Part shown: positions 1 through 64,000 of the stretch, piece after piece
Numbering within the stretch: the first letter of the stretch is position 1
How the letters are laid out: each line of letters begins with the position of its first letter
Program-made: the position numbers and the translations under genes
Notes under the pieces: model-generated
What the model was told of the DNA's origin: nothing
The model's database searches: none
The model's input: only the letters and a program-made list of their open reading frames with translations
NCBI RefSeq assembly: GCF_030409835.1
Contig: NZ_JAUFQO010000012.1
Coordinates: forward strand, 186,001-250,000
DNA: 64,000 nucleotides
Source: Lutimonas halocynthiae
GTDB taxonomy: Bacteria; Bacteroidota; Bacteroidia; Flavobacteriales; Flavobacteriaceae
Reading direction: 5' to 3'

Positions 1-248
1 AAGAGGCAATCAATTTTAATCTGAGTTATTTGCTGTACACATTTATCTTGGGATTATCCATTATACCTTTTATCGTTAGAACTGTAACTACTGATTTTCA
101 TCATTTAGATTTATTTGGAATGATCAGTGTAGGTTCGATCATAGGTGTTTTGGCTGTTATAAAATTTGTATTGATCATTTTAGCTGCGATTAAGGCCAAT
201 CAAGGTGAAGTGTATAATTACCCCCTAACTATTAAGTTTTTAAAATAA
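1..248 (+). CDS. DUF4870-type small membrane protein, 5' truncated by window edge
   Basis: The frame enters from the left edge (first full codon at base 3) and ends at TAA 246-248, so only about the last 80 residues are present. The visible part opens E-A-I-N-F, carries hydrophobic segments, and closes with IKANQGEVYNYPLTIKF. This Glu-Ala-x-Asn-Phe start and the YPLTIKF end are hallmarks of DUF4870 (Tic20-like) membrane proteins of unknown function. A TTG at base 30 could be mistaken for the start, but the family motif begins before it. It lies upstream of the padR gene on the same strand; this family often sits beside PspC genes. Confidence 0.75.
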   Translation, partial: EAINFNLSYLLYTFILGLSIIPFIVRTVTTDFHHLDLFGMISVGSIIGVLAVIKFVLIILAAIKANQGEVYNYPLTIKFLK

Positions 249-254
249 AAAATT

Positions 255-320
255 ATGATCACAATACTAATCTCAATCGTAATATTTATAGCAAATACTG
301 TACAGTCAGTTTTGTTCTAA
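255..320 (+). CDS. possible 21-residue hydrophobic micro-ORF
   Basis: An ATG at 255, six bases after the DUF4870 stop, opens MITILISIVIFIANTVQSVLF and ends at TAA 318-320. Such a peptide would be a single membrane helix. Nothing beyond its position and hydrophobicity supports it; in AT-rich DNA a chance ORF of this size is common. Confidence 0.2.
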   Translation: MITILISIVIFIANTVQSVLF

Positions 321-366
321 GAATGGGTCTTAACAATCATTAATTAAAAGATTAAAAGAGAAAAAC

Positions 367-717
367 ATGAAGATTGAAAACACAAAAGCACAAATGCGTA
401 AAGGAGTTTTAGAATTCTGCATCCTGTCTATTTTAGAGAGCGGTGATGCATATACTTCTGAAATTCTGGTCCAGCTAAAAGACGCAAAAATGCTTGTGGT
501 TGAGGGTACAGTATATCCTTTACTTACAAGATTGAAAAACGCTGGACTCTTGACCTATCGTTGGGAGGAATCTACTTCCGGTCCACCAAGAAAGTACTAT
601 GGTTTAACTGAAACAGGAAAAATATTTTTGACAGGTTTAAATTCAACCTGGAGTGATTTAGTTAAAGCTGTTAATCTGATTACAAAGAATAATAAATCAA
701 AAACTACAACAAAATGA
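367..717 (+). CDS. PadR-family transcriptional regulator
   Basis: This 116-residue protein is a winged-helix DNA-binding regulator. The N-terminal half has the PadR pattern: KGVLEFCILSILESGDAYTSEI (first helices; described here in part), then GTVYPLLTRLKNAGLL (recognition helix) and the wing GPPRKYYGLTETG. PadR proteins are usually local repressors of membrane or stress genes. The last codon overlaps the next gene by four bases (ATGA at 714-717), so the two are almost certainly co-translated, and this regulator probably controls the PspC gene and its own operon. The ligand or signal cannot be inferred. Confidence 0.92.
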   Translation: MKIENTKAQMRKGVLEFCILSILESGDAYTSEILVQLKDAKMLVVEGTVYPLLTRLKNAGLLTYRWEESTSGPPRKYYGLTETGKIFLTGLNSTWSDLVKAVNLITKNNKSKTTTK

Positions 718-2477
718 ACAAGACAATAAATATAAATCTAGGTGGCATATTTTTTCACATTGATGAAATTGCTTATCAAAAACTGAAAGGTTATTTAGAT
801 TCTATTCGACGTTCTTTAAGTGATGACCCCAAAGGTAGAGATGAAATCATAACGGATATAGAATCTAGAATAGGTGAAATTTTATCGGAAAGAATAAAAG
901 ATGTAAGACAAGTCATCAATGAACAAGATATTGATGAAGTAATTGAAGTGATGGGAAAACCAGAAGATTATATGGTTGACGATGAAATCTTCAATGATGA
1001 TTCTTATGGCAATTACAGCAGTAAAAAAGGCAAAAAACTCTACAGAGATGGTGGAGATAGATTTTTGGGTGGTGTTTCATCAGGAATGGCACATTACTTA
1101 AATATTGATGTAATTTGGATCAGGTTGGGTTGGTTAGTTGCAGCCTTTGGATTTGGATTTGGATTTATCGTATATCCTTTATTGTGGATATTACTTCCAG
1201 AAGCTAATACTACAGCTGAAAAGCTAGAAATGGAGGGAGCTGAGGTAAACATAACCAATATAGAAAAAAAAATTCGTGATGAGATCTCAGACGCATCAAC
1301 TCGTGTAAAACACGGTATTGATGAGGTCTCTGATAAGGTTAAGAATGCCGATTACAAGAAGTATGGCAACAGGGCCAAATCAGGTTCACAGGATCTGGTA
1401 GATACCTTAGGGAAAGTATTTGTTACCATCTTTATGATCATTGGTAAATTCATTGGCGTTTTATTGATTATTGTAGCCGTGACGACTATTCTGGGGATGT
1501 TGATAGGAATGTTCACACTTGGATCTTTGGATTTTATTCATGATGACTGGTTGTTTCGCAACTCTGAAATCTATAATAATTCAGGATTACCAATTTGGTT
1601 TTTATCAGTATTAACCTTTGTTCTGATCGCCATACCGTTCTTTTTCTTATTTGCTCTTGGCTTGAGAATTCTTTCAAATAATGCCAAATCAATTGGTAAG
1701 ACTACAAAACTTTCTTTGTTAGGAATTTGGATCGTTACCTTATTAGTAGCAATTTTCTTTGGAACCAGGCAGTTTATGAATTCAGCCTATGACGGAACCG
1801 TAACAAACTCCCAGGAAATTTATTACAGTACCACCGATACCTTGGAAATAAAAATGGTTGACAATAAGGATATTTCAAATAATAGCAAGCTCAAAAGGAA
1901 CTGGAGGTCGGAGATTGTGTTGGATGCAGATAATCAAGAGAGAATATATTCGAACAATATACGCTTGAATATATTACAATCAGATGATACAACAATGTAT
2001 GCCAAAGTGCGAAAACTGTCACAAGGACAAAGCAGACAAGATGCTAGGGAGAATGCAGATTTGATAAGTCATGCCTATGAACTTAATGACGAGGAGTTGA
2101 GAATTGACGGCTTCTTTTTAGCCGATCTCAATAACAGATTTAGCGAGCAAAGGGTCTATGTTGATCTATATCTCCCAGAAGATCAAATCGTCTATTTGGA
2201 TAATTCAACAAGAACTTTTCTATACGACGTTAATAATGTACAGAACATCTATGATGATGATATGGCTAAACATTATTTTCAAATGACAAAGGATGGTTTT
2301 GCTTGTCTTGATTGTGAAGGGGATGTTATTCATATAGAAGGTGATGATGATTCATTCAATATGAAAATTGATGAAGACGGAGTCCATATTGAAATTCAAG
2401 AAGATGGCATGGAAAAATCTGAAGTTAAAATTGATGCCTCAGGTGTTGTCGTAAAAAGTGTAAAAGATAGTGTCTAA
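714..2477 (+). CDS. PspC-domain multi-pass membrane protein
   Basis: 587 residues. The soluble N-terminus (1-100) matches the usual leader of Bacteroidota PspC proteins (IDEIAYQKLKGYLDSIR, then an Asp/Glu-rich region). The PspC domain spans about 108-170 (KLYRDGGDRFLGGVSSGMAHY, then a membrane helix ending in LLWILLPE). Further hydrophobic segments lie near 235-270, 293-330 and 343-362. The last 200 residues are hydrophilic and acidic, probably outside the cytoplasm. PspC proteins act in envelope-stress sensing. It is translationally coupled to padR and is followed 97 bases later by a DUF2807 lipoprotein, a common grouping in this phylum. Specific function unknown. Confidence 0.9.
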   Translation: MNKTININLGGIFFHIDEIAYQKLKGYLDSIRRSLSDDPKGRDEIITDIESRIGEILSERIKDVRQVINEQDIDEVIEVMGKPEDYMVDDEIFNDDSYGNYSSKKGKKLYRDGGDRFLGGVSSGMAHYLNIDVIWIRLGWLVAAFGFGFGFIVYPLLWILLPEANTTAEKLEMEGAEVNITNIEKKIRDEISDASTRVKHGIDEVSDKVKNADYKKYGNRAKSGSQDLVDTLGKVFVTIFMIIGKFIGVLLIIVAVTTILGMLIGMFTLGSLDFIHDDWLFRNSEIYNNSGLPIWFLSVLTFVLIAIPFFFLFALGLRILSNNAKSIGKTTKLSLLGIWIVTLLVAIFFGTRQFMNSAYDGTVTNSQEIYYSTTDTLEIKMVDNKDISNNSKLKRNWRSEIVLDADNQERIYSNNIRLNILQSDDTTMYAKVRKLSQGQSRQDARENADLISHAYELNDEELRIDGFFLADLNNRFSEQRVYVDLYLPEDQIVYLDNSTRTFLYDVNNVQNIYDDDMAKHYFQMTKDGFACLDCEGDVIHIEGDDDSFNMKIDEDGVHIEIQEDGMEKSEVKIDASGVVVKSVKDSV

Positions 2478-2574
2478 TCTATTCTCAATAGGGCCTTAAA
2501 CTTTTATACACTAAAAGTGTAACGGTTTGAGGTCCAATAGAGTCTTATAATTATAAGCTAATAAAAATATAATC

Positions 2575-3294
2575 ATGAAAAATTTTATCAAACTATCGCT
2601 AGTATTATTTCTTTTAATTGGGACCACTTCATGCATGTTCGATGGGGTTAGAGGAGATGGTGAAGTAGTATCTAAATCAAGAAAAATTTCAGATGATTTT
2701 GTACGTATCAATGCAAGCAGAGGCCTTGACGTTTATATAACTAAAAGTAAAAAGATTTCTTTGGAAGTTGAAGCGGATGAAAATCTCCACGAATTGATAG
2801 AAACCGAAGTGAAGAACGGAACATTGTATATAACTACAACTAAAAATATTTATTCAGCGAGCGCCAAAAAGATTCATTTATCAGTGAATCATATCAACGC
2901 AATACATGTGAATAGCGGGGCAGAGGTTTATTCAGAGAATACTTTTTCAACTGACAAACTTGTTATCAATGTCAGTAGTGGCGCCCATGCAAGAATGGAT
3001 TTAAAAGTAGATGAGCTGACCTGTGAAAGTTCAAGTGGTTCTGAAATAAGAGTTGCTGGCGAAACAAACTATCTAATTGTATCATCTTCTAGTGGAAGCG
3101 ATATTGATGCCTATGAATTAAAAGCAAAGACTTGTAAGGCTGATGCAAGCAGCGGTTCAGATATTCATGTGTATGTTACCGAATCCTTTGAGGGAAGTGC
3201 TTCAAGCGGAGCTGATATACAATATAAGGGTAATCCGGAAGAGGTCAATGAAAGTGACAACTCGGGCGGTAATGTTAGACGCGTGAATGGTTAA
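2575..3294 (+). CDS. DUF2807 (head GIN) beta-helical lipoprotein
   Basis: 239 residues with a lipoprotein signal ending LIGTTSC (lipidated Cys20). The mature part is a repetitive beta-rich domain typical of DUF2807: it begins GDGEVVSKSRKISDDFVRI and continues with rungs such as VSSGAHARMDL, SSSGSEIRVAG, SSSGSDIDAYE, ASSGSDIHVYV and ASSGADIQYKG. These Ser-Ser-Gly-[AS]-[DE]-I turns suggest a right-handed beta-helix. Proteins of this family sit in the envelope and commonly neighbour PspC genes; biochemical role unknown. It converges on the LytTR gene with only a 10-base gap. Confidence 0.9.
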   Translation: MKNFIKLSLVLFLLIGTTSCMFDGVRGDGEVVSKSRKISDDFVRINASRGLDVYITKSKKISLEVEADENLHELIETEVKNGTLYITTTKNIYSASAKKIHLSVNHINAIHVNSGAEVYSENTFSTDKLVINVSSGAHARMDLKVDELTCESSSGSEIRVAGETNYLIVSSSSGSDIDAYELKAKTCKADASSGSDIHVYVTESFEGSASSGADIQYKGNPEEVNESDNSGGNVRRVNG

Positions 3295-3304
3295 ATAGTG
3301 ATGT

Positions 3305-4015
3305 CTAAATTGGCGTATTTAAAATCACGTCTTTGGCGTGATTTATATATTTACGACCTATTGGAATTCGTTTATCCGAAACCAAGACAGAGTTCCCTTC
3401 AAGTGCCTGAATCTTGTCTAGTGCTACTGTAAAAGACCTATGCAACCTTAGAAATTGATTGCTGGGCAATTCTTCTGTAATTCCTGATAATGACTTATGA
3501 GCCAGATAATCACCTGATTTGGTAAACACTTTGATATAATCTTTCAGGCTCTCAATAAAAAAGATATCCTCAAATTTAATTTTGATCAACTTTTTATCCA
3601 CTTTCAGAAAAATAAAAGATTTTTCAGTTGTAGGAGATGCGTCATCAGACTTATCAGTAATGAATTTATGCGAAATTTTATTTATTGATTTTAAGAAACG
3701 GGTAAAAGGAACAGGTTTTACCAAATAATCGAGCACATCAAGATCAAAACTTTCAACGGCATATTCTCGATAAGCTGTTGTAATGACAAAATAAGGTGAT
3801 TTATCAATACTCTTAATAAAATCCAAACCGTTCATCTTTGGCATGTTAATATCGATAAAAACGACATCTATCTCTCCTGATTCTATAATAGATAAAGCCT
3901 CTAAGGGATTGGTAAATTTTCTTAGGAGCTCCATATTAGGAAATTCCTTTAAATGCGTCTCAATAACTTCAGCAGCTAAAGGTTCATCGTCAATTATAAT
4001 ACATTTAATCTTCAT
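3305..4015 (-). CDS. LytTR-family response regulator
   Basis: 236 residues. Residues 1-120 form a receiver domain with acidic Asp9/Asp10, phospho-acceptor Asp55 in FIDINMPKMNG and the conserved Lys in DYLVKPV. Residues about 137-236 form a LytTR DNA-binding domain (FIFLKVDKKLIKI, FLRLHRSFTVALDKI, IPIGRKY). It is the output partner of the kinase immediately upstream; the two reading frames overlap by 11 bases. Targets cannot be deduced here. It might act on its own operon, the adjacent carbohydrate locus, or a distant gene. Confidence 0.95.
   Translation of the reverse strand: MKIKCIIIDDEPLAAEVIETHLKEFPNMELLRKFTNPLEALSIIESGEIDVVFIDINMPKMNGLDFIKSIDKSPYFVITTAYREYAVESFDLDVLDYLVKPVPFTRFLKSINKISHKFITDKSDDASPTTEKSFIFLKVDKKLIKIKFEDIFFIESLKDYIKVFTKSGDYLAHKSLSGITEELPSNQFLRLHRSFTVALDKIQALEGNSVLVSDKRIPIGRKYINHAKDVILNTPI
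3322..3344 (+). terminator. weak hairpin downstream of the DUF2807 gene
   Basis: AAATCACG (3322-3329) pairs with CGTGATTT (3337-3344) around a 7-base loop, followed by an AT run rather than a clean T-tract. It lies inside the 3' end of the convergent LytTR gene. It could end the DUF2807 transcript but is only a weak candidate. Confidence 0.25.
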
Positions 4016-5051
4016 GCAGAGGTAATTTCAAATTCACTGTATATATATTTCCTTTAGATCTTGTCTTTAAACTATAGGATGAGCCATAAAGTAATTGTAA
4101 TCTTCGCTTTGTATTTTCAATCCCAATACCATGTTTAGTGGCCGTATCATCACTTTTAACGAAATCATTTTCTACGGTAAAGTAAAGGAAATTGTCTTTA
4201 ACAACAAAGGCTATATTGACATTTATGTCGGTTTGGTGTTTGGCTCCATGCTTAAAACAGTTTTCTAAAAAGGGTAGAAAGAGTAGTGGGGGAATTTCAA
4301 TATCATCAATATTACCCTCAATACTGATGTTAGATTTTACTCTTTCTCCGTATCGTAATTTTTCCAGTTCCAGATAGCTATAAAGGTAATTTATTGATTT
4401 CATCAAGCTGATCGTGGGTTCTTTAACCTCGTAGAGGACGTATTGCATGATTTCAGATAATTTCATTACCACATTTGGTGCTTTAGGTGAATTTTTGATC
4501 ACCAAAGCATAGAGATTATTCAGGGTATTAAAGAAAAAGTGAGGTTGGATCTGAGATTTAAGAAAATTAAGCTCTGTTTCGAGTTGCATCCTCTGCAGGT
4601 CATCATTGCGCTTCTTTTCATTAACCCAGTCATAAGTCAACTTTATAGCTGAGACCAATGCAATGACATAAATGGCACCGATTACTAACTCAACAACGTG
4701 AATCACAGTAAAGGGTTCCTGATTTCCCTGTGCTTCAGGCCAGATATTTTCGCTGACTAAAATATAGTTCAAGCCTGTTCTGGTCAGGTAAAAAAGGGCC
4801 AGAGACAAGGTAAACAAGAGAAAGAATTGTAAGTATTTCTTTTTAAGTATAAACTTAGGAATGAGATAATAGATTGTAAAATAAGTAATAATGATATTCA
4901 GCGGAAATTCAATCAGGTTGGATTTAAGTGAATACCAATAGTCATTATTAATCGTGGCAAATCTAAAAAAGTTAAAGATAAAGTAGATCAACCAAAAGAG
5001 TAGGTGATAACGTATTGGAATTCTAAACTCTGAAAAAAACTTTTTGAACAT
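4005..5051 (-). CDS. LytS/YehU-type sensor histidine kinase
   Basis: 348 residues. Four predicted membrane helices lie near 17-32, 49-67, 74-92 and 117-138, with almost no periplasmic sensor domain. A short coiled coil leads to the His_kinase box QIQPHFFFNTLNNLYAL (phospho-His171), and an HATPase region follows with PPLLFLPFLENCFKHG (N box) and KHGIGIENTKRRL (G box). It phosphorylates the LytTR regulator encoded downstream with an 11-base overlap. Such kinases usually sense membrane-associated or small signals; the ligand is not evident. Confidence 0.94.
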   Translation of the reverse strand: MFKKFFSEFRIPIRYHLLFWLIYFIFNFFRFATINNDYWYSLKSNLIEFPLNIIITYFTIYYLIPKFILKKKYLQFFLLFTLSLALFYLTRTGLNYILVSENIWPEAQGNQEPFTVIHVVELVIGAIYVIALVSAIKLTYDWVNEKKRNDDLQRMQLETELNFLKSQIQPHFFFNTLNNLYALVIKNSPKAPNVVMKLSEIMQYVLYEVKEPTISLMKSINYLYSYLELEKLRYGERVKSNISIEGNIDDIEIPPLLFLPFLENCFKHGAKHQTDINVNIAFVVKDNFLYFTVENDFVKSDDTATKHGIGIENTKRRLQLLYGSSYSLKTRSKGNIYTVNLKLPLHED

Positions 5052-5169
5052 AATATTAATTAAGCCACTAATTAGAACCTATAAATACTAACTTTTCATT
5101 AAGACGTTGTCTTAATTGCTGAAGGTCATAACGGTATTTCTATAAGCAATTCAAAAACCCCAATTACTA

Positions 5170-8100
5170 TTAAGGACCTCCAATTATTTCAACAAATTGC
5201 ACCTCATCATCATTTTTGGCCGCAAGAATATAGGTTTTCTCTTTAATGTTTATAAAAGATAAATCTTTTGTGTCTCCAGGAATGTACAAGCCACTTTCAG
5301 AGGGCGCCATGGCTTTGAAACCACCTTGGCCATCACCTTCAAGATAAAGACCTACACCCGCGTCATTCCTAGGCGTTTCAACTTCTGATCCATAGAGATT
5401 TCCTGCAATAAGGATGTCAAGATTTGTATCATTATTAAAATCTTTAACCAATATTTGATTGATACTAGACACCTGAGATAAATTAGGTAATTGATGCTGA
5501 ATAAATTCACCATCTTTATTTTCAAGATAAATACTGGCAAAAGATTTAACCTCATAGTGAAGCGATGTCTCAAGTGAGTTTTTCGTGTACACATCTTCAA
5601 GGGTTGCTACTGCAAAAGCATCGTAGTCCTTAAATTTTTTCTTGATAGCTGGTATTTGTTCAGAAGAACATTGTCTGCCCCTTACCGGAAATTTTTCACC
5701 TTCATCATAATAACTCAACACAATGTCATTAGAATTATTTTTATCGAAATCATTGAGATAAATATCAAAGGGTTCGTCTTTACTAGCTTGGTATTTGTAG
5801 TTTAAGCCCAAATTACCAACGATAAAATCAATATCACCGTCATTGTCAAAATCTCCTTCTTCAATGCTGAACCACCATCCTGTACTATCCGTTAAATTCA
5901 ATTTTGGGGTAATATTCTCAAAAGAACCACGGTTATTTCTAAAGACCGTAACAGGCATCCATTCTCCTACAAGCATGAGGTCAACCCAGCCATCATTATC
6001 ATAATCAGTCCAGCTGGCATCTGTAACCATGCCTATATCAATTAATTCAGGTGCTATCTTCTCAGTTACATTTATAAATTTCGCTTGCCCATTTGTGCTG
6101 ATATTTTCAAGAATATAACTGCTGGTTGGCATTGGATAATTCTTTGGAACCAATCTGCCACCCACAAACAAATCAAGATCTCCATCTTTATCATAATCAA
6201 ATGGATGCACTCTTGAACCGCTAATCAACATGTCAGGCAGGGCAGTAGTTGATTTTGACAGATTCCCTTTTCCGTCATTGAGGTATAAACGATCTTGTAA
6301 TAATTCTGAATCATAGTCAAACTCACTTCCTCCACTAACGAGATATAGGTCGTTAAAACCATCTCCATTGGCATCGAAAATAAGACTTCCCAAGTCTTCA
6401 CGATCGCTATCATTATCAACATCTGGAAAATGCTTTCTTTCAAATCCAGATGATGTCTGGTAATAAATAGCCGTTTGATTGTTATGAGCTCCTCCGATCA
6501 CAACATCGTCTAAGCCATCCCCGTTTAAGTCTCCAACACTTGAACCAGGGCCGAATGAAGATGTTTTGTGAGGTAAGAGAACTTGATCCTTGAAGTCATC
6601 GTAAATGTTTTCTACATGTTTATGCTTCATTACAATACTTGGGTCGTTTTCAGTACGAAATAATTTTTCAGATTTAATTTCATCTGATCCTGCTCCAAAA
6701 ACAGCATTGTTATAGTCAATGGTTAAAAACTGATTGCTCTCAATATCTTTTAAAATTTCAATTTTTCCATCAGGCCAGGTTATTTTTAATTCATCCGCTG
6801 CGGCGGATTGGCCAACACCGAAATGTAATTGTGGTGCTACGGAAGATTGAAATCCTCTGGTTAATGTTAGTTCTTGAAACTGTGTAAGTTCGTTTGTTTT
6901 TAAGAGGGCTTTTACACCTAAGCCCGAAGTATTGTTTTTTGGGCCTTTAAACCTCAACGTAATTGAGTTGTTTTGGTCTGAGACGAAGTTTTCAAATATG
7001 GCAGCCTTATCATCAATATTATTGATAACGATTTCCAGGTCTCCATCATTGTCAAGATCAGCATACAGGCAGCCATTTGACCAGCCTTCGAATTCAAGGC
7101 CCCAATCCTGGTTCATTTTATCAAAGGTGAGGTCACCATTATTTTTGAATACAAAATTGTCAATTTTTTCAGAAGGAATAGCCAATGACTTTTCAAGTAA
7201 GCTGGTTTGCTCCCATTTTTGATTGGCTAAATTATTGAAATAGTCTTTGTTGTTGATCTCTCTTCGCGTACCATTCGAAACGAATAAATCTTTCCATCCA
7301 TCATTATCAAGATCGGCAATGAGTGGTCCCCAACTCCAATCTGTGGTTGCAACGCCGGCGATTCGTGCGACATTGCTAAAAGAGGGTAATGAATCGTGTA
7401 CATTGCCATTATTCATTTGTAATTCATTTTGCATGTATTGAAAATGAAAACCTGCATTTACGGTTCCCCAGAATAAATCAGGGTTCATTCCCGCCATGTT
7501 GGCCTTTGAACGTCTATTGTTACCAGGCGTCATGTCCATTTGAAAAATATCTAATAACTGGTCGTTATTGAAATCAGCAATATCAACACCCATACCGTAC
7601 AGTGCGGTTTGACGCGTTAATTGTTTTGAATGTTCAGAAAATGTACCGTTTTGATTATTGATCCACATGTAATCTGGCATATTGAAGTCATTGGAGATAT
7701 AAATATCAGGCCAATTGTCATTGTTAAGGTCACCTACTGTAACACTATTTGTAAGACCAAACGATTCCAGACCTGCTTCTTTGGTTACGTCGGTAAAGAC
7801 ATCGCCATCGTTTCGATAGAGCTTGTCGGATTCTTCGTCGGTAACATTAAATATTTTAAAAAGATAATAATCATTTGGCGCATTAAATTTGGTAGGAGGG
7901 TAATTGGCAACATATAAATCTAAATCACCGTCTAAGTCATAGTCAAAAAATGTAGATTGGATGCTATTACCGATGTTGGCTACACCATACTCTTCAGCTT
8001 TTTCAGAAAAAGTATTGTCACCGTTGTTTATGTATAAAAGGTTGGCTTTTGTTCCAAATTTACCACCCACTGAGCAATATATGTCAAGCAAGCCATCATT

Positions 8101-8466
8101 GTTTACATCTGCCATAGTAACTCCGGTAAACCATCTGTTGTCACCGGCAACATTGGCTGATTCCGTAATATCTTCAAAATTCAGATCACCTTTATTAAGG
8201 TATAATTTGTTTGGTACCATATTTCCAGAAAAATAGAGGTCAATAAGCCCATCATTGTTTATGTCCCCTGCAGAGACACCACCTCCCATATACATATAGG
8301 CGAAAGACATATAATTCAAACTATCTGTTTCTGTAAGGTCGTTTGAGAAATTGATGTTAGTCTTATTCACATCTAATAGTTGGAACAGCTTTTTTGATGG
8401 CTGATCAGATGTTTGACAAGAAATTATAAGTACTAAAAGGAAGAGATAACCAATGATATTTTTCAT
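5170..8466 (-). CDS. giant FG-GAP/VCBS repeat lipoprotein with ASPIC/UnbV domain (paralog 1)
   Basis: 1098 residues with lipoprotein signal LVLIISC (Cys17). An N-terminal propeller (about 60-485) is built from repeats of the type DINNDGLIDLY, DVNNDGLLDIY, DYDLDGDLDLYVA and DLDNDGDLEIVINN, whose DxDxDG loops probably bind calcium. The ASPIC/UnbV domain spans about 515-583 (RGFQSSVAPQLHFG, WPDG). A second FG-GAP region fills the remainder, with a helical insert near 939-965 (KKKFKDYDAFA). It lies downstream of susC-susD after a hairpin terminator, so it probably belongs to that locus as a surface glycan-handling accessory. Three paralogs lie at 23.7-33.6 kb. No enzymatic residues could be assigned. 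Confidence 0.93.
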   Translation of the reverse strand: MKNIIGYLFLLVLIISCQTSDQPSKKLFQLLDVNKTNINFSNDLTETDSLNYMSFAYMYMGGGVSAGDINNDGLIDLYFSGNMVPNKLYLNKGDLNFEDITESANVAGDNRWFTGVTMADVNNDGLLDIYCSVGGKFGTKANLLYINNGDNTFSEKAEEYGVANIGNSIQSTFFDYDLDGDLDLYVANYPPTKFNAPNDYYLFKIFNVTDEESDKLYRNDGDVFTDVTKEAGLESFGLTNSVTVGDLNNDNWPDIYISNDFNMPDYMWINNQNGTFSEHSKQLTRQTALYGMGVDIADFNNDQLLDIFQMDMTPGNNRRSKANMAGMNPDLFWGTVNAGFHFQYMQNELQMNNGNVHDSLPSFSNVARIAGVATTDWSWGPLIADLDNDGWKDLFVSNGTRREINNKDYFNNLANQKWEQTSLLEKSLAIPSEKIDNFVFKNNGDLTFDKMNQDWGLEFEGWSNGCLYADLDNDGDLEIVINNIDDKAAIFENFVSDQNNSITLRFKGPKNNTSGLGVKALLKTNELTQFQELTLTRGFQSSVAPQLHFGVGQSAAADELKITWPDGKIEILKDIESNQFLTIDYNNAVFGAGSDEIKSEKLFRTENDPSIVMKHKHVENIYDDFKDQVLLPHKTSSFGPGSSVGDLNGDGLDDVVIGGAHNNQTAIYYQTSSGFERKHFPDVDNDSDREDLGSLIFDANGDGFNDLYLVSGGSEFDYDSELLQDRLYLNDGKGNLSKSTTALPDMLISGSRVHPFDYDKDGDLDLFVGGRLVPKNYPMPTSSYILENISTNGQAKFINVTEKIAPELIDIGMVTDASWTDYDNDGWVDLMLVGEWMPVTVFRNNRGSFENITPKLNLTDSTGWWFSIEEGDFDNDGDIDFIVGNLGLNYKYQASKDEPFDIYLNDFDKNNSNDIVLSYYDEGEKFPVRGRQCSSEQIPAIKKKFKDYDAFAVATLEDVYTKNSLETSLHYEVKSFASIYLENKDGEFIQHQLPNLSQVSSINQILVKDFNNDTNLDILIAGNLYGSEVETPRNDAGVGLYLEGDGQGGFKAMAPSESGLYIPGDTKDLSFINIKEKTYILAAKNDDEVQFVEIIGGP

Positions 8467-8498
8467 TAGAAAATAATTTTATGTGCGGTTAAAAATAC

Positions 8499-8532
8499 AA
8501 AAACAGAGCATCATAACAATGCTCTGTTTTTT
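8499..8532 (-). terminator. hairpin between susD and the FG-GAP gene
   Basis: A run of A plus ACAGAGCAT (8503-8511) pairs with ATGCTCTGT plus T-run (8519-8532) around a 7-base loop, giving a 13-bp stem. On the minus strand it follows the susD stop and ends in TTTTTGTATTTTT. No promoter match lies between it and the FG-GAP gene 33 bases on, so it may attenuate rather than fully stop transcription. Confidence 0.75.
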
Positions 8533-8557
8533 AAAAAAAATAAAAATCTTTATTAGA

Positions 8558-10243
8558 TTAGTATCCTGGATTCTGTGTTAAAATGCCACCACTTTGGTCA
8601 ATAGCATTAATAGGAATTGGAAAGTTTTGATTTGCACTTGTCCATGTTCCTGCTTCTGTCGCAAAAGGAATAATAGTACGTCCTTCATTTACAAAATATT
8701 CGTTCATAACTTCTTCAGCAACACCCCATCTTCTAAGGTCAAATAAACGGTGACCTTCCATGCCTAATTCTAGACGACGCTCAAAACGAACAGCCTTTCT
8801 AGCATAATCCTGACTTGGGAAGCTTGTATATAATTCAATAGAATAATTGGCAGCGTCTCCACCTCCAGGTGCCTGAACATAGTTAGAGGCTTTAGCACGA
8901 GATCTAATTTGATTAACTATAGTAAGTGCTTCAGCTGTTTTACCATTTTCAACAAGCGCTTCAGCGTACATAAGCATAACATCAGCAAATCTCATAATGT
9001 GGTAATTTACACCTGACAATTGTTGACCCCAGCCACCAGTACCTTGGTTAGCTCCTTCTTCTCCACTTTGATATACATTTTTCTTTGGAAGATAAGATCC
9101 AGAGATATCAGAATACTCTGCACGAATCCAATCGTTACCAGGATTCACTCCATAACCGTTATAATCAATTCCTCTTCTTCCTACAGTATAATCAGCTCTT
9201 GGGTCTAATTTTCCTGCAAAAGGAGTGAAAGGCTGATCTGAATCAATAGCAAAGTCACTATTCACATCAGTCTGATTCCAAGTGTCAAGCAATGGTAAAC
9301 CAGCATCATCCGTTTGGAAAGCATTTAACAAATCTTGTGTTGGTTGATAAAAACCACAACATGATCCAAAAGGACCTGGATTTGGAAAGTTTAATGCACC
9401 TTGCGTGTTGGCATTATAAGATTGTCCATCATCTTTTGTAAACTGGATTGAGAACATTGACTCAATACTGTTGTCACCAATTAATGTGAAGTTATCATTA
9501 TAATTGTCAAGAAGACTATAAGGCCCGTTATTTACAACGCTTCCTAGCATAAGTTCAGCATCAGCAAACTTACCTTGATATAATTGTGCTTTTCCTAAGA
9601 AAGCTCTTGCAACCCAAGAAGTTGGTTTTCCAACAAGACCTTGTTCAGATGGAAGATTATCCATTGCGAACAAAAAATCTGCTTCTATTTCAGCCCAAAT
9701 TGGACCAGGATTAGGTTGGTTAAATTCTGTGTCAGTGTAATTTTGATCAGAAATATAAGGAACATTCCCCCACATTTTTTGTAATTCAAAATTAAAATGA
9801 CCTCTTAAGAATCTAGCTTCTGCCAATTGAGCATTGAAGTTACCTCCTTCAATTCCTGCTATTAAAGAAATAACAGCGTTAGCCCTGTTAATTCCAGCAA
9901 AAACAACAGCCCATTTTCCAAGAAAATAAGAACTACCAGTACCCCAAGTCATTGTCTCTATATTATAGAGCTCGCCTTGATCACCATCAGTACTTCCCTT
10001 GTGGGCATCATCGGCTAAAACGTCCATAATCCAGTTGTCACCAGATTGGGCCCATCCTTCACCAAAATTATTGTTTCTTTGACCATCAAGTGCAGAGTAT
10101 GCACCAGTCAGCATCAAGTCGACACCAGTTTCATTTTGAAGAGCTGCATCACTAAGGGCTCCAATTGCGACACCTTCAGTGAACTCATCACTACATGCTA
10201 ATATTCCTACTAGCAAGGTAAAATAAATTATATATTTTTTCAT
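8558..10243 (-). CDS. susD: SusD/RagB-family surface glycan-binding lipoprotein
   Basis: 561 residues with lipoprotein signal LLVGILAC (Cys17) followed by SDEFTEG, an acidic start common in surface-exposed Bacteroidota lipoproteins. The helical TPR-like half contains LAEARFLRGHFNFELQKMWG and WVARAFLGKAQLYQGKF; the C-terminal signature is RRLELGMEGHRLFDLRRWG, and the protein ends GGILTQNPGY as SusD proteins usually do. It caps the SusC transporter encoded five bases upstream and binds the oligosaccharide for delivery. The substrate is not readable from sequence; the neighbouring DUF1080/oxidoreductase genes suggest an unusual glycoside. Confidence 0.96.
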   Translation of the reverse strand: MKKYIIYFTLLVGILACSDEFTEGVAIGALSDAALQNETGVDLMLTGAYSALDGQRNNNFGEGWAQSGDNWIMDVLADDAHKGSTDGDQGELYNIETMTWGTGSSYFLGKWAVVFAGINRANAVISLIAGIEGGNFNAQLAEARFLRGHFNFELQKMWGNVPYISDQNYTDTEFNQPNPGPIWAEIEADFLFAMDNLPSEQGLVGKPTSWVARAFLGKAQLYQGKFADAELMLGSVVNNGPYSLLDNYNDNFTLIGDNSIESMFSIQFTKDDGQSYNANTQGALNFPNPGPFGSCCGFYQPTQDLLNAFQTDDAGLPLLDTWNQTDVNSDFAIDSDQPFTPFAGKLDPRADYTVGRRGIDYNGYGVNPGNDWIRAEYSDISGSYLPKKNVYQSGEEGANQGTGGWGQQLSGVNYHIMRFADVMLMYAEALVENGKTAEALTIVNQIRSRAKASNYVQAPGGGDAANYSIELYTSFPSQDYARKAVRFERRLELGMEGHRLFDLRRWGVAEEVMNEYFVNEGRTIIPFATEAGTWTSANQNFPIPINAIDQSGGILTQNPGY

Positions 10244-10248
10244 TGTAA

Positions 10249-13200
10249 TTAAAATTTAACATTAACACCCAAGGTATATACCTTTGAAGCTGGGTAAATT
10301 CTACCATCTATTCCTAAACTTAAATTGTCATAAGCAACAATTTCAGGATCAAAACCTTCATAATCAGTTATTGTAAATAAATTAGTTCCCTGAAGATAAA
10401 AACGCATTGAAGTCATATTCCACTTATCCATTAGGGTTTGTGGTAATTTATAACCAATTTGTAAGTTTTTAAGTCTAAAGAATGATCCATCTTCTACGTA
10501 ATAGGAGTTAGGATCTCCTTCATTATTTGTAATACTAGTTGAAAGTGCAGGTACATTGGTATCTTGGTTTTCAGGAGTCCAAGCATTTAATACTCTTGTA
10601 CTTCTGTTACCATTTACGAAAGCAGGGAAATCAGTATAATACTTGTTAAAGTTATATATGTCATTTCCTTCAGAACCAGTAAAGAATGCCGATAAATCGA
10701 AATTTTTATATGCAGCCTGTAAATTAATACCATACGTGAAATCAGGATGCGGAGAACCAATTTTTGTACGGTCACCATCATCAATTACACCAGAACCATC
10801 AACATCTTCATATTCAAATCTACCTTCATCCGTAAAACCAATAACGTTTCTACCATAGAAGAAAGAGATTTCATCACCAACTTCAGTTCTTGTTGGTTGT
10901 TGCCCTCTAAGATCAGCAGTAGTTCCTCCAACTGGAGTATCTCCAATTAAAGCAGTAACTTCATTTTTGTACATAGAGAAGTTTCCGTTTACACCAAAGA
11001 AAAATCCTGAATCCCAAGTGTTTGAATAACCAATACTTAAGTCAAAACCTGTATTCTTCATATCACCTAAATTCACTAACGGAGCACCTGCATCAATCGC
11101 AGTAGTACTAATTAGACCGAAATCACGTGTAATCAAATCTTCAGTTTTAATTTGATAAACTTCAAAGCCTACATTAAGTTTGCTTGAGAACATATCTAGT
11201 TCAATACCAATATTTGATGTAACACTTGTTTCCCATTTCAAATCTGGGTTACCAACTTGAGACAAATTAGCTCCCGTAAAAATGCTGCTACCATTCAATG
11301 CGTAATTTGCAAACTGGTCACTTAAAGTTGAAATGTTAATTGTTGGATTGTCAGCAGGTAAAGTCTGGTTACCCAACTGCCCCCAAGAAGCTTTTAATTT
11401 CAATCTGTTAACAACACCTGTGTTATTGAAGAAATCTTCATTACTCATTACCCAACCACCACTAAAAGAAGGGAAAATATCAGTTTTATTATCTCCTAAG
11501 AATCTTGAAGATTCATCCTGTCTTACAGTAGCAGAAAAGAAATATTTACCTTTATAGTCGTAATTTGCAGTGGCAAATAAAGAATATAATGAATTGAACC
11601 CGTCATATGCATAATCAACATTAGGAGTTCCAGTACCGGTTGAAAGTAAATAGAAATCAGGATCTTCAAATAAATAACCTGTACGACTTATACCTTTTCC
11701 TTTACCTGAATACTTTAATGCTTCAACACCTATAAGTGCATTTATTTTATGATCACCGAAAGATTTATTCCAGTTTAAGGTATTTGTCCAACCCCAGTTA
11801 TAATTCGTCTGATCTTGTTCATTCAAAGTGTTATTTGAAATAGGCTCTCCATGTTCAGGATCTAAAGCAGTAAAGTATCTTCCGTCAAAAGTATTAAAAC
11901 CAAAAGCTAAAGTAGTTTTAAACGTCAATGACTCAAGAATATCCCATGATAAATAAGCATCACCGAAAACAGCGTATCGCTTAGAGTAATCATCACGAGT
12001 TCTGTAATTCTGTGCTACAGGGTTTCTAGAATTTGATAAACTAGGACCAGCTACACCAGCAAAAAGACCTTCATCATCATAAACAGGCAATAAAGGAGTA
12101 ATTCTTTGCGCCATTTGCATCGCTTCGGCATTACCACTTCTTGTATTAGAGTAAGAAATGTTAACGTGCTCACCAATTCTCAGTTTTTCACCAATTTTAA
12201 ACTCAGAGTTTAATTTGGTACTGATTCTTTCGAAACCTGTCTCATTAATGATACCATCACGATTTAAATAACCTACAGACATAAAATACTTACCTGATTC
12301 ATTACCATTTGATAATGAAAAAGAAACATTAGAAGTAGGAGCAGTATCTGTCAAAGCTCCAATCCAATCTGTACCTCCAGGGTTTACAGCTGCTGACTTA
12401 ACACCACTTGGGTAATATTCGATAGGGTCATAAGACGAAACTCTTGTGTATCCAACAATAGAAGTTGGTACGGTCCAAGTACCTGATCCAGTAGGGTCAT
12501 ACTGACCATGAGACAAATCTGCACCATCATTAACTTGAGACTGACGCAACACTTCAGCATGTTGTGTAGGATTCAATAAACTTGGGGCATTAGCGATTTC
12601 TGAAAAACCAGTATAGGCATCAAAAGAAAAAGTAGCTTTATTTTGATTGTAAGATCCACTTTTTGTTGTAATAATTACAACCCCGTTTGCCGCTCTAGCT
12701 CCATAAATAGCTGCTGCACCATCTTTCAACACGTTCATCTGATCAATATCAGATGGATTGATGTTGTTTAATGCTTGAGCATCATCCGTTTGAACACCGT
12801 CAATAATAAACAACGGATCCGTGTTGTTGGCTGTACCAAATCCACGAATGTTGATTTTTGGTGTAGATCCTGGCTGATTGTTTTGAATCACTGTTACACC
12901 AGTAACCCTTCCTTGAAGTGCTTCAGCTGCGTTAACAACAGGAGCTTTCAAAGCTTCATCCATGTCTACAGAAGCAACTGAACCTGTAATGTCACCTCTA
13001 GTTTGTGTTGAATAACCAACCACTACAACTTCTTCCAATTGGTTTTCACCACCTTCAAGTGTAATGTTGATTACTGAATCACTACCAACAGTAGCAGTTC
13101 CAGTTGTCATTCCAATGAACGTAAATTCTAAAACGTCACCTTCATTGGCTTCGATAGCATAATTACCATCGAAATCAGTAGTAACACCGGCATCGGTGCC

Positions 13201-13338
13201 CTGAACAACAACAGCGGCTCCAGGCAGCGGCCCATCAGCGTCTGATACTGTTCCTGTGATCGTCTTTTGAGCCATTGTAAAGCTGCTGGTCAAGAAGATC
13301 GCCAGAATGATTAAACTTTTAAATAATTGTTTTCCCAT
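10249..13338 (-). CDS. susC: SusC/RagA-family TonB-dependent outer-membrane transporter
   Basis: 1029 residues. A signal peptide (SSFTMAQ end) is followed by a carboxypeptidase-regulatory-like domain (GTVSDADGPLPGAAVVVQG, about 25-105), then the SusC motif EEVVVVGYSTQTRGDITGSV, a plug domain (VTVIQNNQPGSTPKINIRG, IIDGVQT, VLKDGAAAIYGARAANGVV) and a 22-strand-type barrel ending in an aromatic-rich strand (VYTLGVNVKF). It imports oligosaccharides across the outer membrane with the SusD encoded five bases downstream. No anti-sigma or hybrid two-component gene adjoins; the AraC gene at 14.5 kb is the nearest regulator. Confidence 0.97.
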   Translation of the reverse strand: MGKQLFKSLIILAIFLTSSFTMAQKTITGTVSDADGPLPGAAVVVQGTDAGVTTDFDGNYAIEANEGDVLEFTFIGMTTGTATVGSDSVINITLEGGENQLEEVVVVGYSTQTRGDITGSVASVDMDEALKAPVVNAAEALQGRVTGVTVIQNNQPGSTPKINIRGFGTANNTDPLFIIDGVQTDDAQALNNINPSDIDQMNVLKDGAAAIYGARAANGVVIITTKSGSYNQNKATFSFDAYTGFSEIANAPSLLNPTQHAEVLRQSQVNDGADLSHGQYDPTGSGTWTVPTSIVGYTRVSSYDPIEYYPSGVKSAAVNPGGTDWIGALTDTAPTSNVSFSLSNGNESGKYFMSVGYLNRDGIINETGFERISTKLNSEFKIGEKLRIGEHVNISYSNTRSGNAEAMQMAQRITPLLPVYDDEGLFAGVAGPSLSNSRNPVAQNYRTRDDYSKRYAVFGDAYLSWDILESLTFKTTLAFGFNTFDGRYFTALDPEHGEPISNNTLNEQDQTNYNWGWTNTLNWNKSFGDHKINALIGVEALKYSGKGKGISRTGYLFEDPDFYLLSTGTGTPNVDYAYDGFNSLYSLFATANYDYKGKYFFSATVRQDESSRFLGDNKTDIFPSFSGGWVMSNEDFFNNTGVVNRLKLKASWGQLGNQTLPADNPTINISTLSDQFANYALNGSSIFTGANLSQVGNPDLKWETSVTSNIGIELDMFSSKLNVGFEVYQIKTEDLITRDFGLISTTAIDAGAPLVNLGDMKNTGFDLSIGYSNTWDSGFFFGVNGNFSMYKNEVTALIGDTPVGGTTADLRGQQPTRTEVGDEISFFYGRNVIGFTDEGRFEYEDVDGSGVIDDGDRTKIGSPHPDFTYGINLQAAYKNFDLSAFFTGSEGNDIYNFNKYYTDFPAFVNGNRSTRVLNAWTPENQDTNVPALSTSITNNEGDPNSYYVEDGSFFRLKNLQIGYKLPQTLMDKWNMTSMRFYLQGTNLFTITDYEGFDPEIVAYDNLSLGIDGRIYPASKVYTLGVNVKF

Positions 13339-13590
13339 AATAAATAATTATTAATTAATAAATTGATTGTAAGCGTGCGGTTTTTTTTGAAAAAACCACC
13401 AAAAAATATTTTAATGCATAATGATAGAAGTTTAAATTATGTTTCTAAAAAATAATATACAAATAACTTAATACGTCCCACAGATAACATTTATTTAACA
13501 ACAAACATGATATCTGAACCGAAACGTTAATTTTTCCTTAATATTTTAACCGCAATATATAAATTTTTCTTAAGAATATTGTAATACAAT
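13339..13590. other. intergenic region upstream of susC
   Basis: This 252-base AT-rich gap separates the DUF1080 gene and susC, both on the minus strand. No TAnnTTTG promoter match was found. The only operator-like string is an imperfect CGAAACGTTAAT near 13521-13532, too weak to call. Confidence 0.4.
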
Positions 13591-14382
13591 TCAGTCCAAT
13601 TGTAATACCATTATATTCTTAAATTCTACAGGATGGCTCTCGCTTTGCAGCGAAATGTAACCCTGTTTTAATTCTTTTCCTTCCAGCTCTGTTAATGAGT
13701 TATATTCACCGCCTATAATTGGATGATCATATTCCAATACTTTTTCACCATTTATATAATGAGAGATCAATGAATCATTTCTAACTTCAATTTCCAAATT
13801 GACCCACTCATCACCATAAAAAGTCTTCGAATTTGAATCAATACAATGAGTTGTAACGAGTTCATTATTCATGTGTACATGGCTTCCGGGAGTGCAAAGG
13901 TTGGCAGTGCTTCTGGGCACGTCTTGCTCCAATCCGCCTAATAGTTGCACTTCAACACATACCGGGAAGTTTTGATCTAATTCCATGGTCTCTGGATCTT
14001 GGCAATGAATCATAACACCACTATTACGTGTAGCCCAATCTTCTCCACCTTTTACTTGCTCTCCTAAAAACCGATACGCTAGTTTTAATCTGTAATTTGC
14101 AAAAGGCGTTTCGTAAAATAAATGCCCGAATGAATTGTCAAAAGTTTCATACTCGGAATAATCAACCTTTATAACACTATCACGAACAGTAAATGTATTT
14201 TTATAATTCACGCCTAAAGGATGTCCTTTTATTTTAACATTCCAGTTGTCTAAATCGACACCATTAAATAAAGAGACCCATTTTTTTTGATCAGAAGAAA
14301 CCTGTTCTTTTTTGCAGTTTATCAATGATATTGATAAAAAGATGATAATAATTGAAAGCGGTATAATTTTCATAAAATTCAT
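13591..14382 (-). CDS. DUF1080 (3-keto-disaccharide hydrolase family) lipoprotein, copy 1
   Basis: 263 residues with lipoprotein signal ending ISLINC (Cys23); Met4 is an equally good start. The concanavalin-like DUF1080 fold shows WVSLFNGVDLDNWNVK near the start, YRLKLAYRFLG, RNSGVMIHCQDPETM in the middle and a closing GYISLQSESHPVEFKNI. Members cleave glycosides previously oxidised at C3, and related proteins occur beside Gfo/Idh dehydrogenases as here. It is on the same strand as susC but separated by 252 bases, and it is divergent from the AraC gene. It is the most divergent of the three DUF1080 proteins here. Confidence 0.88.
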   Translation of the reverse strand: MNFMKIIPLSIIIIFLSISLINCKKEQVSSDQKKWVSLFNGVDLDNWNVKIKGHPLGVNYKNTFTVRDSVIKVDYSEYETFDNSFGHLFYETPFANYRLKLAYRFLGEQVKGGEDWATRNSGVMIHCQDPETMELDQNFPVCVEVQLLGGLEQDVPRSTANLCTPGSHVHMNNELVTTHCIDSNSKTFYGDEWVNLEIEVRNDSLISHYINGEKVLEYDHPIIGGEYNSLTELEGKELKQGYISLQSESHPVEFKNIMVLQLD

Positions 14383-14523
14383 CTATACATAACACTAAAG
14401 CCGAAGTTAAGCAGGAGAATCAGCGCTATGACAACGATTTAGTAAAGTTTTAAACTTTATATTAACAATGATTAATTGAATAGTTGCTCATATTTTTGCT
14501 AAATCAAAACCAAATTAATTACT

Positions 14524-15561
14524 TTGTTTTTTAATAATGTTCAAAATACTTCAGTGAAAGACAGTGTACAAGAGATAGAGCCTTACAGAGCAGAGGGGAT
14601 TGTTTATCATGCAGACACCTGTCTGCCTTTGGTTGATGCGATTTCACGCGAGAAGCTGAAATTTAAAGCTTTGGCTCGTTATACTTACCCCGGAGACAGA
14701 CTTACTGATGATACGTTAGGATTAAATTCTATTGGCTATTGGGATGCTATGGAGCCTCAGGATTGGGGTTTGAACTGGCATAGAAATGAGGGAATTGAGT
14801 TTCATTTTCTAGAATCTGGTTCAATGCCTTATGCTCAGGAAACTGAAAAAACAGAATTAAGACCAAATCACCTTACTATTACAAGACCTTGGGAAGCACA
14901 TAAGGTTGGAAGTCCTGAAATAGGGATGGGAAAGTTTTACTGGGTTATTATTGACTTAGGAATAAGAAGACCACATCAGGAATGGGTATGGCCAGACTGG
15001 ATCATGATGACAGAAAAGGATTTAAAGCGCCTGACCAAAATATTGAGGTTAGACGATCAATGGTTATGGCAGTCTAACTCCAAAATGAGAGAATGCTTTC
15101 ACAAGATGGGCATAGCAGTAGATAATGATGTTGAAGGCAGTAGTGCTTCGAAAATCAGGCTATTAGTGAATGAAATGCTAATCTTATTATTAGAATTGGC
15201 AGATTCAAAAGAAGTAGTGTTGAATGAAGCACTTACAGATAGTTCTAGAAGTGTCCAGTTGTTTTTAAACGAGTTAGATAAAAATTTATCTGAAAATTGG
15301 ACTATAGAGAGAATGGCTGATTCAGCCGGAGTTGGCCTGACAAGATTTACCTATCACTGTCGTCAATTGACCAATACAACTCCAATGAGGTATTTGGCCA
15401 TGAAGCGAATTGAAAAGGCTAAAACAATTTTGCTTAAAAACCCTGAGTTAAGTGTGGCTGAAGTAGCATATAGCTGCGGTTTTGCCACAAGTCAATATTT
15501 CTCTACAGTATTTAAAAGACAGGAAAAATGTACGCCACTCGAGTTTAAGGTGAGTTTGTAA
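14524..15561 (+). CDS. AraC-family transcriptional regulator with cupin-like sensor
   Basis: 345 residues. Residues about 70-140 resemble an AraC cupin arm (WHRNEGIEFHFLESG, LRPNHLTITRPWEAHKVG). The C-terminal 100 residues hold two helix-turn-helix units (IERMADSAGVGLTRFTYHC; VAEVAYSCGFATSQYFSTVF). No in-frame ATG precedes the conserved region: an in-frame stop lies at 14515-14517, so translation must begin at TTG 14524, at GTG 14554, or at another non-ATG codon. It is divergent from one DUF1080 gene and heads toward the isomerase/oxidoreductase/DUF1080 set, which it probably controls in response to a sugar. A 23-bp perfect hairpin begins six bases after its stop. Confidence 0.92.
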   Translation: MFFNNVQNTSVKDSVQEIEPYRAEGIVYHADTCLPLVDAISREKLKFKALARYTYPGDRLTDDTLGLNSIGYWDAMEPQDWGLNWHRNEGIEFHFLESGSMPYAQETEKTELRPNHLTITRPWEAHKVGSPEIGMGKFYWVIIDLGIRRPHQEWVWPDWIMMTEKDLKRLTKILRLDDQWLWQSNSKMRECFHKMGIAVDNDVEGSSASKIRLLVNEMLILLLELADSKEVVLNEALTDSSRSVQLFLNELDKNLSENWTIERMADSAGVGLTRFTYHCRQLTNTTPMRYLAMKRIEKAKTILLKNPELSVAEVAYSCGFATSQYFSTVFKRQEKCTPLEFKVSL

Positions 15562-15566
15562 AGCTC

Positions 15567-15618
15567 AGGTGATCGGAGGTGAGGTGATCGGAGGTGATCA
15601 CCTCACCTCCGATCACCT
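15567..15618. repeat. perfect 23-bp hairpin, modular palindrome copy H1
   Basis: Bases 15567-15589 are exactly complementary to 15596-15618 around the loop GGAGGT. Each arm has the internal layout A-B-A with A = AGGTGATC and B = GGAGGTG, so a 15-bp direct repeat lies inside an inverted repeat. The same words recur in hairpins at 53.6 kb. No T-tract follows. It may stabilise the 3' end of the AraC mRNA or be a dispersed repeat. Confidence 0.93.
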
Positions 15619-15771
15619 CGGGATGATATTACCATAAATACCTCGATTCATGTCAATTATACATAGAATAAGGTTTGTATTGTATAATTTCTTTCACTGA
15701 TTAAAAATACACAGTTGTCCGTTTTTTATCCCTTAATTTCACGAGCATAAATCACTTAAATTAAGTTAATA

Positions 15772-16773
15772 ATGAAAAAAGCGAATAATTTGTTCAAATG
15801 GTCTCATCTTTTAGTAACTGTAATGATGCTTATACTTTTAAGCTGCGGTAACAAGCAGAAAGAGGAAGTAAATGACTCCCCTAAAGAAGAAGTAAAGGAA
15901 GAAAAAGCTCCATTTTTTAAATTATCTCTGGCGCAATGGTCTCTAAATAAAGCAGTACGAGAAGGAGGACAAAGTCCATTAGATTTCGCTCAAAAAGCAA
16001 GTGAATTAGGATTTGAGGGTATCGAGTATGTTAGTCAATTGTACACGAAAGAATTAGAGAAAGATGAGGATCCTGAGGTGGCTATGGCGAATTTGTTAAA
16101 GGTTTTAAAAGAAAAAAGTGAAACATATAAAGTGACTAATGTATTGATCATGGTTGACAGGGAAGGTGATTTGGCTAACCTTGATGATAAAGAACGAGCG
16201 CAAACAATCGAAAACCATAAAAAGTGGGTTGATGCAGCGCAATTTTTAGGCTGTCATTCTATAAGAGTTAATGCACACGGAGTTGGAACATATGAAGAAG
16301 TTGCAGAGGCAGCTGTAAAAGGACTTACAGAATTATCTACTTACGCAGCAACAAAAGGAATTAATGTGATTGTTGAAAATCACGGAGGATATACTTCAAA
16401 TGGTCAATGGCTGTCGGACGTCATGGCAAAAGTGAACATGCCAAACTGTGGAACACTACCAGATTTTGGTAATTTTTGTATGACTGAAGGTTACGGATCT
16501 ATCAATAGTGTTGAATGTGAGGATCCTTATGATATATATAAAGGAGTAAAAGAATTAATGCCATACGCCAAAGCGGTAAGCGCAAAAACATATGATTTTG
16601 ATGAAAATGGAAACCAACCTAAAATTGACTACACTAAAATGATGCAGATTGTAAAAGATGCTGGTTATACTGGTTTTATTGGCGTTGAGTATGAGGGTGA
16701 TAATTTGTCAGAAGTTGACGGAATTAACGCTACAAAAGAATTGATATTAAAATCTGTAGCAGCTTTAAACTAA
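15772..16773 (+). CDS. sugar phosphate isomerase/epimerase-like TIM-barrel lipoprotein
   Basis: 333 residues with lipoprotein signal MLILLSC (Cys25), then an acidic linker (EEVNDSPKEEVKEEK). The barrel is of the xylose-isomerase-like AP-endonuclease 2 family: LAQWSLNKAV at strand 1, LGFEGIEYVSQLY (metal-ligand Glu), CHSIRVNAHG, INVIVENHGGYTSN, LPDFGNFC and FIGVEYEGD provide the expected Glu/Asp/His metal-binding set. It would act at the cell envelope on a free sugar or keto-sugar. It heads a cluster with a Gfo/Idh oxidoreductase 19 bases downstream and a DUF1080 protein, consistent with a sugar oxidation and cleavage pathway. Exact reaction unknown. Confidence 0.88.
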   Translation: MKKANNLFKWSHLLVTVMMLILLSCGNKQKEEVNDSPKEEVKEEKAPFFKLSLAQWSLNKAVREGGQSPLDFAQKASELGFEGIEYVSQLYTKELEKDEDPEVAMANLLKVLKEKSETYKVTNVLIMVDREGDLANLDDKERAQTIENHKKWVDAAQFLGCHSIRVNAHGVGTYEEVAEAAVKGLTELSTYAATKGINVIVENHGGYTSNGQWLSDVMAKVNMPNCGTLPDFGNFCMTEGYGSINSVECEDPYDIYKGVKELMPYAKAVSAKTYDFDENGNQPKIDYTKMMQIVKDAGYTGFIGVEYEGDNLSEVDGINATKELILKSVAALN

Positions 16774-16792
16774 CACAAAACTATAGAAGTAA

Positions 16793-17929
16793 ATGGGTGC
16801 AAAAATCAAGTTAGGTATTTTAGGTGGTGGCGGTGACTCCCTTATTGGAGTATTGCATCGCGTAGCTTCAAATATGTTCGATCAATATGAAATTGTTGGA
16901 GGTGTTTTTAACCCAGTTTGGGAAAAAAATATTGGTTTTGCTGAACAGATTGGATTGCCCGTTTCGCGAATTTATAAAGATTTTGAAACGCTTATCTCTG
17001 AGGAGGTTAAACTTCCGGAAAATGAAAGAATGCAAGTTGTGTCTATTTTGACGCCTAATTTTTTGCATTTTCCAATGGCTAAAAAATTACTGGAGAACGG
17101 TTTTCATATCATCTGTGAAAAACCATTGACTACTTCATATGAAGAGGCCTTGATTTTAAAAGAAATCCAAGAATTGACAAAGACTGTTTTTGCGGTTACC
17201 TATACTTATACGGGGTATCCTATGGTAAGGCAGATGAGGAAACTTGTTGAAAGTGACGCATTGGGAAAAATTCAAAAAGTTGATGTGCAATATTATCAAG
17301 GCTGGATCAATTCTATTATTCACGATCCTGAAAAACGAGCTTCGACTTGGAGGTTGCAGCCGGATAAGTCTGGGATTAGTTGTTGTATTGGTGATATTGG
17401 TACACACGCTTTTGGTATGATTGAATTTGTTACGGGCCTGCAAGTATCTAAAGTATTGTCAGATCTTAATTATTTGTATGCAGATAATGTTATGGATATT
17501 GACGGAACTGTTTTGATTCATTGTTCGAATGGAGCAAAAGGTGTTATAAGAGCAAGTCAGATTGCCACAGGAGAGGAGAACAGTATTATTGTCAAAATTT
17601 ATGGTGAAAAAGCGGGTTTAAAATGGGAGCAGGAAAACCCCAATTATCTTTATATGATGGAAGAAGGACAAGCCATAAAAGTGCTTAAACCGGGGAATGG
17701 TTATAATAGTGAACTATCCTTAGATGGAACAAAATTACCTCCAGGACATCCTGAAGGAATTTTTGATGCTATGGGTAATATTTATAAAGGAGTAGCACGT
17801 GCAATTAAAGGTGAACCTTATGATAGCGGTGAGTTTCCTACAATTATGGATGGCATTAGAGGTATGAATTTTATAGAACAAACCATTGCTTCAAATGCTG
17901 ATGGCAATGTTTGGAAGTCAATTGACTAA
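16793..17929 (+). CDS. Gfo/Idh/MocA-family NAD(P)-dependent oxidoreductase (cytosolic)
   Basis: 378 residues with no signal peptide. The Rossmann motif GILGGGGDSLIGV (8-20) binds NAD(P); the family EKP motif is at 109-111 (IICEKPLTTSYEEA), with the catalytic Lys110. The C-terminal domain includes GDIGTHAFGMIEFVTG, whose Asp and His suit the active site. The pathway partner genes are the TIM-barrel protein 19 bases upstream and a DUF1080 lipoprotein 25 bases downstream. A glycoside or sugar 3-dehydrogenase, or reduction of the 3-keto product released by DUF1080 proteins, is a reasonable inference but not proven. Confidence 0.93.
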   Translation: MGAKIKLGILGGGGDSLIGVLHRVASNMFDQYEIVGGVFNPVWEKNIGFAEQIGLPVSRIYKDFETLISEEVKLPENERMQVVSILTPNFLHFPMAKKLLENGFHIICEKPLTTSYEEALILKEIQELTKTVFAVTYTYTGYPMVRQMRKLVESDALGKIQKVDVQYYQGWINSIIHDPEKRASTWRLQPDKSGISCCIGDIGTHAFGMIEFVTGLQVSKVLSDLNYLYADNVMDIDGTVLIHCSNGAKGVIRASQIATGEENSIIVKIYGEKAGLKWEQENPNYLYMMEEGQAIKVLKPGNGYNSELSLDGTKLPPGHPEGIFDAMGNIYKGVARAIKGEPYDSGEFPTIMDGIRGMNFIEQTIASNADGNVWKSID

Positions 17930-17954
17930 ATAGTGATAAATTAATTGAACCAAT

Positions 17955-18686
17955 ATGAAACATTTATTGATTGCTTTTGTTTTTGTAAGCCTTTTAGTTT
18001 CTTGTAAAAATGAAGGAAAAAAAATAGATAAGGAAACTGTAGTTGACTTGAAATCAGATGAAGATTGGACTTATTTATTTGATGGAGAAAGTTTTGATGG
18101 TTGGCACACTTACTTGAGGGATACAATTTCAGATCAATGGAAGATTGAAGATGGGGTTATGTTTTATATGCCAGATCCGGATAAGGCTCAGGGCATGAAT
18201 AATTTGGTTACAGATAAAAAATATAAAAATTATGAGCTTTCATTGGAGTGGAAGATTTCTGTTGATGGTAACAGTGGTGTTTTTTACGGAGTATTGGAAG
18301 ATGAAAAATATGTAGTTCCTTATATGACGGCTCCTGAGATTCAAATAAGAGATTATACCAACATACCTGATTTTACCGACAAACAACAAATGTCTGGAGC
18401 CATATTCGGAATAGTTGGTGTTGAAACGGATGTGGCACATAAGGCTGGTGAGTGGAATCAATTTTTAATTAAAATTGATCATAATGAAAATATCGGTTTG
18501 GTGGTTTTAAATGACAAGGAGGTTGCTAATTTTCCGGTTAATGGAGAAGCATGGAATACCTTAGTAGCTGACTCGAAATTCAAGGATTGGGAAGGTTTTG
18601 GAATAACACAAGAAGGACATATTGGATTGCAGGACCACGCTCATGGGGTTTGGTTTAGAAATATAAAAATCAAAGAGTTGGATTGA
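17955..18686 (+). CDS. DUF1080 (3-keto-disaccharide hydrolase family) lipoprotein, copy 2
   Basis: 243 residues with lipoprotein signal SLLVSC (Cys17) then KNEGKK. The domain shows WTYLFDGESFDGWHTY, YELSLEWKISVDGNSGVFYG, MTAPEIQIRDY and the closing GHIGLQDHAHGVWFRNIKI. The NSGVFYG turn and the LQDH-x-x-x-VWFRNI end are shared with the copy at 20.6 kb. It probably acts in the periplasm or at the surface on C3-oxidised glycosides. It ends the run that begins with the TIM-barrel gene (gaps 19 and 25 bases), so the three are likely one operon. Confidence 0.91.
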   Translation: MKHLLIAFVFVSLLVSCKNEGKKIDKETVVDLKSDEDWTYLFDGESFDGWHTYLRDTISDQWKIEDGVMFYMPDPDKAQGMNNLVTDKKYKNYELSLEWKISVDGNSGVFYGVLEDEKYVVPYMTAPEIQIRDYTNIPDFTDKQQMSGAIFGIVGVETDVAHKAGEWNQFLIKIDHNENIGLVVLNDKEVANFPVNGEAWNTLVADSKFKDWEGFGITQEGHIGLQDHAHGVWFRNIKIKELD

Positions 18687-18963
18687 GGAGTGACTTGAAA
18701 ATGTCATTTTTCAAAAATTATTGAAGGCATAGTTTGAGGGCTATTTTTATATATAAATTGAAAGAAATTTGAGGATTTGTTAGTATATTTACTTTTTTCC
18801 GCATAATTCCCTCAGTATTCGGTAAATACAATGCCTTAAAACAGCATAAATGTCGTTTTTTTTATGATGTCATAGATGGCATTTTTATAATTTTATTGAA
18901 TAGCATTAAATGTTTAAACAAATATAAATCACCGATTTTTTCTAATTAAATAAGTTTTATAAT
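18687..18963. other. intergenic region upstream of the Tat-exported oxidoreductase gene
   Basis: 277 AT-rich bases between two plus-strand genes. I see no strong terminator, no TAnnTTTG promoter and no convincing ORF. The gap size suggests that the following gene has its own promoter. Confidence 0.4.
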
Positions 18964-20475
18964 ATGAGTAAGAATGAAAAAAAGAATACAATTTCCAGGA
19001 GGAATTTTGTAAACAAAACCTTGGTGGCCAGTGCTGGTTTTTCCATTGTGCCTTCTTTCGCAGTAAGCGGATTAGGACATGTTGCACCTAGTGATAAATT
19101 GAATATTGTCGGAGTAGGTGTAGGTGGAATGGGTCTTAGAAACCTTAAGAATCTAAAATCACAAAACATAGTTGGTTTATGTGATGTGGATTGGAAGTAT
19201 GCCAAAGGATGTTTTGATGAATTTCCAAAAGCCAAACAATATTGGGATTGGCGTAAAATGTATGAAGAAATGGAGAATGATTTTGATGCGGTTGTGATTG
19301 CAACAGCTGATCATACTCATGCCATTACTGCTGCACATGCCATGACAATGGGTAAACATGTTTACTTACAAAAACCCCTTACTCATTCGGTTTATGAATC
19401 TAGATTATTAACAAAATTGGCTGCAGAACATAAAGTAGCTACGCAAATGGGTAACCAGGGTGCTTCTGGTGCCGGTGTTGCTGAAACTTGTGAAATACTT
19501 TGGAGTGGTGCTCTAGGAGATGTGGTTAAGGTAGAATCTTTTACAGATCGTCCGATTTGGCCTCAAGGATTGAATACACCAGAAACGGTTGATCCAATTC
19601 CTGATACTTTAAATTGGGAGTTGTTTACAGGTCCTGCTAAAATGCGTCCATTCAATGAGGTGTATCACCCATGGAACTGGAGAGGCTGGTGGGATTATGG
19701 AACAGGTGCATTAGGTGATATGGCATGTCATATTCTTCACCCTGTATATGAAGGTTTAAAATTAGGGTATCCAACTAAGGCACAGGCAAGTTCATCATTG
19801 TTATTAAATGATTCAGCTCCTGTTGCGCAATCTGCTAAACTAACTTTTCCTGAGAGAGGTAAAGTTGGAAGTATAAATTTACCAGAAGTTGATGTTCATT
19901 GGTATGATGGTGGAATTAAACCAGAATTACCAGGTAACTGGCCTGCAGGTAAGAATCCTAACAAAAATGGAGGAGGTACATTCTTCTACGGAACTAAAGA
20001 TATCTTACATACTGGTTGTTATGGTTTAGAACCAGAATTATTATCTGGTAAGAAAGTAAATGCACCTAAAACTGAAAGAAGAGTTGAAGATGAGATGGGC
20101 CTTGCATGGGGCGGAGGAGCACATGAAATGGATTGGGTAAGAGCTTGTAAAGAGAGCCCTGAAAACAGAACTCCTTGTACATCTGATTTTGCAGAAGCAG
20201 GACCATTTAATGAAATGGTAGTAATGGGTGTATTGGCTGTTCGTCTTCAAGATTTGAATAAGACTCTTGAATGGGATGGTGAAAATATGAAATTTACCAA
20301 TATCGGAGATACAGAGGAAATCAGAAATATCGTTAAAGATGGATTTGAAATTCACGATGGACATCCAACATTTAATAAAGATTATACAGAACCAATGAAT
20401 GCATTAGCTTATTCTGAGGAACTTATAAAGCACACGTATAGAGATGGTTGGGAATTACCACCTATGCCTAAATAG
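18964..20475 (+). CDS. Tat-exported Gfo/Idh/MocA-family oxidoreductase
   Basis: 503 residues. The N-terminus carries a twin-arginine signal (SRRNFVNKTLVASAGFSIVP, residues 11-30), so the enzyme is exported folded with its cofactor. The Rossmann motif is GVGVGGMGLRNLKNL, followed by the QKP variant of the EKP motif (HVYLQKPLTHS), then WRGWWDYGTGALGDMACHILH with the Asp/His active-site pair. Exported members of this family oxidise sugars or glycosides using a tightly bound NAD(P). Followed by its own terminator and a DUF1080 lipoprotein, it is a good candidate for the oxidising enzyme upstream of DUF1080 cleavage. Confidence 0.92.
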   Translation: MSKNEKKNTISRRNFVNKTLVASAGFSIVPSFAVSGLGHVAPSDKLNIVGVGVGGMGLRNLKNLKSQNIVGLCDVDWKYAKGCFDEFPKAKQYWDWRKMYEEMENDFDAVVIATADHTHAITAAHAMTMGKHVYLQKPLTHSVYESRLLTKLAAEHKVATQMGNQGASGAGVAETCEILWSGALGDVVKVESFTDRPIWPQGLNTPETVDPIPDTLNWELFTGPAKMRPFNEVYHPWNWRGWWDYGTGALGDMACHILHPVYEGLKLGYPTKAQASSSLLLNDSAPVAQSAKLTFPERGKVGSINLPEVDVHWYDGGIKPELPGNWPAGKNPNKNGGGTFFYGTKDILHTGCYGLEPELLSGKKVNAPKTERRVEDEMGLAWGGGAHEMDWVRACKESPENRTPCTSDFAEAGPFNEMVVMGVLAVRLQDLNKTLEWDGENMKFTNIGDTEEIRNIVKDGFEIHDGHPTFNKDYTEPMNALAYSEELIKHTYRDGWELPPMPK

Positions 20476-20502
20476 TATTGGCTAAAATCTGAATTAGAAT
20501 AG

Positions 20503-20541
20503 AACCTTAGAGAATTAATATTATTTTCTAAGGTTTTGTTT
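20503..20541 (+). terminator. terminator after the Tat-exported oxidoreductase gene
   Basis: AACCTTAGAGAA (20503-20514) pairs with TTTTCTAAGGTT (20524-20535), one G-U pair, 9-base loop, followed by TTGTTTG. It separates this gene from the DUF1080 gene at 20599. Confidence 0.7.
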
Positions 20542-20598
20542 GATTCTACTAAAATTTTAATAAATAACTGAATTTCAAATACTTATAAATTTAATAGA

Positions 20599-21402
20599 AT
20601 GAAAAAAAGAATTTTTGTACTTGCACTTGGTATCGCTACAACCTCATTTATGATAAGTTGCGGTAATGGGGCAAAGAAAGAAGCTCCTGCTGCTGAGGCC
20701 GCAGAGGAGGTAGTAGAAGTGGCAGAGGAAGCTGCACCAAACACATTAACTGAAGCTGAGAAAAGCGACGGATGGGTATCACTTTTTAATGGTACAACTT
20801 CAGAAGGTTGGAGAGGTTATAAAAACGATCACTTCCCTTCGGCTTGGCAGGTTGTAGACGGTACAATACATATGATTGGTTCAGGCAGAGGTGAAGCTGG
20901 GGACAAAGAAGGTGGAGATATCATTTTTGATAAGCAATATCAGAATTTTACACTTAGCCTTGAATGGAAGATATCTGAAGGAGGTAACTCTGGAATTTTT
21001 TATCTTGGAGAAGAAGAATTAGATTTTATCTGGAAAACGGCACCTGAAATGCAAATCTTAGATAATGAGAAGCATCCTGATGCGAAATTAGGAACTGATG
21101 GTAACCGTCAAGCAGGATCCTTATATGACTTGATTGCCGCAAAACCTCAGAATGCGAAGCCTGTAGGAGAGTGGAATCAAATAGAAATCACTGTTTATAA
21201 AGGAACTGTAGTACACAAGCAAAACGGAGTTAACGTAGTAGAGTACCACTTATGGACACCTGAATGGAATGAAATGGTAGCTGGCAGTAAATTCCCAGGA
21301 TTAAACAAAGATTGGGCTGATGTTGCTAGTAAAGGATATATCGGATTACAAGATCATGGTGACGATGTATGGTTTAGAAATATAAAAATCAAAGAGCTTT
21401 AA
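20599..21402 (+). CDS. DUF1080 (3-keto-disaccharide hydrolase family) lipoprotein, copy 3
   Basis: 267 residues with lipoprotein signal SFMISC (Cys21). A 25-residue linker rich in Ala and Glu (EAPAAEAAEEVVEV) separates the anchor from the domain, which suggests a tethered enzyme held away from the membrane. The domain shows WVSLFNGTTSEGWRGY, LSLEWKISEGGNSGIFY, TAPEMQILDNEKHPDAK and GYIGLQDHGDDVWFRNIKI. The EMQILDNEKHPDA segment is typical of the core DUF1080 family. It has its own space upstream and a strong terminator downstream, so it may be monocistronic. Confidence 0.93.
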   Translation: MKKRIFVLALGIATTSFMISCGNGAKKEAPAAEAAEEVVEVAEEAAPNTLTEAEKSDGWVSLFNGTTSEGWRGYKNDHFPSAWQVVDGTIHMIGSGRGEAGDKEGGDIIFDKQYQNFTLSLEWKISEGGNSGIFYLGEEELDFIWKTAPEMQILDNEKHPDAKLGTDGNRQAGSLYDLIAAKPQNAKPVGEWNQIEITVYKGTVVHKQNGVNVVEYHLWTPEWNEMVAGSKFPGLNKDWADVASKGYIGLQDHGDDVWFRNIKIKEL

Positions 21403-21422
21403 ATTAGGTTCTGTTTACAATT

Positions 21423-21454
21423 AAAAAAACCTCTGTATTTACAGAGGTTTTTTT
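21423..21454. terminator. bidirectional terminator
   Basis: Seven A plus CCTCTGT (21423-21436) pairs with ACAGAGG plus seven T (21441-21454) around a 4-base loop. It serves the convergent DUF1080 (plus) and GyrI-like (minus) genes. Confidence 0.92.
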
Positions 21455-21486
21455 GTTTTCAAATACTACCTTAAAAAGAGCAAATA

Positions 21487-22380
21487 TTAGTTGGCAATAG
21501 GCATGTAGATCTCTGTAATCCATTGCAATTCATCTCCTCCCATATTTGGATTGTTATGAAATACTTCAAAAGGTTTTTTCTCCACTGCAATATTGTTTTT
21601 CTCAGCATAGTTAAGTAAAGCATACCAGGCGCGGTCAGACGTAATATAGTTTCCGTTGTAAATGGCTTTCAAAGCTTTTTTTCTATTTATTTTTTTAAAC
21701 GATATCATTGGATGTTGAAACAAGGAGTCATTGTTTTTTATTGGGTAGCAAAAATCGTATTGTATACGATCATTTTTCATATCCCAATTATTTACCGAAA
21801 TAAATGGTCTTCCGTTCAATTCTATTTTATTAGCAATTAAAGTGCTACTTAATAAGTTATAGTTTTGCATCATGCCCATCGCTTTTTCTATCTGCTTACT
21901 TTCTATGCTAACAAAAGCGCAAAAAACTTCTTTTATTTCAGATTCACCTTCAATTTTCACTTTGAATCTGGAAATATGTTCTTTTAATTTGTCAGAGAAG
22001 TCAACCATACTATTCTTAACCCTTTTTTCAAAATCTGTATGACTGAATGGATGTGTTAGCCTGTTCTGGAAACTATGTTCCATATCAGTAACATAAACAT
22101 TAACAAGTGATGTCGAATCGTTAATGGGCTCAATATGATAATGGTACTGAAATGTTGAGTCATTATAGGAAACAATTTGTTTAAGGTCAAAGAGATCCTC
22201 TGAAGCCTCAATTTTGGCTCCTTCAATTGAGCTATTCCACAATTTAAGACTTTGATTTACTACTCCGGGAATAGTATTTACTTTGAAGGTAACCAAATAG
22301 TCATAAGGTTTGAGAAATAAGGACCAAACCAAGAACCCGGATAAAACCACACAAAGGAATAAGATAATTTTTTTCAACAT
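21487..22380 (-). CDS. membrane-anchored SRPBCC/GyrI-like effector-binding protein
   Basis: 297 residues. An N-terminal helix (KKIILFLCVVLSGFLVWSLFL) anchors the protein. Residues about 30-155 look like an SRPBCC-type domain (KPYDYLVTFKVNTIPG at its start), and about 165-297 resemble a GyrI-like/AraC effector-binding domain (ITSDRAWYALLNYAEKNNI, NPNMGGDELQWITEIYMPI). This pairing is known in Bacteroidota proteins of unknown function that may bind small hydrophobic ligands. It is the last gene of the operon containing three giant FG-GAP proteins and the PAP2/haloperoxidase-like protein, eight bases after the latter. The function is inferred from fold only. Confidence 0.7.
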   Translation of the reverse strand: MLKKIILFLCVVLSGFLVWSLFLKPYDYLVTFKVNTIPGVVNQSLKLWNSSIEGAKIEASEDLFDLKQIVSYNDSTFQYHYHIEPINDSTSLVNVYVTDMEHSFQNRLTHPFSHTDFEKRVKNSMVDFSDKLKEHISRFKVKIEGESEIKEVFCAFVSIESKQIEKAMGMMQNYNLLSSTLIANKIELNGRPFISVNNWDMKNDRIQYDFCYPIKNNDSLFQHPMISFKKINRKKALKAIYNGNYITSDRAWYALLNYAEKNNIAVEKKPFEVFHNNPNMGGDELQWITEIYMPIAN

Positions 22381-22388
22381 AATTTTAT

Positions 22389-23714
22389 TTAATTAATCAT
22401 ATTCAATTTTTCAATTACGAAATCACCAATGCCTCTCCCTTGCTTAAGACCTATTTCAACTGCTGCACGATAATGAATCCCTCCGTACATCCTGCTTATG
22501 GCCGCCTCATTTGCCGCTTGATTAAAGGATTTGAAGTTTCGAACAGGTAAACCGTATGCCAATTCGGTATCATCGGCAAATTCAAAATTATCACCAAAAA
22601 TATCTGTCAAAGCGATTGCTGCTGCTCCAGAAGCTACTGAATGCCCACTTACATATTCAGGAAAAGGAGGCGTTTGTAATACAGGTTTCCAGGCATCATC
22701 AATATAATCATTAATCAAGGTTTCAGGCCTGATCAGGTTACTGCGATATTTTTCATCCCAACAACTAATAAATGCATCAGCTATTGCTACAGAAGTTTTT
22801 GTGTAGGCATAAACAGTATCATCAAAATCATAATTGCTCTGTCTGCAGGCAATTTTAGTAATGCCAATCCAGTGGGCACCGGGTGTAATTTTTTTAGTGG
22901 CAAACATTAGGTGACCTCGGGAAACTGAAACGTAAGGGTTGCAGTCCCAGAATTGAGCGATGGCAACCTCTTCAGATTCATCACCGCTTTCTGTGATTTC
23001 GTTGCTAATATCATATACCTCGATTAACTCTTTATAGAAATCAGAATCTTTCTCCATGCTAAACGCAGGAGGAGGTACAGGTTTGAATTGGGCGGCTGAA
23101 TCTATCACAAAAGGCCTTATTTTGTTCCAATGAGGTTCTAAACCATCCATATAGGATGGAGGCGTAGGTTGCCAGCGAGATGGGTCGTCAGTGTCTACAG
23201 AGAACTTCGACATGGTACGTGTTTGTTTGTAATTGTCTTGATCCATCCATAAAAAGATATGAGCAGCCACTTTTAAGCCATGTGCTTTTGAAACATTAAA
23301 CTCCTCAGCATTTTTATCCTCCCAGACCCCATAAAGGCTGTCTATATAGATCTGCATTTCGTCTTCAGAGAAGATTAGTTTTTTGTTTAGATCCATATGG
23401 GCAATCAAAGCAGCGAGTTGGTAGTTTAATCCTTCGGTCGTTTCAGGAGAAGGCACGCGCGTTAGCGCTGTTAATTGCCCTTCAAGAGAAGCGTATTTAG
23501 GATTTCCTTGGGCCATGATTTCATAGGCAGCAATATTTGGATATGAAAATACCCTGCTTGCCACCGGTGGAGAAAAAATATCATGCACCATGATTTGACC
23601 TACTTTATCAACAGATTTATGAAAGTCTTCTGCCGTAATTACAATAGGTTCACTTTTTTTTGCACAACCGATTAAAAGACTCAAACTCATAATGAGCAAT
23701 AATTGATTTTTCAT
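22389..23714 (-). CDS. vanadium-haloperoxidase/PAP2-family lipoprotein
   Basis: 441 residues with lipoprotein signal SLLIGC (Cys17). The vanadate/phosphate-binding motifs of the family are present: K-x6-RP at 322-330 (KYRSNLIRP), SGH at 356-358 (YVSGHSVASG) and S-R-x5-H at 408-415 (SRMYGGIH). The Pro before SGH is Val, and the Asp four residues after the last His is Ala419. It may be a vanadium-dependent haloperoxidase or an acid phosphatase; sequence alone does not separate them. It lies three bases after a giant FG-GAP gene and is probably co-transcribed with all three. Confidence 0.87.
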   Translation of the reverse strand: MKNQLLLIMSLSLLIGCAKKSEPIVITAEDFHKSVDKVGQIMVHDIFSPPVASRVFSYPNIAAYEIMAQGNPKYASLEGQLTALTRVPSPETTEGLNYQLAALIAHMDLNKKLIFSEDEMQIYIDSLYGVWEDKNAEEFNVSKAHGLKVAAHIFLWMDQDNYKQTRTMSKFSVDTDDPSRWQPTPPSYMDGLEPHWNKIRPFVIDSAAQFKPVPPPAFSMEKDSDFYKELIEVYDISNEITESGDESEEVAIAQFWDCNPYVSVSRGHLMFATKKITPGAHWIGITKIACRQSNYDFDDTVYAYTKTSVAIADAFISCWDEKYRSNLIRPETLINDYIDDAWKPVLQTPPFPEYVSGHSVASGAAAIALTDIFGDNFEFADDTELAYGLPVRNFKSFNQAANEAAISRMYGGIHYRAAVEIGLKQGRGIGDFVIEKLNMIN

Positions 23715-23717
23715 TTT

Positions 23718-26700
23718 TTAGTAATTTTTTAATTCGTAGACTTCCGCCTTTTCATTATTTATGGTCACAAGTAAATAAGGTTTATTCTTTAAGGTGATGA
23801 TATGTAAATGCCTGACCGATTTGCTGTGAAGGTCAAGACCAATTTGGTTTCCTAATTGCATATCACTTTCATTTTTGATCAGGGCTCCTGAAAAAGAATC
23901 AAATCTGCCATGAAAAGGCTGGACGCCAAAATAATTACCAGCAGCCAGCACTTCTTCTTTACCATCATTGTCAAAGTCATAAGAGAGAAAAGTAGTAATT
24001 GGCGACACCTGAAGCTTGTTTGAAAATGGAACAAAAGTGAATTTACCTTGGTGATTTCTAAGAAATCCTGAACGCAATTCATTCACTGTATGCACCTTGG
24101 CCTTATTTAAAATAGCCTTATCAAAAATTTGTTCTATGGATTGACCGGCAAAATCCTGATAAGAATTGTATTTTTTTCTCAGTTGCACTAATTGCGCGCT
24201 TAATTCATCAAGATTTGCTAAGGGGTAATAGGTGCCATTCTTTTCTATAGCAACAATAGTTTCTGATGTTCCATTATTATCAAAGTCATGGTAATACATT
24301 TTCATGGGGTTTTTAGAAGTTGCCTTGAACTTATTATTTGTACCCCAATTTCCAAGGAGGTAGTCTATATCCCCGTCATCGTCTATATCAAAAGGCTGAA
24401 TGCTTTGCCAAAGCCCCTCAACCGGATTATCCATTTTACTTGTTTTTTTTAGGGTTCCATTTTCGTTTTTGAAAAAGAGAGGTTGCAACCATTCACCAAC
24501 CACAATCAAATCTTTAATTCCATCTGCGTCGAAATCAGTCCAAACTGCATCGGTGATCATTCCTAAACCCTGTAATGCTGGTAAATCCTGCATTACAAAA
24601 TTTCCTTTATTATTGATTAAAATATACGAATCAGGAACAGCACCAAAGTCTTTTGACACAACGTGATTGCCAACAAATAAATCGAGATCTCCATCTTGAT
24701 CTATATCATATTGCTTAATGACCGCTGCATTACCCGTATACGCTGACAAAGTGGTTTGATGAAAGGAACTGTCATTTTGAATAAAATAGCTATCCGACAA
24801 GAAATTCGAACCTTTTGAAAAGCCTGAACCACCAGATGCAGTGATAAGGTCAGGTTTTCCGTCTCTATCAAAGTCAGCTATTAAGGCTGATACATCTTCT
24901 TTTATGGAATCATTCCTAATGGTTGGGATTTTCAGTTCGACAAAGTTAGTATCCTTTTGGATATATATTTGTGAAGGAACTCCATTAGACCCTCCAAAAA
25001 AGATATCTGAGAGCTGATCATTGTTTAAATCGCCTATTGCCGTCGCTGGTTCACGATCTGAAACCTTGTAAGGGATGAGCTTTTGTCTGTTAAAATCATT
25101 AAACGGATTTTCGATATGCTCGAATGCTATGCCTAAATTATTTTGAGAATGAGCAAATAGCAGGTTTTTCTTTGGTTGTAACTGGGCATAATCAAAGGCA
25201 ACTGCTTTGTCTGGGCCAATAACAAGATTTTGATTTGTTTTAATATTTGTCAATAGCTGACTGGTTCTGTTAGGCCATATAATGCGCAGAGAATCGATTT
25301 GACTAACATTCTCATAACCAAAATGAATAAGTGGCTCTGAGGAGGCCTGAAAGCCTCTAGCTGTGTATAATTCTTTATACTGAAGTTTGCCTTGATGATA
25401 AGACAAAACTTTTGTCCCAATCCCCTGTGTATTCGGGCTGGTATATTGGAATTTTATTTTAAGATAATTGGCTTTTTCATTAGTCTTATTGATATATAAT
25501 GAAGCAGGCTCGTCTATGTTATTGATTACGATATCCAAATCACCATCATTGTCTAAATCAGCAATGGCAGTTGCCCCAGAATACAAGGAATCCTTGACTG
25601 TCCAGTCTCCAGACATATCTTCAAAAACAATGTCTTGCCCGCCTTTGAAAATATAATTATGAGATGTACCAGATGGCATCATGTCAATGGCTTGTTGATC
25701 AACCAGCCTTGAATTATTAATTTTATTCTGAATTTGGTCATTCGATATGAACTTTATAAAATCAAGGTTGTTGGGTCTTTTTGGAATACCATTTGAAATA
25801 AACAAATCCTGTTCGCCATCCTGATTGTAATCAGCAAACATTCCGCTCCAACTCCAATCAGTTGCAGCGACACCACTCATTAAAGCTGTTTCAGCATAAG
25901 GACTATTAGCCTGATTGATTTGTAACATATTTCTGGTGAACTGGTAGTGGTAGCCGTATTGCTTGATTCTCAATTCTAGAATTTGTAAACTCTCATCACC
26001 ATCAGAAGTTTTTAAGACAGCTTCATCTTCTGGTAACATATCTAACGAAAGTATATCAGGCCATGCATCATGATTGATGTCAGCAGCATCATTTCCCATT
26101 GAGAATCTTGTAGTATGGCCAAAATAGTCTTTTAGTTTTTCTGAAAAAGTACCATCTCCATTATTCAAATAATAATAGTCATCTTCATGAAAATCATTGC
26201 TGACGTATAGATCTGGAAATCCATCCTGGTTGTAATCTGCTACGGAGACGGCCAATCCATATCCATTGACCCCTCCAAAAATGCCTGATTCTTCGCTCAC
26301 ATCAGTAAACTTTCCATTGTCATTGCGCATTAACTTATCTCCGGTCTGGTAGTTTCTTTTGTTTCTCAAGTCTGACTTACCGAACGACTCTTGTGTATGA
26401 ACTGCATGGTTAAGAATATAGATATCAAGATCATTGTCAAGATCATAATCAAGAAAGACTGCAGAAGAACTGTACGATTCAGCATCAAGACCAAATTTCG
26501 CAGCACTTTCTGTAAAGGTTAAATCTCCATTATTGATATATAATTCGTTAAACCCGTTAAACCCATTTAAGCCGACAACAGCACAAACATATATATCTAA
26601 CAAGCCATCTCCATTTACATCTCCCATAACAGCCCCTGTATTCCAGGTGCTGTTTCCAGAAATATTTGCCTGTTCACTGATATCCTCAAATTTTAAATTT

Positions 26701-26996
26701 CCTTTATTTAAGTACAAACGATTCTTAACTTGATTTCCGGAGAAAAAAATGTCAACGAGCCCATCCTGATTAATGTCTCCTAAGGCAACACCACCACCGT
26801 TATAAAAATACAGGTAATCTAATATGTTAAGATCATCAGTTTCTGTAATGGTATTGACAAAGTTAATACCAGTCTCCTTTTGGCTGGGATTACTGAATAA
26901 TGCTCCTTCTTTTTGACCACAACTGAGCATCAAAAAGGAAACGAACAAGGCGATAAGATAATTATTTTTCAAGTGTGTAAATCTTAGGTTTATCAT
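23718..26996 (-). CDS. giant FG-GAP/VCBS repeat lipoprotein with ASPIC/UnbV domain (paralog 2)
   Basis: 1092 residues with lipoprotein signal SFLMLSC (Cys26). The N-terminal motif YFYNGGGVALGDINQDGLVDI opens a calcium-loop propeller; the ASPIC/UnbV domain is near 520-590 (RGFQASSEPLIHFG, IIWPNRTSQLL) and a second FG-GAP set follows with the helical insert LRKKYNSYQDFA near 937-955. The start ATG overlaps the upstream paralog by 35 bases; TTG 26972 is a possible later start. Third gene of the minus-strand operon, with the haloperoxidase-like gene three bases downstream. Probably outer-membrane surface exposed. Biochemical activity unknown. Confidence 0.92.
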   Translation of the reverse strand: MINLRFTHLKNNYLIALFVSFLMLSCGQKEGALFSNPSQKETGINFVNTITETDDLNILDYLYFYNGGGVALGDINQDGLVDIFFSGNQVKNRLYLNKGNLKFEDISEQANISGNSTWNTGAVMGDVNGDGLLDIYVCAVVGLNGFNGFNELYINNGDLTFTESAAKFGLDAESYSSSAVFLDYDLDNDLDIYILNHAVHTQESFGKSDLRNKRNYQTGDKLMRNDNGKFTDVSEESGIFGGVNGYGLAVSVADYNQDGFPDLYVSNDFHEDDYYYLNNGDGTFSEKLKDYFGHTTRFSMGNDAADINHDAWPDILSLDMLPEDEAVLKTSDGDESLQILELRIKQYGYHYQFTRNMLQINQANSPYAETALMSGVAATDWSWSGMFADYNQDGEQDLFISNGIPKRPNNLDFIKFISNDQIQNKINNSRLVDQQAIDMMPSGTSHNYIFKGGQDIVFEDMSGDWTVKDSLYSGATAIADLDNDGDLDIVINNIDEPASLYINKTNEKANYLKIKFQYTSPNTQGIGTKVLSYHQGKLQYKELYTARGFQASSEPLIHFGYENVSQIDSLRIIWPNRTSQLLTNIKTNQNLVIGPDKAVAFDYAQLQPKKNLLFAHSQNNLGIAFEHIENPFNDFNRQKLIPYKVSDREPATAIGDLNNDQLSDIFFGGSNGVPSQIYIQKDTNFVELKIPTIRNDSIKEDVSALIADFDRDGKPDLITASGGSGFSKGSNFLSDSYFIQNDSSFHQTTLSAYTGNAAVIKQYDIDQDGDLDLFVGNHVVSKDFGAVPDSYILINNKGNFVMQDLPALQGLGMITDAVWTDFDADGIKDLIVVGEWLQPLFFKNENGTLKKTSKMDNPVEGLWQSIQPFDIDDDGDIDYLLGNWGTNNKFKATSKNPMKMYYHDFDNNGTSETIVAIEKNGTYYPLANLDELSAQLVQLRKKYNSYQDFAGQSIEQIFDKAILNKAKVHTVNELRSGFLRNHQGKFTFVPFSNKLQVSPITTFLSYDFDNDGKEEVLAAGNYFGVQPFHGRFDSFSGALIKNESDMQLGNQIGLDLHSKSVRHLHIITLKNKPYLLVTINNEKAEVYELKNY

Positions 26997-29900
26997 CGTT
27001 TATAGCGGTTATAATAAAAGTTTTTCCGTTTTTATCTTTAAACTGCGCTATGTGTTTTATTTCATTTCTTATGTAAAATCCACTCTTGTTATAGGCCTGC
27101 CATTCAAAGTCCATCGCCCCATTTCCGAGAAGTACACTGCCATAATTAGCGTCAATTCTGGAGTATTGAGGTTTAAACTCAAAATTGTTTCCCCCAAGAA
27201 TTAAATCAAGGTTGCCGTCATTGTTCAAATCAGTACATGTAATGCCACAAACACAGGAAAGCTGAACCCAATCTGGTAGTTTTTTAGTTTTGAATTCTCC
27301 ATTTCCTTCATTGATAGCAATAATCGACTCACCCATGTTGGATTGACTCATAATCGATTTTTCAAAGACTTCTTTAGGAAACAATTCATCGATACTTTTT
27401 TTCGCGTATTCAGAAGCCTTTAAGTTTTGTTTCTTTAACGAAACCAATTGGGCCGTGAGTTCTTTCTTCATGTGAATGGGGTAGTCTTTACCATTAATGT
27501 TTCTTGTAACGATTTGTTCAAAAGTACCATTGTTATCAAAATCATTCACCCATAGTTTCATAGGCTTATCCTTTTCAGCTTTGTACAAGGTATTCAGTCC
27601 TTGATTGCCAAGAATCAGATCCATGTCCCCATCATTGTCAAGATCTGCGCTTTCAACTACGTTCCACCAACCATTGAGGCTGTCAAGGGATGTAGACATA
27701 AATGATAAACGTCTGCCACTGTTTTTATATACCCGAGGACTACCCCAATCTGAGACTGTAATGAGATCCATTTTCTGATCATTATCGATGTCAGCCCAAA
27801 CGGCACCCGTAATCATACCTCCTTTTTTCAAATCGTAGGCTAATCTTTCTGTCGCATCCGAAAATGTACCATCTCCATTGTTCTCTAAAAACAGATGATT
27901 CGGGTCGAGCCCATAAACACCTACAACACTTCTCGAACCAATGAACACATCGATATCGCCATCATCATCAAAATCATGAGGACGGATAACAGAGATATTC
28001 TTGAAATTAGAAGAAATGGAATTTGTTGAAGGGCTAAATTGGCCCTTGCCATCGTTGAGATATAATCTTATTCTATAGCTTTTTTCTTCTCCAGTCTGGT
28101 TTCCACCTGACCCTATGAGCAGATCAAGATCTCCGTCACTATCAGCATCGAATAATGACGAGGCTGTATCTTCATAGAAGTCATCAGCTTCAAGTGCCTC
28201 TTGCTTACTAGGCTTCATCAGTCCATTGGCTTTATGCATATAGATTGAACCTGATTGGTTCTTGGCTCCTCCAATAAATACATCTTCATTTCCGTCTCCA
28301 TCTACATCTCCAATTGACATAGCAGGACCTTCCTGAGATAATTTTTTAGCAATAAGGCCTTCAAAATCAAAATCATTAAAATTGTTTTCCTGATGAGAAA
28401 TCAAGTTGTCGTTCGCAATCTCATTTAGTAGTTTTTTGAATTCCGCCGGTTTCGGAGCCACATATTTTTCGGTAGCTTCATTTTGATCAAGTGTCAGTAG
28501 CTGATTTGCAGCAACATTAGTGAGTTTTACTGTTAGGTCATCAGGCCAGATCACTCTGATTGAATCTAGTGTTTTGACCTCACCAAGCCCAATCGTTATG
28601 ATATAATCCATAGAGGATTGAAAACCTCTGGATGGCATCAACTCTTGAAGAATGATTGAGTTTCCATGGAATAATTTAACGCTTGTTCCGATGGCAAAAG
28701 GGTTTCCTTGTTTACCATTTAGTTTTAACTTGATATAATTATGTTTCTTTTGCTGGTCCGTATTATTCTTATACAGGAAAGCTTTCATATTGACATTATT
28801 GATCACCAGATCAAGATCTCCGTCATTATCAAGATCCCCATAAGCTGCACCATTCGAAAGACTAGGCAGGTCAAATCCCCAGTTTTTTGTTTCATTACTA
28901 AAGGTGACATCCCGGTTATTTCTGTAGGCATAATTCGGCTGGGGAGAAATAGGCATTTTTGCAATTATCGAATCGATGGCCTCTTTTTTACCGGTAAGCG
29001 CCATATTCTGCATAATGTCGTTGGCAAAGAAATCTACAAAATCCAGGTCTGTTAGGTCATGGTTTACACCATTGGTCACATAAATATCACGATAACCATC
29101 ATTATCCATATCAAACAATAAACCAGCCCAGCTCCAGTCAGTAGCTGAGACACCACTGTAATGGGCTATCTCCGAATAAGATCCGTTTCCATTATTCAGC
29201 TGCAACGTGTTTTGAATATACTGCTGATGAAAGTCTTTACTTTGTTTTAGTTTAAAGATATTATAACCTTCAAACTCCATGACCGATTTTACTCTTTGAT
29301 CTCCTTCAGGTAACATGTCAGTAATAAATATATCTGCTAAACCATCATTATTTATATCTGCCATATCCACTCCCATGGCAGAAAGACAAAGGTGCGAGGC
29401 CCAATTTTTAATGTCTTCAGTAAAAGTGCCATCCTGATTGTTGATATATAAATAGTCTCTTTCGTAAAAATCATTGGAAACATAGATGTCAGGAAAGAGG
29501 TCATTATTGACGTCGCTGATCATTACTCCTAGGCCAAAGCCAATCAAACTGCCGTATATACCTGCTTTTTCACTGACGTCAACAAAGACGCCATCTTTAT
29601 TTTCGAGGAGCATATCACCAACCCCTTTAAAAATATCTGGAACACCTTCCCAATCTTGTGCCCTAACGTCCCTTTGTTCAGCGTATCCGAGACTACTTAC
29701 AGGTATATTACTATTATTTAAAATATAAGCGTCAAGGTCGCCGTCTTTATCATAATCAAAAAAAGTGGCATGCGTGCTGAAACCAGTTTTGGCCAGGTTA
29801 TACTGACTGGCAGATTCTGTAAAGGTCAGATCACCATTGTTTATATACAAGTCGTTGTCGTGGTTATTGCCTTCCATGTTACCTGCATTACTCACATAGA

Positions 29901-30330
29901 TGTCTAAGAGTCCATCTGCGTTTATATCTACCATATTGACTCCAGTTGACCAAGGCTTATGACCGGTAATAGCTGCACTTTCAGAGATGTCTTCAAATTC
30001 AAAATTACCCTTATTTAAAAATAATTTATTGGGCCCCATATTAGCCGTCATGTAAATATCTGCCAAGCCATCATTATTGATGTCACCGATAGCTACTCCA
30101 CCACCATTATAGAAATTTCTATATTTAAAAATATTGAAGTTTTTTTGATTCACTACTTTGTTCGTAAAATCAAATCCAGATTCCTCAGGTGACATAAGAC
30201 TGAAAAGAGTGGGTGAATTTGGCTCATCATTTAATTCTTGATTCGCAGATTGCTCACAAGAAGTGAGTAGCAAAGCAACTATGAATAATAAAGAAGTGAT
30301 ATATTTCATTTTAGTGATATGATTAGTCAT
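26962..30330 (-). CDS. giant FG-GAP/VCBS repeat lipoprotein with ASPIC/UnbV domain (paralog 3)
   Basis: 1122 residues, the longest of the four paralogs. The lipoprotein signal is LLLTSC (Cys25). The first ATG overlaps the preceding stop in ATGACTAA, which suggests coupling; Met8 (30309) would give a more usual signal-peptide length. N-terminal FYNGGGVAIGDINNDGLADIY starts the propeller; ASPIC/UnbV lies near 540-610 (RGFQSSMDYIITIG, VIWPDDLTVKL); the C-terminal insert is LKKQNLKASEYAKKSI near 962-985. Second gene of the operon. Sequence identity to its neighbours is visibly partial, so the duplication is not recent. Confidence 0.92.
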   Translation of the reverse strand: MTNHITKMKYITSLLFIVALLLTSCEQSANQELNDEPNSPTLFSLMSPEESGFDFTNKVVNQKNFNIFKYRNFYNGGGVAIGDINNDGLADIYMTANMGPNKLFLNKGNFEFEDISESAAITGHKPWSTGVNMVDINADGLLDIYVSNAGNMEGNNHDNDLYINNGDLTFTESASQYNLAKTGFSTHATFFDYDKDGDLDAYILNNSNIPVSSLGYAEQRDVRAQDWEGVPDIFKGVGDMLLENKDGVFVDVSEKAGIYGSLIGFGLGVMISDVNNDLFPDIYVSNDFYERDYLYINNQDGTFTEDIKNWASHLCLSAMGVDMADINNDGLADIFITDMLPEGDQRVKSVMEFEGYNIFKLKQSKDFHQQYIQNTLQLNNGNGSYSEIAHYSGVSATDWSWAGLLFDMDNDGYRDIYVTNGVNHDLTDLDFVDFFANDIMQNMALTGKKEAIDSIIAKMPISPQPNYAYRNNRDVTFSNETKNWGFDLPSLSNGAAYGDLDNDGDLDLVINNVNMKAFLYKNNTDQQKKHNYIKLKLNGKQGNPFAIGTSVKLFHGNSIILQELMPSRGFQSSMDYIITIGLGEVKTLDSIRVIWPDDLTVKLTNVAANQLLTLDQNEATEKYVAPKPAEFKKLLNEIANDNLISHQENNFNDFDFEGLIAKKLSQEGPAMSIGDVDGDGNEDVFIGGAKNQSGSIYMHKANGLMKPSKQEALEADDFYEDTASSLFDADSDGDLDLLIGSGGNQTGEEKSYRIRLYLNDGKGQFSPSTNSISSNFKNISVIRPHDFDDDGDIDVFIGSRSVVGVYGLDPNHLFLENNGDGTFSDATERLAYDLKKGGMITGAVWADIDNDQKMDLITVSDWGSPRVYKNSGRRLSFMSTSLDSLNGWWNVVESADLDNDGDMDLILGNQGLNTLYKAEKDKPMKLWVNDFDNNGTFEQIVTRNINGKDYPIHMKKELTAQLVSLKKQNLKASEYAKKSIDELFPKEVFEKSIMSQSNMGESIIAINEGNGEFKTKKLPDWVQLSCVCGITCTDLNNDGNLDLILGGNNFEFKPQYSRIDANYGSVLLGNGAMDFEWQAYNKSGFYIRNEIKHIAQFKDKNGKTFIITAINDDKPKIYTLEK

Positions 30331-33300
30331 TTGTTTTTTTTAATTTTAAGAAAAGAGGCACAGCGTCATTTAATGTGATGATCACGTATTTTTCTTCTTT
30401 GATAACTATTTGGGCAATGTCTCTTGCTTTCCCGGGAATATCTAACTCGATATCAGCAGGGCTGGTAAAGAAACCTTTTTGGTCATTTAGCAAGACAATT
30501 CCATGGCTTGCGTCTAATCGACTCAGTTGTGTGCTGATGCCATAATCATTTCCGGCTGCTAAAACATCCATAAATCCATCATGATTAAAATCGTCCAAAT
30601 ATATTGTTTTTATAGACGATAATTGACTGTTAAACGGAAGCAGGTGTTTTTGAAACATACCATTGCCCATATTTTCAAAATAGCAACTGGATAGCTCATA
30701 AACACTTTTCAAGGTTGCATCTTTCAATATTTTTTTGTCGAATATATTTTTGAATTCAGCCTTGGCAAAATCGGTATAGGATAAAAACTTCTTATTAATT
30801 GAAGGAATTTGCTTCGAGAGGTCATCTTTAGATGAAAAGACAGTCTCTTGCCCTTGTTCAAAATAAGTAAGGATCGTTTCTTCTTTACCGTTTTGGTCAA
30901 AATCTGCGATATAGAGTTGCATTGGAGCATCAGTACTTGCCTTGAGTCTTGTATTGAGTCCCCAGTTGCCAACGATAAAATCCTGATCTCCATCCTGATC
31001 AAAATCCGCTACACGAATATGATTCCATAAGCCATTGGTTTTGTCGAGGTCATTATTCGATGTTAAATGAAGGCCTTGGCTCGAATTCATAAAAACACTG
31101 ATTGGCATCCAGTGACCTACAGCGATGATATCCGGTAGCTTATCATTATTTAGATCGACAATTTCAAGATCTTCGATTAATCCCGCTTCTGAAAAAGAGC
31201 CGGCTTTGAGCTCACTTACATCTTTGAAGTTTCCTTTTCCGTCATTAAAAAGCACATAATTTTTTGCGGAACGACCGAATTTTCTGGGCATAGCGTTTGA
31301 CCCAATGATTAAGTCAAGATCACCGTCAGCATCCATATCTGCAGTTTTGACTATAGAGGCATTGACCTCGATGACCGGGAAAGTGCTACTTATTTCAAAA
31401 ACACCTTCTATATTGATATAGAGTATTGGCCTTAATTCTTGACCTAATTGATATTCATTTCCGCCGGAAACAACAATCATATCAAGATCTCCATCATTAT
31501 CAGCATCAAAGAATGCATTGTCAGTCTCTTCTTTGTTTTTATGTTGTTCGAAAACTGGCTGATGACTGATTGTAAAAGAGGCATCTTGATTTTGCAGGTA
31601 AAGTGCACCTGCCTGCTTTTTACCGCCTCCAATGTATAGATCTTCTAATCCATCTTTGTTTATATCAGCAATTGAAATTTTAGGACCTTCAGCGCCTTTT
31701 GAATAAGGGATTAATGGCTCACGACCAAATTCATAAGAAGGCAGTTCGCTGTGCATATAATCCAGTGAAATAGGAGAGGGGCTTAGAATTATGTCACTTG
31801 AAAAACCTTTATCTGAAGTTTTAAGAGATGCCATTTTATAATCGAGCAAGAGTGTTGATCCTGCATTAATGTTTATCAGCTTCTGAGATTGACCATCTGG
31901 CCAAAACACTATTAAAGAATCAATTTTTTCTCTGGAGCCGATTCCTATGGTCATTTCAGGAGCCACAGCTGACAGATAGCCTCTTGTTGTATAGTTTTCC
32001 TGGAAGATGGATAAAGAGTCTGAAAACACCTTTATTTTTGACCCTATCCCCATGGTGTTTTTTTCGGGTCCATTAAATTTGATCTTAATAAACTGATTTA
32101 CGGAGGTTTCTGTTTTGTTTTCTAATATGAATACTTCTGAATTGACATTGTTTACCACTAAATCTTGATCTCCATCATTATCTAAATCGGCATAAATACT
32201 GCCGTTGCTAAAAGAAGGAAGCGTTTGAAACCAGTTTGAAGTATAATCTGTAAAAGTGAGATCGCCATTATTCTTAAAAAAATAATTGGATAATTTTCGT
32301 TGAGGCAGCTGCTCTGTAAATTTGAGGTCTTTTTCCTCCATGCCTTTGTTAAGCTGTTCCTGGATTTTAGTATTGGCAATAAAATTGATAAAATCCATGT
32401 CATTGGTGGCGCCGAGTATGCCATTTGATACAAACAAATCTTTATGACCGTCATTGTCTAGGTCAACAATTAAAGGAGACCATGACCAGTCTGTGGCAGC
32501 TATTCCTGAGGCAAAGGCAGTTTCCTCAAAGAATGCACCATGTTTGTTATGCAATAAGATGTTTTGCATGTATTGAGGACGATACCCGTTTTTAAGGTAT
32601 TGATCGTATACTGAATTATTGTACTCCCTTCCAGAAGTTTTATAGGCTTGAAGGTTTTCAGGAAGCATGTCTAGTGAGACAATATCAGTCCATCCGTCAT
32701 TGTCTAGATCTGCAATATCATTTCCCATTGAGAAATGACTGGTATGGCCAACATTAGTCTCGTTAGCTGAAATTATTTCTTTAAAAGTGCCGTCTTTTTG
32801 ATTGATGTACAGGTAATCATTTTCGAAAAAATCATTTCCTATGTATAGGTCTGGATAAGTATCATGGTTCAGATCACTCACGCCCAATCCTAGTCCGTAG
32901 CCAATTTTTCCTTGAAATATTCCAGATTTTTCACTCACTTCCACAAACATACCATCTTGGTTTTGAAAGAGCTTGTCGCCAGCCAGGGAATCAATAGACT
33001 TCCTTGAAGCACCTTTACCATAAGTTCTGTTTGGATTTACAGAATGGTTAAGAAGGTACATGTCAAGATCACCATCTAGATCATAATCAAAAAAGGATGC
33101 TTGTGTGGCAAAACTTTTTATATCTAAGCCGTAAACACCAGCTTGTTCTTTAAAACCTGGCATCCCCTTTTCGTCTATACCTTGGTTAACAAATAACATA
33201 TTCTGACCTGAAATAGTTTTAAACTCACCAACCTTACAAACATAGATATCTAGGAGGCCGTCGTTATTGATGTCGACGACACTCACACCTGTTGTCCAGC

Positions 33301-33589
33301 CGGTTTCGTTTTGAATCCCTGAAGCATCTGTTACATCCTGAAATTTTAAATCCCCTGAATTCAAATATAAGCGATCAGCCACCTGATTACCAGTAAAATA
33401 AAGGTCGATTAAACCATCATTATTGAAATCGGCAGAAGCCACACCGCCACCATTATAATAGTAGAGATAGGTTAAAATGTTTAGGTCCGGGTCAGGGCTT
33501 AACTGGTTGTTGAAATGAACTCCTGAATCCTTTTTTAAAATAAAAAGGGCTGGTGAATCATCTTTGCATGAAGCAGCAAAATTCAGCAA
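30323..33589 (-). CDS. giant FG-GAP/VCBS repeat lipoprotein with ASPIC/UnbV domain (paralog 4, first gene of operon)
   Basis: At least 1088 residues. From the only canonical in-frame start (TTG 33589) the lipoprotein Cys is residue 8, too short for a signal peptide. In the same frame upstream the DNA reads RKNISIFLIGIFLLNFAASC, a full lipoprotein signal, yet no ATG, GTG or TTG precedes it before the stop at 33695-33697; ATT 33616 or another near-cognate codon may be used. The Cys is followed by KDD, resembling the K-(D/E)2 surface-export signal described in Capnocytophaga. Domains: propeller from YYYNGGGVASADFNNDGLIDLY, ASPIC near 510-580 (RGYLSAVAPEMTIG, FWPDG), helical insert INKKFLSYTDFA near 926-950. 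Confidence 0.9.
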   Translation of the reverse strand: MLNFAASCKDDSPALFILKKDSGVHFNNQLSPDPDLNILTYLYYYNGGGVASADFNNDGLIDLYFTGNQVADRLYLNSGDLKFQDVTDASGIQNETGWTTGVSVVDINNDGLLDIYVCKVGEFKTISGQNMLFVNQGIDEKGMPGFKEQAGVYGLDIKSFATQASFFDYDLDGDLDMYLLNHSVNPNRTYGKGASRKSIDSLAGDKLFQNQDGMFVEVSEKSGIFQGKIGYGLGLGVSDLNHDTYPDLYIGNDFFENDYLYINQKDGTFKEIISANETNVGHTSHFSMGNDIADLDNDGWTDIVSLDMLPENLQAYKTSGREYNNSVYDQYLKNGYRPQYMQNILLHNKHGAFFEETAFASGIAATDWSWSPLIVDLDNDGHKDLFVSNGILGATNDMDFINFIANTKIQEQLNKGMEEKDLKFTEQLPQRKLSNYFFKNNGDLTFTDYTSNWFQTLPSFSNGSIYADLDNDGDQDLVVNNVNSEVFILENKTETSVNQFIKIKFNGPEKNTMGIGSKIKVFSDSLSIFQENYTTRGYLSAVAPEMTIGIGSREKIDSLIVFWPDGQSQKLININAGSTLLLDYKMASLKTSDKGFSSDIILSPSPISLDYMHSELPSYEFGREPLIPYSKGAEGPKISIADINKDGLEDLYIGGGKKQAGALYLQNQDASFTISHQPVFEQHKNKEETDNAFFDADNDGDLDMIVVSGGNEYQLGQELRPILYINIEGVFEISSTFPVIEVNASIVKTADMDADGDLDLIIGSNAMPRKFGRSAKNYVLFNDGKGNFKDVSELKAGSFSEAGLIEDLEIVDLNNDKLPDIIAVGHWMPISVFMNSSQGLHLTSNNDLDKTNGLWNHIRVADFDQDGDQDFIVGNWGLNTRLKASTDAPMQLYIADFDQNGKEETILTYFEQGQETVFSSKDDLSKQIPSINKKFLSYTDFAKAEFKNIFDKKILKDATLKSVYELSSCYFENMGNGMFQKHLLPFNSQLSSIKTIYLDDFNHDGFMDVLAAGNDYGISTQLSRLDASHGIVLLNDQKGFFTSPADIELDIPGKARDIAQIVIKEEKYVIITLNDAVPLFLKLKKTND

Positions 33590-33932
33590 GAATATTCCTA
33601 TTAAGAAAATAGAAATATTCTTTCTGCCTTGATAAGCACAATTGCTTATAAGGATGTTTATGTCACGCTTGTATAATTTGATCCTAGTAGTTAGTTAAGG
33701 GGATAAATTCGCCCCAGTTAGTATGAATATTTACAGTATAAATCAACTAAATAAAGCCAACTAATGCTGGTTTTTATTCACCTTATTTCTCAAATAATGT
33801 ATGAAATTTCAGCTAATTTAAAGCATAAATTCTTACTTTGGCTCTAACGATAGTTTAAATAGATTAAGCAAAAGTTAAAAAGGTTAATCAAAGATTAATA
33901 AGAGGATATTTTTATAATTTTTATCATAAAAA
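33590..33932. other. divergent regulatory region between the FG-GAP operon and the kinase/regulator pair
   Basis: 343 bases. The left third (to about 33625) probably still encodes the signal peptide of the FG-GAP gene. The right third holds five phased TTAA motifs just before the kinase gene. I found no exact TAnnTTTG promoter on either strand. Confidence 0.6.
33855..33898 (+). promoter_or_regulatory. phased TTAA direct-repeat array, candidate response-regulator binding site
   Basis: TTAA occurs at 33855, 33864, 33875, 33884 and 33895, spacing 9, 11, 9 and 11 bases, mostly preceded by AGA, AAG or AGG. OmpR/PhoB-type regulators bind direct repeats at about one helical turn. It lies 35 bases before the kinase gene whose partner is such a regulator, so autoregulation is plausible. 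Confidence 0.45.
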
Positions 33933-35198
33933 ATGGGTAAAAGGCACCTGTATATTGTTTTATTCATTATTGCTATTCTTGGTCTTTCCTTTATTCAATA
34001 TCAATATTTTCGCATAGGGTTGAATCTTGCAGGTGTTCAATTTAATCAAAAAATGGGAGAGGCGGTAAAGGAGATAAAGCAGGGCCTCTACCAGAGAAAT
34101 GATCTCACTTATTTAGTGGGAACTGTCATGGCTGAAAATGAGGCTAATTTTTTACTCAGCATGGATAGTGTTCAGGATGCAACAAACTATTTCATGGATG
34201 AGTTTTTAAAACAGAAATTACTTCAAAATGGTGTCAAGGCGGAATATAGCTATAGCTTATATGATCAGGATTCAACTCATTTTCTTACTTCAGAAGAATC
34301 ATTTTCAAAGAAGGATAAGATCTTAAGTTACCCAGTTGCGTTGGATGGATATTTACCGGGCTTAATCAATAAGCGCGTTACACTTGAACTACAATTTAAA
34401 AATGTCAACAGGTATTTTTTATCTCAGTTGAATGGTCTTACGATTCCAAGTATTATATTTCTTATCGTCATCATTGTTGTTATACTATGGGTATACAGGG
34501 CTTTTTATTTGCAAAACAACTTGATTGTGACAACCAATGAGTTTATTAATAATCTGACTCATGAATTAAAAACCCCTGTTTTTTCTATTGGTGTAGCCTC
34601 TAAAATATTAGAAGAAAAAGGGCATAAGGATACCAAAGAACTTGTGGGCATAATCAGAGCTCAGGTTGAAAAATTAAAAACTCAAATTGAAAAGGTATTA
34701 GAGCTTGGTAATATAGAAGAGAGAAAAGGCTTTGTGAAGCACATAGAATTGGATGTCAAGCCAATTTTAGACCATGTGGTTCAGAGCTTTGAGCAGCAAG
34801 CACGGTTAAATGAATTCAGTTTTGAAAGTGACATTCAAGGGGATTCTTTTTTAATTTTAGGAGACGCGTATCATCTTGAAAATGCAATTAGCAGTTTGAT
34901 TGAAAATGCAATTAAATATTCTGGAGACCAGACAGACATAGTGTTTTCAGCATTTAAAAAGGGAGACAAGTTATTGATAAGTGTTGTAGATAAGGGTATT
35001 GGGATCAATCAGGAAGATATAAAAAAGATATTTGAAAAATACTACAGGGTTGTAGATGGTGACCTGCATAATGTAAAAGGCCATGGTTTGGGTTTACATT
35101 ATGTCAAACGAATTGTACATTTGCATAAAGGAAAAATTAAGGTAGAAAGTAAAATAGGACTGGGTTCAACTTTTACAGTAATCCTTCCATTAAAATAA
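33933..35198 (+). CDS. sensor histidine kinase (HisKA/HATPase)
   Basis: 421 residues. Membrane helices at about 6-24 and 171-192 enclose a periplasmic sensor of roughly 145 residues with no recognised fold. The dimerisation/phospho-acceptor helix contains NNLTHELKTPVFSIG (His210). The ATPase domain has HLENAISSLIENAIKYS (N box), VDKGIGI (G1), IFEKYYRV (F box) and GHGLGLHYVKRIV (G2). It phosphorylates the OmpR-type regulator encoded one base downstream. It stands between the FG-GAP operon and the fructan locus; which it controls is not shown by sequence. Confidence 0.95.
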   Translation: MGKRHLYIVLFIIAILGLSFIQYQYFRIGLNLAGVQFNQKMGEAVKEIKQGLYQRNDLTYLVGTVMAENEANFLLSMDSVQDATNYFMDEFLKQKLLQNGVKAEYSYSLYDQDSTHFLTSEESFSKKDKILSYPVALDGYLPGLINKRVTLELQFKNVNRYFLSQLNGLTIPSIIFLIVIIVVILWVYRAFYLQNNLIVTTNEFINNLTHELKTPVFSIGVASKILEEKGHKDTKELVGIIRAQVEKLKTQIEKVLELGNIEERKGFVKHIELDVKPILDHVVQSFEQQARLNEFSFESDIQGDSFLILGDAYHLENAISSLIENAIKYSGDQTDIVFSAFKKGDKLLISVVDKGIGINQEDIKKIFEKYYRVVDGDLHNVKGHGLGLHYVKRIVHLHKGKIKVESKIGLGSTFTVILPLK

Positions 35199-35199
35199 T

Positions 35200-35907
35200 A
35201 TGACAGACAATAAAAGGATATTATTAGTTGAAGATGACCAATCATTGGGGTACCTCTTGTCAGAATACCTTGAAATGAAGGATTTTGAAGTTAGATGGGT
35301 GAAAAATGGAAAAGAAGCCCTGCTGGCATTAGAAATTTATGAATTTGATCTGGCAGTACTAGATGTAATGATGCCGGAAATGGATGGATTTACCCTTGCG
35401 AAAAAAATTCGACACAAATATAATGACACGCCATTTCTGTTTCTAACTGCCAGATCAATGAAGATCGATGTGCTCAAAGGGTTTTCTCTGGGAGCCGTAG
35501 ATTATCTTAAAAAACCTATAGATGAAGAAGAGTTGGTTGTAAGGTTACATAGTTTATTAGAGAGACTGACAGTGGGGGAGAAGCAAACAAAATCAAAAGC
35601 TACTGGAGAAGTAGCAATAGGGGATTATATTTTTTCAATCGTCTTGCATGAATTAAAGCATAAAGACGGTGAAATTCAAAAATTGACCAAACGCGAATCG
35701 GATGTGCTCTCATTGTTGGTGCAGCACAAAAATGAGTTATGTTCTCATAAGCAGATTTTAAATAATTTATGGGGAAAGAGTGATTTGTTTTCAAAGAAGA
35801 GCCTGAATGTTTTTATTTCTCATTTGAGAAAATGCTTTAGTAAAGATCCTTCTATTAGAATAGACAATTTACATGGTCAAGGTTTTGTTTTTAGAACGAG
35901 AGTTTAA
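35200..35907 (+). CDS. OmpR/PhoB-family response regulator
   Basis: 235 residues. The receiver domain (1-120) has acidic Glu11-Asp12-Asp13, phospho-acceptor Asp55 in LAVLDVMMPEMDG, and the conserved Lys in VDYLKKPIDEEE. The C-terminal winged helix (about 140-235) shows LTKRESDVLSLLVQHKNELCS, KSLNVFISHLRKCF and NLHGQGFVFR. It forms a two-component pair with the kinase one base upstream. A terminator follows, so the pair is a two-gene operon. Confidence 0.95.
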   Translation: MTDNKRILLVEDDQSLGYLLSEYLEMKDFEVRWVKNGKEALLALEIYEFDLAVLDVMMPEMDGFTLAKKIRHKYNDTPFLFLTARSMKIDVLKGFSLGAVDYLKKPIDEEELVVRLHSLLERLTVGEKQTKSKATGEVAIGDYIFSIVLHELKHKDGEIQKLTKRESDVLSLLVQHKNELCSHKQILNNLWGKSDLFSKKSLNVFISHLRKCFSKDPSIRIDNLHGQGFVFRTRV

Positions 35908-35923
35908 AGGGTTAAACCAATAA

Positions 35924-35950
35924 AAAAAGGCTGCCAATGGCAGCCTTTTT
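35924..35950. terminator. bidirectional terminator
   Basis: AAAAAGGCTGCC (35924-35935) pairs perfectly with GGCAGCCTTTTT (35939-35950) around AAT. It ends the regulator operon (plus) and the fructan susCD operon (minus), which converge here. Confidence 0.93.
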
Positions 35951-35974
35951 ATTATTTAATTCAATACTATTCTA

Positions 35975-37540
35975 TTAGTAACCAGGGTTCTGGACTAAAT
36001 TAGTATTAGACAGAATTGCATTAGAAGGTATCGGATAAAGCTCTTTAGTTTTATCACCTACAGATGCTGGATCTTTAAATTGCCAATCCTTACCGAATCC
36101 ACCTAAGCGAATCATATCAGTTCTTCGAACGAATTCCACCCATAATTCTCTTCCTCTTTCATCCAATATTGTTTGAGCACCAACGCTCGCAAGAGGCTGT
36201 GCTTTTCTCAATACTCTTAGAGTATTCACCATGGCAGTTGCATCTTCTCCTTTCCATACCATTGCCTCAGCTTTCATTAAATATGCATCGGCATACCTAA
36301 AGATGATTTGATGTCCGGTAAAACCTCCATTTACAGGGTGATACTTAATGGTTCTAATACCAGTTCTCTCGTTATTACCTACTAATCCAGGTAATTCTTT
36401 AGTAAAGACTAATGGGTTTTTAGCACGATCTTGAAGTGGTTCTGCATCAACATTGTATTGCTGACCAATTAGGAAACCATAACCAATACCTAAATTTGTA
36501 TCATCAGCATTGGTAGCATCAGGTACCCATCCTCTTCGTTCTTCTTGTCCATCTCCAATATTGTTTGTATTAGGAGCGCCTTCAAATAGATCATAGAATT
36601 CGGCCAATGTAGAAAAACCATTCCAACCACCACCTGTGTTATCAGGAGAGATTTGATTGTAGTGCATTCCATTCCAGATTCTGTTACCAACTCCTGAAGC
36701 CATCCACCATATTGTTTCAGTATCTTGATCTTCTTTAAAAATATCAAAATATCCTTCTTGAAGCGCATAACCTTTGTTGGTAATTTCATCAACAAGATCA
36801 ATGACTGCATCCATATCAGCTACCTCAGGTCCGGCTGCACCAACATAAACAAATTTGTTTAGTAGTAATCTAGCTTTTAAGAACTGAGCAGCTTCTTTAG
36901 TAGCTGTATTCGTAGCTGCATTATCAGGTCCTGAACTAGGAAGACCAGCGATAGCATCATTCAAATCAGCCAACACAAATTCAAAAGCTTCAGCTCTGGT
37001 AAACACTCTAGGCTCAATTTCTGGGCCTTCTTGTGGTTCTCTAAATGGCACCTGACCATAAAGATCCATTACTTGGTACATAGCATAAGCTCTTAAAAAT
37101 TGAGCTTCCGCCTTTTGTTCTGTAGTAGGATTACTTGCTGGATCAATTATTTCTGTTGCCAGAAAGGCATTTTGATTCATCTGGTTCCATACCGTTAAAA
37201 CATATTGATGTGAAGGTGACCAAGTATGTTGGTGTAAAGTTCTCCATATACCATTATCACCCCAGTCAGTTCCTCTTGTTGGCACTAACATTTCATCAGT
37301 AGATACTTCTTGCAAAGCGAAGAAGTTATCCTGAGATTCCAAATGACCACGTAAAGCGTTATAGACATTTGTTATCGAACCCTCGACGTTTTCAACACCG
37401 CTAAATCCTTCACCATCACTATCACTAATAATGGAGTCAGTTTCTTTGATTTCCAAATCTGTACAAGCTGCTAAAAAGATGCAGGTTGTGATAGAAAGGA
37501 AACCTATTTTTATAAATTGTTTATTAAACATAATTTTCAT
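35975..37540 (-). CDS. susD: SusD/RagB-family lipoprotein of the fructan locus
   Basis: 521 residues with lipoprotein signal CIFLAAC (Cys26) followed by TDLEIKETDS. TPR-like helices include AEAQFLRAYAMYQVMDLYGQ; the C-terminal signature is ILDERGRELWVEFVRRTDMIR and the protein ends NTNLVQNPGY as is typical. It lies 12 bases after susC and is the last gene before a terminator. Given the GH32 enzyme and fructokinase upstream on the same strand, it most likely binds a fructan (levan or inulin). Confidence 0.95.
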   Translation of the reverse strand: MKIMFNKQFIKIGFLSITTCIFLAACTDLEIKETDSIISDSDGEGFSGVENVEGSITNVYNALRGHLESQDNFFALQEVSTDEMLVPTRGTDWGDNGIWRTLHQHTWSPSHQYVLTVWNQMNQNAFLATEIIDPASNPTTEQKAEAQFLRAYAMYQVMDLYGQVPFREPQEGPEIEPRVFTRAEAFEFVLADLNDAIAGLPSSGPDNAATNTATKEAAQFLKARLLLNKFVYVGAAGPEVADMDAVIDLVDEITNKGYALQEGYFDIFKEDQDTETIWWMASGVGNRIWNGMHYNQISPDNTGGGWNGFSTLAEFYDLFEGAPNTNNIGDGQEERRGWVPDATNADDTNLGIGYGFLIGQQYNVDAEPLQDRAKNPLVFTKELPGLVGNNERTGIRTIKYHPVNGGFTGHQIIFRYADAYLMKAEAMVWKGEDATAMVNTLRVLRKAQPLASVGAQTILDERGRELWVEFVRRTDMIRLGGFGKDWQFKDPASVGDKTKELYPIPSNAILSNTNLVQNPGY

Positions 37541-37552
37541 GACTATTATTTT

Positions 37553-40500
37553 TTAAAAAGATAAATTTAATCCTAAGGTAACTACCCTTGGTCTTGGATA
37601 GGAAGTATAATCAATACCCGCTGTAGGAATACCATTTAAAAGATCGCCTCCACCAGGAGTCGTGTTAATTTCAGGATCTAAACCTTTATAATCAGTAATT
37701 AAAAATAGGTTTTGACCAGTTAAGTAAAGTCTTAAATTATTGATTTTACTTTGTTCTTTTAGACCGAAAGTATATCCAAGTGTTGCGTTTTGCAATCTTA
37801 CAAAGTCACCTTTTTCTAGGAATCTTGTAGAAACTGCAGCTTCGGCGTTTCCAGCTTCTCCACTAGTGAGAACATCAGGAGTTACGTTACGTGCATTAGC
37901 AATTGACCCAGCAGTAAAAAATGCATTTTGTGTATTGTTATATACATATCCACCCCATTGACCTGCAAAGAAAAGGTTCAAATCCCATTTTTTATAAGTA
38001 AGTGATGTGTTCAAACCAGCATAAGTTGTTGCAAGTGCAGATTTTCCTACGAAAGATTGGTTATCACCAATTGGCTGACCATTTTCATCAAAACCTTCAA
38101 ACTCTCTTAAGAAATAAGAAAATAATGGTTGATCCTCAGCTAGGATTTGAGCAAATGCTCCAGACAGTCCTTGACCTCTAATTGTTCCAGCTGGAATTTG
38201 ACCAGGGAAGCCTTGAAGTTCGTTGTTGTTATAGGAGATATTAAATCCAACATTCCAAGTGAAATCGTCTGTTTGGAAGAAATCATAGGCGATTGACCAT
38301 TCAACACCTTCATTTAAAACCTGACCATCTAAGTTTTTAAAGAAAAATGGTTGTGGTGAAGGTTGAGCAGCCTCAACGCTTAAAAGTAGATCTTTAGTTT
38401 CTTTTCTATAAAAATCAAGACTTGTAGTTAACCTATCATTATTTAAACCAAAATCAAATCCAATTCCATAAGAAGTAGTTTCTTCCCATTTCAAATCAGG
38501 ATTGGCAAAAGCAACAACAGTTGTACCTGGTGTGTCAACATTACCATTTGATTGAATACCTGGTCCGGCAAAACGTTCTCTACGAACAAAATTACCATGC
38601 CCCAAACCATCTTGGTTACCTGTAATACCCCAACTCAATCTGGCTTTTAAAGAAGATACTTTATCTCCGATAAAATCTTCTTCATTCATTTTCCAAGCGA
38701 AAGCTGCTGAAGGGAATACACCGTATTTATTATTTCCACCAAATTTAGATGAACCATCTATTCTCACAGTTGCAGTGAATAGATATTTATTCATTAAGGT
38801 GTAATTACCTCTCGTAAAGAATGATTGTAATTCATCTGTGAAATCAAATGTATCACCCGTAACAGAAGTCACGCTGGTATCGGCAAATCCAGCAATCGTT
38901 TCAGAAGTTGGATCTGGAAACAATCGGTTTACAAAATTATTGTTAGGTGCTAAACCATATTGTTGGTAACCGCCCTCAATCAATCTTTCAATTGCAGATG
39001 CAGATGATTTAAGATCGTTAAACATTTGACCCATGTCATTTGTGCTATAACCTCTACCATTTACGGTACGACCGCTACGATTAAAACTCTGGTATGAATA
39101 ACCTCCTAAAAGATTAAGTTTTGAATTCTCCCAGTCTTTATCCCAAGTAAATGTCAATTCCATCAATTTACTTTCGGTATCCAAATCACTAATTGAACCT
39201 AAACCACTTCCAAATACATTGTCACCTAAGTTTCTAGCTAAGCCAGAAGTTTCAGAATGTCTTTCTGAAGTTGATGTATCATATCCTAAACTAAGTTTAG
39301 CTACCAATGAAGGTATAATAGCGTAATCAGCTGAGAAGTTCATTAAAAAACGATCAGTTGCTGTATTACTGTCAGTATAAGCCAACATGTTTGCAGGGTT
39401 AATCTGTCCTCCACTATCAAAATCAGGATCATTCGGCCATGTTGGATTCGCAGAATAAGATGCACCTAAAAGGTCACCTTGGAAACCTGCACTACCACTA
39501 AGGGCAGCTTGTTGCTCATCAACTGTTGAATAAGTTCCTTGAAAACTTAAATTTAATCTATCATCTAATAATCGTTGAAATGCGTTTATACGAGCAGAAA
39601 TTCTCTTAAGACCTGAATTTTCAATAACACCATTTAAATCCTGGTATCCAAATGTACCTCTCACAGAACCAGTTGCGTGATTATATGAGTAAGCTAAACT
39701 TTGATCGTGAGAAAATGAATCTCTTGTTACAACTTCTTGCCAGTCTGTGGCAGCTCCAAAATCTTGGGCAACTGGGTCACCTCCAAACTGTTCAACAGCG
39801 TCAAGAAAATCTTCTGGATTTAATAAATCATAACTATTAGCCGGCGTAGAATAACTAAGTGACGAATTAAATTCAAATAATCCACCTTGTCTACCTTTTC
39901 CAGTTTTAGTAGTAATGATTACAACACCGTTGGCACCTCTAGATCCATAAATAGCAGTTGCAGAGGCATCTTTCAAAACACTCATACTTGCAATGTCATT
40001 TGGATTCAAGAAACTCAATGGGTTACTTGATGGACTAGTTCCAAAACCAATATCACTACCTTCTGCGGATGTGTTACCTGCAGAAAGAGGCACACCATCG
40101 ACCACATAAAGAGGATCATTGTTCGAAGTTACAGAAGTAGTACCACGAATACGCAAGGAAATACCAGCTCCAGGCTCACCACTTGATGAAACCGTTTGAA
40201 CACCGGCAACTTTACCTGCAATCAATTGTTCTGCTGAAGCAATTGCTCCACCGTTAAAATCTTTAGAACTAACCGAGGCTACTGCTCCTGTTGCATCCTT
40301 AACCGTAGTTGTTCCGTAACCAATAATGATTACTTCATCCAGCGCTTCGCTGTCTGTTTCTAACACAAGGTTTATGGTCGTTTGACCGTTTACAGTAACT
40401 TCTTGAGTTACAAAACCCAGCGAGCTGAATTCTAGAATTGCATCTGAACTTACATTGTCAAGTGTGTAGTTCCCATCAAAATCGGTTGAAGCACCGTTTG

Positions 40501-40642
40501 AGGTTCCTTTGACAATTACGTTCACTCCAGGCAATGGTCCCTCATCACCCGATACTGTTCCACTAACTGTCTGCGCATAAGCCATCCCTGTAAACAGGAA
40601 AATACACGCAAACACTAATTGTTTGAGTAAATTAAATTTCAT
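37553..40642 (-). CDS. susC: SusC/RagA-family TonB-dependent transporter of the fructan locus
   Basis: 1029 residues. Signal peptide ending TGMAYAQ, carboxypeptidase-regulatory-like domain (TVSGDEGPLPGVNVIVKG), SusC motif LDEVIIIGYGTTTVKDATGAV, plug (GISLRIRGTTS, YVVDGVPL, VLKDASATAIYGSRGANGVV) and a barrel ending VVTLGLNLSF. It has the same length as the SusC at 10.2 kb, but the two differ through most of their length, so they are not recent duplicates. It would import fructo-oligosaccharides with the adjacent SusD. A 214-base gap upstream contains a LacI-type operator. Confidence 0.97.
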   Translation of the reverse strand: MKFNLLKQLVFACIFLFTGMAYAQTVSGTVSGDEGPLPGVNVIVKGTSNGASTDFDGNYTLDNVSSDAILEFSSLGFVTQEVTVNGQTTINLVLETDSEALDEVIIIGYGTTTVKDATGAVASVSSKDFNGGAIASAEQLIAGKVAGVQTVSSSGEPGAGISLRIRGTTSVTSNNDPLYVVDGVPLSAGNTSAEGSDIGFGTSPSSNPLSFLNPNDIASMSVLKDASATAIYGSRGANGVVIITTKTGKGRQGGLFEFNSSLSYSTPANSYDLLNPEDFLDAVEQFGGDPVAQDFGAATDWQEVVTRDSFSHDQSLAYSYNHATGSVRGTFGYQDLNGVIENSGLKRISARINAFQRLLDDRLNLSFQGTYSTVDEQQAALSGSAGFQGDLLGASYSANPTWPNDPDFDSGGQINPANMLAYTDSNTATDRFLMNFSADYAIIPSLVAKLSLGYDTSTSERHSETSGLARNLGDNVFGSGLGSISDLDTESKLMELTFTWDKDWENSKLNLLGGYSYQSFNRSGRTVNGRGYSTNDMGQMFNDLKSSASAIERLIEGGYQQYGLAPNNNFVNRLFPDPTSETIAGFADTSVTSVTGDTFDFTDELQSFFTRGNYTLMNKYLFTATVRIDGSSKFGGNNKYGVFPSAAFAWKMNEEDFIGDKVSSLKARLSWGITGNQDGLGHGNFVRRERFAGPGIQSNGNVDTPGTTVVAFANPDLKWEETTSYGIGFDFGLNNDRLTTSLDFYRKETKDLLLSVEAAQPSPQPFFFKNLDGQVLNEGVEWSIAYDFFQTDDFTWNVGFNISYNNNELQGFPGQIPAGTIRGQGLSGAFAQILAEDQPLFSYFLREFEGFDENGQPIGDNQSFVGKSALATTYAGLNTSLTYKKWDLNLFFAGQWGGYVYNNTQNAFFTAGSIANARNVTPDVLTSGEAGNAEAAVSTRFLEKGDFVRLQNATLGYTFGLKEQSKINNLRLYLTGQNLFLITDYKGLDPEINTTPGGGDLLNGIPTAGIDYTSYPRPRVVTLGLNLSF

Positions 40643-40824
40643 AATTATTTTAAATTAGTTATTATTTGAGTGTCAACGAATATCGAAAAAAAAAGAAATA
40701 ATAAAAATGAATTTACTAAAATTTAGACTAAAATTCTGAGGATTTCGAATAAGTTGATGCTACAAGTATAATTATATAATACCAAATATTAATGAAATGT
40801 TAATAAAACTTCACATATTTTAAA

Positions 40825-40838
40825 CGAAAACGTTTTCG
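40825..40838. promoter_or_regulatory. LacI-type operator palindrome
   Basis: CGAAAACGTTTTCG is a perfect 14-bp palindrome centred on CG, the layout recognised by LacI/GalR regulators. It lies 18 bases after the fructokinase stop and about 180 bases before the susC start. No LacI-family gene is in the window, so the regulator would be encoded elsewhere. Confidence 0.65.
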
Positions 40839-40856
40839 AAAACCAATGATTTAGAT

Positions 40857-41741
40857 TTATTTAGCTTGAATAATGCTAATTTCTTCTGATGACACATAAG
40901 CGTTGGCCCCATTTTTGCTGGCTACCAAAGAGCCCATGGCGCAGGAAAAATCAAGAGCAGTTTGTGGAGGTATTTTCAAAACAAATTGATGAATCAGCGT
41001 TGCGAGAAACGAATCTCCAGCTCCAACAGTATCTTTTACTACCACTTTATATCCTTGACTTCTGTAGAATGCAGAATTGGTATACATAATGGCTCCATTT
41101 GCTCCGAGGGTGATGCAAATATGGTCGGTTCTAGTAATTACCGCTAATTGCGTGATTTGACCCTCTATTGAATTTGTTTCGATTCCCAGGAATTGACTAA
41201 TTTCTTCAAGCTCCTCATCATTCAATTTGATCAAATCTGCCAAATTCATAAGTTCAACAATAGCCTGTAAAGTATAAAAGGGTGTTCTTAAATTGGCATC
41301 AAACACTTTGAACTTAGCATGAGATAAATAAGTTAGCAAGGTGTTTTTAGAAGTGCTTTTCCTGCAGGATAAGCTACCATAAATGAATGCATCTGACAAC
41401 TGTATCTGTTCAATATCATCTTGACTTATTGTGATATGATCCCAGGCAACTGGTTCTGAAATAGTATAGCTGGCTGTATTATGGCTATCTAAGTGAACTT
41501 GAACATTCCCGGTTGGCAGCTTCGCATCCATCTGAATCGCATCGGTAGAAAGATGTTGTTCTTTCAGATAAGCCAATAGATTCTCGCCATCGACATCATT
41601 ACCAATGCTGCTAATGATCCTTACCTGATCACCTAAAGAATGTAGTCTTAAGGCAACATTTAATGGAGCGCCTCCAATCACTTTTTTATCAGGGAAAATA
41701 TCCCATAAAGTTTCACCAAAACAAACAATTTTAGGGACCAT
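40857..41741 (-). CDS. fructokinase, PfkB/ribokinase family
   Basis: 294 residues, cytosolic. The N-terminal motif GETLWDIFP and VIGGAPLNVALRLHSLG (sugar-binding Gly-Gly) are typical of fructokinases; the catalytic anion hole DTVGAGDSFLATL is at 237-249 with base Asp243. It phosphorylates fructose released from fructan to fructose-6-phosphate, which feeds the phosphofructokinases at 50-53 kb. It lies four bases after the MFS gene in the GH32-MFS-kinase run. Specificity for fructose rests on context. Confidence 0.9.
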   Translation of the reverse strand: MVPKIVCFGETLWDIFPDKKVIGGAPLNVALRLHSLGDQVRIISSIGNDVDGENLLAYLKEQHLSTDAIQMDAKLPTGNVQVHLDSHNTASYTISEPVAWDHITISQDDIEQIQLSDAFIYGSLSCRKSTSKNTLLTYLSHAKFKVFDANLRTPFYTLQAIVELMNLADLIKLNDEELEEISQFLGIETNSIEGQITQLAVITRTDHICITLGANGAIMYTNSAFYRSQGYKVVVKDTVGAGDSFLATLIHQFVLKIPPQTALDFSCAMGSLVASKNGANAYVSSEEISIIQAK

Positions 41742-41745
41742 TTTT

Positions 41746-43068
41746 TTACTCGTTTTTAGTCAATAACTTCTCCAGCTCTTCAAGTGGCACGCCCTTGGTT
41801 TCAGGCATAATAAATTTAACAAACAATAATTGCAGCACCATCATAAATGCGAATATGGCAAATACGGTTCCGGCACCAATCGTGCTAAATAAGAAGGGTA
41901 CCATAGATGGGATGATGGCCGCCAACACCCAATGCGTAGTAGTACCAAATGATTGACCTGAAGCTCTTAGCTGATCTGGAAAAACTTCTGATATGAATAC
42001 CCATATTACAGTACCTTGACCAATGGCATGAGAGGCTATGAATAAGAATAAGAAAATGGGTACTGCCATGCCTTCCCATTCAAAGAAGAACGCCATTGAG
42101 ACCAGCGATAGTGAGACAATATATCCAACAGAGCCGATATACATTAATTTTTTACGACCTATTTTGTCAATCAAAGAGATACCTATTAAAGTAAAGACCA
42201 TATTGGTAACTCCAATCCCAATTGAACTCAAAAGTGCTGTGCTTTCACCCAAACCTGCTTCCTGAAATATCCTTGGAGCATAGTATAAAAACGCATTTAT
42301 CCCCGATAATTGATTGAAAAATGCAATTAAAAATGCAAGTATTAAAGGGAATCGATACTTTTTCATGAAGATGTTTTCATTACTGCTGTGATGGTCTTTT
42401 TGACTTTCTTCAATGTCATTCATGATTTTTTCTATGTCATCACCTGGATTGAGTAATTGCAATGTCTTTCCGGCTTCTTCTCTTCTTCCTTGAAGTAATA
42501 ACCATCTCGGGCTTTTTGGAACGGTCATAACAAGAATCGTATAGAAAAAAGCAGGTATGGCTTCGACGCCTACCATCCATCTCCATGCGTTTTCACCTAT
42601 GTTACTCAGTAAGTAATTAGAGAAGAAGGCTATCAGTATTCCCAAAACAATATTAAATTGATAAAACCCTACAAGCCGACCCCTGTCTTTAGCTGGAGCG
42701 ATTTCAGAAACATATGCAGGAGCAGCAACAGTAGAGGCTCCTACGCCAATCCCACCGATAAATCTAAAGGCAGCAAAAGTATATGGATCATTTACAAGTG
42801 CAGATCCTAAAGCAGATATGGTATAAAAGATACCAATCCAGATCAGTGTGTTTTTTCGGCCTATTTTATTGGTGGGTATACCGCCAAACATGGCGCCGAT
42901 TACAGTACCCCAAAGAGCCATGGCCATTACTACAGAGCCGTGAAATACATCTGAAGAACCCCATAAATTTTGCAGTTGCTGATCAGCCCCCGAAATAACA
43001 ACAGTGTCAAAGCCAAAAAGGAATCCAGCCAAGGCTACAATAATTGACCATAAAGTAATTTTATTCAT
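41746..43068 (-). CDS. MFS sugar porter (fructose/sucrose-type)
   Basis: 440 residues with about 12 membrane helices. Sugar-porter signatures include GFLFGFDTVVISGA, the loop GRKNTLIWIG, PAYVSEIAPAKDRGRLVG (PESPR-type region), and NQLSGINAFLYYAPRIF in helix 7; the C-terminal PETKGVPLEELEKLL is the classical sugar-transporter tail. It would carry fructose or small fructans across the inner membrane. Its start overlaps the GH32 stop by eight bases, and it precedes the fructokinase by four, indicating tight co-expression. Confidence 0.94.
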   Translation of the reverse strand: MNKITLWSIIVALAGFLFGFDTVVISGADQQLQNLWGSSDVFHGSVVMAMALWGTVIGAMFGGIPTNKIGRKNTLIWIGIFYTISALGSALVNDPYTFAAFRFIGGIGVGASTVAAPAYVSEIAPAKDRGRLVGFYQFNIVLGILIAFFSNYLLSNIGENAWRWMVGVEAIPAFFYTILVMTVPKSPRWLLLQGRREEAGKTLQLLNPGDDIEKIMNDIEESQKDHHSSNENIFMKKYRFPLILAFLIAFFNQLSGINAFLYYAPRIFQEAGLGESTALLSSIGIGVTNMVFTLIGISLIDKIGRKKLMYIGSVGYIVSLSLVSMAFFFEWEGMAVPIFLFLFIASHAIGQGTVIWVFISEVFPDQLRASGQSFGTTTHWVLAAIIPSMVPFLFSTIGAGTVFAIFAFMMVLQLLFVKFIMPETKGVPLEELEKLLTKNE

Positions 43069-44647
43069 TTGTCCAAATACTTTTTATTTGATTAATATTT
43101 AATGTTTTGATACCGATAGTGGCATTAGATATGATACTGAGTTTGTTATATGGCTCGTTCGGAAACACTTGTTCTGTCAACACATAGCGTCCGTTATCAA
43201 TAAAAATTTCAAGAGAAGCCTGGTCTAATATTATTCTTATTTCTGAGACTTTATCCGAAACAGAATAGGGCAAGGTATGAATTTTATTTGCAAACTTTTC
43301 GCTGAAGTTTATTTGACCACTTTTACGGCGGTCAAAAGAAATAAGTTGTTTTTCCGGATCAAATTGTAAAAGCACATATTCGTCGAGCTTATTTGAAATC
43401 TTGATAGAAAAGGCTTTATTCAATTGGGTTTCCATTAAAATATCGGCCTGATCAAGTTTTAGTTCGGATAATTCATAAGCACCCTTAATTTCAATATCTT
43501 TTTTAATAGATGTATTGGTATAAAGATTTTCTAAAGACTTAACCGGCGTACTTTTTAGATAATAATTCTCATCTTCATAGATCAGGTTAAGTTCTCTCGG
43601 AATCGTCATGGCGCTTCTCCATGTTTTGGTAGGCGTTACTTGTGCATAATCCCAATTACTCATCCATCCAAGAAATAGTTTTTTATCATCAGTAACATTA
43701 CTAAATGTTACCCCCGCATAATTATCTGCTCCAAAATCGATCCATCTGGTTTTGTTATCATCAGGCACGAAATTGATACCATCGAATGAACCAACGAAGT
43801 ATTGTGTGGCAGAACCTCCGTTCGGACCTCCTGGGTTGATACTGACAAGCAGCACCCATTTTGTATCACCTGTTTCTCCTAATGGCATGGGGAATAGATC
43901 CGGACATTCCCATACGCCGCCATGAGCTCCAATCTCATTTCCAAAATCGCTCAGTTTTTTCCACTGAATCAGGTTTTTTGAAGCATAAAACGAAATATGA
44001 TCCCCAACAGCAAGTGTCATGATCCAGTTTTTACTTGATTCGTGCCATCTTACTTTTGGATCACGGATATCTTTGATTCCCGGGTTATCGATAATAGGAT
44101 TGTTCTTATACTTTGTCCAGGTCTCGCCGTTATCATTACTGTATGCCAGCCCCTGCGTTTGGAAATTTAGTTTCCCTTCTTTTTCGCCCTTGGGATCGTG
44201 ATAAGTAAAAATAGCAACCAGAGGAGGATCTTCTGTACTTCCCAGGCCTGAGCTATTGCTGTGGTCTACTACTGCGCTTCCAGAAAAGATATAACCATGT
44301 TCATCAGGAAATAGTTTAATGCCTTTATGTTCCCAATGAATAAGATCAGTACTTGTGGCATGTCCCCAGTGCATAGGTCCCCAAACTATATCTTCAGGAT
44401 AATATTGATAAAAGAGGTGGTAAATGCCTTTGTGAAATACCATTCCATTGGGGTCATTCATCCATTTTTCAGACGGAGTAAAGTGAAACTGTGGGCGAAA
44501 AGGCTCTTGGAATAAATCAGCTTCTAGGCTATCTATACTGAGAACCTGAATTGCTGGCTTTTCTTTTAGATCTGACTTGCAACTTACAAAGCCAATAAAA
44601 AGAGAACTTATAAGGTAAATCTTAATGAGATTATTGATCTGTGTCAT
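43061..44647 (-). CDS. glycoside hydrolase family 32 (fructan hydrolase) lipoprotein
   Basis: 528 residues with lipoprotein signal IGFVSC (Cys23) followed by KSDLKEK. The five-bladed propeller carries the GH32 catalytic set: WMNDPNG at 62-68 (nucleophile Asp65), RDP at 195-197 (transition-state Asp196) and WECPD with acid/base Glu247. The C-terminal beta-sandwich (about 370-528) includes LEIFIDNGRYVLTEQVFP. It releases fructose from levan, inulin or sucrose at the envelope. It is the first gene of the fructan operon (GH32, MFS, fructokinase, then susC, susD). Endo versus exo action cannot be told. Confidence 0.95.
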   Translation of the reverse strand: MTQINNLIKIYLISSLFIGFVSCKSDLKEKPAIQVLSIDSLEADLFQEPFRPQFHFTPSEKWMNDPNGMVFHKGIYHLFYQYYPEDIVWGPMHWGHATSTDLIHWEHKGIKLFPDEHGYIFSGSAVVDHSNSSGLGSTEDPPLVAIFTYHDPKGEKEGKLNFQTQGLAYSNDNGETWTKYKNNPIIDNPGIKDIRDPKVRWHESSKNWIMTLAVGDHISFYASKNLIQWKKLSDFGNEIGAHGGVWECPDLFPMPLGETGDTKWVLLVSINPGGPNGGSATQYFVGSFDGINFVPDDNKTRWIDFGADNYAGVTFSNVTDDKKLFLGWMSNWDYAQVTPTKTWRSAMTIPRELNLIYEDENYYLKSTPVKSLENLYTNTSIKKDIEIKGAYELSELKLDQADILMETQLNKAFSIKISNKLDEYVLLQFDPEKQLISFDRRKSGQINFSEKFANKIHTLPYSVSDKVSEIRIILDQASLEIFIDNGRYVLTEQVFPNEPYNKLSIISNATIGIKTLNINQIKSIWTNE

Positions 44648-44962
44648 TCTTAAGGATGGGTTAATAGGTTCATAGTAGTGTGGCTAAAGATATAAAAATG
44701 ACATCTAAAATGAACTTTTATCTTTTAACAGAAGGTCAGCGGATAGGTATTAGACTTTTTCTTTTTGTCTCTGTTGATTAAGAAATTTCTTCATCGCTTA
44801 TTATTGAGCAAGTAAAAATTGAATTTTTATCGTTGATTTTCTGTCATCTGTCGAATATATTTCAAAAAGCGGCATATTACCTTGATTTTTGCAAAAGATT
44901 AAGTTCATAATAGGTTGGGTATTTTATTGATCTCGAACGCCTTCTTAAAGAAATATAAAAAT
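44648..44962. other. divergent promoter region between GH32 and nagB
   Basis: 315 AT-rich bases between divergent genes. I saw no exact TAnnTTTG element, no LacI-type palindrome and no ORF of note. Both operons presumably start here. A frame-compatible TTG at 44915 upstream of nagB is unlikely to be a start because an ATG at 44963 fits the family. Confidence 0.4.
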
Positions 44963-46873
44963 ATGTATAAGAAATTAGAGTACAAAGAAGCAGGAAAATT
45001 TGAAGAAACAAGATTTGAAAAGATTCATAATGTTGTATTCGACAATTCAAATATTGCATCAATTGCTGTAGCACAAGAAATTGCCGACTTGATCAGAACC
45101 AAACAGGCAGAATATAAAAAATGTGTTTTAGGTTTGGCAACAGGTTCTTCTCCAATTAAAGTATACGAAGAATTAGTCAGAATGCATCAGGAAGAGGAGC
45201 TTAGCTTTAAAAATGTGGTCACATTTAATCTTGATGAATACTATCCAATGACCAAGGAGAATACGCAGAGTTACTGGTATTTTATGCATGAGCATTTATT
45301 TAACCATGTTGACATCCTTCCTGAGAATATAAATGTTCCAAGTGGCGAGGTTAAAGCAGACGAAGTGCACCAATTCTGCATCGACTATGAATTAAAGATT
45401 AAAGAAGCCGGTGGACTTGACTTTCAGTTATTAGGTATTGGTAGAACTGGTCACATTGGATTTAATGAACCAGGATCACATTATAATTCAGGCACGAGAA
45501 ATATTACACTAGACCATATCACAAGAATTGATGCAGCAACCGCTTTTTTAGGAATAGAACATGTTCCCAGAGTTGCCATCACTATGGGTATCGGGACCAT
45601 TAGAAAAGCCAAGAGAATTGTTTTACTTGCCTGGGGTGTTAATAAGGCCGAAGTTTTGCAGGAAACAATAGAAGGTGAGATCACAGCTGATGTGCCTGCC
45701 ACATATTTACAAAGACATGAAAATGTAACCTTTGTACTTGATGAAGGAGCTTCGAATGACCTTACCCGCGTAAAAACACCTTGGTTGGTTAAGAATTGTA
45801 TATGGACAGATGATTTAATGGCCAAAGCAGTGGTATGGTTAAGCAGTAAGCTTAATAAGTCTATTTTAAAACTTACAGATAAAGATTATAACTACCATGG
45901 GATGTCAAGTTTATTGGTAGAACAAGGTTCGGCTTATCAAATGAACATCAACATGTTCAATAAGCTACAACATACGATTACTGGATGGCCAGGAGGAAAA
46001 CCGAATGCTGATGATACCAACCGACCTGAAAGAAATACGCCAGCTAAAAAACGTGTGATCATATTTAGCCCACACCCTGATGATGATGTAATTTCTATGG
46101 GAGGAACCTTTGACAGATTGGTTGAGCAAGGACATGAAGTGCATGTTGCGTACCAAACTTCTGGAAACATTGCAGTATCTGATGAAGAAGCATTGAAATT
46201 TGCGGAGGTATCGCTTGCATTAAATGGAGAGGAATCATCTGCAGCTCAAATCATTAAAGATTTAGGTGCTAAGAAGGAATACGATCTTGATTCAAGTACA
46301 GTAAGAAACCTAAAAGGATTGATTAGAAGAAAGGAATCTGTAGCAGCTACCAGATATGTGGGTATTCCAGATGAACAGGTTCATTTCTTAGACCTACCAT
46401 TTTATGAAACAGGCAGGGTGAAAAAAGATAAATTAAGTGATAAAGATGTCAAAATTATGTGTGACATCATCGGCGAGATAAAGCCACATCAAATCTATGC
46501 AGCAGGAGACCTAGCCGATCCACATGGAACGCATAAGGTTTGTTTGGACTCTTTGTTTCTCGCTTTAGAAAAATTGAAATCAAAAAGCTATATGGATGAT
46601 TGTTGGGTTTGGTTATATCGAGGCGCATGGCATGAATGGGATATTCACGATGTTGAGATGGCCGTACCGATGAGCCCTGATCAAGTTTTAAAGAAAAAGC
46701 AAGCGATTTTCTACCACCAGTCTCAAAAAGATGGCGTGATGTTCCAAGGCGATGACTCAAGAGAATTCTGGATGCGTGCTGAGGATAGAAACAAGGAAAC
46801 AGCTAAGAAGTACAATAGCTTAGGAATGGCTGATTACGCAGCTTTCGAGGCTTTCAAGAGATATCATTTTTAA
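44963..46873 (+). CDS. nagB: glucosamine-6-phosphate deaminase fused to PIG-L deacetylase-like domain
   Basis: 636 residues from ATG 44963, chosen over TTG 44915. The NagB domain (about 30-270) shows GLATGSSPIKVYEELVRMH, TFNLDEYYPMTKENTQSY and GIGRTGHIGFNEPGS, with the catalytic Asp and His of the family, converting glucosamine-6-phosphate to fructose-6-phosphate and ammonia. From about 360 a PIG-L/LmbE domain begins with FSPHPDDDVISMGGT (zinc-binding HPDDD at 371-375) and contains DLADPHGTHK. The fusion is common in Bacteroidota; the second domain may deacetylate N-acetylglucosamine-6-phosphate or a related sugar. No nagA lies nearby. Confidence 0.94.
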   Translation: MYKKLEYKEAGKFEETRFEKIHNVVFDNSNIASIAVAQEIADLIRTKQAEYKKCVLGLATGSSPIKVYEELVRMHQEEELSFKNVVTFNLDEYYPMTKENTQSYWYFMHEHLFNHVDILPENINVPSGEVKADEVHQFCIDYELKIKEAGGLDFQLLGIGRTGHIGFNEPGSHYNSGTRNITLDHITRIDAATAFLGIEHVPRVAITMGIGTIRKAKRIVLLAWGVNKAEVLQETIEGEITADVPATYLQRHENVTFVLDEGASNDLTRVKTPWLVKNCIWTDDLMAKAVVWLSSKLNKSILKLTDKDYNYHGMSSLLVEQGSAYQMNINMFNKLQHTITGWPGGKPNADDTNRPERNTPAKKRVIIFSPHPDDDVISMGGTFDRLVEQGHEVHVAYQTSGNIAVSDEEALKFAEVSLALNGEESSAAQIIKDLGAKKEYDLDSSTVRNLKGLIRRKESVAATRYVGIPDEQVHFLDLPFYETGRVKKDKLSDKDVKIMCDIIGEIKPHQIYAAGDLADPHGTHKVCLDSLFLALEKLKSKSYMDDCWVWLYRGAWHEWDIHDVEMAVPMSPDQVLKKKQAIFYHQSQKDGVMFQGDDSREFWMRAEDRNKETAKKYNSLGMADYAAFEAFKRYHF

Positions 46874-46893
46874 GATTTTATTTGAGTATTTTG

Positions 46894-46946
46894 AAACCGC
46901 CTTTTTCTGTTTGTCTAATTGTAGACGCTGATCGGCGGTTTTTTTT
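46894..46946 (+). terminator. terminator after nagB
   Basis: AAACCGCC (46894-46901) pairs with GGCGGTTT (46934-46941), followed by a T-run. The 32-base interior contains a second small stem, GTCTA with TAGAC. Confidence 0.7.
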
Positions 46947-46984
46947 AATTAAGAAATTGCTTTTACAACCCTAAATTCAACTAT

Positions 46985-49048
46985 ATGTCGACTAAATTAT
47001 TATTGAGTTTCCTACTAGTATTTGGAGTATTTACTCTTAACGCTCAGGAATCATCTGTTTCTGAGTTGCAATTGATGCCCTGGCCTCAAGAAGTAAATGT
47101 TAATTCTAGTGATTTTAAGATCACTAAAGACTTTTCGATATACATACATGGGGAGGTAAAGGAAGATTCAAGGATTTTTAAAGCATCTACTCGGTTTTTG
47201 AGATACATGACTGATAAATCAGGTGTATTCGTAAATCAAGGGTTTCCTAATAGCAAAGGAATGGATACTGAATCTGCTTCTTTACAGATTGGATTTAATG
47301 AAGTGGCTAAAGTTGAAATGGGAATTGATGAGTCGTATACATTGATTGTCGATAAAGGTGGAATTAAGATCAATGCTGCGACAGATGTAGGCGCCATGCA
47401 TGGGCTTTCTACTTTGTTGCAATTGATAAAAGTGAATGATGGGGCTTATGTCTTTACAGGAGTTTCCATTGAGGATGAGCCGAGGTTTGTCTGGAGAGGC
47501 TTGATGATGGATGTAGCCAGGCATTTTATGCCAATTGAAGTGGTAAAGCGTAATATTGATGCGATGGCCTTCGTAAAGCTGAATGTGTTTCATTGGCATC
47601 TGTCTGATGATCAAGGCTTTCGGGTTGAGTTGAATACCTTGCCTAAATTAACCGAAATGGCATCAGATGGACTATTCTATACCCAAGATCAAATAAGAGA
47701 CATTGTTGCTTATGCTGACGCAAGAGGGATCAGGGTAGTTCCTGAATTTGATGTGCCTGGCCACGGATCAGCATTTTTAACCGCCTATCCTGAGCTTGGA
47801 AGTAAAAAAGATATTGAATATAGCCTGGAGCGAGACGCAGGTATTTTTGATCCTACCCTTGATCCTACCAATGATAAAACCTATGAATTTATGGATACGC
47901 TTTTTAAAGAAGCGGCGCCATTGTTTCAAGATGTGTATTTCCATATAGGAGGAGATGAGAATGAAGGCAAACATTGGCACGAGAATCCTGAGATTCAACA
48001 ATTCATGAAAGAAAATGATTTAAAAGACAATCATGAGTTGCAAACGTATTTTAATATTAAGCTAGAGAAAATTCTTGCTAAATACGGAAAATCCTTAATG
48101 GGTTGGGAAGAAATAATGACAGAAAATATGCCTAAATCTGCTTTGATTCATTCCTGGAGAGGCGTCAATGAAGGCGTTGCTCCTGGGCAATCTTTAGTGG
48201 ATGCAGTGAAGAATGGGTACAAAACGATTTTGTCTAACGGCTATTATATTGATTTGCTTCTTTCTGTTGAAGATCACTATGCAGTAGATCCTATGCCAGC
48301 CATCGAATTGACTAAAGAAGAAGCAAGTAGGATTTTAGGAGGAGAGGCTACCATGTGGAGCGAACTTGTAACGCCTTTAACAATTGATTCGAGAATTTGG
48401 CCAAGAACTGCTGCCATCGCAGAACGATTTTGGTCAGCAAAAGAAGTAACAGACGTTGATAGCATGCTAGAGAGAATGAATAGTATCAGTCAATCTTTAG
48501 AATTGATGGGAATACAGCATAAAAAAGCGTCCGAATATATTTTTAGAAACCTTGCAAATTATCAAGATACACATGCCCTGAGAACTTTGAGTCAGATAAG
48601 TGAGCCTTTTAAGATATATAGCAGAAATGCAGGAGGGACCGAGTATAAAACATATTCTCCATTTACCTTGTTTGCGGATGCCTGTATAGTGGATGCTAAA
48701 GATGTAAGGCCTTTTAGGAAGGCAGTTGAGGCCTATATTAAATCAGCGGATACCCAGACTAAAGAGGCTGTGCAGCAGTATTTGAAAACCTGGAAAGGAT
48801 TGCATGAACAGTTGGAAATGATTTCACCTGATGCACCATTGATTGCCACAATTTTACCTTATGCAAATAGAGTTGCTGAGATCTCTGAACGCTTGTTGAA
48901 TGGCATAGCAGAAGGGAAGTTAACACAAGAGCAATTTAATGACCTTAAATTACTTTTAGAAAGCAAAGAAGACCCATCCTTAAATCTTGATGTGGAATTA
49001 GCGGTTTCAAAAGACCTCTTAGTATTGGCAACTTATTTAGCTGAATAA
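46985..49048 (+). CDS. glycoside hydrolase family 20 beta-N-acetylhexosaminidase
   Basis: 687 residues with a cleavable signal peptide ending TLNAQ. A GH20b domain (about 30-150) precedes the TIM barrel, which opens RFVWRGLMMDVARHFMP and carries KLNVFHWHLSDDQGFR and the catalytic Asp324-Glu325 dyad in VYFHIGGDENEGKHW. GGEATMWSELV near the barrel end is also conserved. It removes terminal N-acetylglucosamine or N-acetylgalactosamine from chitin fragments or glycans in the periplasm. It follows the NagB fusion (its own transcription is suggested by the terminator between) and is 14 bases before an SMP-30-like gene. Confidence 0.95.
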   Translation: MSTKLLLSFLLVFGVFTLNAQESSVSELQLMPWPQEVNVNSSDFKITKDFSIYIHGEVKEDSRIFKASTRFLRYMTDKSGVFVNQGFPNSKGMDTESASLQIGFNEVAKVEMGIDESYTLIVDKGGIKINAATDVGAMHGLSTLLQLIKVNDGAYVFTGVSIEDEPRFVWRGLMMDVARHFMPIEVVKRNIDAMAFVKLNVFHWHLSDDQGFRVELNTLPKLTEMASDGLFYTQDQIRDIVAYADARGIRVVPEFDVPGHGSAFLTAYPELGSKKDIEYSLERDAGIFDPTLDPTNDKTYEFMDTLFKEAAPLFQDVYFHIGGDENEGKHWHENPEIQQFMKENDLKDNHELQTYFNIKLEKILAKYGKSLMGWEEIMTENMPKSALIHSWRGVNEGVAPGQSLVDAVKNGYKTILSNGYYIDLLLSVEDHYAVDPMPAIELTKEEASRILGGEATMWSELVTPLTIDSRIWPRTAAIAERFWSAKEVTDVDSMLERMNSISQSLELMGIQHKKASEYIFRNLANYQDTHALRTLSQISEPFKIYSRNAGGTEYKTYSPFTLFADACIVDAKDVRPFRKAVEAYIKSADTQTKEAVQQYLKTWKGLHEQLEMISPDAPLIATILPYANRVAEISERLLNGIAEGKLTQEQFNDLKLLLESKEDPSLNLDVELAVSKDLLVLATYLAE

Positions 49049-49062
49049 ATCAAATTACCTAT

Positions 49063-49938
49063 ATGAACATTATTAAATCAATTCTCGGTGCAGTTTCCTT
49101 ATTCTTAATTATAGTGGCTTGTGAGCCCGCTGATAAAAGTGCTGATTTCACCAAAGAAATGATTTTTACAGGAGGAATTGAAGGCCCGGCTGTAGATAGT
49201 GAAAATAACTTGTATGCGGTAAATTTTGAAAAGGAGGGTACGATAGGTATCGTTGACATGCAAGGCAATGCATCTGTTTTTATTGAGTTGCCGAACGGTA
49301 GTGTTGGCAATGGAATTCGTTTTGATAAACAAGACAATATGTACATTGCTGATTATGTTAATCACAATGTTTTGATGATTCCTAAAGGGAAGAAGGAGGT
49401 TCAAGTTTATGCACATCACCCTGATCTGAATCAGCCGAATGACCTGGCCATTTCGCCTAATGGAACACTTTATGCAAGCGATCCAAACTGGAAGGAAAGT
49501 ACAGGTAACTTGTGGAAAGTTGATGAAACCGGATTCTCTTTACTCGAGGCTGAAATGGGAACGACTAATGGTGTCGAAGTTTCCCCTGACGGTAAAAAAC
49601 TGTATGTAAACGAATCAGTACAAAGAAAGATATGGTCTTATAACCTGGATGCTGACGGAAATCCAAGTAACAAAACGCTGTTTTATGAATTCAGTGATTT
49701 TGGGATGGATGGGATGCGTTGTGATAATCAAGGGAATATTTATGTTTGCCGATATGACGCAGGAAAAGTGGTTGTTTTAAACCCAGCAGGATCGATTATC
49801 AGAGAAGTCTCTCTTAAAGGCAAAAAACCCACCAATATAGCCTTCGGAGGAAAGGATGGCAAACAATGTTTTGTTACCCTTCAAGACAGGAGATGCATCG
49901 AAACCTTTATGGCTGATCATCCGGGCAGAGATCACTAA
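49063..49938 (+). CDS. SMP-30/gluconolactonase-like beta-propeller lipoprotein
   Basis: 291 residues with lipoprotein signal FLIIVAC (Cys20). The propeller has the SMP-30 pattern: GGIEGPAVDSENNLYAVNF (Glu metal ligand), GNGIRFDKQDNMYIADYV, NQPNDLAISPNGTLYASD, GTTNGVEVSPDGKKLYVNE and FGMDGMRCDNQGNIYVC, which supply the Glu/Asn/Asn/Asp calcium or zinc site. Members hydrolyse sugar lactones. Located 14 bases after GH20, it is likely in the same operon, though the link to amino sugars is unclear. Lactonase activity is inferred, not certain. Confidence 0.9.
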   Translation: MNIIKSILGAVSLFLIIVACEPADKSADFTKEMIFTGGIEGPAVDSENNLYAVNFEKEGTIGIVDMQGNASVFIELPNGSVGNGIRFDKQDNMYIADYVNHNVLMIPKGKKEVQVYAHHPDLNQPNDLAISPNGTLYASDPNWKESTGNLWKVDETGFSLLEAEMGTTNGVEVSPDGKKLYVNESVQRKIWSYNLDADGNPSNKTLFYEFSDFGMDGMRCDNQGNIYVCRYDAGKVVVLNPAGSIIREVSLKGKKPTNIAFGGKDGKQCFVTLQDRRCIETFMADHPGRDH

Positions 49939-50061
49939 ATAATTTATTAGTTCGCTGGCCTTCAAAAGCTTATTTACTGTCCCCAAATCTTTAAAATTGA
50001 ACTTTCGCAATCGATTTCGTTTAAATCTTGCTATTCGTATCAAAATGCGCTTTTTTATTAT

Positions 50062-50069
50062 TATTTTTG
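50062..50069 (+). promoter_or_regulatory. -7 promoter element of pfkA
   Basis: TATTTTTG matches the Bacteroidota -7 consensus TAnnTTTG exactly. It would start transcription near 50076, 12 bases before ATG 50088, and so argues against a start further upstream at 50028. No clear -33 TTG was seen at the usual spacing. Confidence 0.5.
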
Positions 50070-50087
50070 TGTGTTTTTAAAAAGAAT

Positions 50088-51074
50088 ATGAAGAAATTTA
50101 TTAGAAAAGTTGCTGTCATGACCTCAGGAGGTGATTCTCCAGGGATGAATGCCGCCATTAGAGCTGTAGTTCGTGCATGTGCTTATTATAAGTTAGAAAG
50201 CGTTGGGATTTATAGAGGTTATCAGGGTATGATTGAAGGAGATATAGTTCCTTTTTCAGCTCGTGATGTGCACCATATTATTCAGAAAGGTGGGACTGTT
50301 TTGAAAACAGCCAGATCCAAAGAATTTCGTACGATTGAAGGAAGAAAGAAGGCTTATGAAAGCTTGAAGAAGCATGAGGTAGATGCTTTGGTTGTAGTAG
50401 GAGGAGACGGGTCTTTCACAGGTGGAATGATCTTTAGTCAAGAATATGATTTTCCAGTGATCGGAATTCCCGGAACCATTGATAATGATATTTTTGGAAC
50501 AGATTATACGATTGGGTATGATACAGCTTTAAATACAGCTGTTGAAGTAATCGATAAGATTCGTGACACAGCGAGTTCTCACAATAGATTGTTTTTTGTT
50601 GAAGTGATGGGTAGGCAGTCTGGTTATATTGCCTTGAATACTGGAATTGGTGCTGGGGCTGAAGAAATATTGATTCCTGAAGAAGATCTTGGATTAGATC
50701 GTTTGCTTGAATCTTTGGAGAAAAGCCGCAGATCTGGAAAATCTTCAAGTCTTGTAGTAGTTGCTGAAGGTGATAAAACAGGAGCAAATGTTTTTGAATT
50801 GGCTGATTATGTTGAAAAGAATTTACCAGAATATGATGTAAGGGTTTCCATTTTAGGGCACATGCAACGAGGTGGTTCACCAAGTTGTTTTGATCGTGTA
50901 TTAGCGAGTAGAATGGGTGTGAAGGCTGTAGAATTACTTTTGGATAACCAAACTAACAAAATGGTTGGTGTACAGAATAATCAAATGGTCGCGGTGGATT
51001 TAGAAAATGCAGTTAAGGAACACCATAAAATTCCTAACGAAATATTGAGGATATCTGATATTATGTCAGTATAA
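50088..51074 (+). CDS. pfkA: ATP-dependent 6-phosphofructokinase
   Basis: 328 residues from ATG 50088, which gives the canonical N-terminus KKFIRKVAVMTSGGDSPGMN. VVGGDGSFTGG (a Gly after GGD at the position that selects ATP over pyrophosphate) and IPGTIDNDIFGTD (catalytic Asp132) mark an ATP-type enzyme; EVMGRQSGYIA binds fructose-6-phosphate. It commits fructose-6-phosphate from the fructan and amino-sugar pathways to glycolysis. It lies 28 bases before gapA and is likely co-transcribed with it. Confidence 0.97.
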   Translation: MKKFIRKVAVMTSGGDSPGMNAAIRAVVRACAYYKLESVGIYRGYQGMIEGDIVPFSARDVHHIIQKGGTVLKTARSKEFRTIEGRKKAYESLKKHEVDALVVVGGDGSFTGGMIFSQEYDFPVIGIPGTIDNDIFGTDYTIGYDTALNTAVEVIDKIRDTASSHNRLFFVEVMGRQSGYIALNTGIGAGAEEILIPEEDLGLDRLLESLEKSRRSGKSSSLVVVAEGDKTGANVFELADYVEKNLPEYDVRVSILGHMQRGGSPSCFDRVLASRMGVKAVELLLDNQTNKMVGVQNNQMVAVDLENAVKEHHKIPNEILRISDIMSV

Positions 51075-51090
51075 ATAAATTTAATTTTAA

Positions 51091-52098
<1,008 letters not shown>

Positions 52099-52118
52099 GC
52101 ATTAGAAAATATATTTTT

Positions 52119-52150
52119 AAAAAGCTACTTCAACAGAAGTAGCTTTTTTT
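52119..52150 (+). terminator. terminator after gapA
   Basis: AAAAAGCTACTT (52119-52130) pairs with AAGTAGCTTTTT (52137-52148) around CAACAG and runs into further T residues. Confidence 0.92.
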
Positions 52151-52361
52151 TTGCTTCTATCTCAAGATTTTAGCTTTAATACGCATTCCTAAAAGGGCTT
52201 AACTTTCCTAATAATTGTCATAATTTTTGCAAAATGTTTTCTTAACTTTAACCATAGTTAAAAATTGATCTGAGTATTTCTTTTATAAATATCTGAAATT
52301 CAGTTTTGAAAATTTGAATTTCAAAGGATCATTATGTTCATTAATTTCTAAAATTTGTTTT

Positions 52362-53567
52362 ATGGCTCATACAAAAAAAATAAGAGGGATCATCGCTATT
52401 CTAACTGGTGGTGGTGATGTACCTGGTCTTAACCCGGCAATTCGTGCAATTACCATACGCGCAAATCGTGAAGGATTTAAAGTAATTGGTTTGCGCAGAG
52501 GTTGGGCAGGAATAACTGAATTGATTCGGGATAAAAAGGCGGATAACAGTAAAAGTTTTATGCTATTGACCAATGATATTGTAAATAAGGCAGGTAGAAC
52601 AGGAGGGACGTTTTTACATTCTTCTCGAACAAAACCAAGTAAGATGCCTAAAGCAAATGTTCCTGAGCATTTAAAGGATTCTTATAACGAGGAAGTTAAT
52701 GACCTTACCCCAGAAGTGATCAAGAATTTAGAATGGCTTGGTGTAGATTTTTTGATTCCAATTGGAGGTGATGACACTTTAAGTTATGGCGTTAGGTTAT
52801 ATAAAGAAGGTGTGAAAGTAGTTGCTATTCCAAAAACCATGGATAATGATGTGCCTGGTACTGATTATTGCATTGGTTTTAGTACCTGCGTGACAAGAAC
52901 GATTCATATGACCAATAACCTCAGAACTTCAGCCGGGTCTCACGAAAGGATACTTGTGATGGAAGTTTTCGGAAGATATGCCGGATTTACGGCCATGTTA
53001 CCTGCTATGGCGGGCGCTGCAAATCGCTGCGTAATTCCTGAACATGAATTTGACATTCCCCATTTGACAGAACTATTGGTACAGGACAGAAACAATAACC
53101 CTAGTAAGTATTCGGTGGTACTCGTTTCAGAGGGAGCCATGTTTAAAGGCGGGGAAATGATGTTTCAAAATTCAGAAAAAGACATGTTTGGTCACGCCAA
53201 ATTAGGCGGGATAGGTGATGTGGTCTCTGCCGAAATGAAAAATTTAACCGCTAGTTTTAACAAAGGAAAAACCATCAATATTATCAACCAAAAATTAGGC
53301 TATTTGGTTCGCGGTGGCGATCCGGATGCGGTTGACTCTATTGTACCCATGGCTTTTGGTAACCTGGCTCTGGATCTTATCCTGGGAGGATTCCATGGTA
53401 GATTGGTCGTATTGAAAAACGGAAGGTACGACGATGTACCTCTGGATGTCGTTACCAATTCCAAAAAAATCGTCAATGTGGAGAAATATTATAATATTGA
53501 AAGACTAAGACCTCATTATAACCGCTTCGAGATGAAACCAATGTTCCTTATGGCTGCTGATAGTTAA
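52362..53567 (+). CDS. second phosphofructokinase with PPi-type active site
   Basis: 401 residues from ATG 52362 (an upstream in-frame start at 52314 lacks support). The fold is PFK: LTGGGDVPGLNPAIRA at the N-terminus. Two discriminating positions differ from ATP enzymes: GGDDT (Asp138 where E. coli PFK has Gly104) and PKTMDND (Lys158 where E. coli has Gly124; catalytic Asp161). Asp plus Lys at these sites is the known pattern of pyrophosphate-dependent PFKs, so this is probably a reversible PPi enzyme despite a frequent ATP-PFK label for relatives. It has its own promoter region (263 bases after gapA) and a 27-bp hairpin six bases after its stop. Confidence 0.92.
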   Translation: MAHTKKIRGIIAILTGGGDVPGLNPAIRAITIRANREGFKVIGLRRGWAGITELIRDKKADNSKSFMLLTNDIVNKAGRTGGTFLHSSRTKPSKMPKANVPEHLKDSYNEEVNDLTPEVIKNLEWLGVDFLIPIGGDDTLSYGVRLYKEGVKVVAIPKTMDNDVPGTDYCIGFSTCVTRTIHMTNNLRTSAGSHERILVMEVFGRYAGFTAMLPAMAGAANRCVIPEHEFDIPHLTELLVQDRNNNPSKYSVVLVSEGAMFKGGEMMFQNSEKDMFGHAKLGGIGDVVSAEMKNLTASFNKGKTINIINQKLGYLVRGGDPDAVDSIVPMAFGNLALDLILGGFHGRLVVLKNGRYDDVPLDVVTNSKKIVNVEKYYNIERLRPHYNRFEMKPMFLMAADS

Positions 53568-53573
53568 TTGATC

Positions 53574-53633
53574 TCTGATCACCTCAGTTCCGATCACCTC
53601 GGAGGTGAGGTGATCGGAACTGAGGTGATCAGA
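53574..53633. repeat. perfect 27-bp hairpin, modular palindrome copy H2
   Basis: Bases 53574-53600 are exactly complementary to 53607-53633 around the loop GGAGGT, the same loop as copy H1. Reading the right arm outward gives A-B-A with A = AGGTGATC (identical to H1) and B = GGAACTG. It begins six bases after the PFK stop. Confidence 0.93.
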
Positions 53634-53641
53634 TGATAGCC

Positions 53642-53693
53642 AAGGGTTCGGAGGTGAAGGGTTCACTTGCGAACCCTTCACCTCCGAACCCTT
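53642..53693. repeat. perfect 23-bp hairpin, modular palindrome copy H3
   Basis: Bases 53642-53664 are exactly complementary to 53671-53693 around ACTTGC. The arm is A-B-A with A = AAGGGTTC and B = GGAGGTG (identical to the B of H1). It lies eight bases from H2, and 63 bases before the HMG-CoA-lyase start. Confidence 0.93.
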
Positions 53694-53743
53694 CGCAAAT
53701 TAAAATTAAGGAAGCTTGGGAACTGCTATTGGTCATTATTATC

Positions 53744-53751
53744 TATATTTG
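53744..53751 (+). promoter_or_regulatory. -7 promoter element of the HMG-CoA lyase gene
   Basis: TATATTTG matches TAnnTTTG exactly, but ends only five bases before ATG 53757, so the transcript would be almost leaderless. No -33 element at the right distance was found, which lowers confidence. Confidence 0.35.
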
Positions 53752-53756
53752 ATTTG

Positions 53757-54614
53757 ATGAGTCGAATCAAAATTATTGAATGCCCGCGAGATGCCATGCA
53801 AGGCATTAAAAGCCATTTTATCCCTACTGCGGATAAGGTCAGGTATATCAATGCCTTGTTAAAAGTAGGATTTGACACCATTGATTTTGGAAGTTTTGTA
53901 TCGCCAAAGGCCATTCCGCAGATGCGGGATACAGCTGAAGTATTGTCGATGCTTGATCTTGACAATACAGATTCAAAACTACTTGCTATTGTTGCCAATG
54001 TGAGAGGTGCAAATGATGCTTGTCAATTTGATCAAATAGATTATTTAGGCTACCCTTTTTCTATTTCGGAAAACTTTCAAATGAGAAATACGGGTAAAAC
54101 CATTGCGCAATCATTAGTTACTTTAGAGGGAATCATGAAGCTTGCCAATACGCACAAAAAAGAAGTAGTGGCTTATTTATCGATGGGCTTTGGAAATCCT
54201 TATGGTGACCCTTGGAATATTGATATCGTTGGAGAGTGGACTGCTACTTTGGCTAATCTTGGGATTAAAATCTTGTCTTTATCAGATACAATTGGGGTGG
54301 CCGATGGAAAAACAATCAGTTACTTGTTTGAAAACCTGATACCCATGTATCCAGAAATTGAATTTGGAGCACATATGCATACAAATCCTGAAGGCTGGCA
54401 TGAGAAGGTAAGTGCTGCATTCGATGCAGGGTGTAATAGATTTGATGGTGCTATCAAAGGCTTTGGCGGATGTCCTATGGCTAAGGATGAACTGACGGGG
54501 AATATGCCTACAGAAAAATTACTATCTTTTTTTACGGCTAGAAAAGAGAATTCAGGAATCAATCCATTGCGGTTTGAAACTGCTTATAATGAAGCTATGA
54601 AAGTATTTGGTTGA
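53757..54614 (+). CDS. hydroxymethylglutaryl-CoA lyase family protein
   Basis: 285 residues from ATG 53757; an upstream frame extension runs through the H3 hairpin and is not credible. The HMGL-like TIM barrel begins IKIIECPRDAMQGIKSHF (metal/catalytic Arg-Asp), with FDTIDFGSFVSPKAIPQM, LSLSDTIGVADG, FGAHMHTNPEGW (His metal ligands) and the Cys loop GFGGCPMAKDELTGNMPTE. It cleaves HMG-CoA to acetoacetate and acetyl-CoA in leucine degradation. Neighbours are glycolytic, so operon membership is doubtful. It converges on the glucokinase gene with an eight-base gap. Confidence 0.93.
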   Translation: MSRIKIIECPRDAMQGIKSHFIPTADKVRYINALLKVGFDTIDFGSFVSPKAIPQMRDTAEVLSMLDLDNTDSKLLAIVANVRGANDACQFDQIDYLGYPFSISENFQMRNTGKTIAQSLVTLEGIMKLANTHKKEVVAYLSMGFGNPYGDPWNIDIVGEWTATLANLGIKILSLSDTIGVADGKTISYLFENLIPMYPEIEFGAHMHTNPEGWHEKVSAAFDAGCNRFDGAIKGFGGCPMAKDELTGNMPTEKLLSFFTARKENSGINPLRFETAYNEAMKVFG

Positions 54615-54622
54615 GTTAAAGC

Positions 54623-55363
54623 TTAGCCCACTTCGTCAAAAGCGCCAACAGCAGCTCCGATAATTCCAGCTTCATTTTTGTTTTCTGCAGGAATCATTTT
54701 GGTTCGGATATCAATCTGATCTTGAAATCTATCGATCTTTTTACTTGCACCACCACCGATGATAAATAAATCTGGTGAAAGAATCAATTCGATATGTTGA
54801 AAGTATTTGTTTAGGCGTTTACCCCATTTTTGGTAGCTCAAGTCTTCCTTCTTTCTGATAGAATCAGCAGCATATTTTTCAAAAGGCTCTCCTTTATAAA
54901 CAACATGGCCCAACTCTGAATTAGGAATAAGCACGCCATTAAAAAACAATCCACTTCCAATTCCGGTTCCCAGGGTGATTACTGCAACAAGGCCGTCTTT
55001 TCCCTTACCTGCTCCAAAATGCATTTCAGCTTCCGCCGCAGCATCAGCATCATTAATCACTGTAAACTCAAGACCAGTAACACTTTTAAAAAGCTCATCA
55101 GCTTGAACTCCTTTCCAGTCTCTATGGAGATTTCCTCCACTAAGGCATTTGCCATGAAAAAGAGGCGTAGGAAAACCTGCGCCAACTTCACCTTTCCAAT
55201 TAAAATGATCTACAATTTGATGAACGGTTTTAGCAACTTCTACAGGTAGTGCAGGCCGTGGAGTAGGGAGTCTGAATTTTTCAGTCTTTAATTCACCAGT
55301 TGTTGTGTCAACTATTGCTCCTTTAATACCGGTTCCACCAATATCGATACCTAAAATTTGCAT
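54623..55363 (-). CDS. ppgK: ROK-family polyphosphate glucokinase
   Basis: 246 residues from ATG 55363; a TTG-type upstream extension to 55390 is not needed. ROK/ASKHA motifs: [16 protein letters not shown] (phosphate 1), [16 protein letters not shown] (catalytic Asp), [16 protein letters not shown] (phosphate 2), and [13 protein letters not shown] (adenosine/phosphate). Length and the [20 protein letters not shown] segment fit polyphosphate glucokinases, which make glucose-6-phosphate from polyphosphate or ATP. It thus complements a PPi-type PFK nearby, both saving ATP. Confidence 0.88.
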
Positions 55364-55422
55364 AAAACAAGGCTTTTTAATGAATCTCAAACTTAAGAAT
55401 TATATTCTAAAATAAACAAAAA

Positions 55423-55447
55423 CAGCTCTGCGAATTTCGCAGAGCTG
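55423..55447 (-). terminator. terminator of the small outer-membrane protein gene
   Basis: CAGCTCTGCGA (55423-55433) pairs perfectly with TCGCAGAGCTG (55437-55447). On the minus strand it is followed by TTTTTGTTTATT. Confidence 0.9.
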
Positions 55448-55470
55448 CCTCAAATTATAGTATAGTAATC

Positions 55471-55914
55471 TTATAAGTGAATACCTACACCTAGACCTCC
55501 GGAAAAAGCGCTTCCGCCTCCGATTTCTAAGATCAGACCCCAAGTTTCATTAAATTTATACTCACCACCTGCGTGAATATTAAAACTGAAATTGTCATTA
55601 CCATCTATCACAAATCCGGCTCCTGCACCACCCCAAATATCCCAAGGTTCGGCTAATTTAAAGATTCTGTCAAAGTAATAATCGGCTCTGGCTCCTATGG
55701 CAAATTGTGAATCGTCTCCAAACCAGATTCTGGCTTCTGGAGATACTGTGATATCAGGATGAACCTGGAATTCATAAAAAGCCCCAAGGCTTGAATTATC
55801 GCCAAATTTAACAAAGGCATTCAAGGCATTTCCGTGATTTTCCTGCGCAGAAACGCTGCTCCCAATAGCAAAAAACAAAACAATCACTATTAAAAAAGTC
55901 TTCATATTTTTCAT
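55471..55914 (-). CDS. small outer-membrane beta-barrel-like protein
   Basis: 147 residues with a cleavable signal peptide (FAIGSSVSAQ). The mature part is a series of amphipathic strands with aromatic belts and Gly-rich turns (LGAFYEFQVHPDITVSPEARIWFG, partly quoted; AIGARADYYFDRIF; GGEYKFNETWGLILEIGGGSA), ending on GVGIHL. It resembles a six- to eight-stranded barrel. No close functional family recognised. It is transcribed alone and ends in a terminator. Confidence 0.75.
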   Translation of the reverse strand: MKNMKTFLIVIVLFFAIGSSVSAQENHGNALNAFVKFGDNSSLGAFYEFQVHPDITVSPEARIWFGDDSQFAIGARADYYFDRIFKLAEPWDIWGGAGAGFVIDGNDNFSFNIHAGGEYKFNETWGLILEIGGGSAFSGGLGVGIHL

Positions 55915-56116
55915 AATAAATTAATTTTTATACTCGGTAAATGTATTGAATTTTGTAATAATTGAGGTATGAAAAAATAGAATATTTTGGTAGCATATTC
56001 TTCGCAAATTTTAAAGAACAATGCGCCCTATTAGTACCTCTCAAAGATTAATGAATCTTCGGAGTGCAAGTCAGAATTTACCAAATACAGGAGAACAGGA
56101 TTAGCAGGAAAAAACT

Positions 56117-56551
56117 TCAAAAAATAAAAGGGAACAATCTGTAGGATTTTTCTTTGTACTCATTATAACTCGAACCGAATTTTTGAGATAAATATTTTTC
56201 TTCAAGTATTATTTTATAAAGTAATACGATGATTAAAATGACAAAAACAGATATGTGAACAATATCCAAGGTTTGAAATACCGTCGCTCCAAAAAAGAGA
56301 ATCAAACCAGAATACATAGGATTTCTGAGCACTTTATATGGTCCTTTTGTAATGAGTCGGGCCTCTTTTTTTACTTCAGGCTGTATGTTGAAGCGGCCAA
56401 TTCCCATCACAAATACTGACCACAATGCCAGGGAAAGCCCTATCATTTGTATGATCAAAAAAATACCGTTCCCCAGATTTTTTGTAAATAAAACGAGATA
56501 GAGCAGGCAAGAGAATTGAATAATTACTAACAGTTTTGATAGGCTAGACAT
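56117..56551 (-). CDS. isoprenylcysteine-carboxyl-methyltransferase-like membrane protein
   Basis: 144 residues from Met at 56551 (154 if ATG 56581 is used; the first ten residues of that longer form look unnatural). Four or five membrane helices. The family signature is RLITKGPYKVLRNPMYSGLILFFG, quoted in part as KGPYKVLRNPMYSG, then EEKYLSQKFGSSYNEYKEK near the C-terminus. Relatives use S-adenosylmethionine to methylate prenylated peptides or lipids in membranes. Divergent from the porin gene, so it shares the regulatory region at 56.6 kb. Confidence 0.82.
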   Translation of the reverse strand: MSSLSKLLVIIQFSCLLYLVLFTKNLGNGIFLIIQMIGLSLALWSVFVMGIGRFNIQPEVKKEARLITKGPYKVLRNPMYSGLILFFGATVFQTLDIVHISVFVILIIVLLYKIILEEKYLSQKFGSSYNEYKEKSYRLFPFIF

Positions 56552-56619
56552 GGGGTAAATATACATATAAATCAGGATCATTTTCAGTCTGAAAGGTATA
56601 TAAACATGACATTTGTCAT

Positions 56620-56644
56620 CTTATTTAAAATTATTCTAAATAAG
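56620..56644. promoter_or_regulatory. Fur-like inverted repeat upstream of the porin promoter
   Basis: CTTATTTA (56620-56627) and TAAATAAG (56637-56644) form an inverted repeat around a 9-base AT-rich centre ending ATTC. The whole resembles an AT-rich Fur box. The half TCTAAATAAG recurs at 56705-56714. It ends two bases before the -33 element. Confidence 0.5.
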
Positions 56645-56646
56645 CC

Positions 56647-56677
56647 TTTGCCGATTAAATATTTCCCTTTACATTTG
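56647..56677 (+). promoter_or_regulatory. promoter of the porin/FMN-binding cluster
   Basis: TTTG (56647-56650) and TACATTTG (56670-56677) stand exactly 19 bases apart, a full match to the Bacteroidota consensus TTTG-N19-TAnnTTTG. Transcription would start near 56683, giving a leader of about 50 bases. Confidence 0.8.
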
Positions 56678-56679
56678 CC

Positions 56680-56693
56680 TTAGATATATCTAA
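56680..56693. promoter_or_regulatory. palindrome at the predicted transcription start
   Basis: TTAGATATATCTAA is a perfect 14-bp palindrome placed over the predicted +1, the usual position for a repressor. It resembles iron- or manganese-regulator half-site patterns (TTAG/CTAA) but no regulator can be named. Confidence 0.5.
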
Positions 56694-56734
56694 TTTATAA
56701 TTAATCTAAATAAGAATAAGTTAAATTTTACCGA

Positions 56735-57883
56735 ATGAAATTCAAATTATTAGTTGCTTTTGTACTGTTAACATTTGCGACTTATGCACAACAGGATAGT
56801 CAACAAGACTCGCTTAGAGTTTTAAATAGATTAGGATATAATAACCCAAGTAAATTAACTCTCGGGGGATACGCACAAATAGATTATAACGAACCAGATG
56901 GTGCAGCACCTGGGAAGTTAGATGTTCATCGACTCGTATTGCTTTTTGGTTACAAATTCAGTGATAAAGTAAGTTTTTTAACAGAAATTGAGCTTGAACA
57001 TGTGAAAGAGGTTTATGTTGAACAGGCTTTTGTGAACTACAGTTTTAGTACTGCATTTAATGTGCGTGGTGGATTGATGTTAGTACCAATGGGTTATGTT
57101 AACGAATACCATGAACCACCTGTTTTTTATGGTGTTGAACGACCAGGTCTTGATAAGTATATCGTTCCTACAACTTGGCGAGAGCTGGGAATTGGAGCAA
57201 CAGGTAACTTACAAAATGCCTCATTAAAGTATCAGGCTTATATTTTTAACGGATTTATCTCATATAAAGATGGAGAAGGAACACTGAGAGGTGTTGATGG
57301 ATTGAGAAAAGGACGTCAAAAAGGGGCAGAATCAGTGATTCACAACCCTAACCTTTCTATAAAACTTGATTATTACGGTATACTAGGCTTAAAAGTTGGT
57401 GTAGCAGGATACTTTGGTGAGACCCAATCAGATGACCCAAGCGTTGAAGGTTCAACAGTTGGTGTTACTATGCTAGGATTGAATGCTTCTTACAACTACA
57501 GAAACTTAGGATTTAGAGGTCAATTTATTTATACAAGTTTATCTGGTACAGAAGATTATAACAATTTAACGGGAAAGGACCTGGGATCTGAGTTAAACGG
57601 ATTATACGTAGAAGCAGCATATAATTTTTTACCGCTTATAAGCAAGAAATCAACAAAGGCTTTAAACATTTTTTCTCGTTATGAAATGTATGATACACAT
57701 GCCGCCACTGAAGGTGATTTAGAGCGGAATGCTGCCTTTGACAGAAATAATATAACCTTAGGACTTGATTTTAAAATTGCCCCGGGTGTTGCGATAAAAA
57801 CCGATTATCAATGGTTTAACGATGCTGTTGAAGGATCTAATCCAGATAACATGTTTAATGCCGGAATCGGTGTAATGTTCTAA
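56735..57883 (+). CDS. outer-membrane porin
   Basis: 382 residues with a cleavable signal peptide ending FATYAQ. Mature strands match porins of the phosphate-selective O/P type: KLTLGGYAQIDYNE, KLDVHRLVLLFGYKFSDKVSFLTEIELEHV, quoted in part as KLDVHRLVLLFGYKF, and AFNVRGGLMLVPMGYVNEYHEP; it ends GIGVMF. It would pass small solutes through the outer membrane. The strong promoter with Fur-like sites, and the flavoprotein gene 50 bases downstream, suggest a metal-related rather than phosphate role. Substrate unknown. Confidence 0.87.
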   Translation: MKFKLLVAFVLLTFATYAQQDSQQDSLRVLNRLGYNNPSKLTLGGYAQIDYNEPDGAAPGKLDVHRLVLLFGYKFSDKVSFLTEIELEHVKEVYVEQAFVNYSFSTAFNVRGGLMLVPMGYVNEYHEPPVFYGVERPGLDKYIVPTTWRELGIGATGNLQNASLKYQAYIFNGFISYKDGEGTLRGVDGLRKGRQKGAESVIHNPNLSIKLDYYGILGLKVGVAGYFGETQSDDPSVEGSTVGVTMLGLNASYNYRNLGFRGQFIYTSLSGTEDYNNLTGKDLGSELNGLYVEAAYNFLPLISKKSTKALNIFSRYEMYDTHAATEGDLERNAAFDRNNITLGLDFKIAPGVAIKTDYQWFNDAVEGSNPDNMFNAGIGVMF

Positions 57884-57933
57884 AAATACTATCTTTGCGC
57901 TTTCTTCCAAATTAGGGGAGAAGCGCATTTTAT

Positions 57934-58446
57934 ATGAAGCTTTTTATTTACATACTGACAATTATTAGTTTGCTGTCACCAGCTGACATTCCAAAAAACT
58001 ATCTCAAAAAGATAGATAAGGAAGTGTTAATGGTGTTTGACATTAAGGCCTATGACAAAATGCCCATGATTATTGAAGCATCCGTATTAAGTCAAATGAG
58101 TAATGATTTTGATGCAGATGGGTTTTTTAAGATCATCGATGGTGAAAACCATATTGGATATTTTTATTTTGGTAAAGCACCTAGTAAGGCTGATGATTTT
58201 GACTATGTGGTGATTTTTGATGAAGCACTAATTATTAAGAAAATAAAAATACTGGCCTATCGTGAAGATTATGGGGGAGAAATTAGCAGCAAGCGATGGT
58301 TAAGGCAGTTTGATGGCACTGACAGGGAAACTACATTAAAATATGGAAAAGACATCATAGGGATCTCAGGTGCAACCATTTCTGCCGTATCGATGTGCAA
58401 AGAAGTTAACTGCCTTTTAAAGGATCTTTCAAAATTACCCTTATAA
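57934..58446 (+). CDS. exported FMN-binding (flavinylated) protein
   Basis: 170 residues with a hydrophobic N-terminus (FIYILTIISLLS) that should export it. The FMN_bind domain ends with DIIGISGATISAVS: in this family ApbE attaches FMN covalently to the Thr of SGAT, here Thr148. It would be a small electron carrier outside the cytoplasm. It is co-directional with the porin 50 bases upstream and the four-helix membrane protein eight bases downstream. No apbE lies in the window. The electron donor and acceptor are unknown; ferric reduction is a guess from the promoter. Confidence 0.85.
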   Translation: MKLFIYILTIISLLSPADIPKNYLKKIDKEVLMVFDIKAYDKMPMIIEASVLSQMSNDFDADGFFKIIDGENHIGYFYFGKAPSKADDFDYVVIFDEALIIKKIKILAYREDYGGEISSKRWLRQFDGTDRETTLKYGKDIIGISGATISAVSMCKEVNCLLKDLSKLPL

Positions 58447-58454
58447 TTTTAGAT

Positions 58455-58973
58455 ATGGATTTGAGAGGTACTATTGGTCAGATGTCTTTACAATTTAGAA
58501 TTTTTGTGATCTGCTTTGTGCTCTTGCTCAATGTTGGGTTTTTTACAGGCTTTAATTTCGTCCGGGTAACCACTTCACTTAATGCAGAGGGTATTGAACA
58601 AAATTACCTCGGCAATGAAGAAGATGAAGAAGCCGAAATCATGCATTTTAAAAAATCAGAACAAGAAGTATTAACCCTTGTGCATAACCATATTTTGTCA
58701 TTATCCTTAATTTTCTTTGTGCTTGGGGTGTTACTATATATGACCAAGGTGAACTCAAAAACGAAGGCCTTCTTAATGTTTGAGCCTTTTGTTTCGTTGT
58801 TGTTAACTTTTGGAGGGATTTATATATTATGGAAAGGGCTGACCTGGTTCAAGTACGTTATTATGATCTCAGGGAGCTTGATGGTTTTCTCTTTGCTTTT
58901 AATGAGTGTGCTCATTATTAAGGATTGCCTTATCCCTTTAAAAGAAAAAGGTTCTCAAGAGAAAATGCTTTAA
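58455..58973 (+). CDS. four-helix membrane protein of unknown function
   Basis: 172 residues, not assigned to a family. Helices are predicted near 15-35, 77-97, 104-125 and 131-155. The 40-residue loop after helix 1 is acidic (GNEEDEEAEIMHF) and helix 2 begins with His77-x-His79 (VHNHILSLSL); His64 is nearby. Such histidines could bind haem or metal. It starts eight bases after the FMN-binding gene and is probably its membrane partner, passing electrons to or from it. Before any of this is known it is best called a hypothetical membrane protein. Confidence 0.8.
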   Translation: MDLRGTIGQMSLQFRIFVICFVLLLNVGFFTGFNFVRVTTSLNAEGIEQNYLGNEEDEEAEIMHFKKSEQEVLTLVHNHILSLSLIFFVLGVLLYMTKVNSKTKAFLMFEPFVSLLLTFGGIYILWKGLTWFKYVIMISGSLMVFSLLLMSVLIIKDCLIPLKEKGSQEKML

Positions 58974-59008
58974 TTGATCTTTGGTTTTTTCTATCCAATT
59001 TAAAGTCG

Positions 59009-59016
59009 TAAATTTG
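59009..59016 (+). promoter_or_regulatory. -7 promoter element of guaB
   Basis: TAAATTTG is an exact TAnnTTTG match, placing transcription start about 20 bases before ATG 59044. The nearest TTTG upstream (58980-58983) is 25 bases away, longer than usual. Confidence 0.5.
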
Positions 59017-59034
59017 CACGCAATTAAATTCTAA

Positions 59035-60510
<1,476 letters not shown>

Positions 60511-60558
60511 TAACAAAAATACTTGAGCGGTATTTTATATCGCAACAAGACAAAATGT

Positions 60559-60606
60559 AAAAAGGTTGAAAGTTTGATCTCAATGAGCTCACTTTCAACC
60601 TTTTTT
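60559..60606. terminator. bidirectional terminator between guaB and the helicase gene
   Basis: AAAAAGGTTGAAAGT (60559-60573) pairs with ACTTTCAACCTTTTT (60591-60605) over a 17-base loop; T-runs follow on both strands. Confidence 0.9.
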
Positions 60607-60636
60607 GTTGATATATTCTATGCAATGGGTTTGGTA

Positions 60637-62376
60637 TTAACGCCTTTTACGTCTACCACCACTTTCAGCTGGACTTTTTCTTCTTGGTTTGTAATCATCA
60701 TTTTTCTTAAATTTCGAATCTTTTCTACCAAATCCACCTTTATCAGACGATCGACGTCTTCCGCCTCCGCCTCCTTTAGGCTTAGAAGTTACTTCAACAA
60801 TAACGCTTCTATCATTGAAATCTGCACCATTCATTTTTTCTAAAACATCAGGTGAAAAATTCTTGTCTATTTCGAAAAATGAGAAACTCTTTAAAATTTC
60901 AATTTGACCTATCTCTACGTCTCTTTTTCTTAAACACTCATTAATAAAACCAATTAAACGGGCAGGAGTAAGGTTGTCCATTTTCCCTTGGTTGATATAA
61001 AAACGAGTTAATGACTCATCTCCAGATCTTCTTCTGTCATTAGGAGCGTCACTGTTATTTAAATCTCTAGCATCTTTATAGTAAGAAAGGAACTGGTTAA
61101 ATTCAATAGAGACAAATTTTTTGATCAATTCTTCCCTGTCAAGTTCATGAAGTTTTTCATAGATATCCGGAAGGTAATCCTTTATATCCTTTTCATTAAC
61201 TTCAATATCATGGATCTTATCGATCAATTTATACAATTGCACCTCACAGATCTCTTTTCCGTTAGGAACCTGTTTCTGAACAAATTGCTTCTGAATTTTT
61301 CTTTCTATTGGTTTAAGTTTATTGCGTTCTTTACTTGTAATGATCGCGACTGAAATACCTTTTTTTCCAGCTCTCCCGGTTCTTCCACTTCTATGTGTGT
61401 AGTTTTCAGTCTGATCAGGTAATTTGTAATTGATTACATGCGTCAGGTCATTTACATCCAAACCTCTGGCTGCAACATCTGTTGCAACAAGAATTTGAAG
61501 GTGCTTAGTTCTGAATTTCTGCATAACCAAGTCACGTTGCGCCTGAGATAGATCACCGTGTAATGCATCAGCACTATATCCGTCATCGATCAGTTTTTCA
61601 GCAATTTCTTTTGTTTCTCTTCTTGTTCTACAGAAAACGATAGAGTAAATATCAGGATTTACATCAGCAATTCTTTTTAAAGCAGGGTAACGATTTCTAT
61701 CTGTCACCTGAAAAAATTCATGCTCAACGCTATCAGCTCCAACATTTTTTTGGCCTGCTGACATTTCAATAGGCTTGTTCATATAGTTTCTTGCTATGGC
61801 TTCAACCTCTCTAGGGAAGGTAGCAGAAAACAATAATGTTTGTTTTGTTTTAGGGGTGCTTTCAAGAATCTTATCCAATTCTTCTTTGAAACCCATGTTA
61901 AGCATTTCATCAGCCTCATCTAAGACCAACCACTGAATACTTTCTAAGTTTAAAACCCTTCTTTTGATCAAATCTAAGGTTCTTCCGGGCGTACCCACAA
62001 CAATATGTACACCTCTTTTTAAAGGCCTGATTTGCTCTTCAATATTGGCACCTCCATAAACCGCAATAGTTTTTAGACTGTTTATGTTTTTAGAAAATTC
62101 ATTGACATTTTTTGCGATCTGAATCGCCAGTTCTCTTGTAGGAGAAAGGATGATAGCCTGAGTGTTTTTGTTTGAAGTATCAATTTGCTCAAGAATTGGT
62201 AAACTAAATGCAGCAGTTTTACCGGTTCCTGTTTGGGCAAAAGCTTTTAAATCATCTTTTGAACCTAAAATTTGTGGAATGGCTAACTTCTGAATTTCTG
62301 TGGGTTGTTCATAACCTAATTCGATTAATGAATCAACAATTGCCTGGCTCAAGCCAAGCTCTTTAAATATCGACAT
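60637..62376 (-). CDS. DEAD-box RNA helicase with DbpA-type RNA-binding domain
   Basis: 579 residues from ATG 62376; an upstream in-frame stretch to 62457 covers regulatory sequence and is rejected. Helicase motifs: Q motif (QPTEIQKLAIPQIL), Walker A AQTGTGKT 47-54, PTRELA, DEAD 153-156, SAT, then ATDVAARGLDV and HRSGRTGRAG. A DbpA-like RNA-recognition domain lies near 485-555 (RFYINQGKMDNLTPARLIG), and the tail is Gly/Arg/Lys-rich (GGGGRRRSS, RRKSPAESGGRRKRR). It resembles DeaD/CsdA helicases in ribosome assembly and cold adaptation. Its leader holds three evenly spaced TTTGCAAA motifs. Confidence 0.95.
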   Translation of the reverse strand: MSIFKELGLSQAIVDSLIELGYEQPTEIQKLAIPQILGSKDDLKAFAQTGTGKTAAFSLPILEQIDTSNKNTQAIILSPTRELAIQIAKNVNEFSKNINSLKTIAVYGGANIEEQIRPLKRGVHIVVGTPGRTLDLIKRRVLNLESIQWLVLDEADEMLNMGFKEELDKILESTPKTKQTLLFSATFPREVEAIARNYMNKPIEMSAGQKNVGADSVEHEFFQVTDRNRYPALKRIADVNPDIYSIVFCRTRRETKEIAEKLIDDGYSADALHGDLSQAQRDLVMQKFRTKHLQILVATDVAARGLDVNDLTHVINYKLPDQTENYTHRSGRTGRAGKKGISVAIITSKERNKLKPIERKIQKQFVQKQVPNGKEICEVQLYKLIDKIHDIEVNEKDIKDYLPDIYEKLHELDREELIKKFVSIEFNQFLSYYKDARDLNNSDAPNDRRRSGDESLTRFYINQGKMDNLTPARLIGFINECLRKRDVEIGQIEILKSFSFFEIDKNFSPDVLEKMNGADFNDRSVIVEVTSKPKGGGGGRRRSSDKGGFGRKDSKFKKNDDYKPRRKSPAESGGRRKRR

Positions 62377-62384
62377 ATATTTTA

Positions 62385-62458
62385 TTTGCAAAACTTTATC
62401 TATTTGTAAAGCTCTGGTTTGCAAATAAATAGTCCGTTTTATGTTAAGAGTTTGCAAA
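62385..62458 (-). promoter_or_regulatory. three TTTGCAAA palindromes at exact 33-bp spacing, plus -7 element
   Basis: TTTGCAAA occurs at 62385-62392, 62418-62425 and 62451-62458. The last overlaps a perfect -7 element on the minus strand (TATTTTTG, 62462-62455), so two copies lie in the helicase mRNA leader and one at the promoter. The bases between are unrelated. Confidence 0.5.
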
Positions 62459-62490
62459 AATAAGACTAATTTACTGAAGTATGCTATAAA

Positions 62491-63927
62491 TTAGTGTTTA
62501 TTAATGCTTTTCAAATAGTAGTTTAGGTTACTGTCAAGGAAGAACACATAGCCATTTTCAACCTTTCCTTCATTATTGACAATTATAGTTCTTGCCATAT
62601 CACCTTCATACCAATCATAAGATTCAGAATCTTTGGCTAGTTTAAACTGACTGCCTTCAGGTAGTTTTTTTGAGCTAACAAATTTTTTCCATTCTTCATC
62701 AGTTTTGTTTCTTTCTATGCCGATAAAAACAACTTCAGGGTGGTGCTTTTCTAAATAATGGAGCTTTTCTTTTAATAACTCTATTCTTCCTAATTCTGTA
62801 GGCCAGAAATAGATCACTGCATTTGAATCCTTGATCAGTTTATTGATTTCAACTTCAGAATTATCTACGCCATAAGCGGTAAGGGTTGGAAAATCCTCTC
62901 CGCAAGCAATCTTTTCTTTTTGGGCAATGGATTTTTTTAATTCTGCTTTATATGCTTCATCACTGCAATTTTCAAAGAAATAGGCATATACTTTATCAGT
63001 TTCTTCTTTTGAGAGGTTTTTATTCGATAAAGAGCCCCAAACACCTTTGGCCAAAAGAGAATTTTTAAAATCTTCAACATGAATCCTGTTATCAACCACT
63101 TTCATGAATTCGAGTTCAAAGATCCTGTTCTCCGGATCTTTCATTTTCTCATCATGGGCCAGGTTATATAAAAAATTATTAATAAAGGCCAAGTTCCAAC
63201 TATAATCCAATAAGGATTCGTCATTGAGTTCTATCAATTTTCTGTAGTCATAAAAATCATCACTAAGCTCAGGAGCTTTATCAAGACCCAAGGCTTTTTT
63301 ATGGTTGTATGCATATCTTTCTTTATAAAAAAAGAAGGGAACATAAATACCCGTTTTCACCAATTTATCAAAAAATTCAGAAGGTGCCTCTTCTTCATTA
63401 GATAGAAAGTGGTTATATGCTTCGAGTTCTTTTTTAATGCCTTGGTCAATCACTTCCGAAAATTCGGCTTCATTTAGTTTATAATTGTGCTTGAAATCTT
63501 TTTCAACTTTTTCTTGTTCCAGATATAGATTAATCAAATAATTATTTTTTGCACTTCCCTTACCACTAAAGATTAATGATTCATCAAAATCCCAGGTATT
63601 TAGATACAAGAGAAGACTGTCTTTAGGTTCAAGGTATAAGTATTGAAATTCTGCTCCGTGTTTAAATGTATATAGACCGAGCTCAAGGGAGTCAATTTTA
63701 AAAGAAAATTTGTGATGATCATTGATTTTGGCAGAATCAAGTATTTTCTTGCCTTTGGTCAAATACACAAATTTATCTTTCGGGTTTTTAATTTTACCAG
63801 CAAAATAAGTATATCCCTTTTCCTCCTTGTTGTCACAACTGGAAAAAGTGAATAGTAAGAAAAGCAGCGAAAGCAATGAGATAGGCTGCGAAAAGTAACT
63901 TTTTTTCAAATAAATTATTTTAGACAT
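62491..63927 (-). CDS. thioredoxin-fold (TlpA-like) lipoprotein lacking the CxxC motif
   Basis: 478 residues from ATG 63927 (TTG 63936 is three codons earlier). Lipoprotein signal LLFTFSSC (Cys31) followed by DNKEEK. Residues about 38-140 look like the DUF4369-type beta domain of Bacteroidota TlpA proteins (YTYFAGKIKNPKDKFVYL). A helical middle precedes a C-terminal thioredoxin-like fold from about 350. Where TlpA proteins have FWATWCxxC, this one reads YFWPTELGRIE, so the redox cysteines are absent. It may be a chaperone or binding protein rather than a reductase. Confidence 0.8.
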   Translation of the reverse strand: MSKIIYLKKSYFSQPISLLSLLFLLFTFSSCDNKEEKGYTYFAGKIKNPKDKFVYLTKGKKILDSAKINDHHKFSFKIDSLELGLYTFKHGAEFQYLYLEPKDSLLLYLNTWDFDESLIFSGKGSAKNNYLINLYLEQEKVEKDFKHNYKLNEAEFSEVIDQGIKKELEAYNHFLSNEEEAPSEFFDKLVKTGIYVPFFFYKERYAYNHKKALGLDKAPELSDDFYDYRKLIELNDESLLDYSWNLAFINNFLYNLAHDEKMKDPENRIFELEFMKVVDNRIHVEDFKNSLLAKGVWGSLSNKNLSKEETDKVYAYFFENCSDEAYKAELKKSIAQKEKIACGEDFPTLTAYGVDNSEVEINKLIKDSNAVIYFWPTELGRIELLKEKLHYLEKHHPEVVFIGIERNKTDEEWKKFVSSKKLPEGSQFKLAKDSESYDWYEGDMARTIIVNNEGKVENGYVFFLDSNLNYYLKSINKH

Positions 63928-64000
63928 GATAGACAAATGTACTAATATACCTCAGGTGCTCTTGTTAATGTGATGTTAAAAATTAGAGAGAAAAAGGTTA

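Follow-up and report, generated by a model that had tools for sequence, protein, structure and literature searches.

The STRR heptanucleotide repeats of heterocystous cyanobacteria are a known case of short words whose complementary copies can pair into growing hairpins, as in a tRNA-Leu intron. Arrays of TAACTGA and of other heptamers have been described in Beggiatoaceae, in Cyanobacteria and in five Bacteroidetes, including Gramella forsetii and Aequorivita sublithincola (PMC4679880); according to the available text of that paper, they are short in period, intergenic and patchy over species, mix related words, and occupy matching places in two closely related strains, differing there by whole units gained or lost. 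The genome studied in most detail has 169 direct sets and one indirect, the period is 7, most sets lie before start codons, and the available text gives no predicted RNA structure (PMC4679880). The heptanucleotide elements of Geobacter metallireducens are likewise presented, in the accessible sections of their report, as dispersed multicopy intergenic sequences made of tandem heptamers, with 49 copies of one kind (PMC2700814). REPs, as outlined in the part of PMC3733652 at hand, are extragenic and palindromic, stand after genes or between convergent genes, and carry an unpaired GTAG or CGTC tag at one end. Template switching overwrites sequence with its reverse complement, makes or mends perfect stems and produces multibase paired changes, which the excerpted text of PMC8794818 reports for the stems of RNA genes. 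Clusters of hairpins without U-tracts have also been proposed as terminators (PMC8355165, in the portion available).

The window, that is, the whole stretch of 64,000 nucleotides of Lutimonas halocynthiae DNA analyzed here, holds three hairpins in two intergenic gaps, H1 in one and H2 and H3 side by side in the other. The features referred to below are:

14524..15561, + strand: gene of an AraC-type regulator (PF12833), ending just before H1
15567..15621, no strand assigned: H1, sister array, (GGTGA)(GGAGGT+)(GGTGA)(GGAGGT+)(TCACC)(GGAGGT-)(TCACC); perfect 23-bp palindrome
15772..16773, + strand: gene of an AP_endonuc_2 TIM-barrel protein (PF01261), downstream of H1
52314..53567, + strand: phosphofructokinase gene (PF00365, E 4.6e-67), ending 6 bases before H2
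53574..53633, no strand assigned: H2 array, (GGAACT-)(TCACC)(GGAGGT+)(GGTGA)(GGAACT+)(GGTGA); perfect 27-bp palindrome, loop GGAGGT
53642..53693, no strand assigned: H3 array, AGGGT dialect, (AGGGT)(GGAGGT+)(AGGGT)(GCAAGT-)(ACCCT)(GGAGGT-)(ACCCT); perfect 23-bp palindrome, loop ACTTGC
53757..54614, + strand: HMGL-like gene (PF00682, E 3.4e-15), downstream of H3

The hairpins and their words are exactly as the original prediction gave them. All positions pair in the arms of H2 (53574-53600 with 53607-53633, 27/27), of H3 (53642-53664 with 53671-53693, 23/23) and of H1 (15567-15589 with 15596-15618, 23/23, loop GGAGGT). H1 starts 5 bases past the upstream stop codon, and 8 bases separate H2 from H3. 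Folded as RNA, the H2/H3 region (53568-53710) reached -107.5 kcal/mol; 200 dinucleotide shuffles averaged -39.7 (sd 4.1), which puts the real sequence at z -16.5. The phosphofructokinase ORF was taken from its first start codon, and the true start may be further in; the start of the HMGL-like gene is a chosen ATG, an alternative, longer TTG start falling inside H3. Elsewhere, the window encodes four large FG-GAP / ASPIC-UnbV proteins of ~1100 residues (5170-8466 and 23718-33589), three of which form a tandem run.

The H2/H3 stretch, used as a BLAST query against the same genome (G000; 3.99 Mb, 20 contigs), returned 110 pieces, which we grouped by hand into 34 array places. The repeat unit is 15 nt long and consists of a 10-nt box, TC-GSARST-GA, and a 5-nt word, each in either orientation. 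The central 6-mer of the box is GSARST or its reverse complement; all eight forms occur, GGAGGT and GGAAGT being the commonest, and the 5-nt word is mostly GGTGA or AGGGT, again in both orientations. Since TC and GA are mutual reverse complements, a word can flip while its joints stay intact. A pattern of two boxes in any orientation had 65 matches in G000, versus none for a reversed control pattern, and 6 in the window, versus 0.01 expected. At least two boxes were required for a chain to count as an array, and one locus of genome G006 (L166) was aligned but not tokenised. Seven G000 loci were read in mirrored orientation, which affects their coordinates and strand signs and leaves their words, stems and gap classes as given; the loci L174, L176, L177 and L181 were left out of the comparisons.

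H1, H2 and H3 are arrays in this grammar that read alike on both strands; the arrays L018, L019, L025 and L108 are purely head-to-tail and form no such hairpin. The A-B-A palindrome originally proposed as the unit is thus replaced by the 15-nt box and spacer, which also builds purely direct arrays. The wider proposal of a modular, dispersed intergenic family with an inventory of words agrees with the 34 places and 65 pattern matches, and this dispersal also means that the three hairpins are not isolated copies. The concerted replacement of both arms that went with the proposal fits some sites (26/26 pairs against 22, and 21/21 against 18, see below) and fails in general, many arrays having no palindrome. 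A coding repeat (15 nt being five codons) was rejected by reading, since in the frame tried the most frequent words contain stop codons, and since words are found in either orientation. The sequence GGAGGTGATC resembles what we take to be the complement of the 3' end of 16S rRNA; the sense of the boxes in co-directional gaps (30 versus 22) gives no clear support for that likeness.

We searched for the two-box pattern in 22 genomes of the genus and found 65 sites in G000, 22 in G020, 6 in G015, 3 in G006, 1 in G007 and none in the other 17; the reversed control matched once, in G002. The single G007 match, one of the three in G006 and the G020 locus L159 were judged to be chance, leaving arrays in four of the 22 genomes (G000, G020, G015 and G006), of which G000 is 99.9% complete and the other three 79-90%. 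Among 397 genomes of the family, eight had a two-box match (65 in G000 and one each in seven others) and eight had one match to the reversed control, so the seven single matches are at chance level. A collection of 84,980 species, from which our own genome was perhaps left out, yielded 72 stretches with the direct two-box pattern. Seven of these show the grammar by eye (L061, L067, L089, L090, L097, L102 and L108, from Flavobacteriaceae and Eudoraea records), and the other 65 look by eye like exact tandem copies or chance pairs, as do five viral contigs. An array is also present in CAJQNH, a MAG record under the name Eudoraea.

The vocabulary differs in part between genomes. AGGGT is a dialect word of G000, filling 21 of 100 inner spacers there and none of the 25 in G020 (p 0.007). 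It is one of ten words compared, of which GGAGCT tends to be commoner in G020 (p 0.024) and the remaining eight show no difference. Other word repeats were seen at or near the array sites. At L035:1250-1290 (G000 C12:22449-22489) another perfect hairpin stands beside the array, with CACTTAAGTG words, GGGG spacers, 19-bp arms and a 3-base loop; a similar word, TTCACTTAAGTGAA, lies beside the L034 array of G020, and the two perhaps belong to another dialect. AT-rich arrays of 8-nt words (GATGTAAT, AATGA...) are present in G020:C115 (L173, upstream of the match) and in the left flank of L164 in G015, and share a gap with a G015 array. In G006, the site of a G000 array (L166, ~1900-2110) contains an AT-richer array with free spacers, its boxes resembling TCGGAAGTAA and TCTGAAGTAA; this could be a dialect that is older or has decayed. 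The genus seems to hold several intergenic word-repeat vocabularies. The right flanks of the direct arrays L012 and L015 (G000 C8) show a GGATTACCTCCC...GGTCGGTGATCCT motif together with CTTTGAAAGCAAGCTTTCAA-like palindromes; these recur in G020 (C79, C82) and look like a separate dispersed repeat.

The arrays resemble the heptamer arrays of PMC4679880, as far as the available text of that paper goes, in being intergenic, short in period and patchy over species, in mixing related words, and in having copies that differ by a whole unit (a single case here, C15/C8, described below). One box variant, GGAACTGA, is similar to the TAACTGA described in the seen part of that paper, and the L013 gap of G020 holds a direct run of short words. 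Unlike the heptamers as that text presents them, our arrays have a period of 15 (10+5), use both orientations, form long perfect palindromes and lie mostly after genes. The direct heptamer pattern RAGTGAR x3 had no match in G000 and is present in 2 of the 22 genus genomes; a pure heptamer direct array of this kind was accordingly discarded as the parent form. STRR repeats share with the arrays the short words that pair into hairpins, and are set apart by their description, with other words, another phylum and a heptamer period. The Geobacter metallireducens elements, unlike the 15-nt arrays, also occur inside genes, with four direct copies and other words (PMC2700814, in its accessible sections).

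We found no catalogued counterpart of the repeat in the databases searched. The window had no Rfam match at gathering score, low-threshold matches on H2/H3 being mostly microRNA hairpin models, all below cut-offs, and a known RNA family was therefore rejected as the identity of the element. Phage and plasmid records gave no match to the array sequence at E 1e-5, and an origin from those records was likewise rejected. Among the matches listed from open-licence literature on intergenic repeats of Bacteroidetes/Flavobacteriia, REP/RAYT and heptamers, none describes a 15-nt family by title or in the text available, and among the matches listed for papers containing short stretches of the array words, the titles are on other subjects.

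The placement of the arrays is not that of average gaps. Thirty-two arrays have a called gene on both sides, and these lie in 14 convergent, 16 co-directional and 2 divergent gaps, compared with 5, 33 and 4 among the window's own 42 gaps (the H2/H3 gap was set by hand to co-directional, the ORF caller's longer TTG start overlapping the array having made it convergent). The convergent excess (14/32 versus 5/42) has p 0.003, or p 0.035 against window gaps of at least 60 nt (3/22), and divergent gaps are not significantly avoided (2/32 versus 4/42, p 0.69). In 30 of the 32 cases the array is downstream of at least one gene, and many arrays start less than 20 bases from a stop codon; as to placement, this is what the RNA 3' element offered as one option in the original prediction would look like. 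Array loci are also clustered, with 8 neighbour pairs closer than 10 kb versus 2.7 expected, a number reached in 10 of 5000 uniform placements.

Another option in that prediction was a mobile REP-like family targeted by a RAYT protein. A REP/BIME-like element moved by RAYT or another Y1 transposase would suit arrays that are extragenic, partly palindromic and dispersed, with units in both orientations and a position downstream of genes (30/32), given that REPs are palindromic, dispersed and extragenic and follow genes or separate convergent ones in the part of PMC3733652 seen. However, Y1_Tnp/RAYT (PF01797) had no match in the array-bearing genomes G000, G020, G015 and G006, the last three being 79-90% complete, and of the 22 genus genomes the eight with a Y1 match all lack the two-box pattern. 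No GTAG or CGTC tag was found within 10 bases on each side of the 15 hairpins of at least 15 bp (H1 is outside this set). Array sites are, moreover, common to species, and at the one G015-only place comparable on both flanks (L163) no inserted copy with a target site was seen; a clean insertion was rejected there, the G000 and G020 gaps differing as a whole and holding a terminator-like hairpin. In contrast to REP/BIME as described in the available text (PMC3733652), our arrays thus have no tag, no RAYT that we could find and no fixed palindrome, and their unit is a 15-nt word array. We consider transposase-driven movement very improbable, and the RAYT proposal was dropped.

A stronger rival is suggested by the gene-end position: the arrays could terminate transcription or stabilise mRNA 3' ends, in which case selection would act on them as RNA hairpins that replace ordinary U-tract terminators at the ends of genes. 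The excess in convergent gaps points in this direction (14/32 versus 5/42, p 0.003), as may a simple terminator scan of the array-bearing gaps, in which 11 of the 14 convergent ones were without an ordinary terminator. A scan for a hairpin followed by a U-tract gave no match in the gaps of H1, H2 and H3. At one convergent site, G015 has the array hairpin only, where G000 and G020 carry a hairpin flanked by T-runs, an ordinary bidirectional terminator. At the phosphofructokinase site, the arrays of G000 and G020 have as their counterparts, read by eye, terminator-like hairpins followed by T-runs in G001, G021, G008 and G002; G007 has almost no gap. Hairpin clusters that lack U-tracts are, in the portion of PMC8355165 at hand, proposed to terminate transcription. 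On the other side, a palindrome occurs in both members of 1 orthologous pair out of 16, and the hairpin-less direct arrays L018, L019 and L025 stand in the same kind of place. A terminator-like hairpin with a T-run lies in the same gap as the array and separate from it in 8 of 34 cases (overlapping it in 2 of 34), the same was seen by eye for several G020 arrays, and the lack of a significant avoidance of divergent gaps (p 0.69) does not help this explanation either. Selection as terminators or stabilisers is, in our opinion, unlikely as the main explanation of the arrays, although it deserves to be taken seriously.

To what extent sites are shared can be seen from two sets of loci. Of the loci fetched, and therefore selected, by the box pattern, 9 of 10 from G020, 2 of 2 from G006 and 0 of 5 from G015 stand where G000 also has an array; the G020 sample consisted of 10 of its 22 sites and of 9 gaps chosen by gene flanks. 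For the latter, sequence inside the genes beside 14 G000 arrays was sought in G020; nine gaps were readable, with the flanks close together, and 5 of the 14 were not assessable. Six of these nine flank-chosen sites hold a 15-nt box chain in G020 too (2 to 7 boxes), with different words. The G020 gap at L013, where G000 has a 15-nt array, is a run of TCTCACTTC-like short words, that at L018 has a few degenerate GGTGA-like words, and that at L006 has no array and an ordinary hairpin.

In three gap-free pairs, picked by eye among loci found by the box pattern, the changes amounted to 11/33 in slots, 13/70 in spacers, 1/77 in fixed box letters and 69/426 in aligned flanks, from which 108 gap columns were left out. 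When boxes were taken in if at least 7 of 10 letters fit, fixed letters departed from consensus at 24 of 189 positions in the six flank-found G020 arrays and at 15 of 217 in the same six loci of G000. The figure of 1/77 is therefore mostly ascertainment, the loci having been found by the box pattern itself.

These counts also bear on the possibility that the arrays are bound by a sequence-specific protein of the nucleoid, of chromosome domains or of RNA, its putative recognition site being the TC...GA box. The persistence of arrays as arrays at 6 of 9 flank-chosen sites, the clustering of loci (8 neighbour pairs under 10 kb versus 2.7) and the fixed letters kept in pattern-selected pairs (1/77 changed) would all be expected of such sites, but the departures in flank-selected G020 arrays (24/189) would not. 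The boxes, moreover, take either orientation and eight core variants over ~34 places, no candidate protein is at hand, and 18 of the 22 genus genomes have no array-like site. We regard a binding-site array as improbable.

Several comparisons give an idea of how individual arrays change. The contig-end arrays of C15 and C8 (the start of L041 and the end of L033) differ by a single base and by one whole 15-nt unit and are otherwise the same; the resemblance of their flanks stops at the last words of the array. The sequence directly before both is presumably the 3' end of 5S rRNA with the terminator of two rRNA operons; Rfam gave no match for this putative 5S fragment. In G020, two arrays 750 bp apart are alike, including ~12 bases of flank, and differ in their outer flanks and in the first box and spacer. 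At one site shared by G006 and G000, the left half differs at 5 of 28 positions and the right half at 1 of 28; in G006, the left arm matches the reverse complement of the right arm exactly (26/26 paired versus 22/26 in G000). This bias is as one inverted copying event would leave it, at a single site and with the change unpolarised. At another site, the G020 arms pair at 21/21 positions over a 27-base loop, versus 18/21 in G000.

Palindromy itself is seldom conserved between species. With a stem of at least 15 bp and a loop of up to 20, the 16 orthologous G000/G020 pairs (sets of 10 and 6) include 1 in which both arrays are palindromic (L034, with differing arms), 7 in which one is, and 8 in which neither is; were longer loops allowed, L031/L089 would join as shared. 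The original statement that both arms changed together in every copy accordingly describes H1, H2 and H3 well and is no rule for the family, orthologous pairs seldom sharing palindromy. We also compared mean stem length with shuffles of each array's own modules. The 36 G000 arrays average 11.8 versus 9.8 (highest of 200 shuffles, 11.3), with no excess in 10 G020 arrays (8.7 versus 9.5) or in 5 G015 arrays (9.2 versus 9.1), and the small vocabulary alone gives stems near 10. Arm concert is thus partly an effect of the small vocabulary and partly a real excess of palindromes in G000, where they may be favoured. Fifteen hairpins of at least 15 bp have 2 mismatches in 306 paired positions, the finder favouring clean arms.

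The arrays therefore have one grammar, are dispersed, and stand at shared sites with differing words; one pair differs by a whole unit, two neighbours are alike, and at some sites one species alone has the hairpin. We think it probable, with considerable room for doubt, that H2 and H3 are lineage-restricted 15-nt arrays at gene 3' ends which decay and are rebuilt through slippage, through copying over short distances and through inverted template switching. Arrays would gain and lose whole 15-nt units by replication slippage, would swap words with neighbouring or sister arrays by what may be short conversion, and would also drift by ordinary mutation; the direction of each such change is likewise conjectural. 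Now and then the polymerase would briefly switch template inside an array, overwriting a stretch with its own reverse complement. Inverted overwriting makes a perfect hairpin in one move, so that both arms would seem to change together. Compared with the hairpins of RNA genes in the available text of PMC8794818, a word array could switch at many points along its length. The arrays would gather at gene 3' ends, often in convergent gaps, where they are tolerated, and palindromic ones without an ordinary terminator nearby might serve as transcript ends, a candidate role. Hairpins such as H2 and H3 are then most likely passing states of array renewal and candidate terminators. Two observations sit less well with renewal by copying and slippage: the fixed letters kept at all but 1 of 77 positions, unlike a drifting array, although this is mostly ascertainment, and the longer-than-shuffle stems of G000, where palindromes may be favoured.

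More tentatively, and with more doubt than belief, the arrays may be seen as a self-renewing genomic "sentence", in which reversible TC/GA joints let template switching invert or replace words without loss of the 15-nt frame and without a transposase, and which is possibly used as interchangeable gene ends. The results suggest that a REP-like landscape can arise without RAYT. RNA and genome evolution still lacks a settled account of how long perfect hairpins originate and how their arms come to match; here, related species have one vocabulary in common at many sites, palindromic or not, and sequencing a few strains could give a direct measure of how fast and how far inverted copying acts. If true, the genomic "sentence" would preserve, at dozens of places in each genome, a natural record of mutation by template switching.
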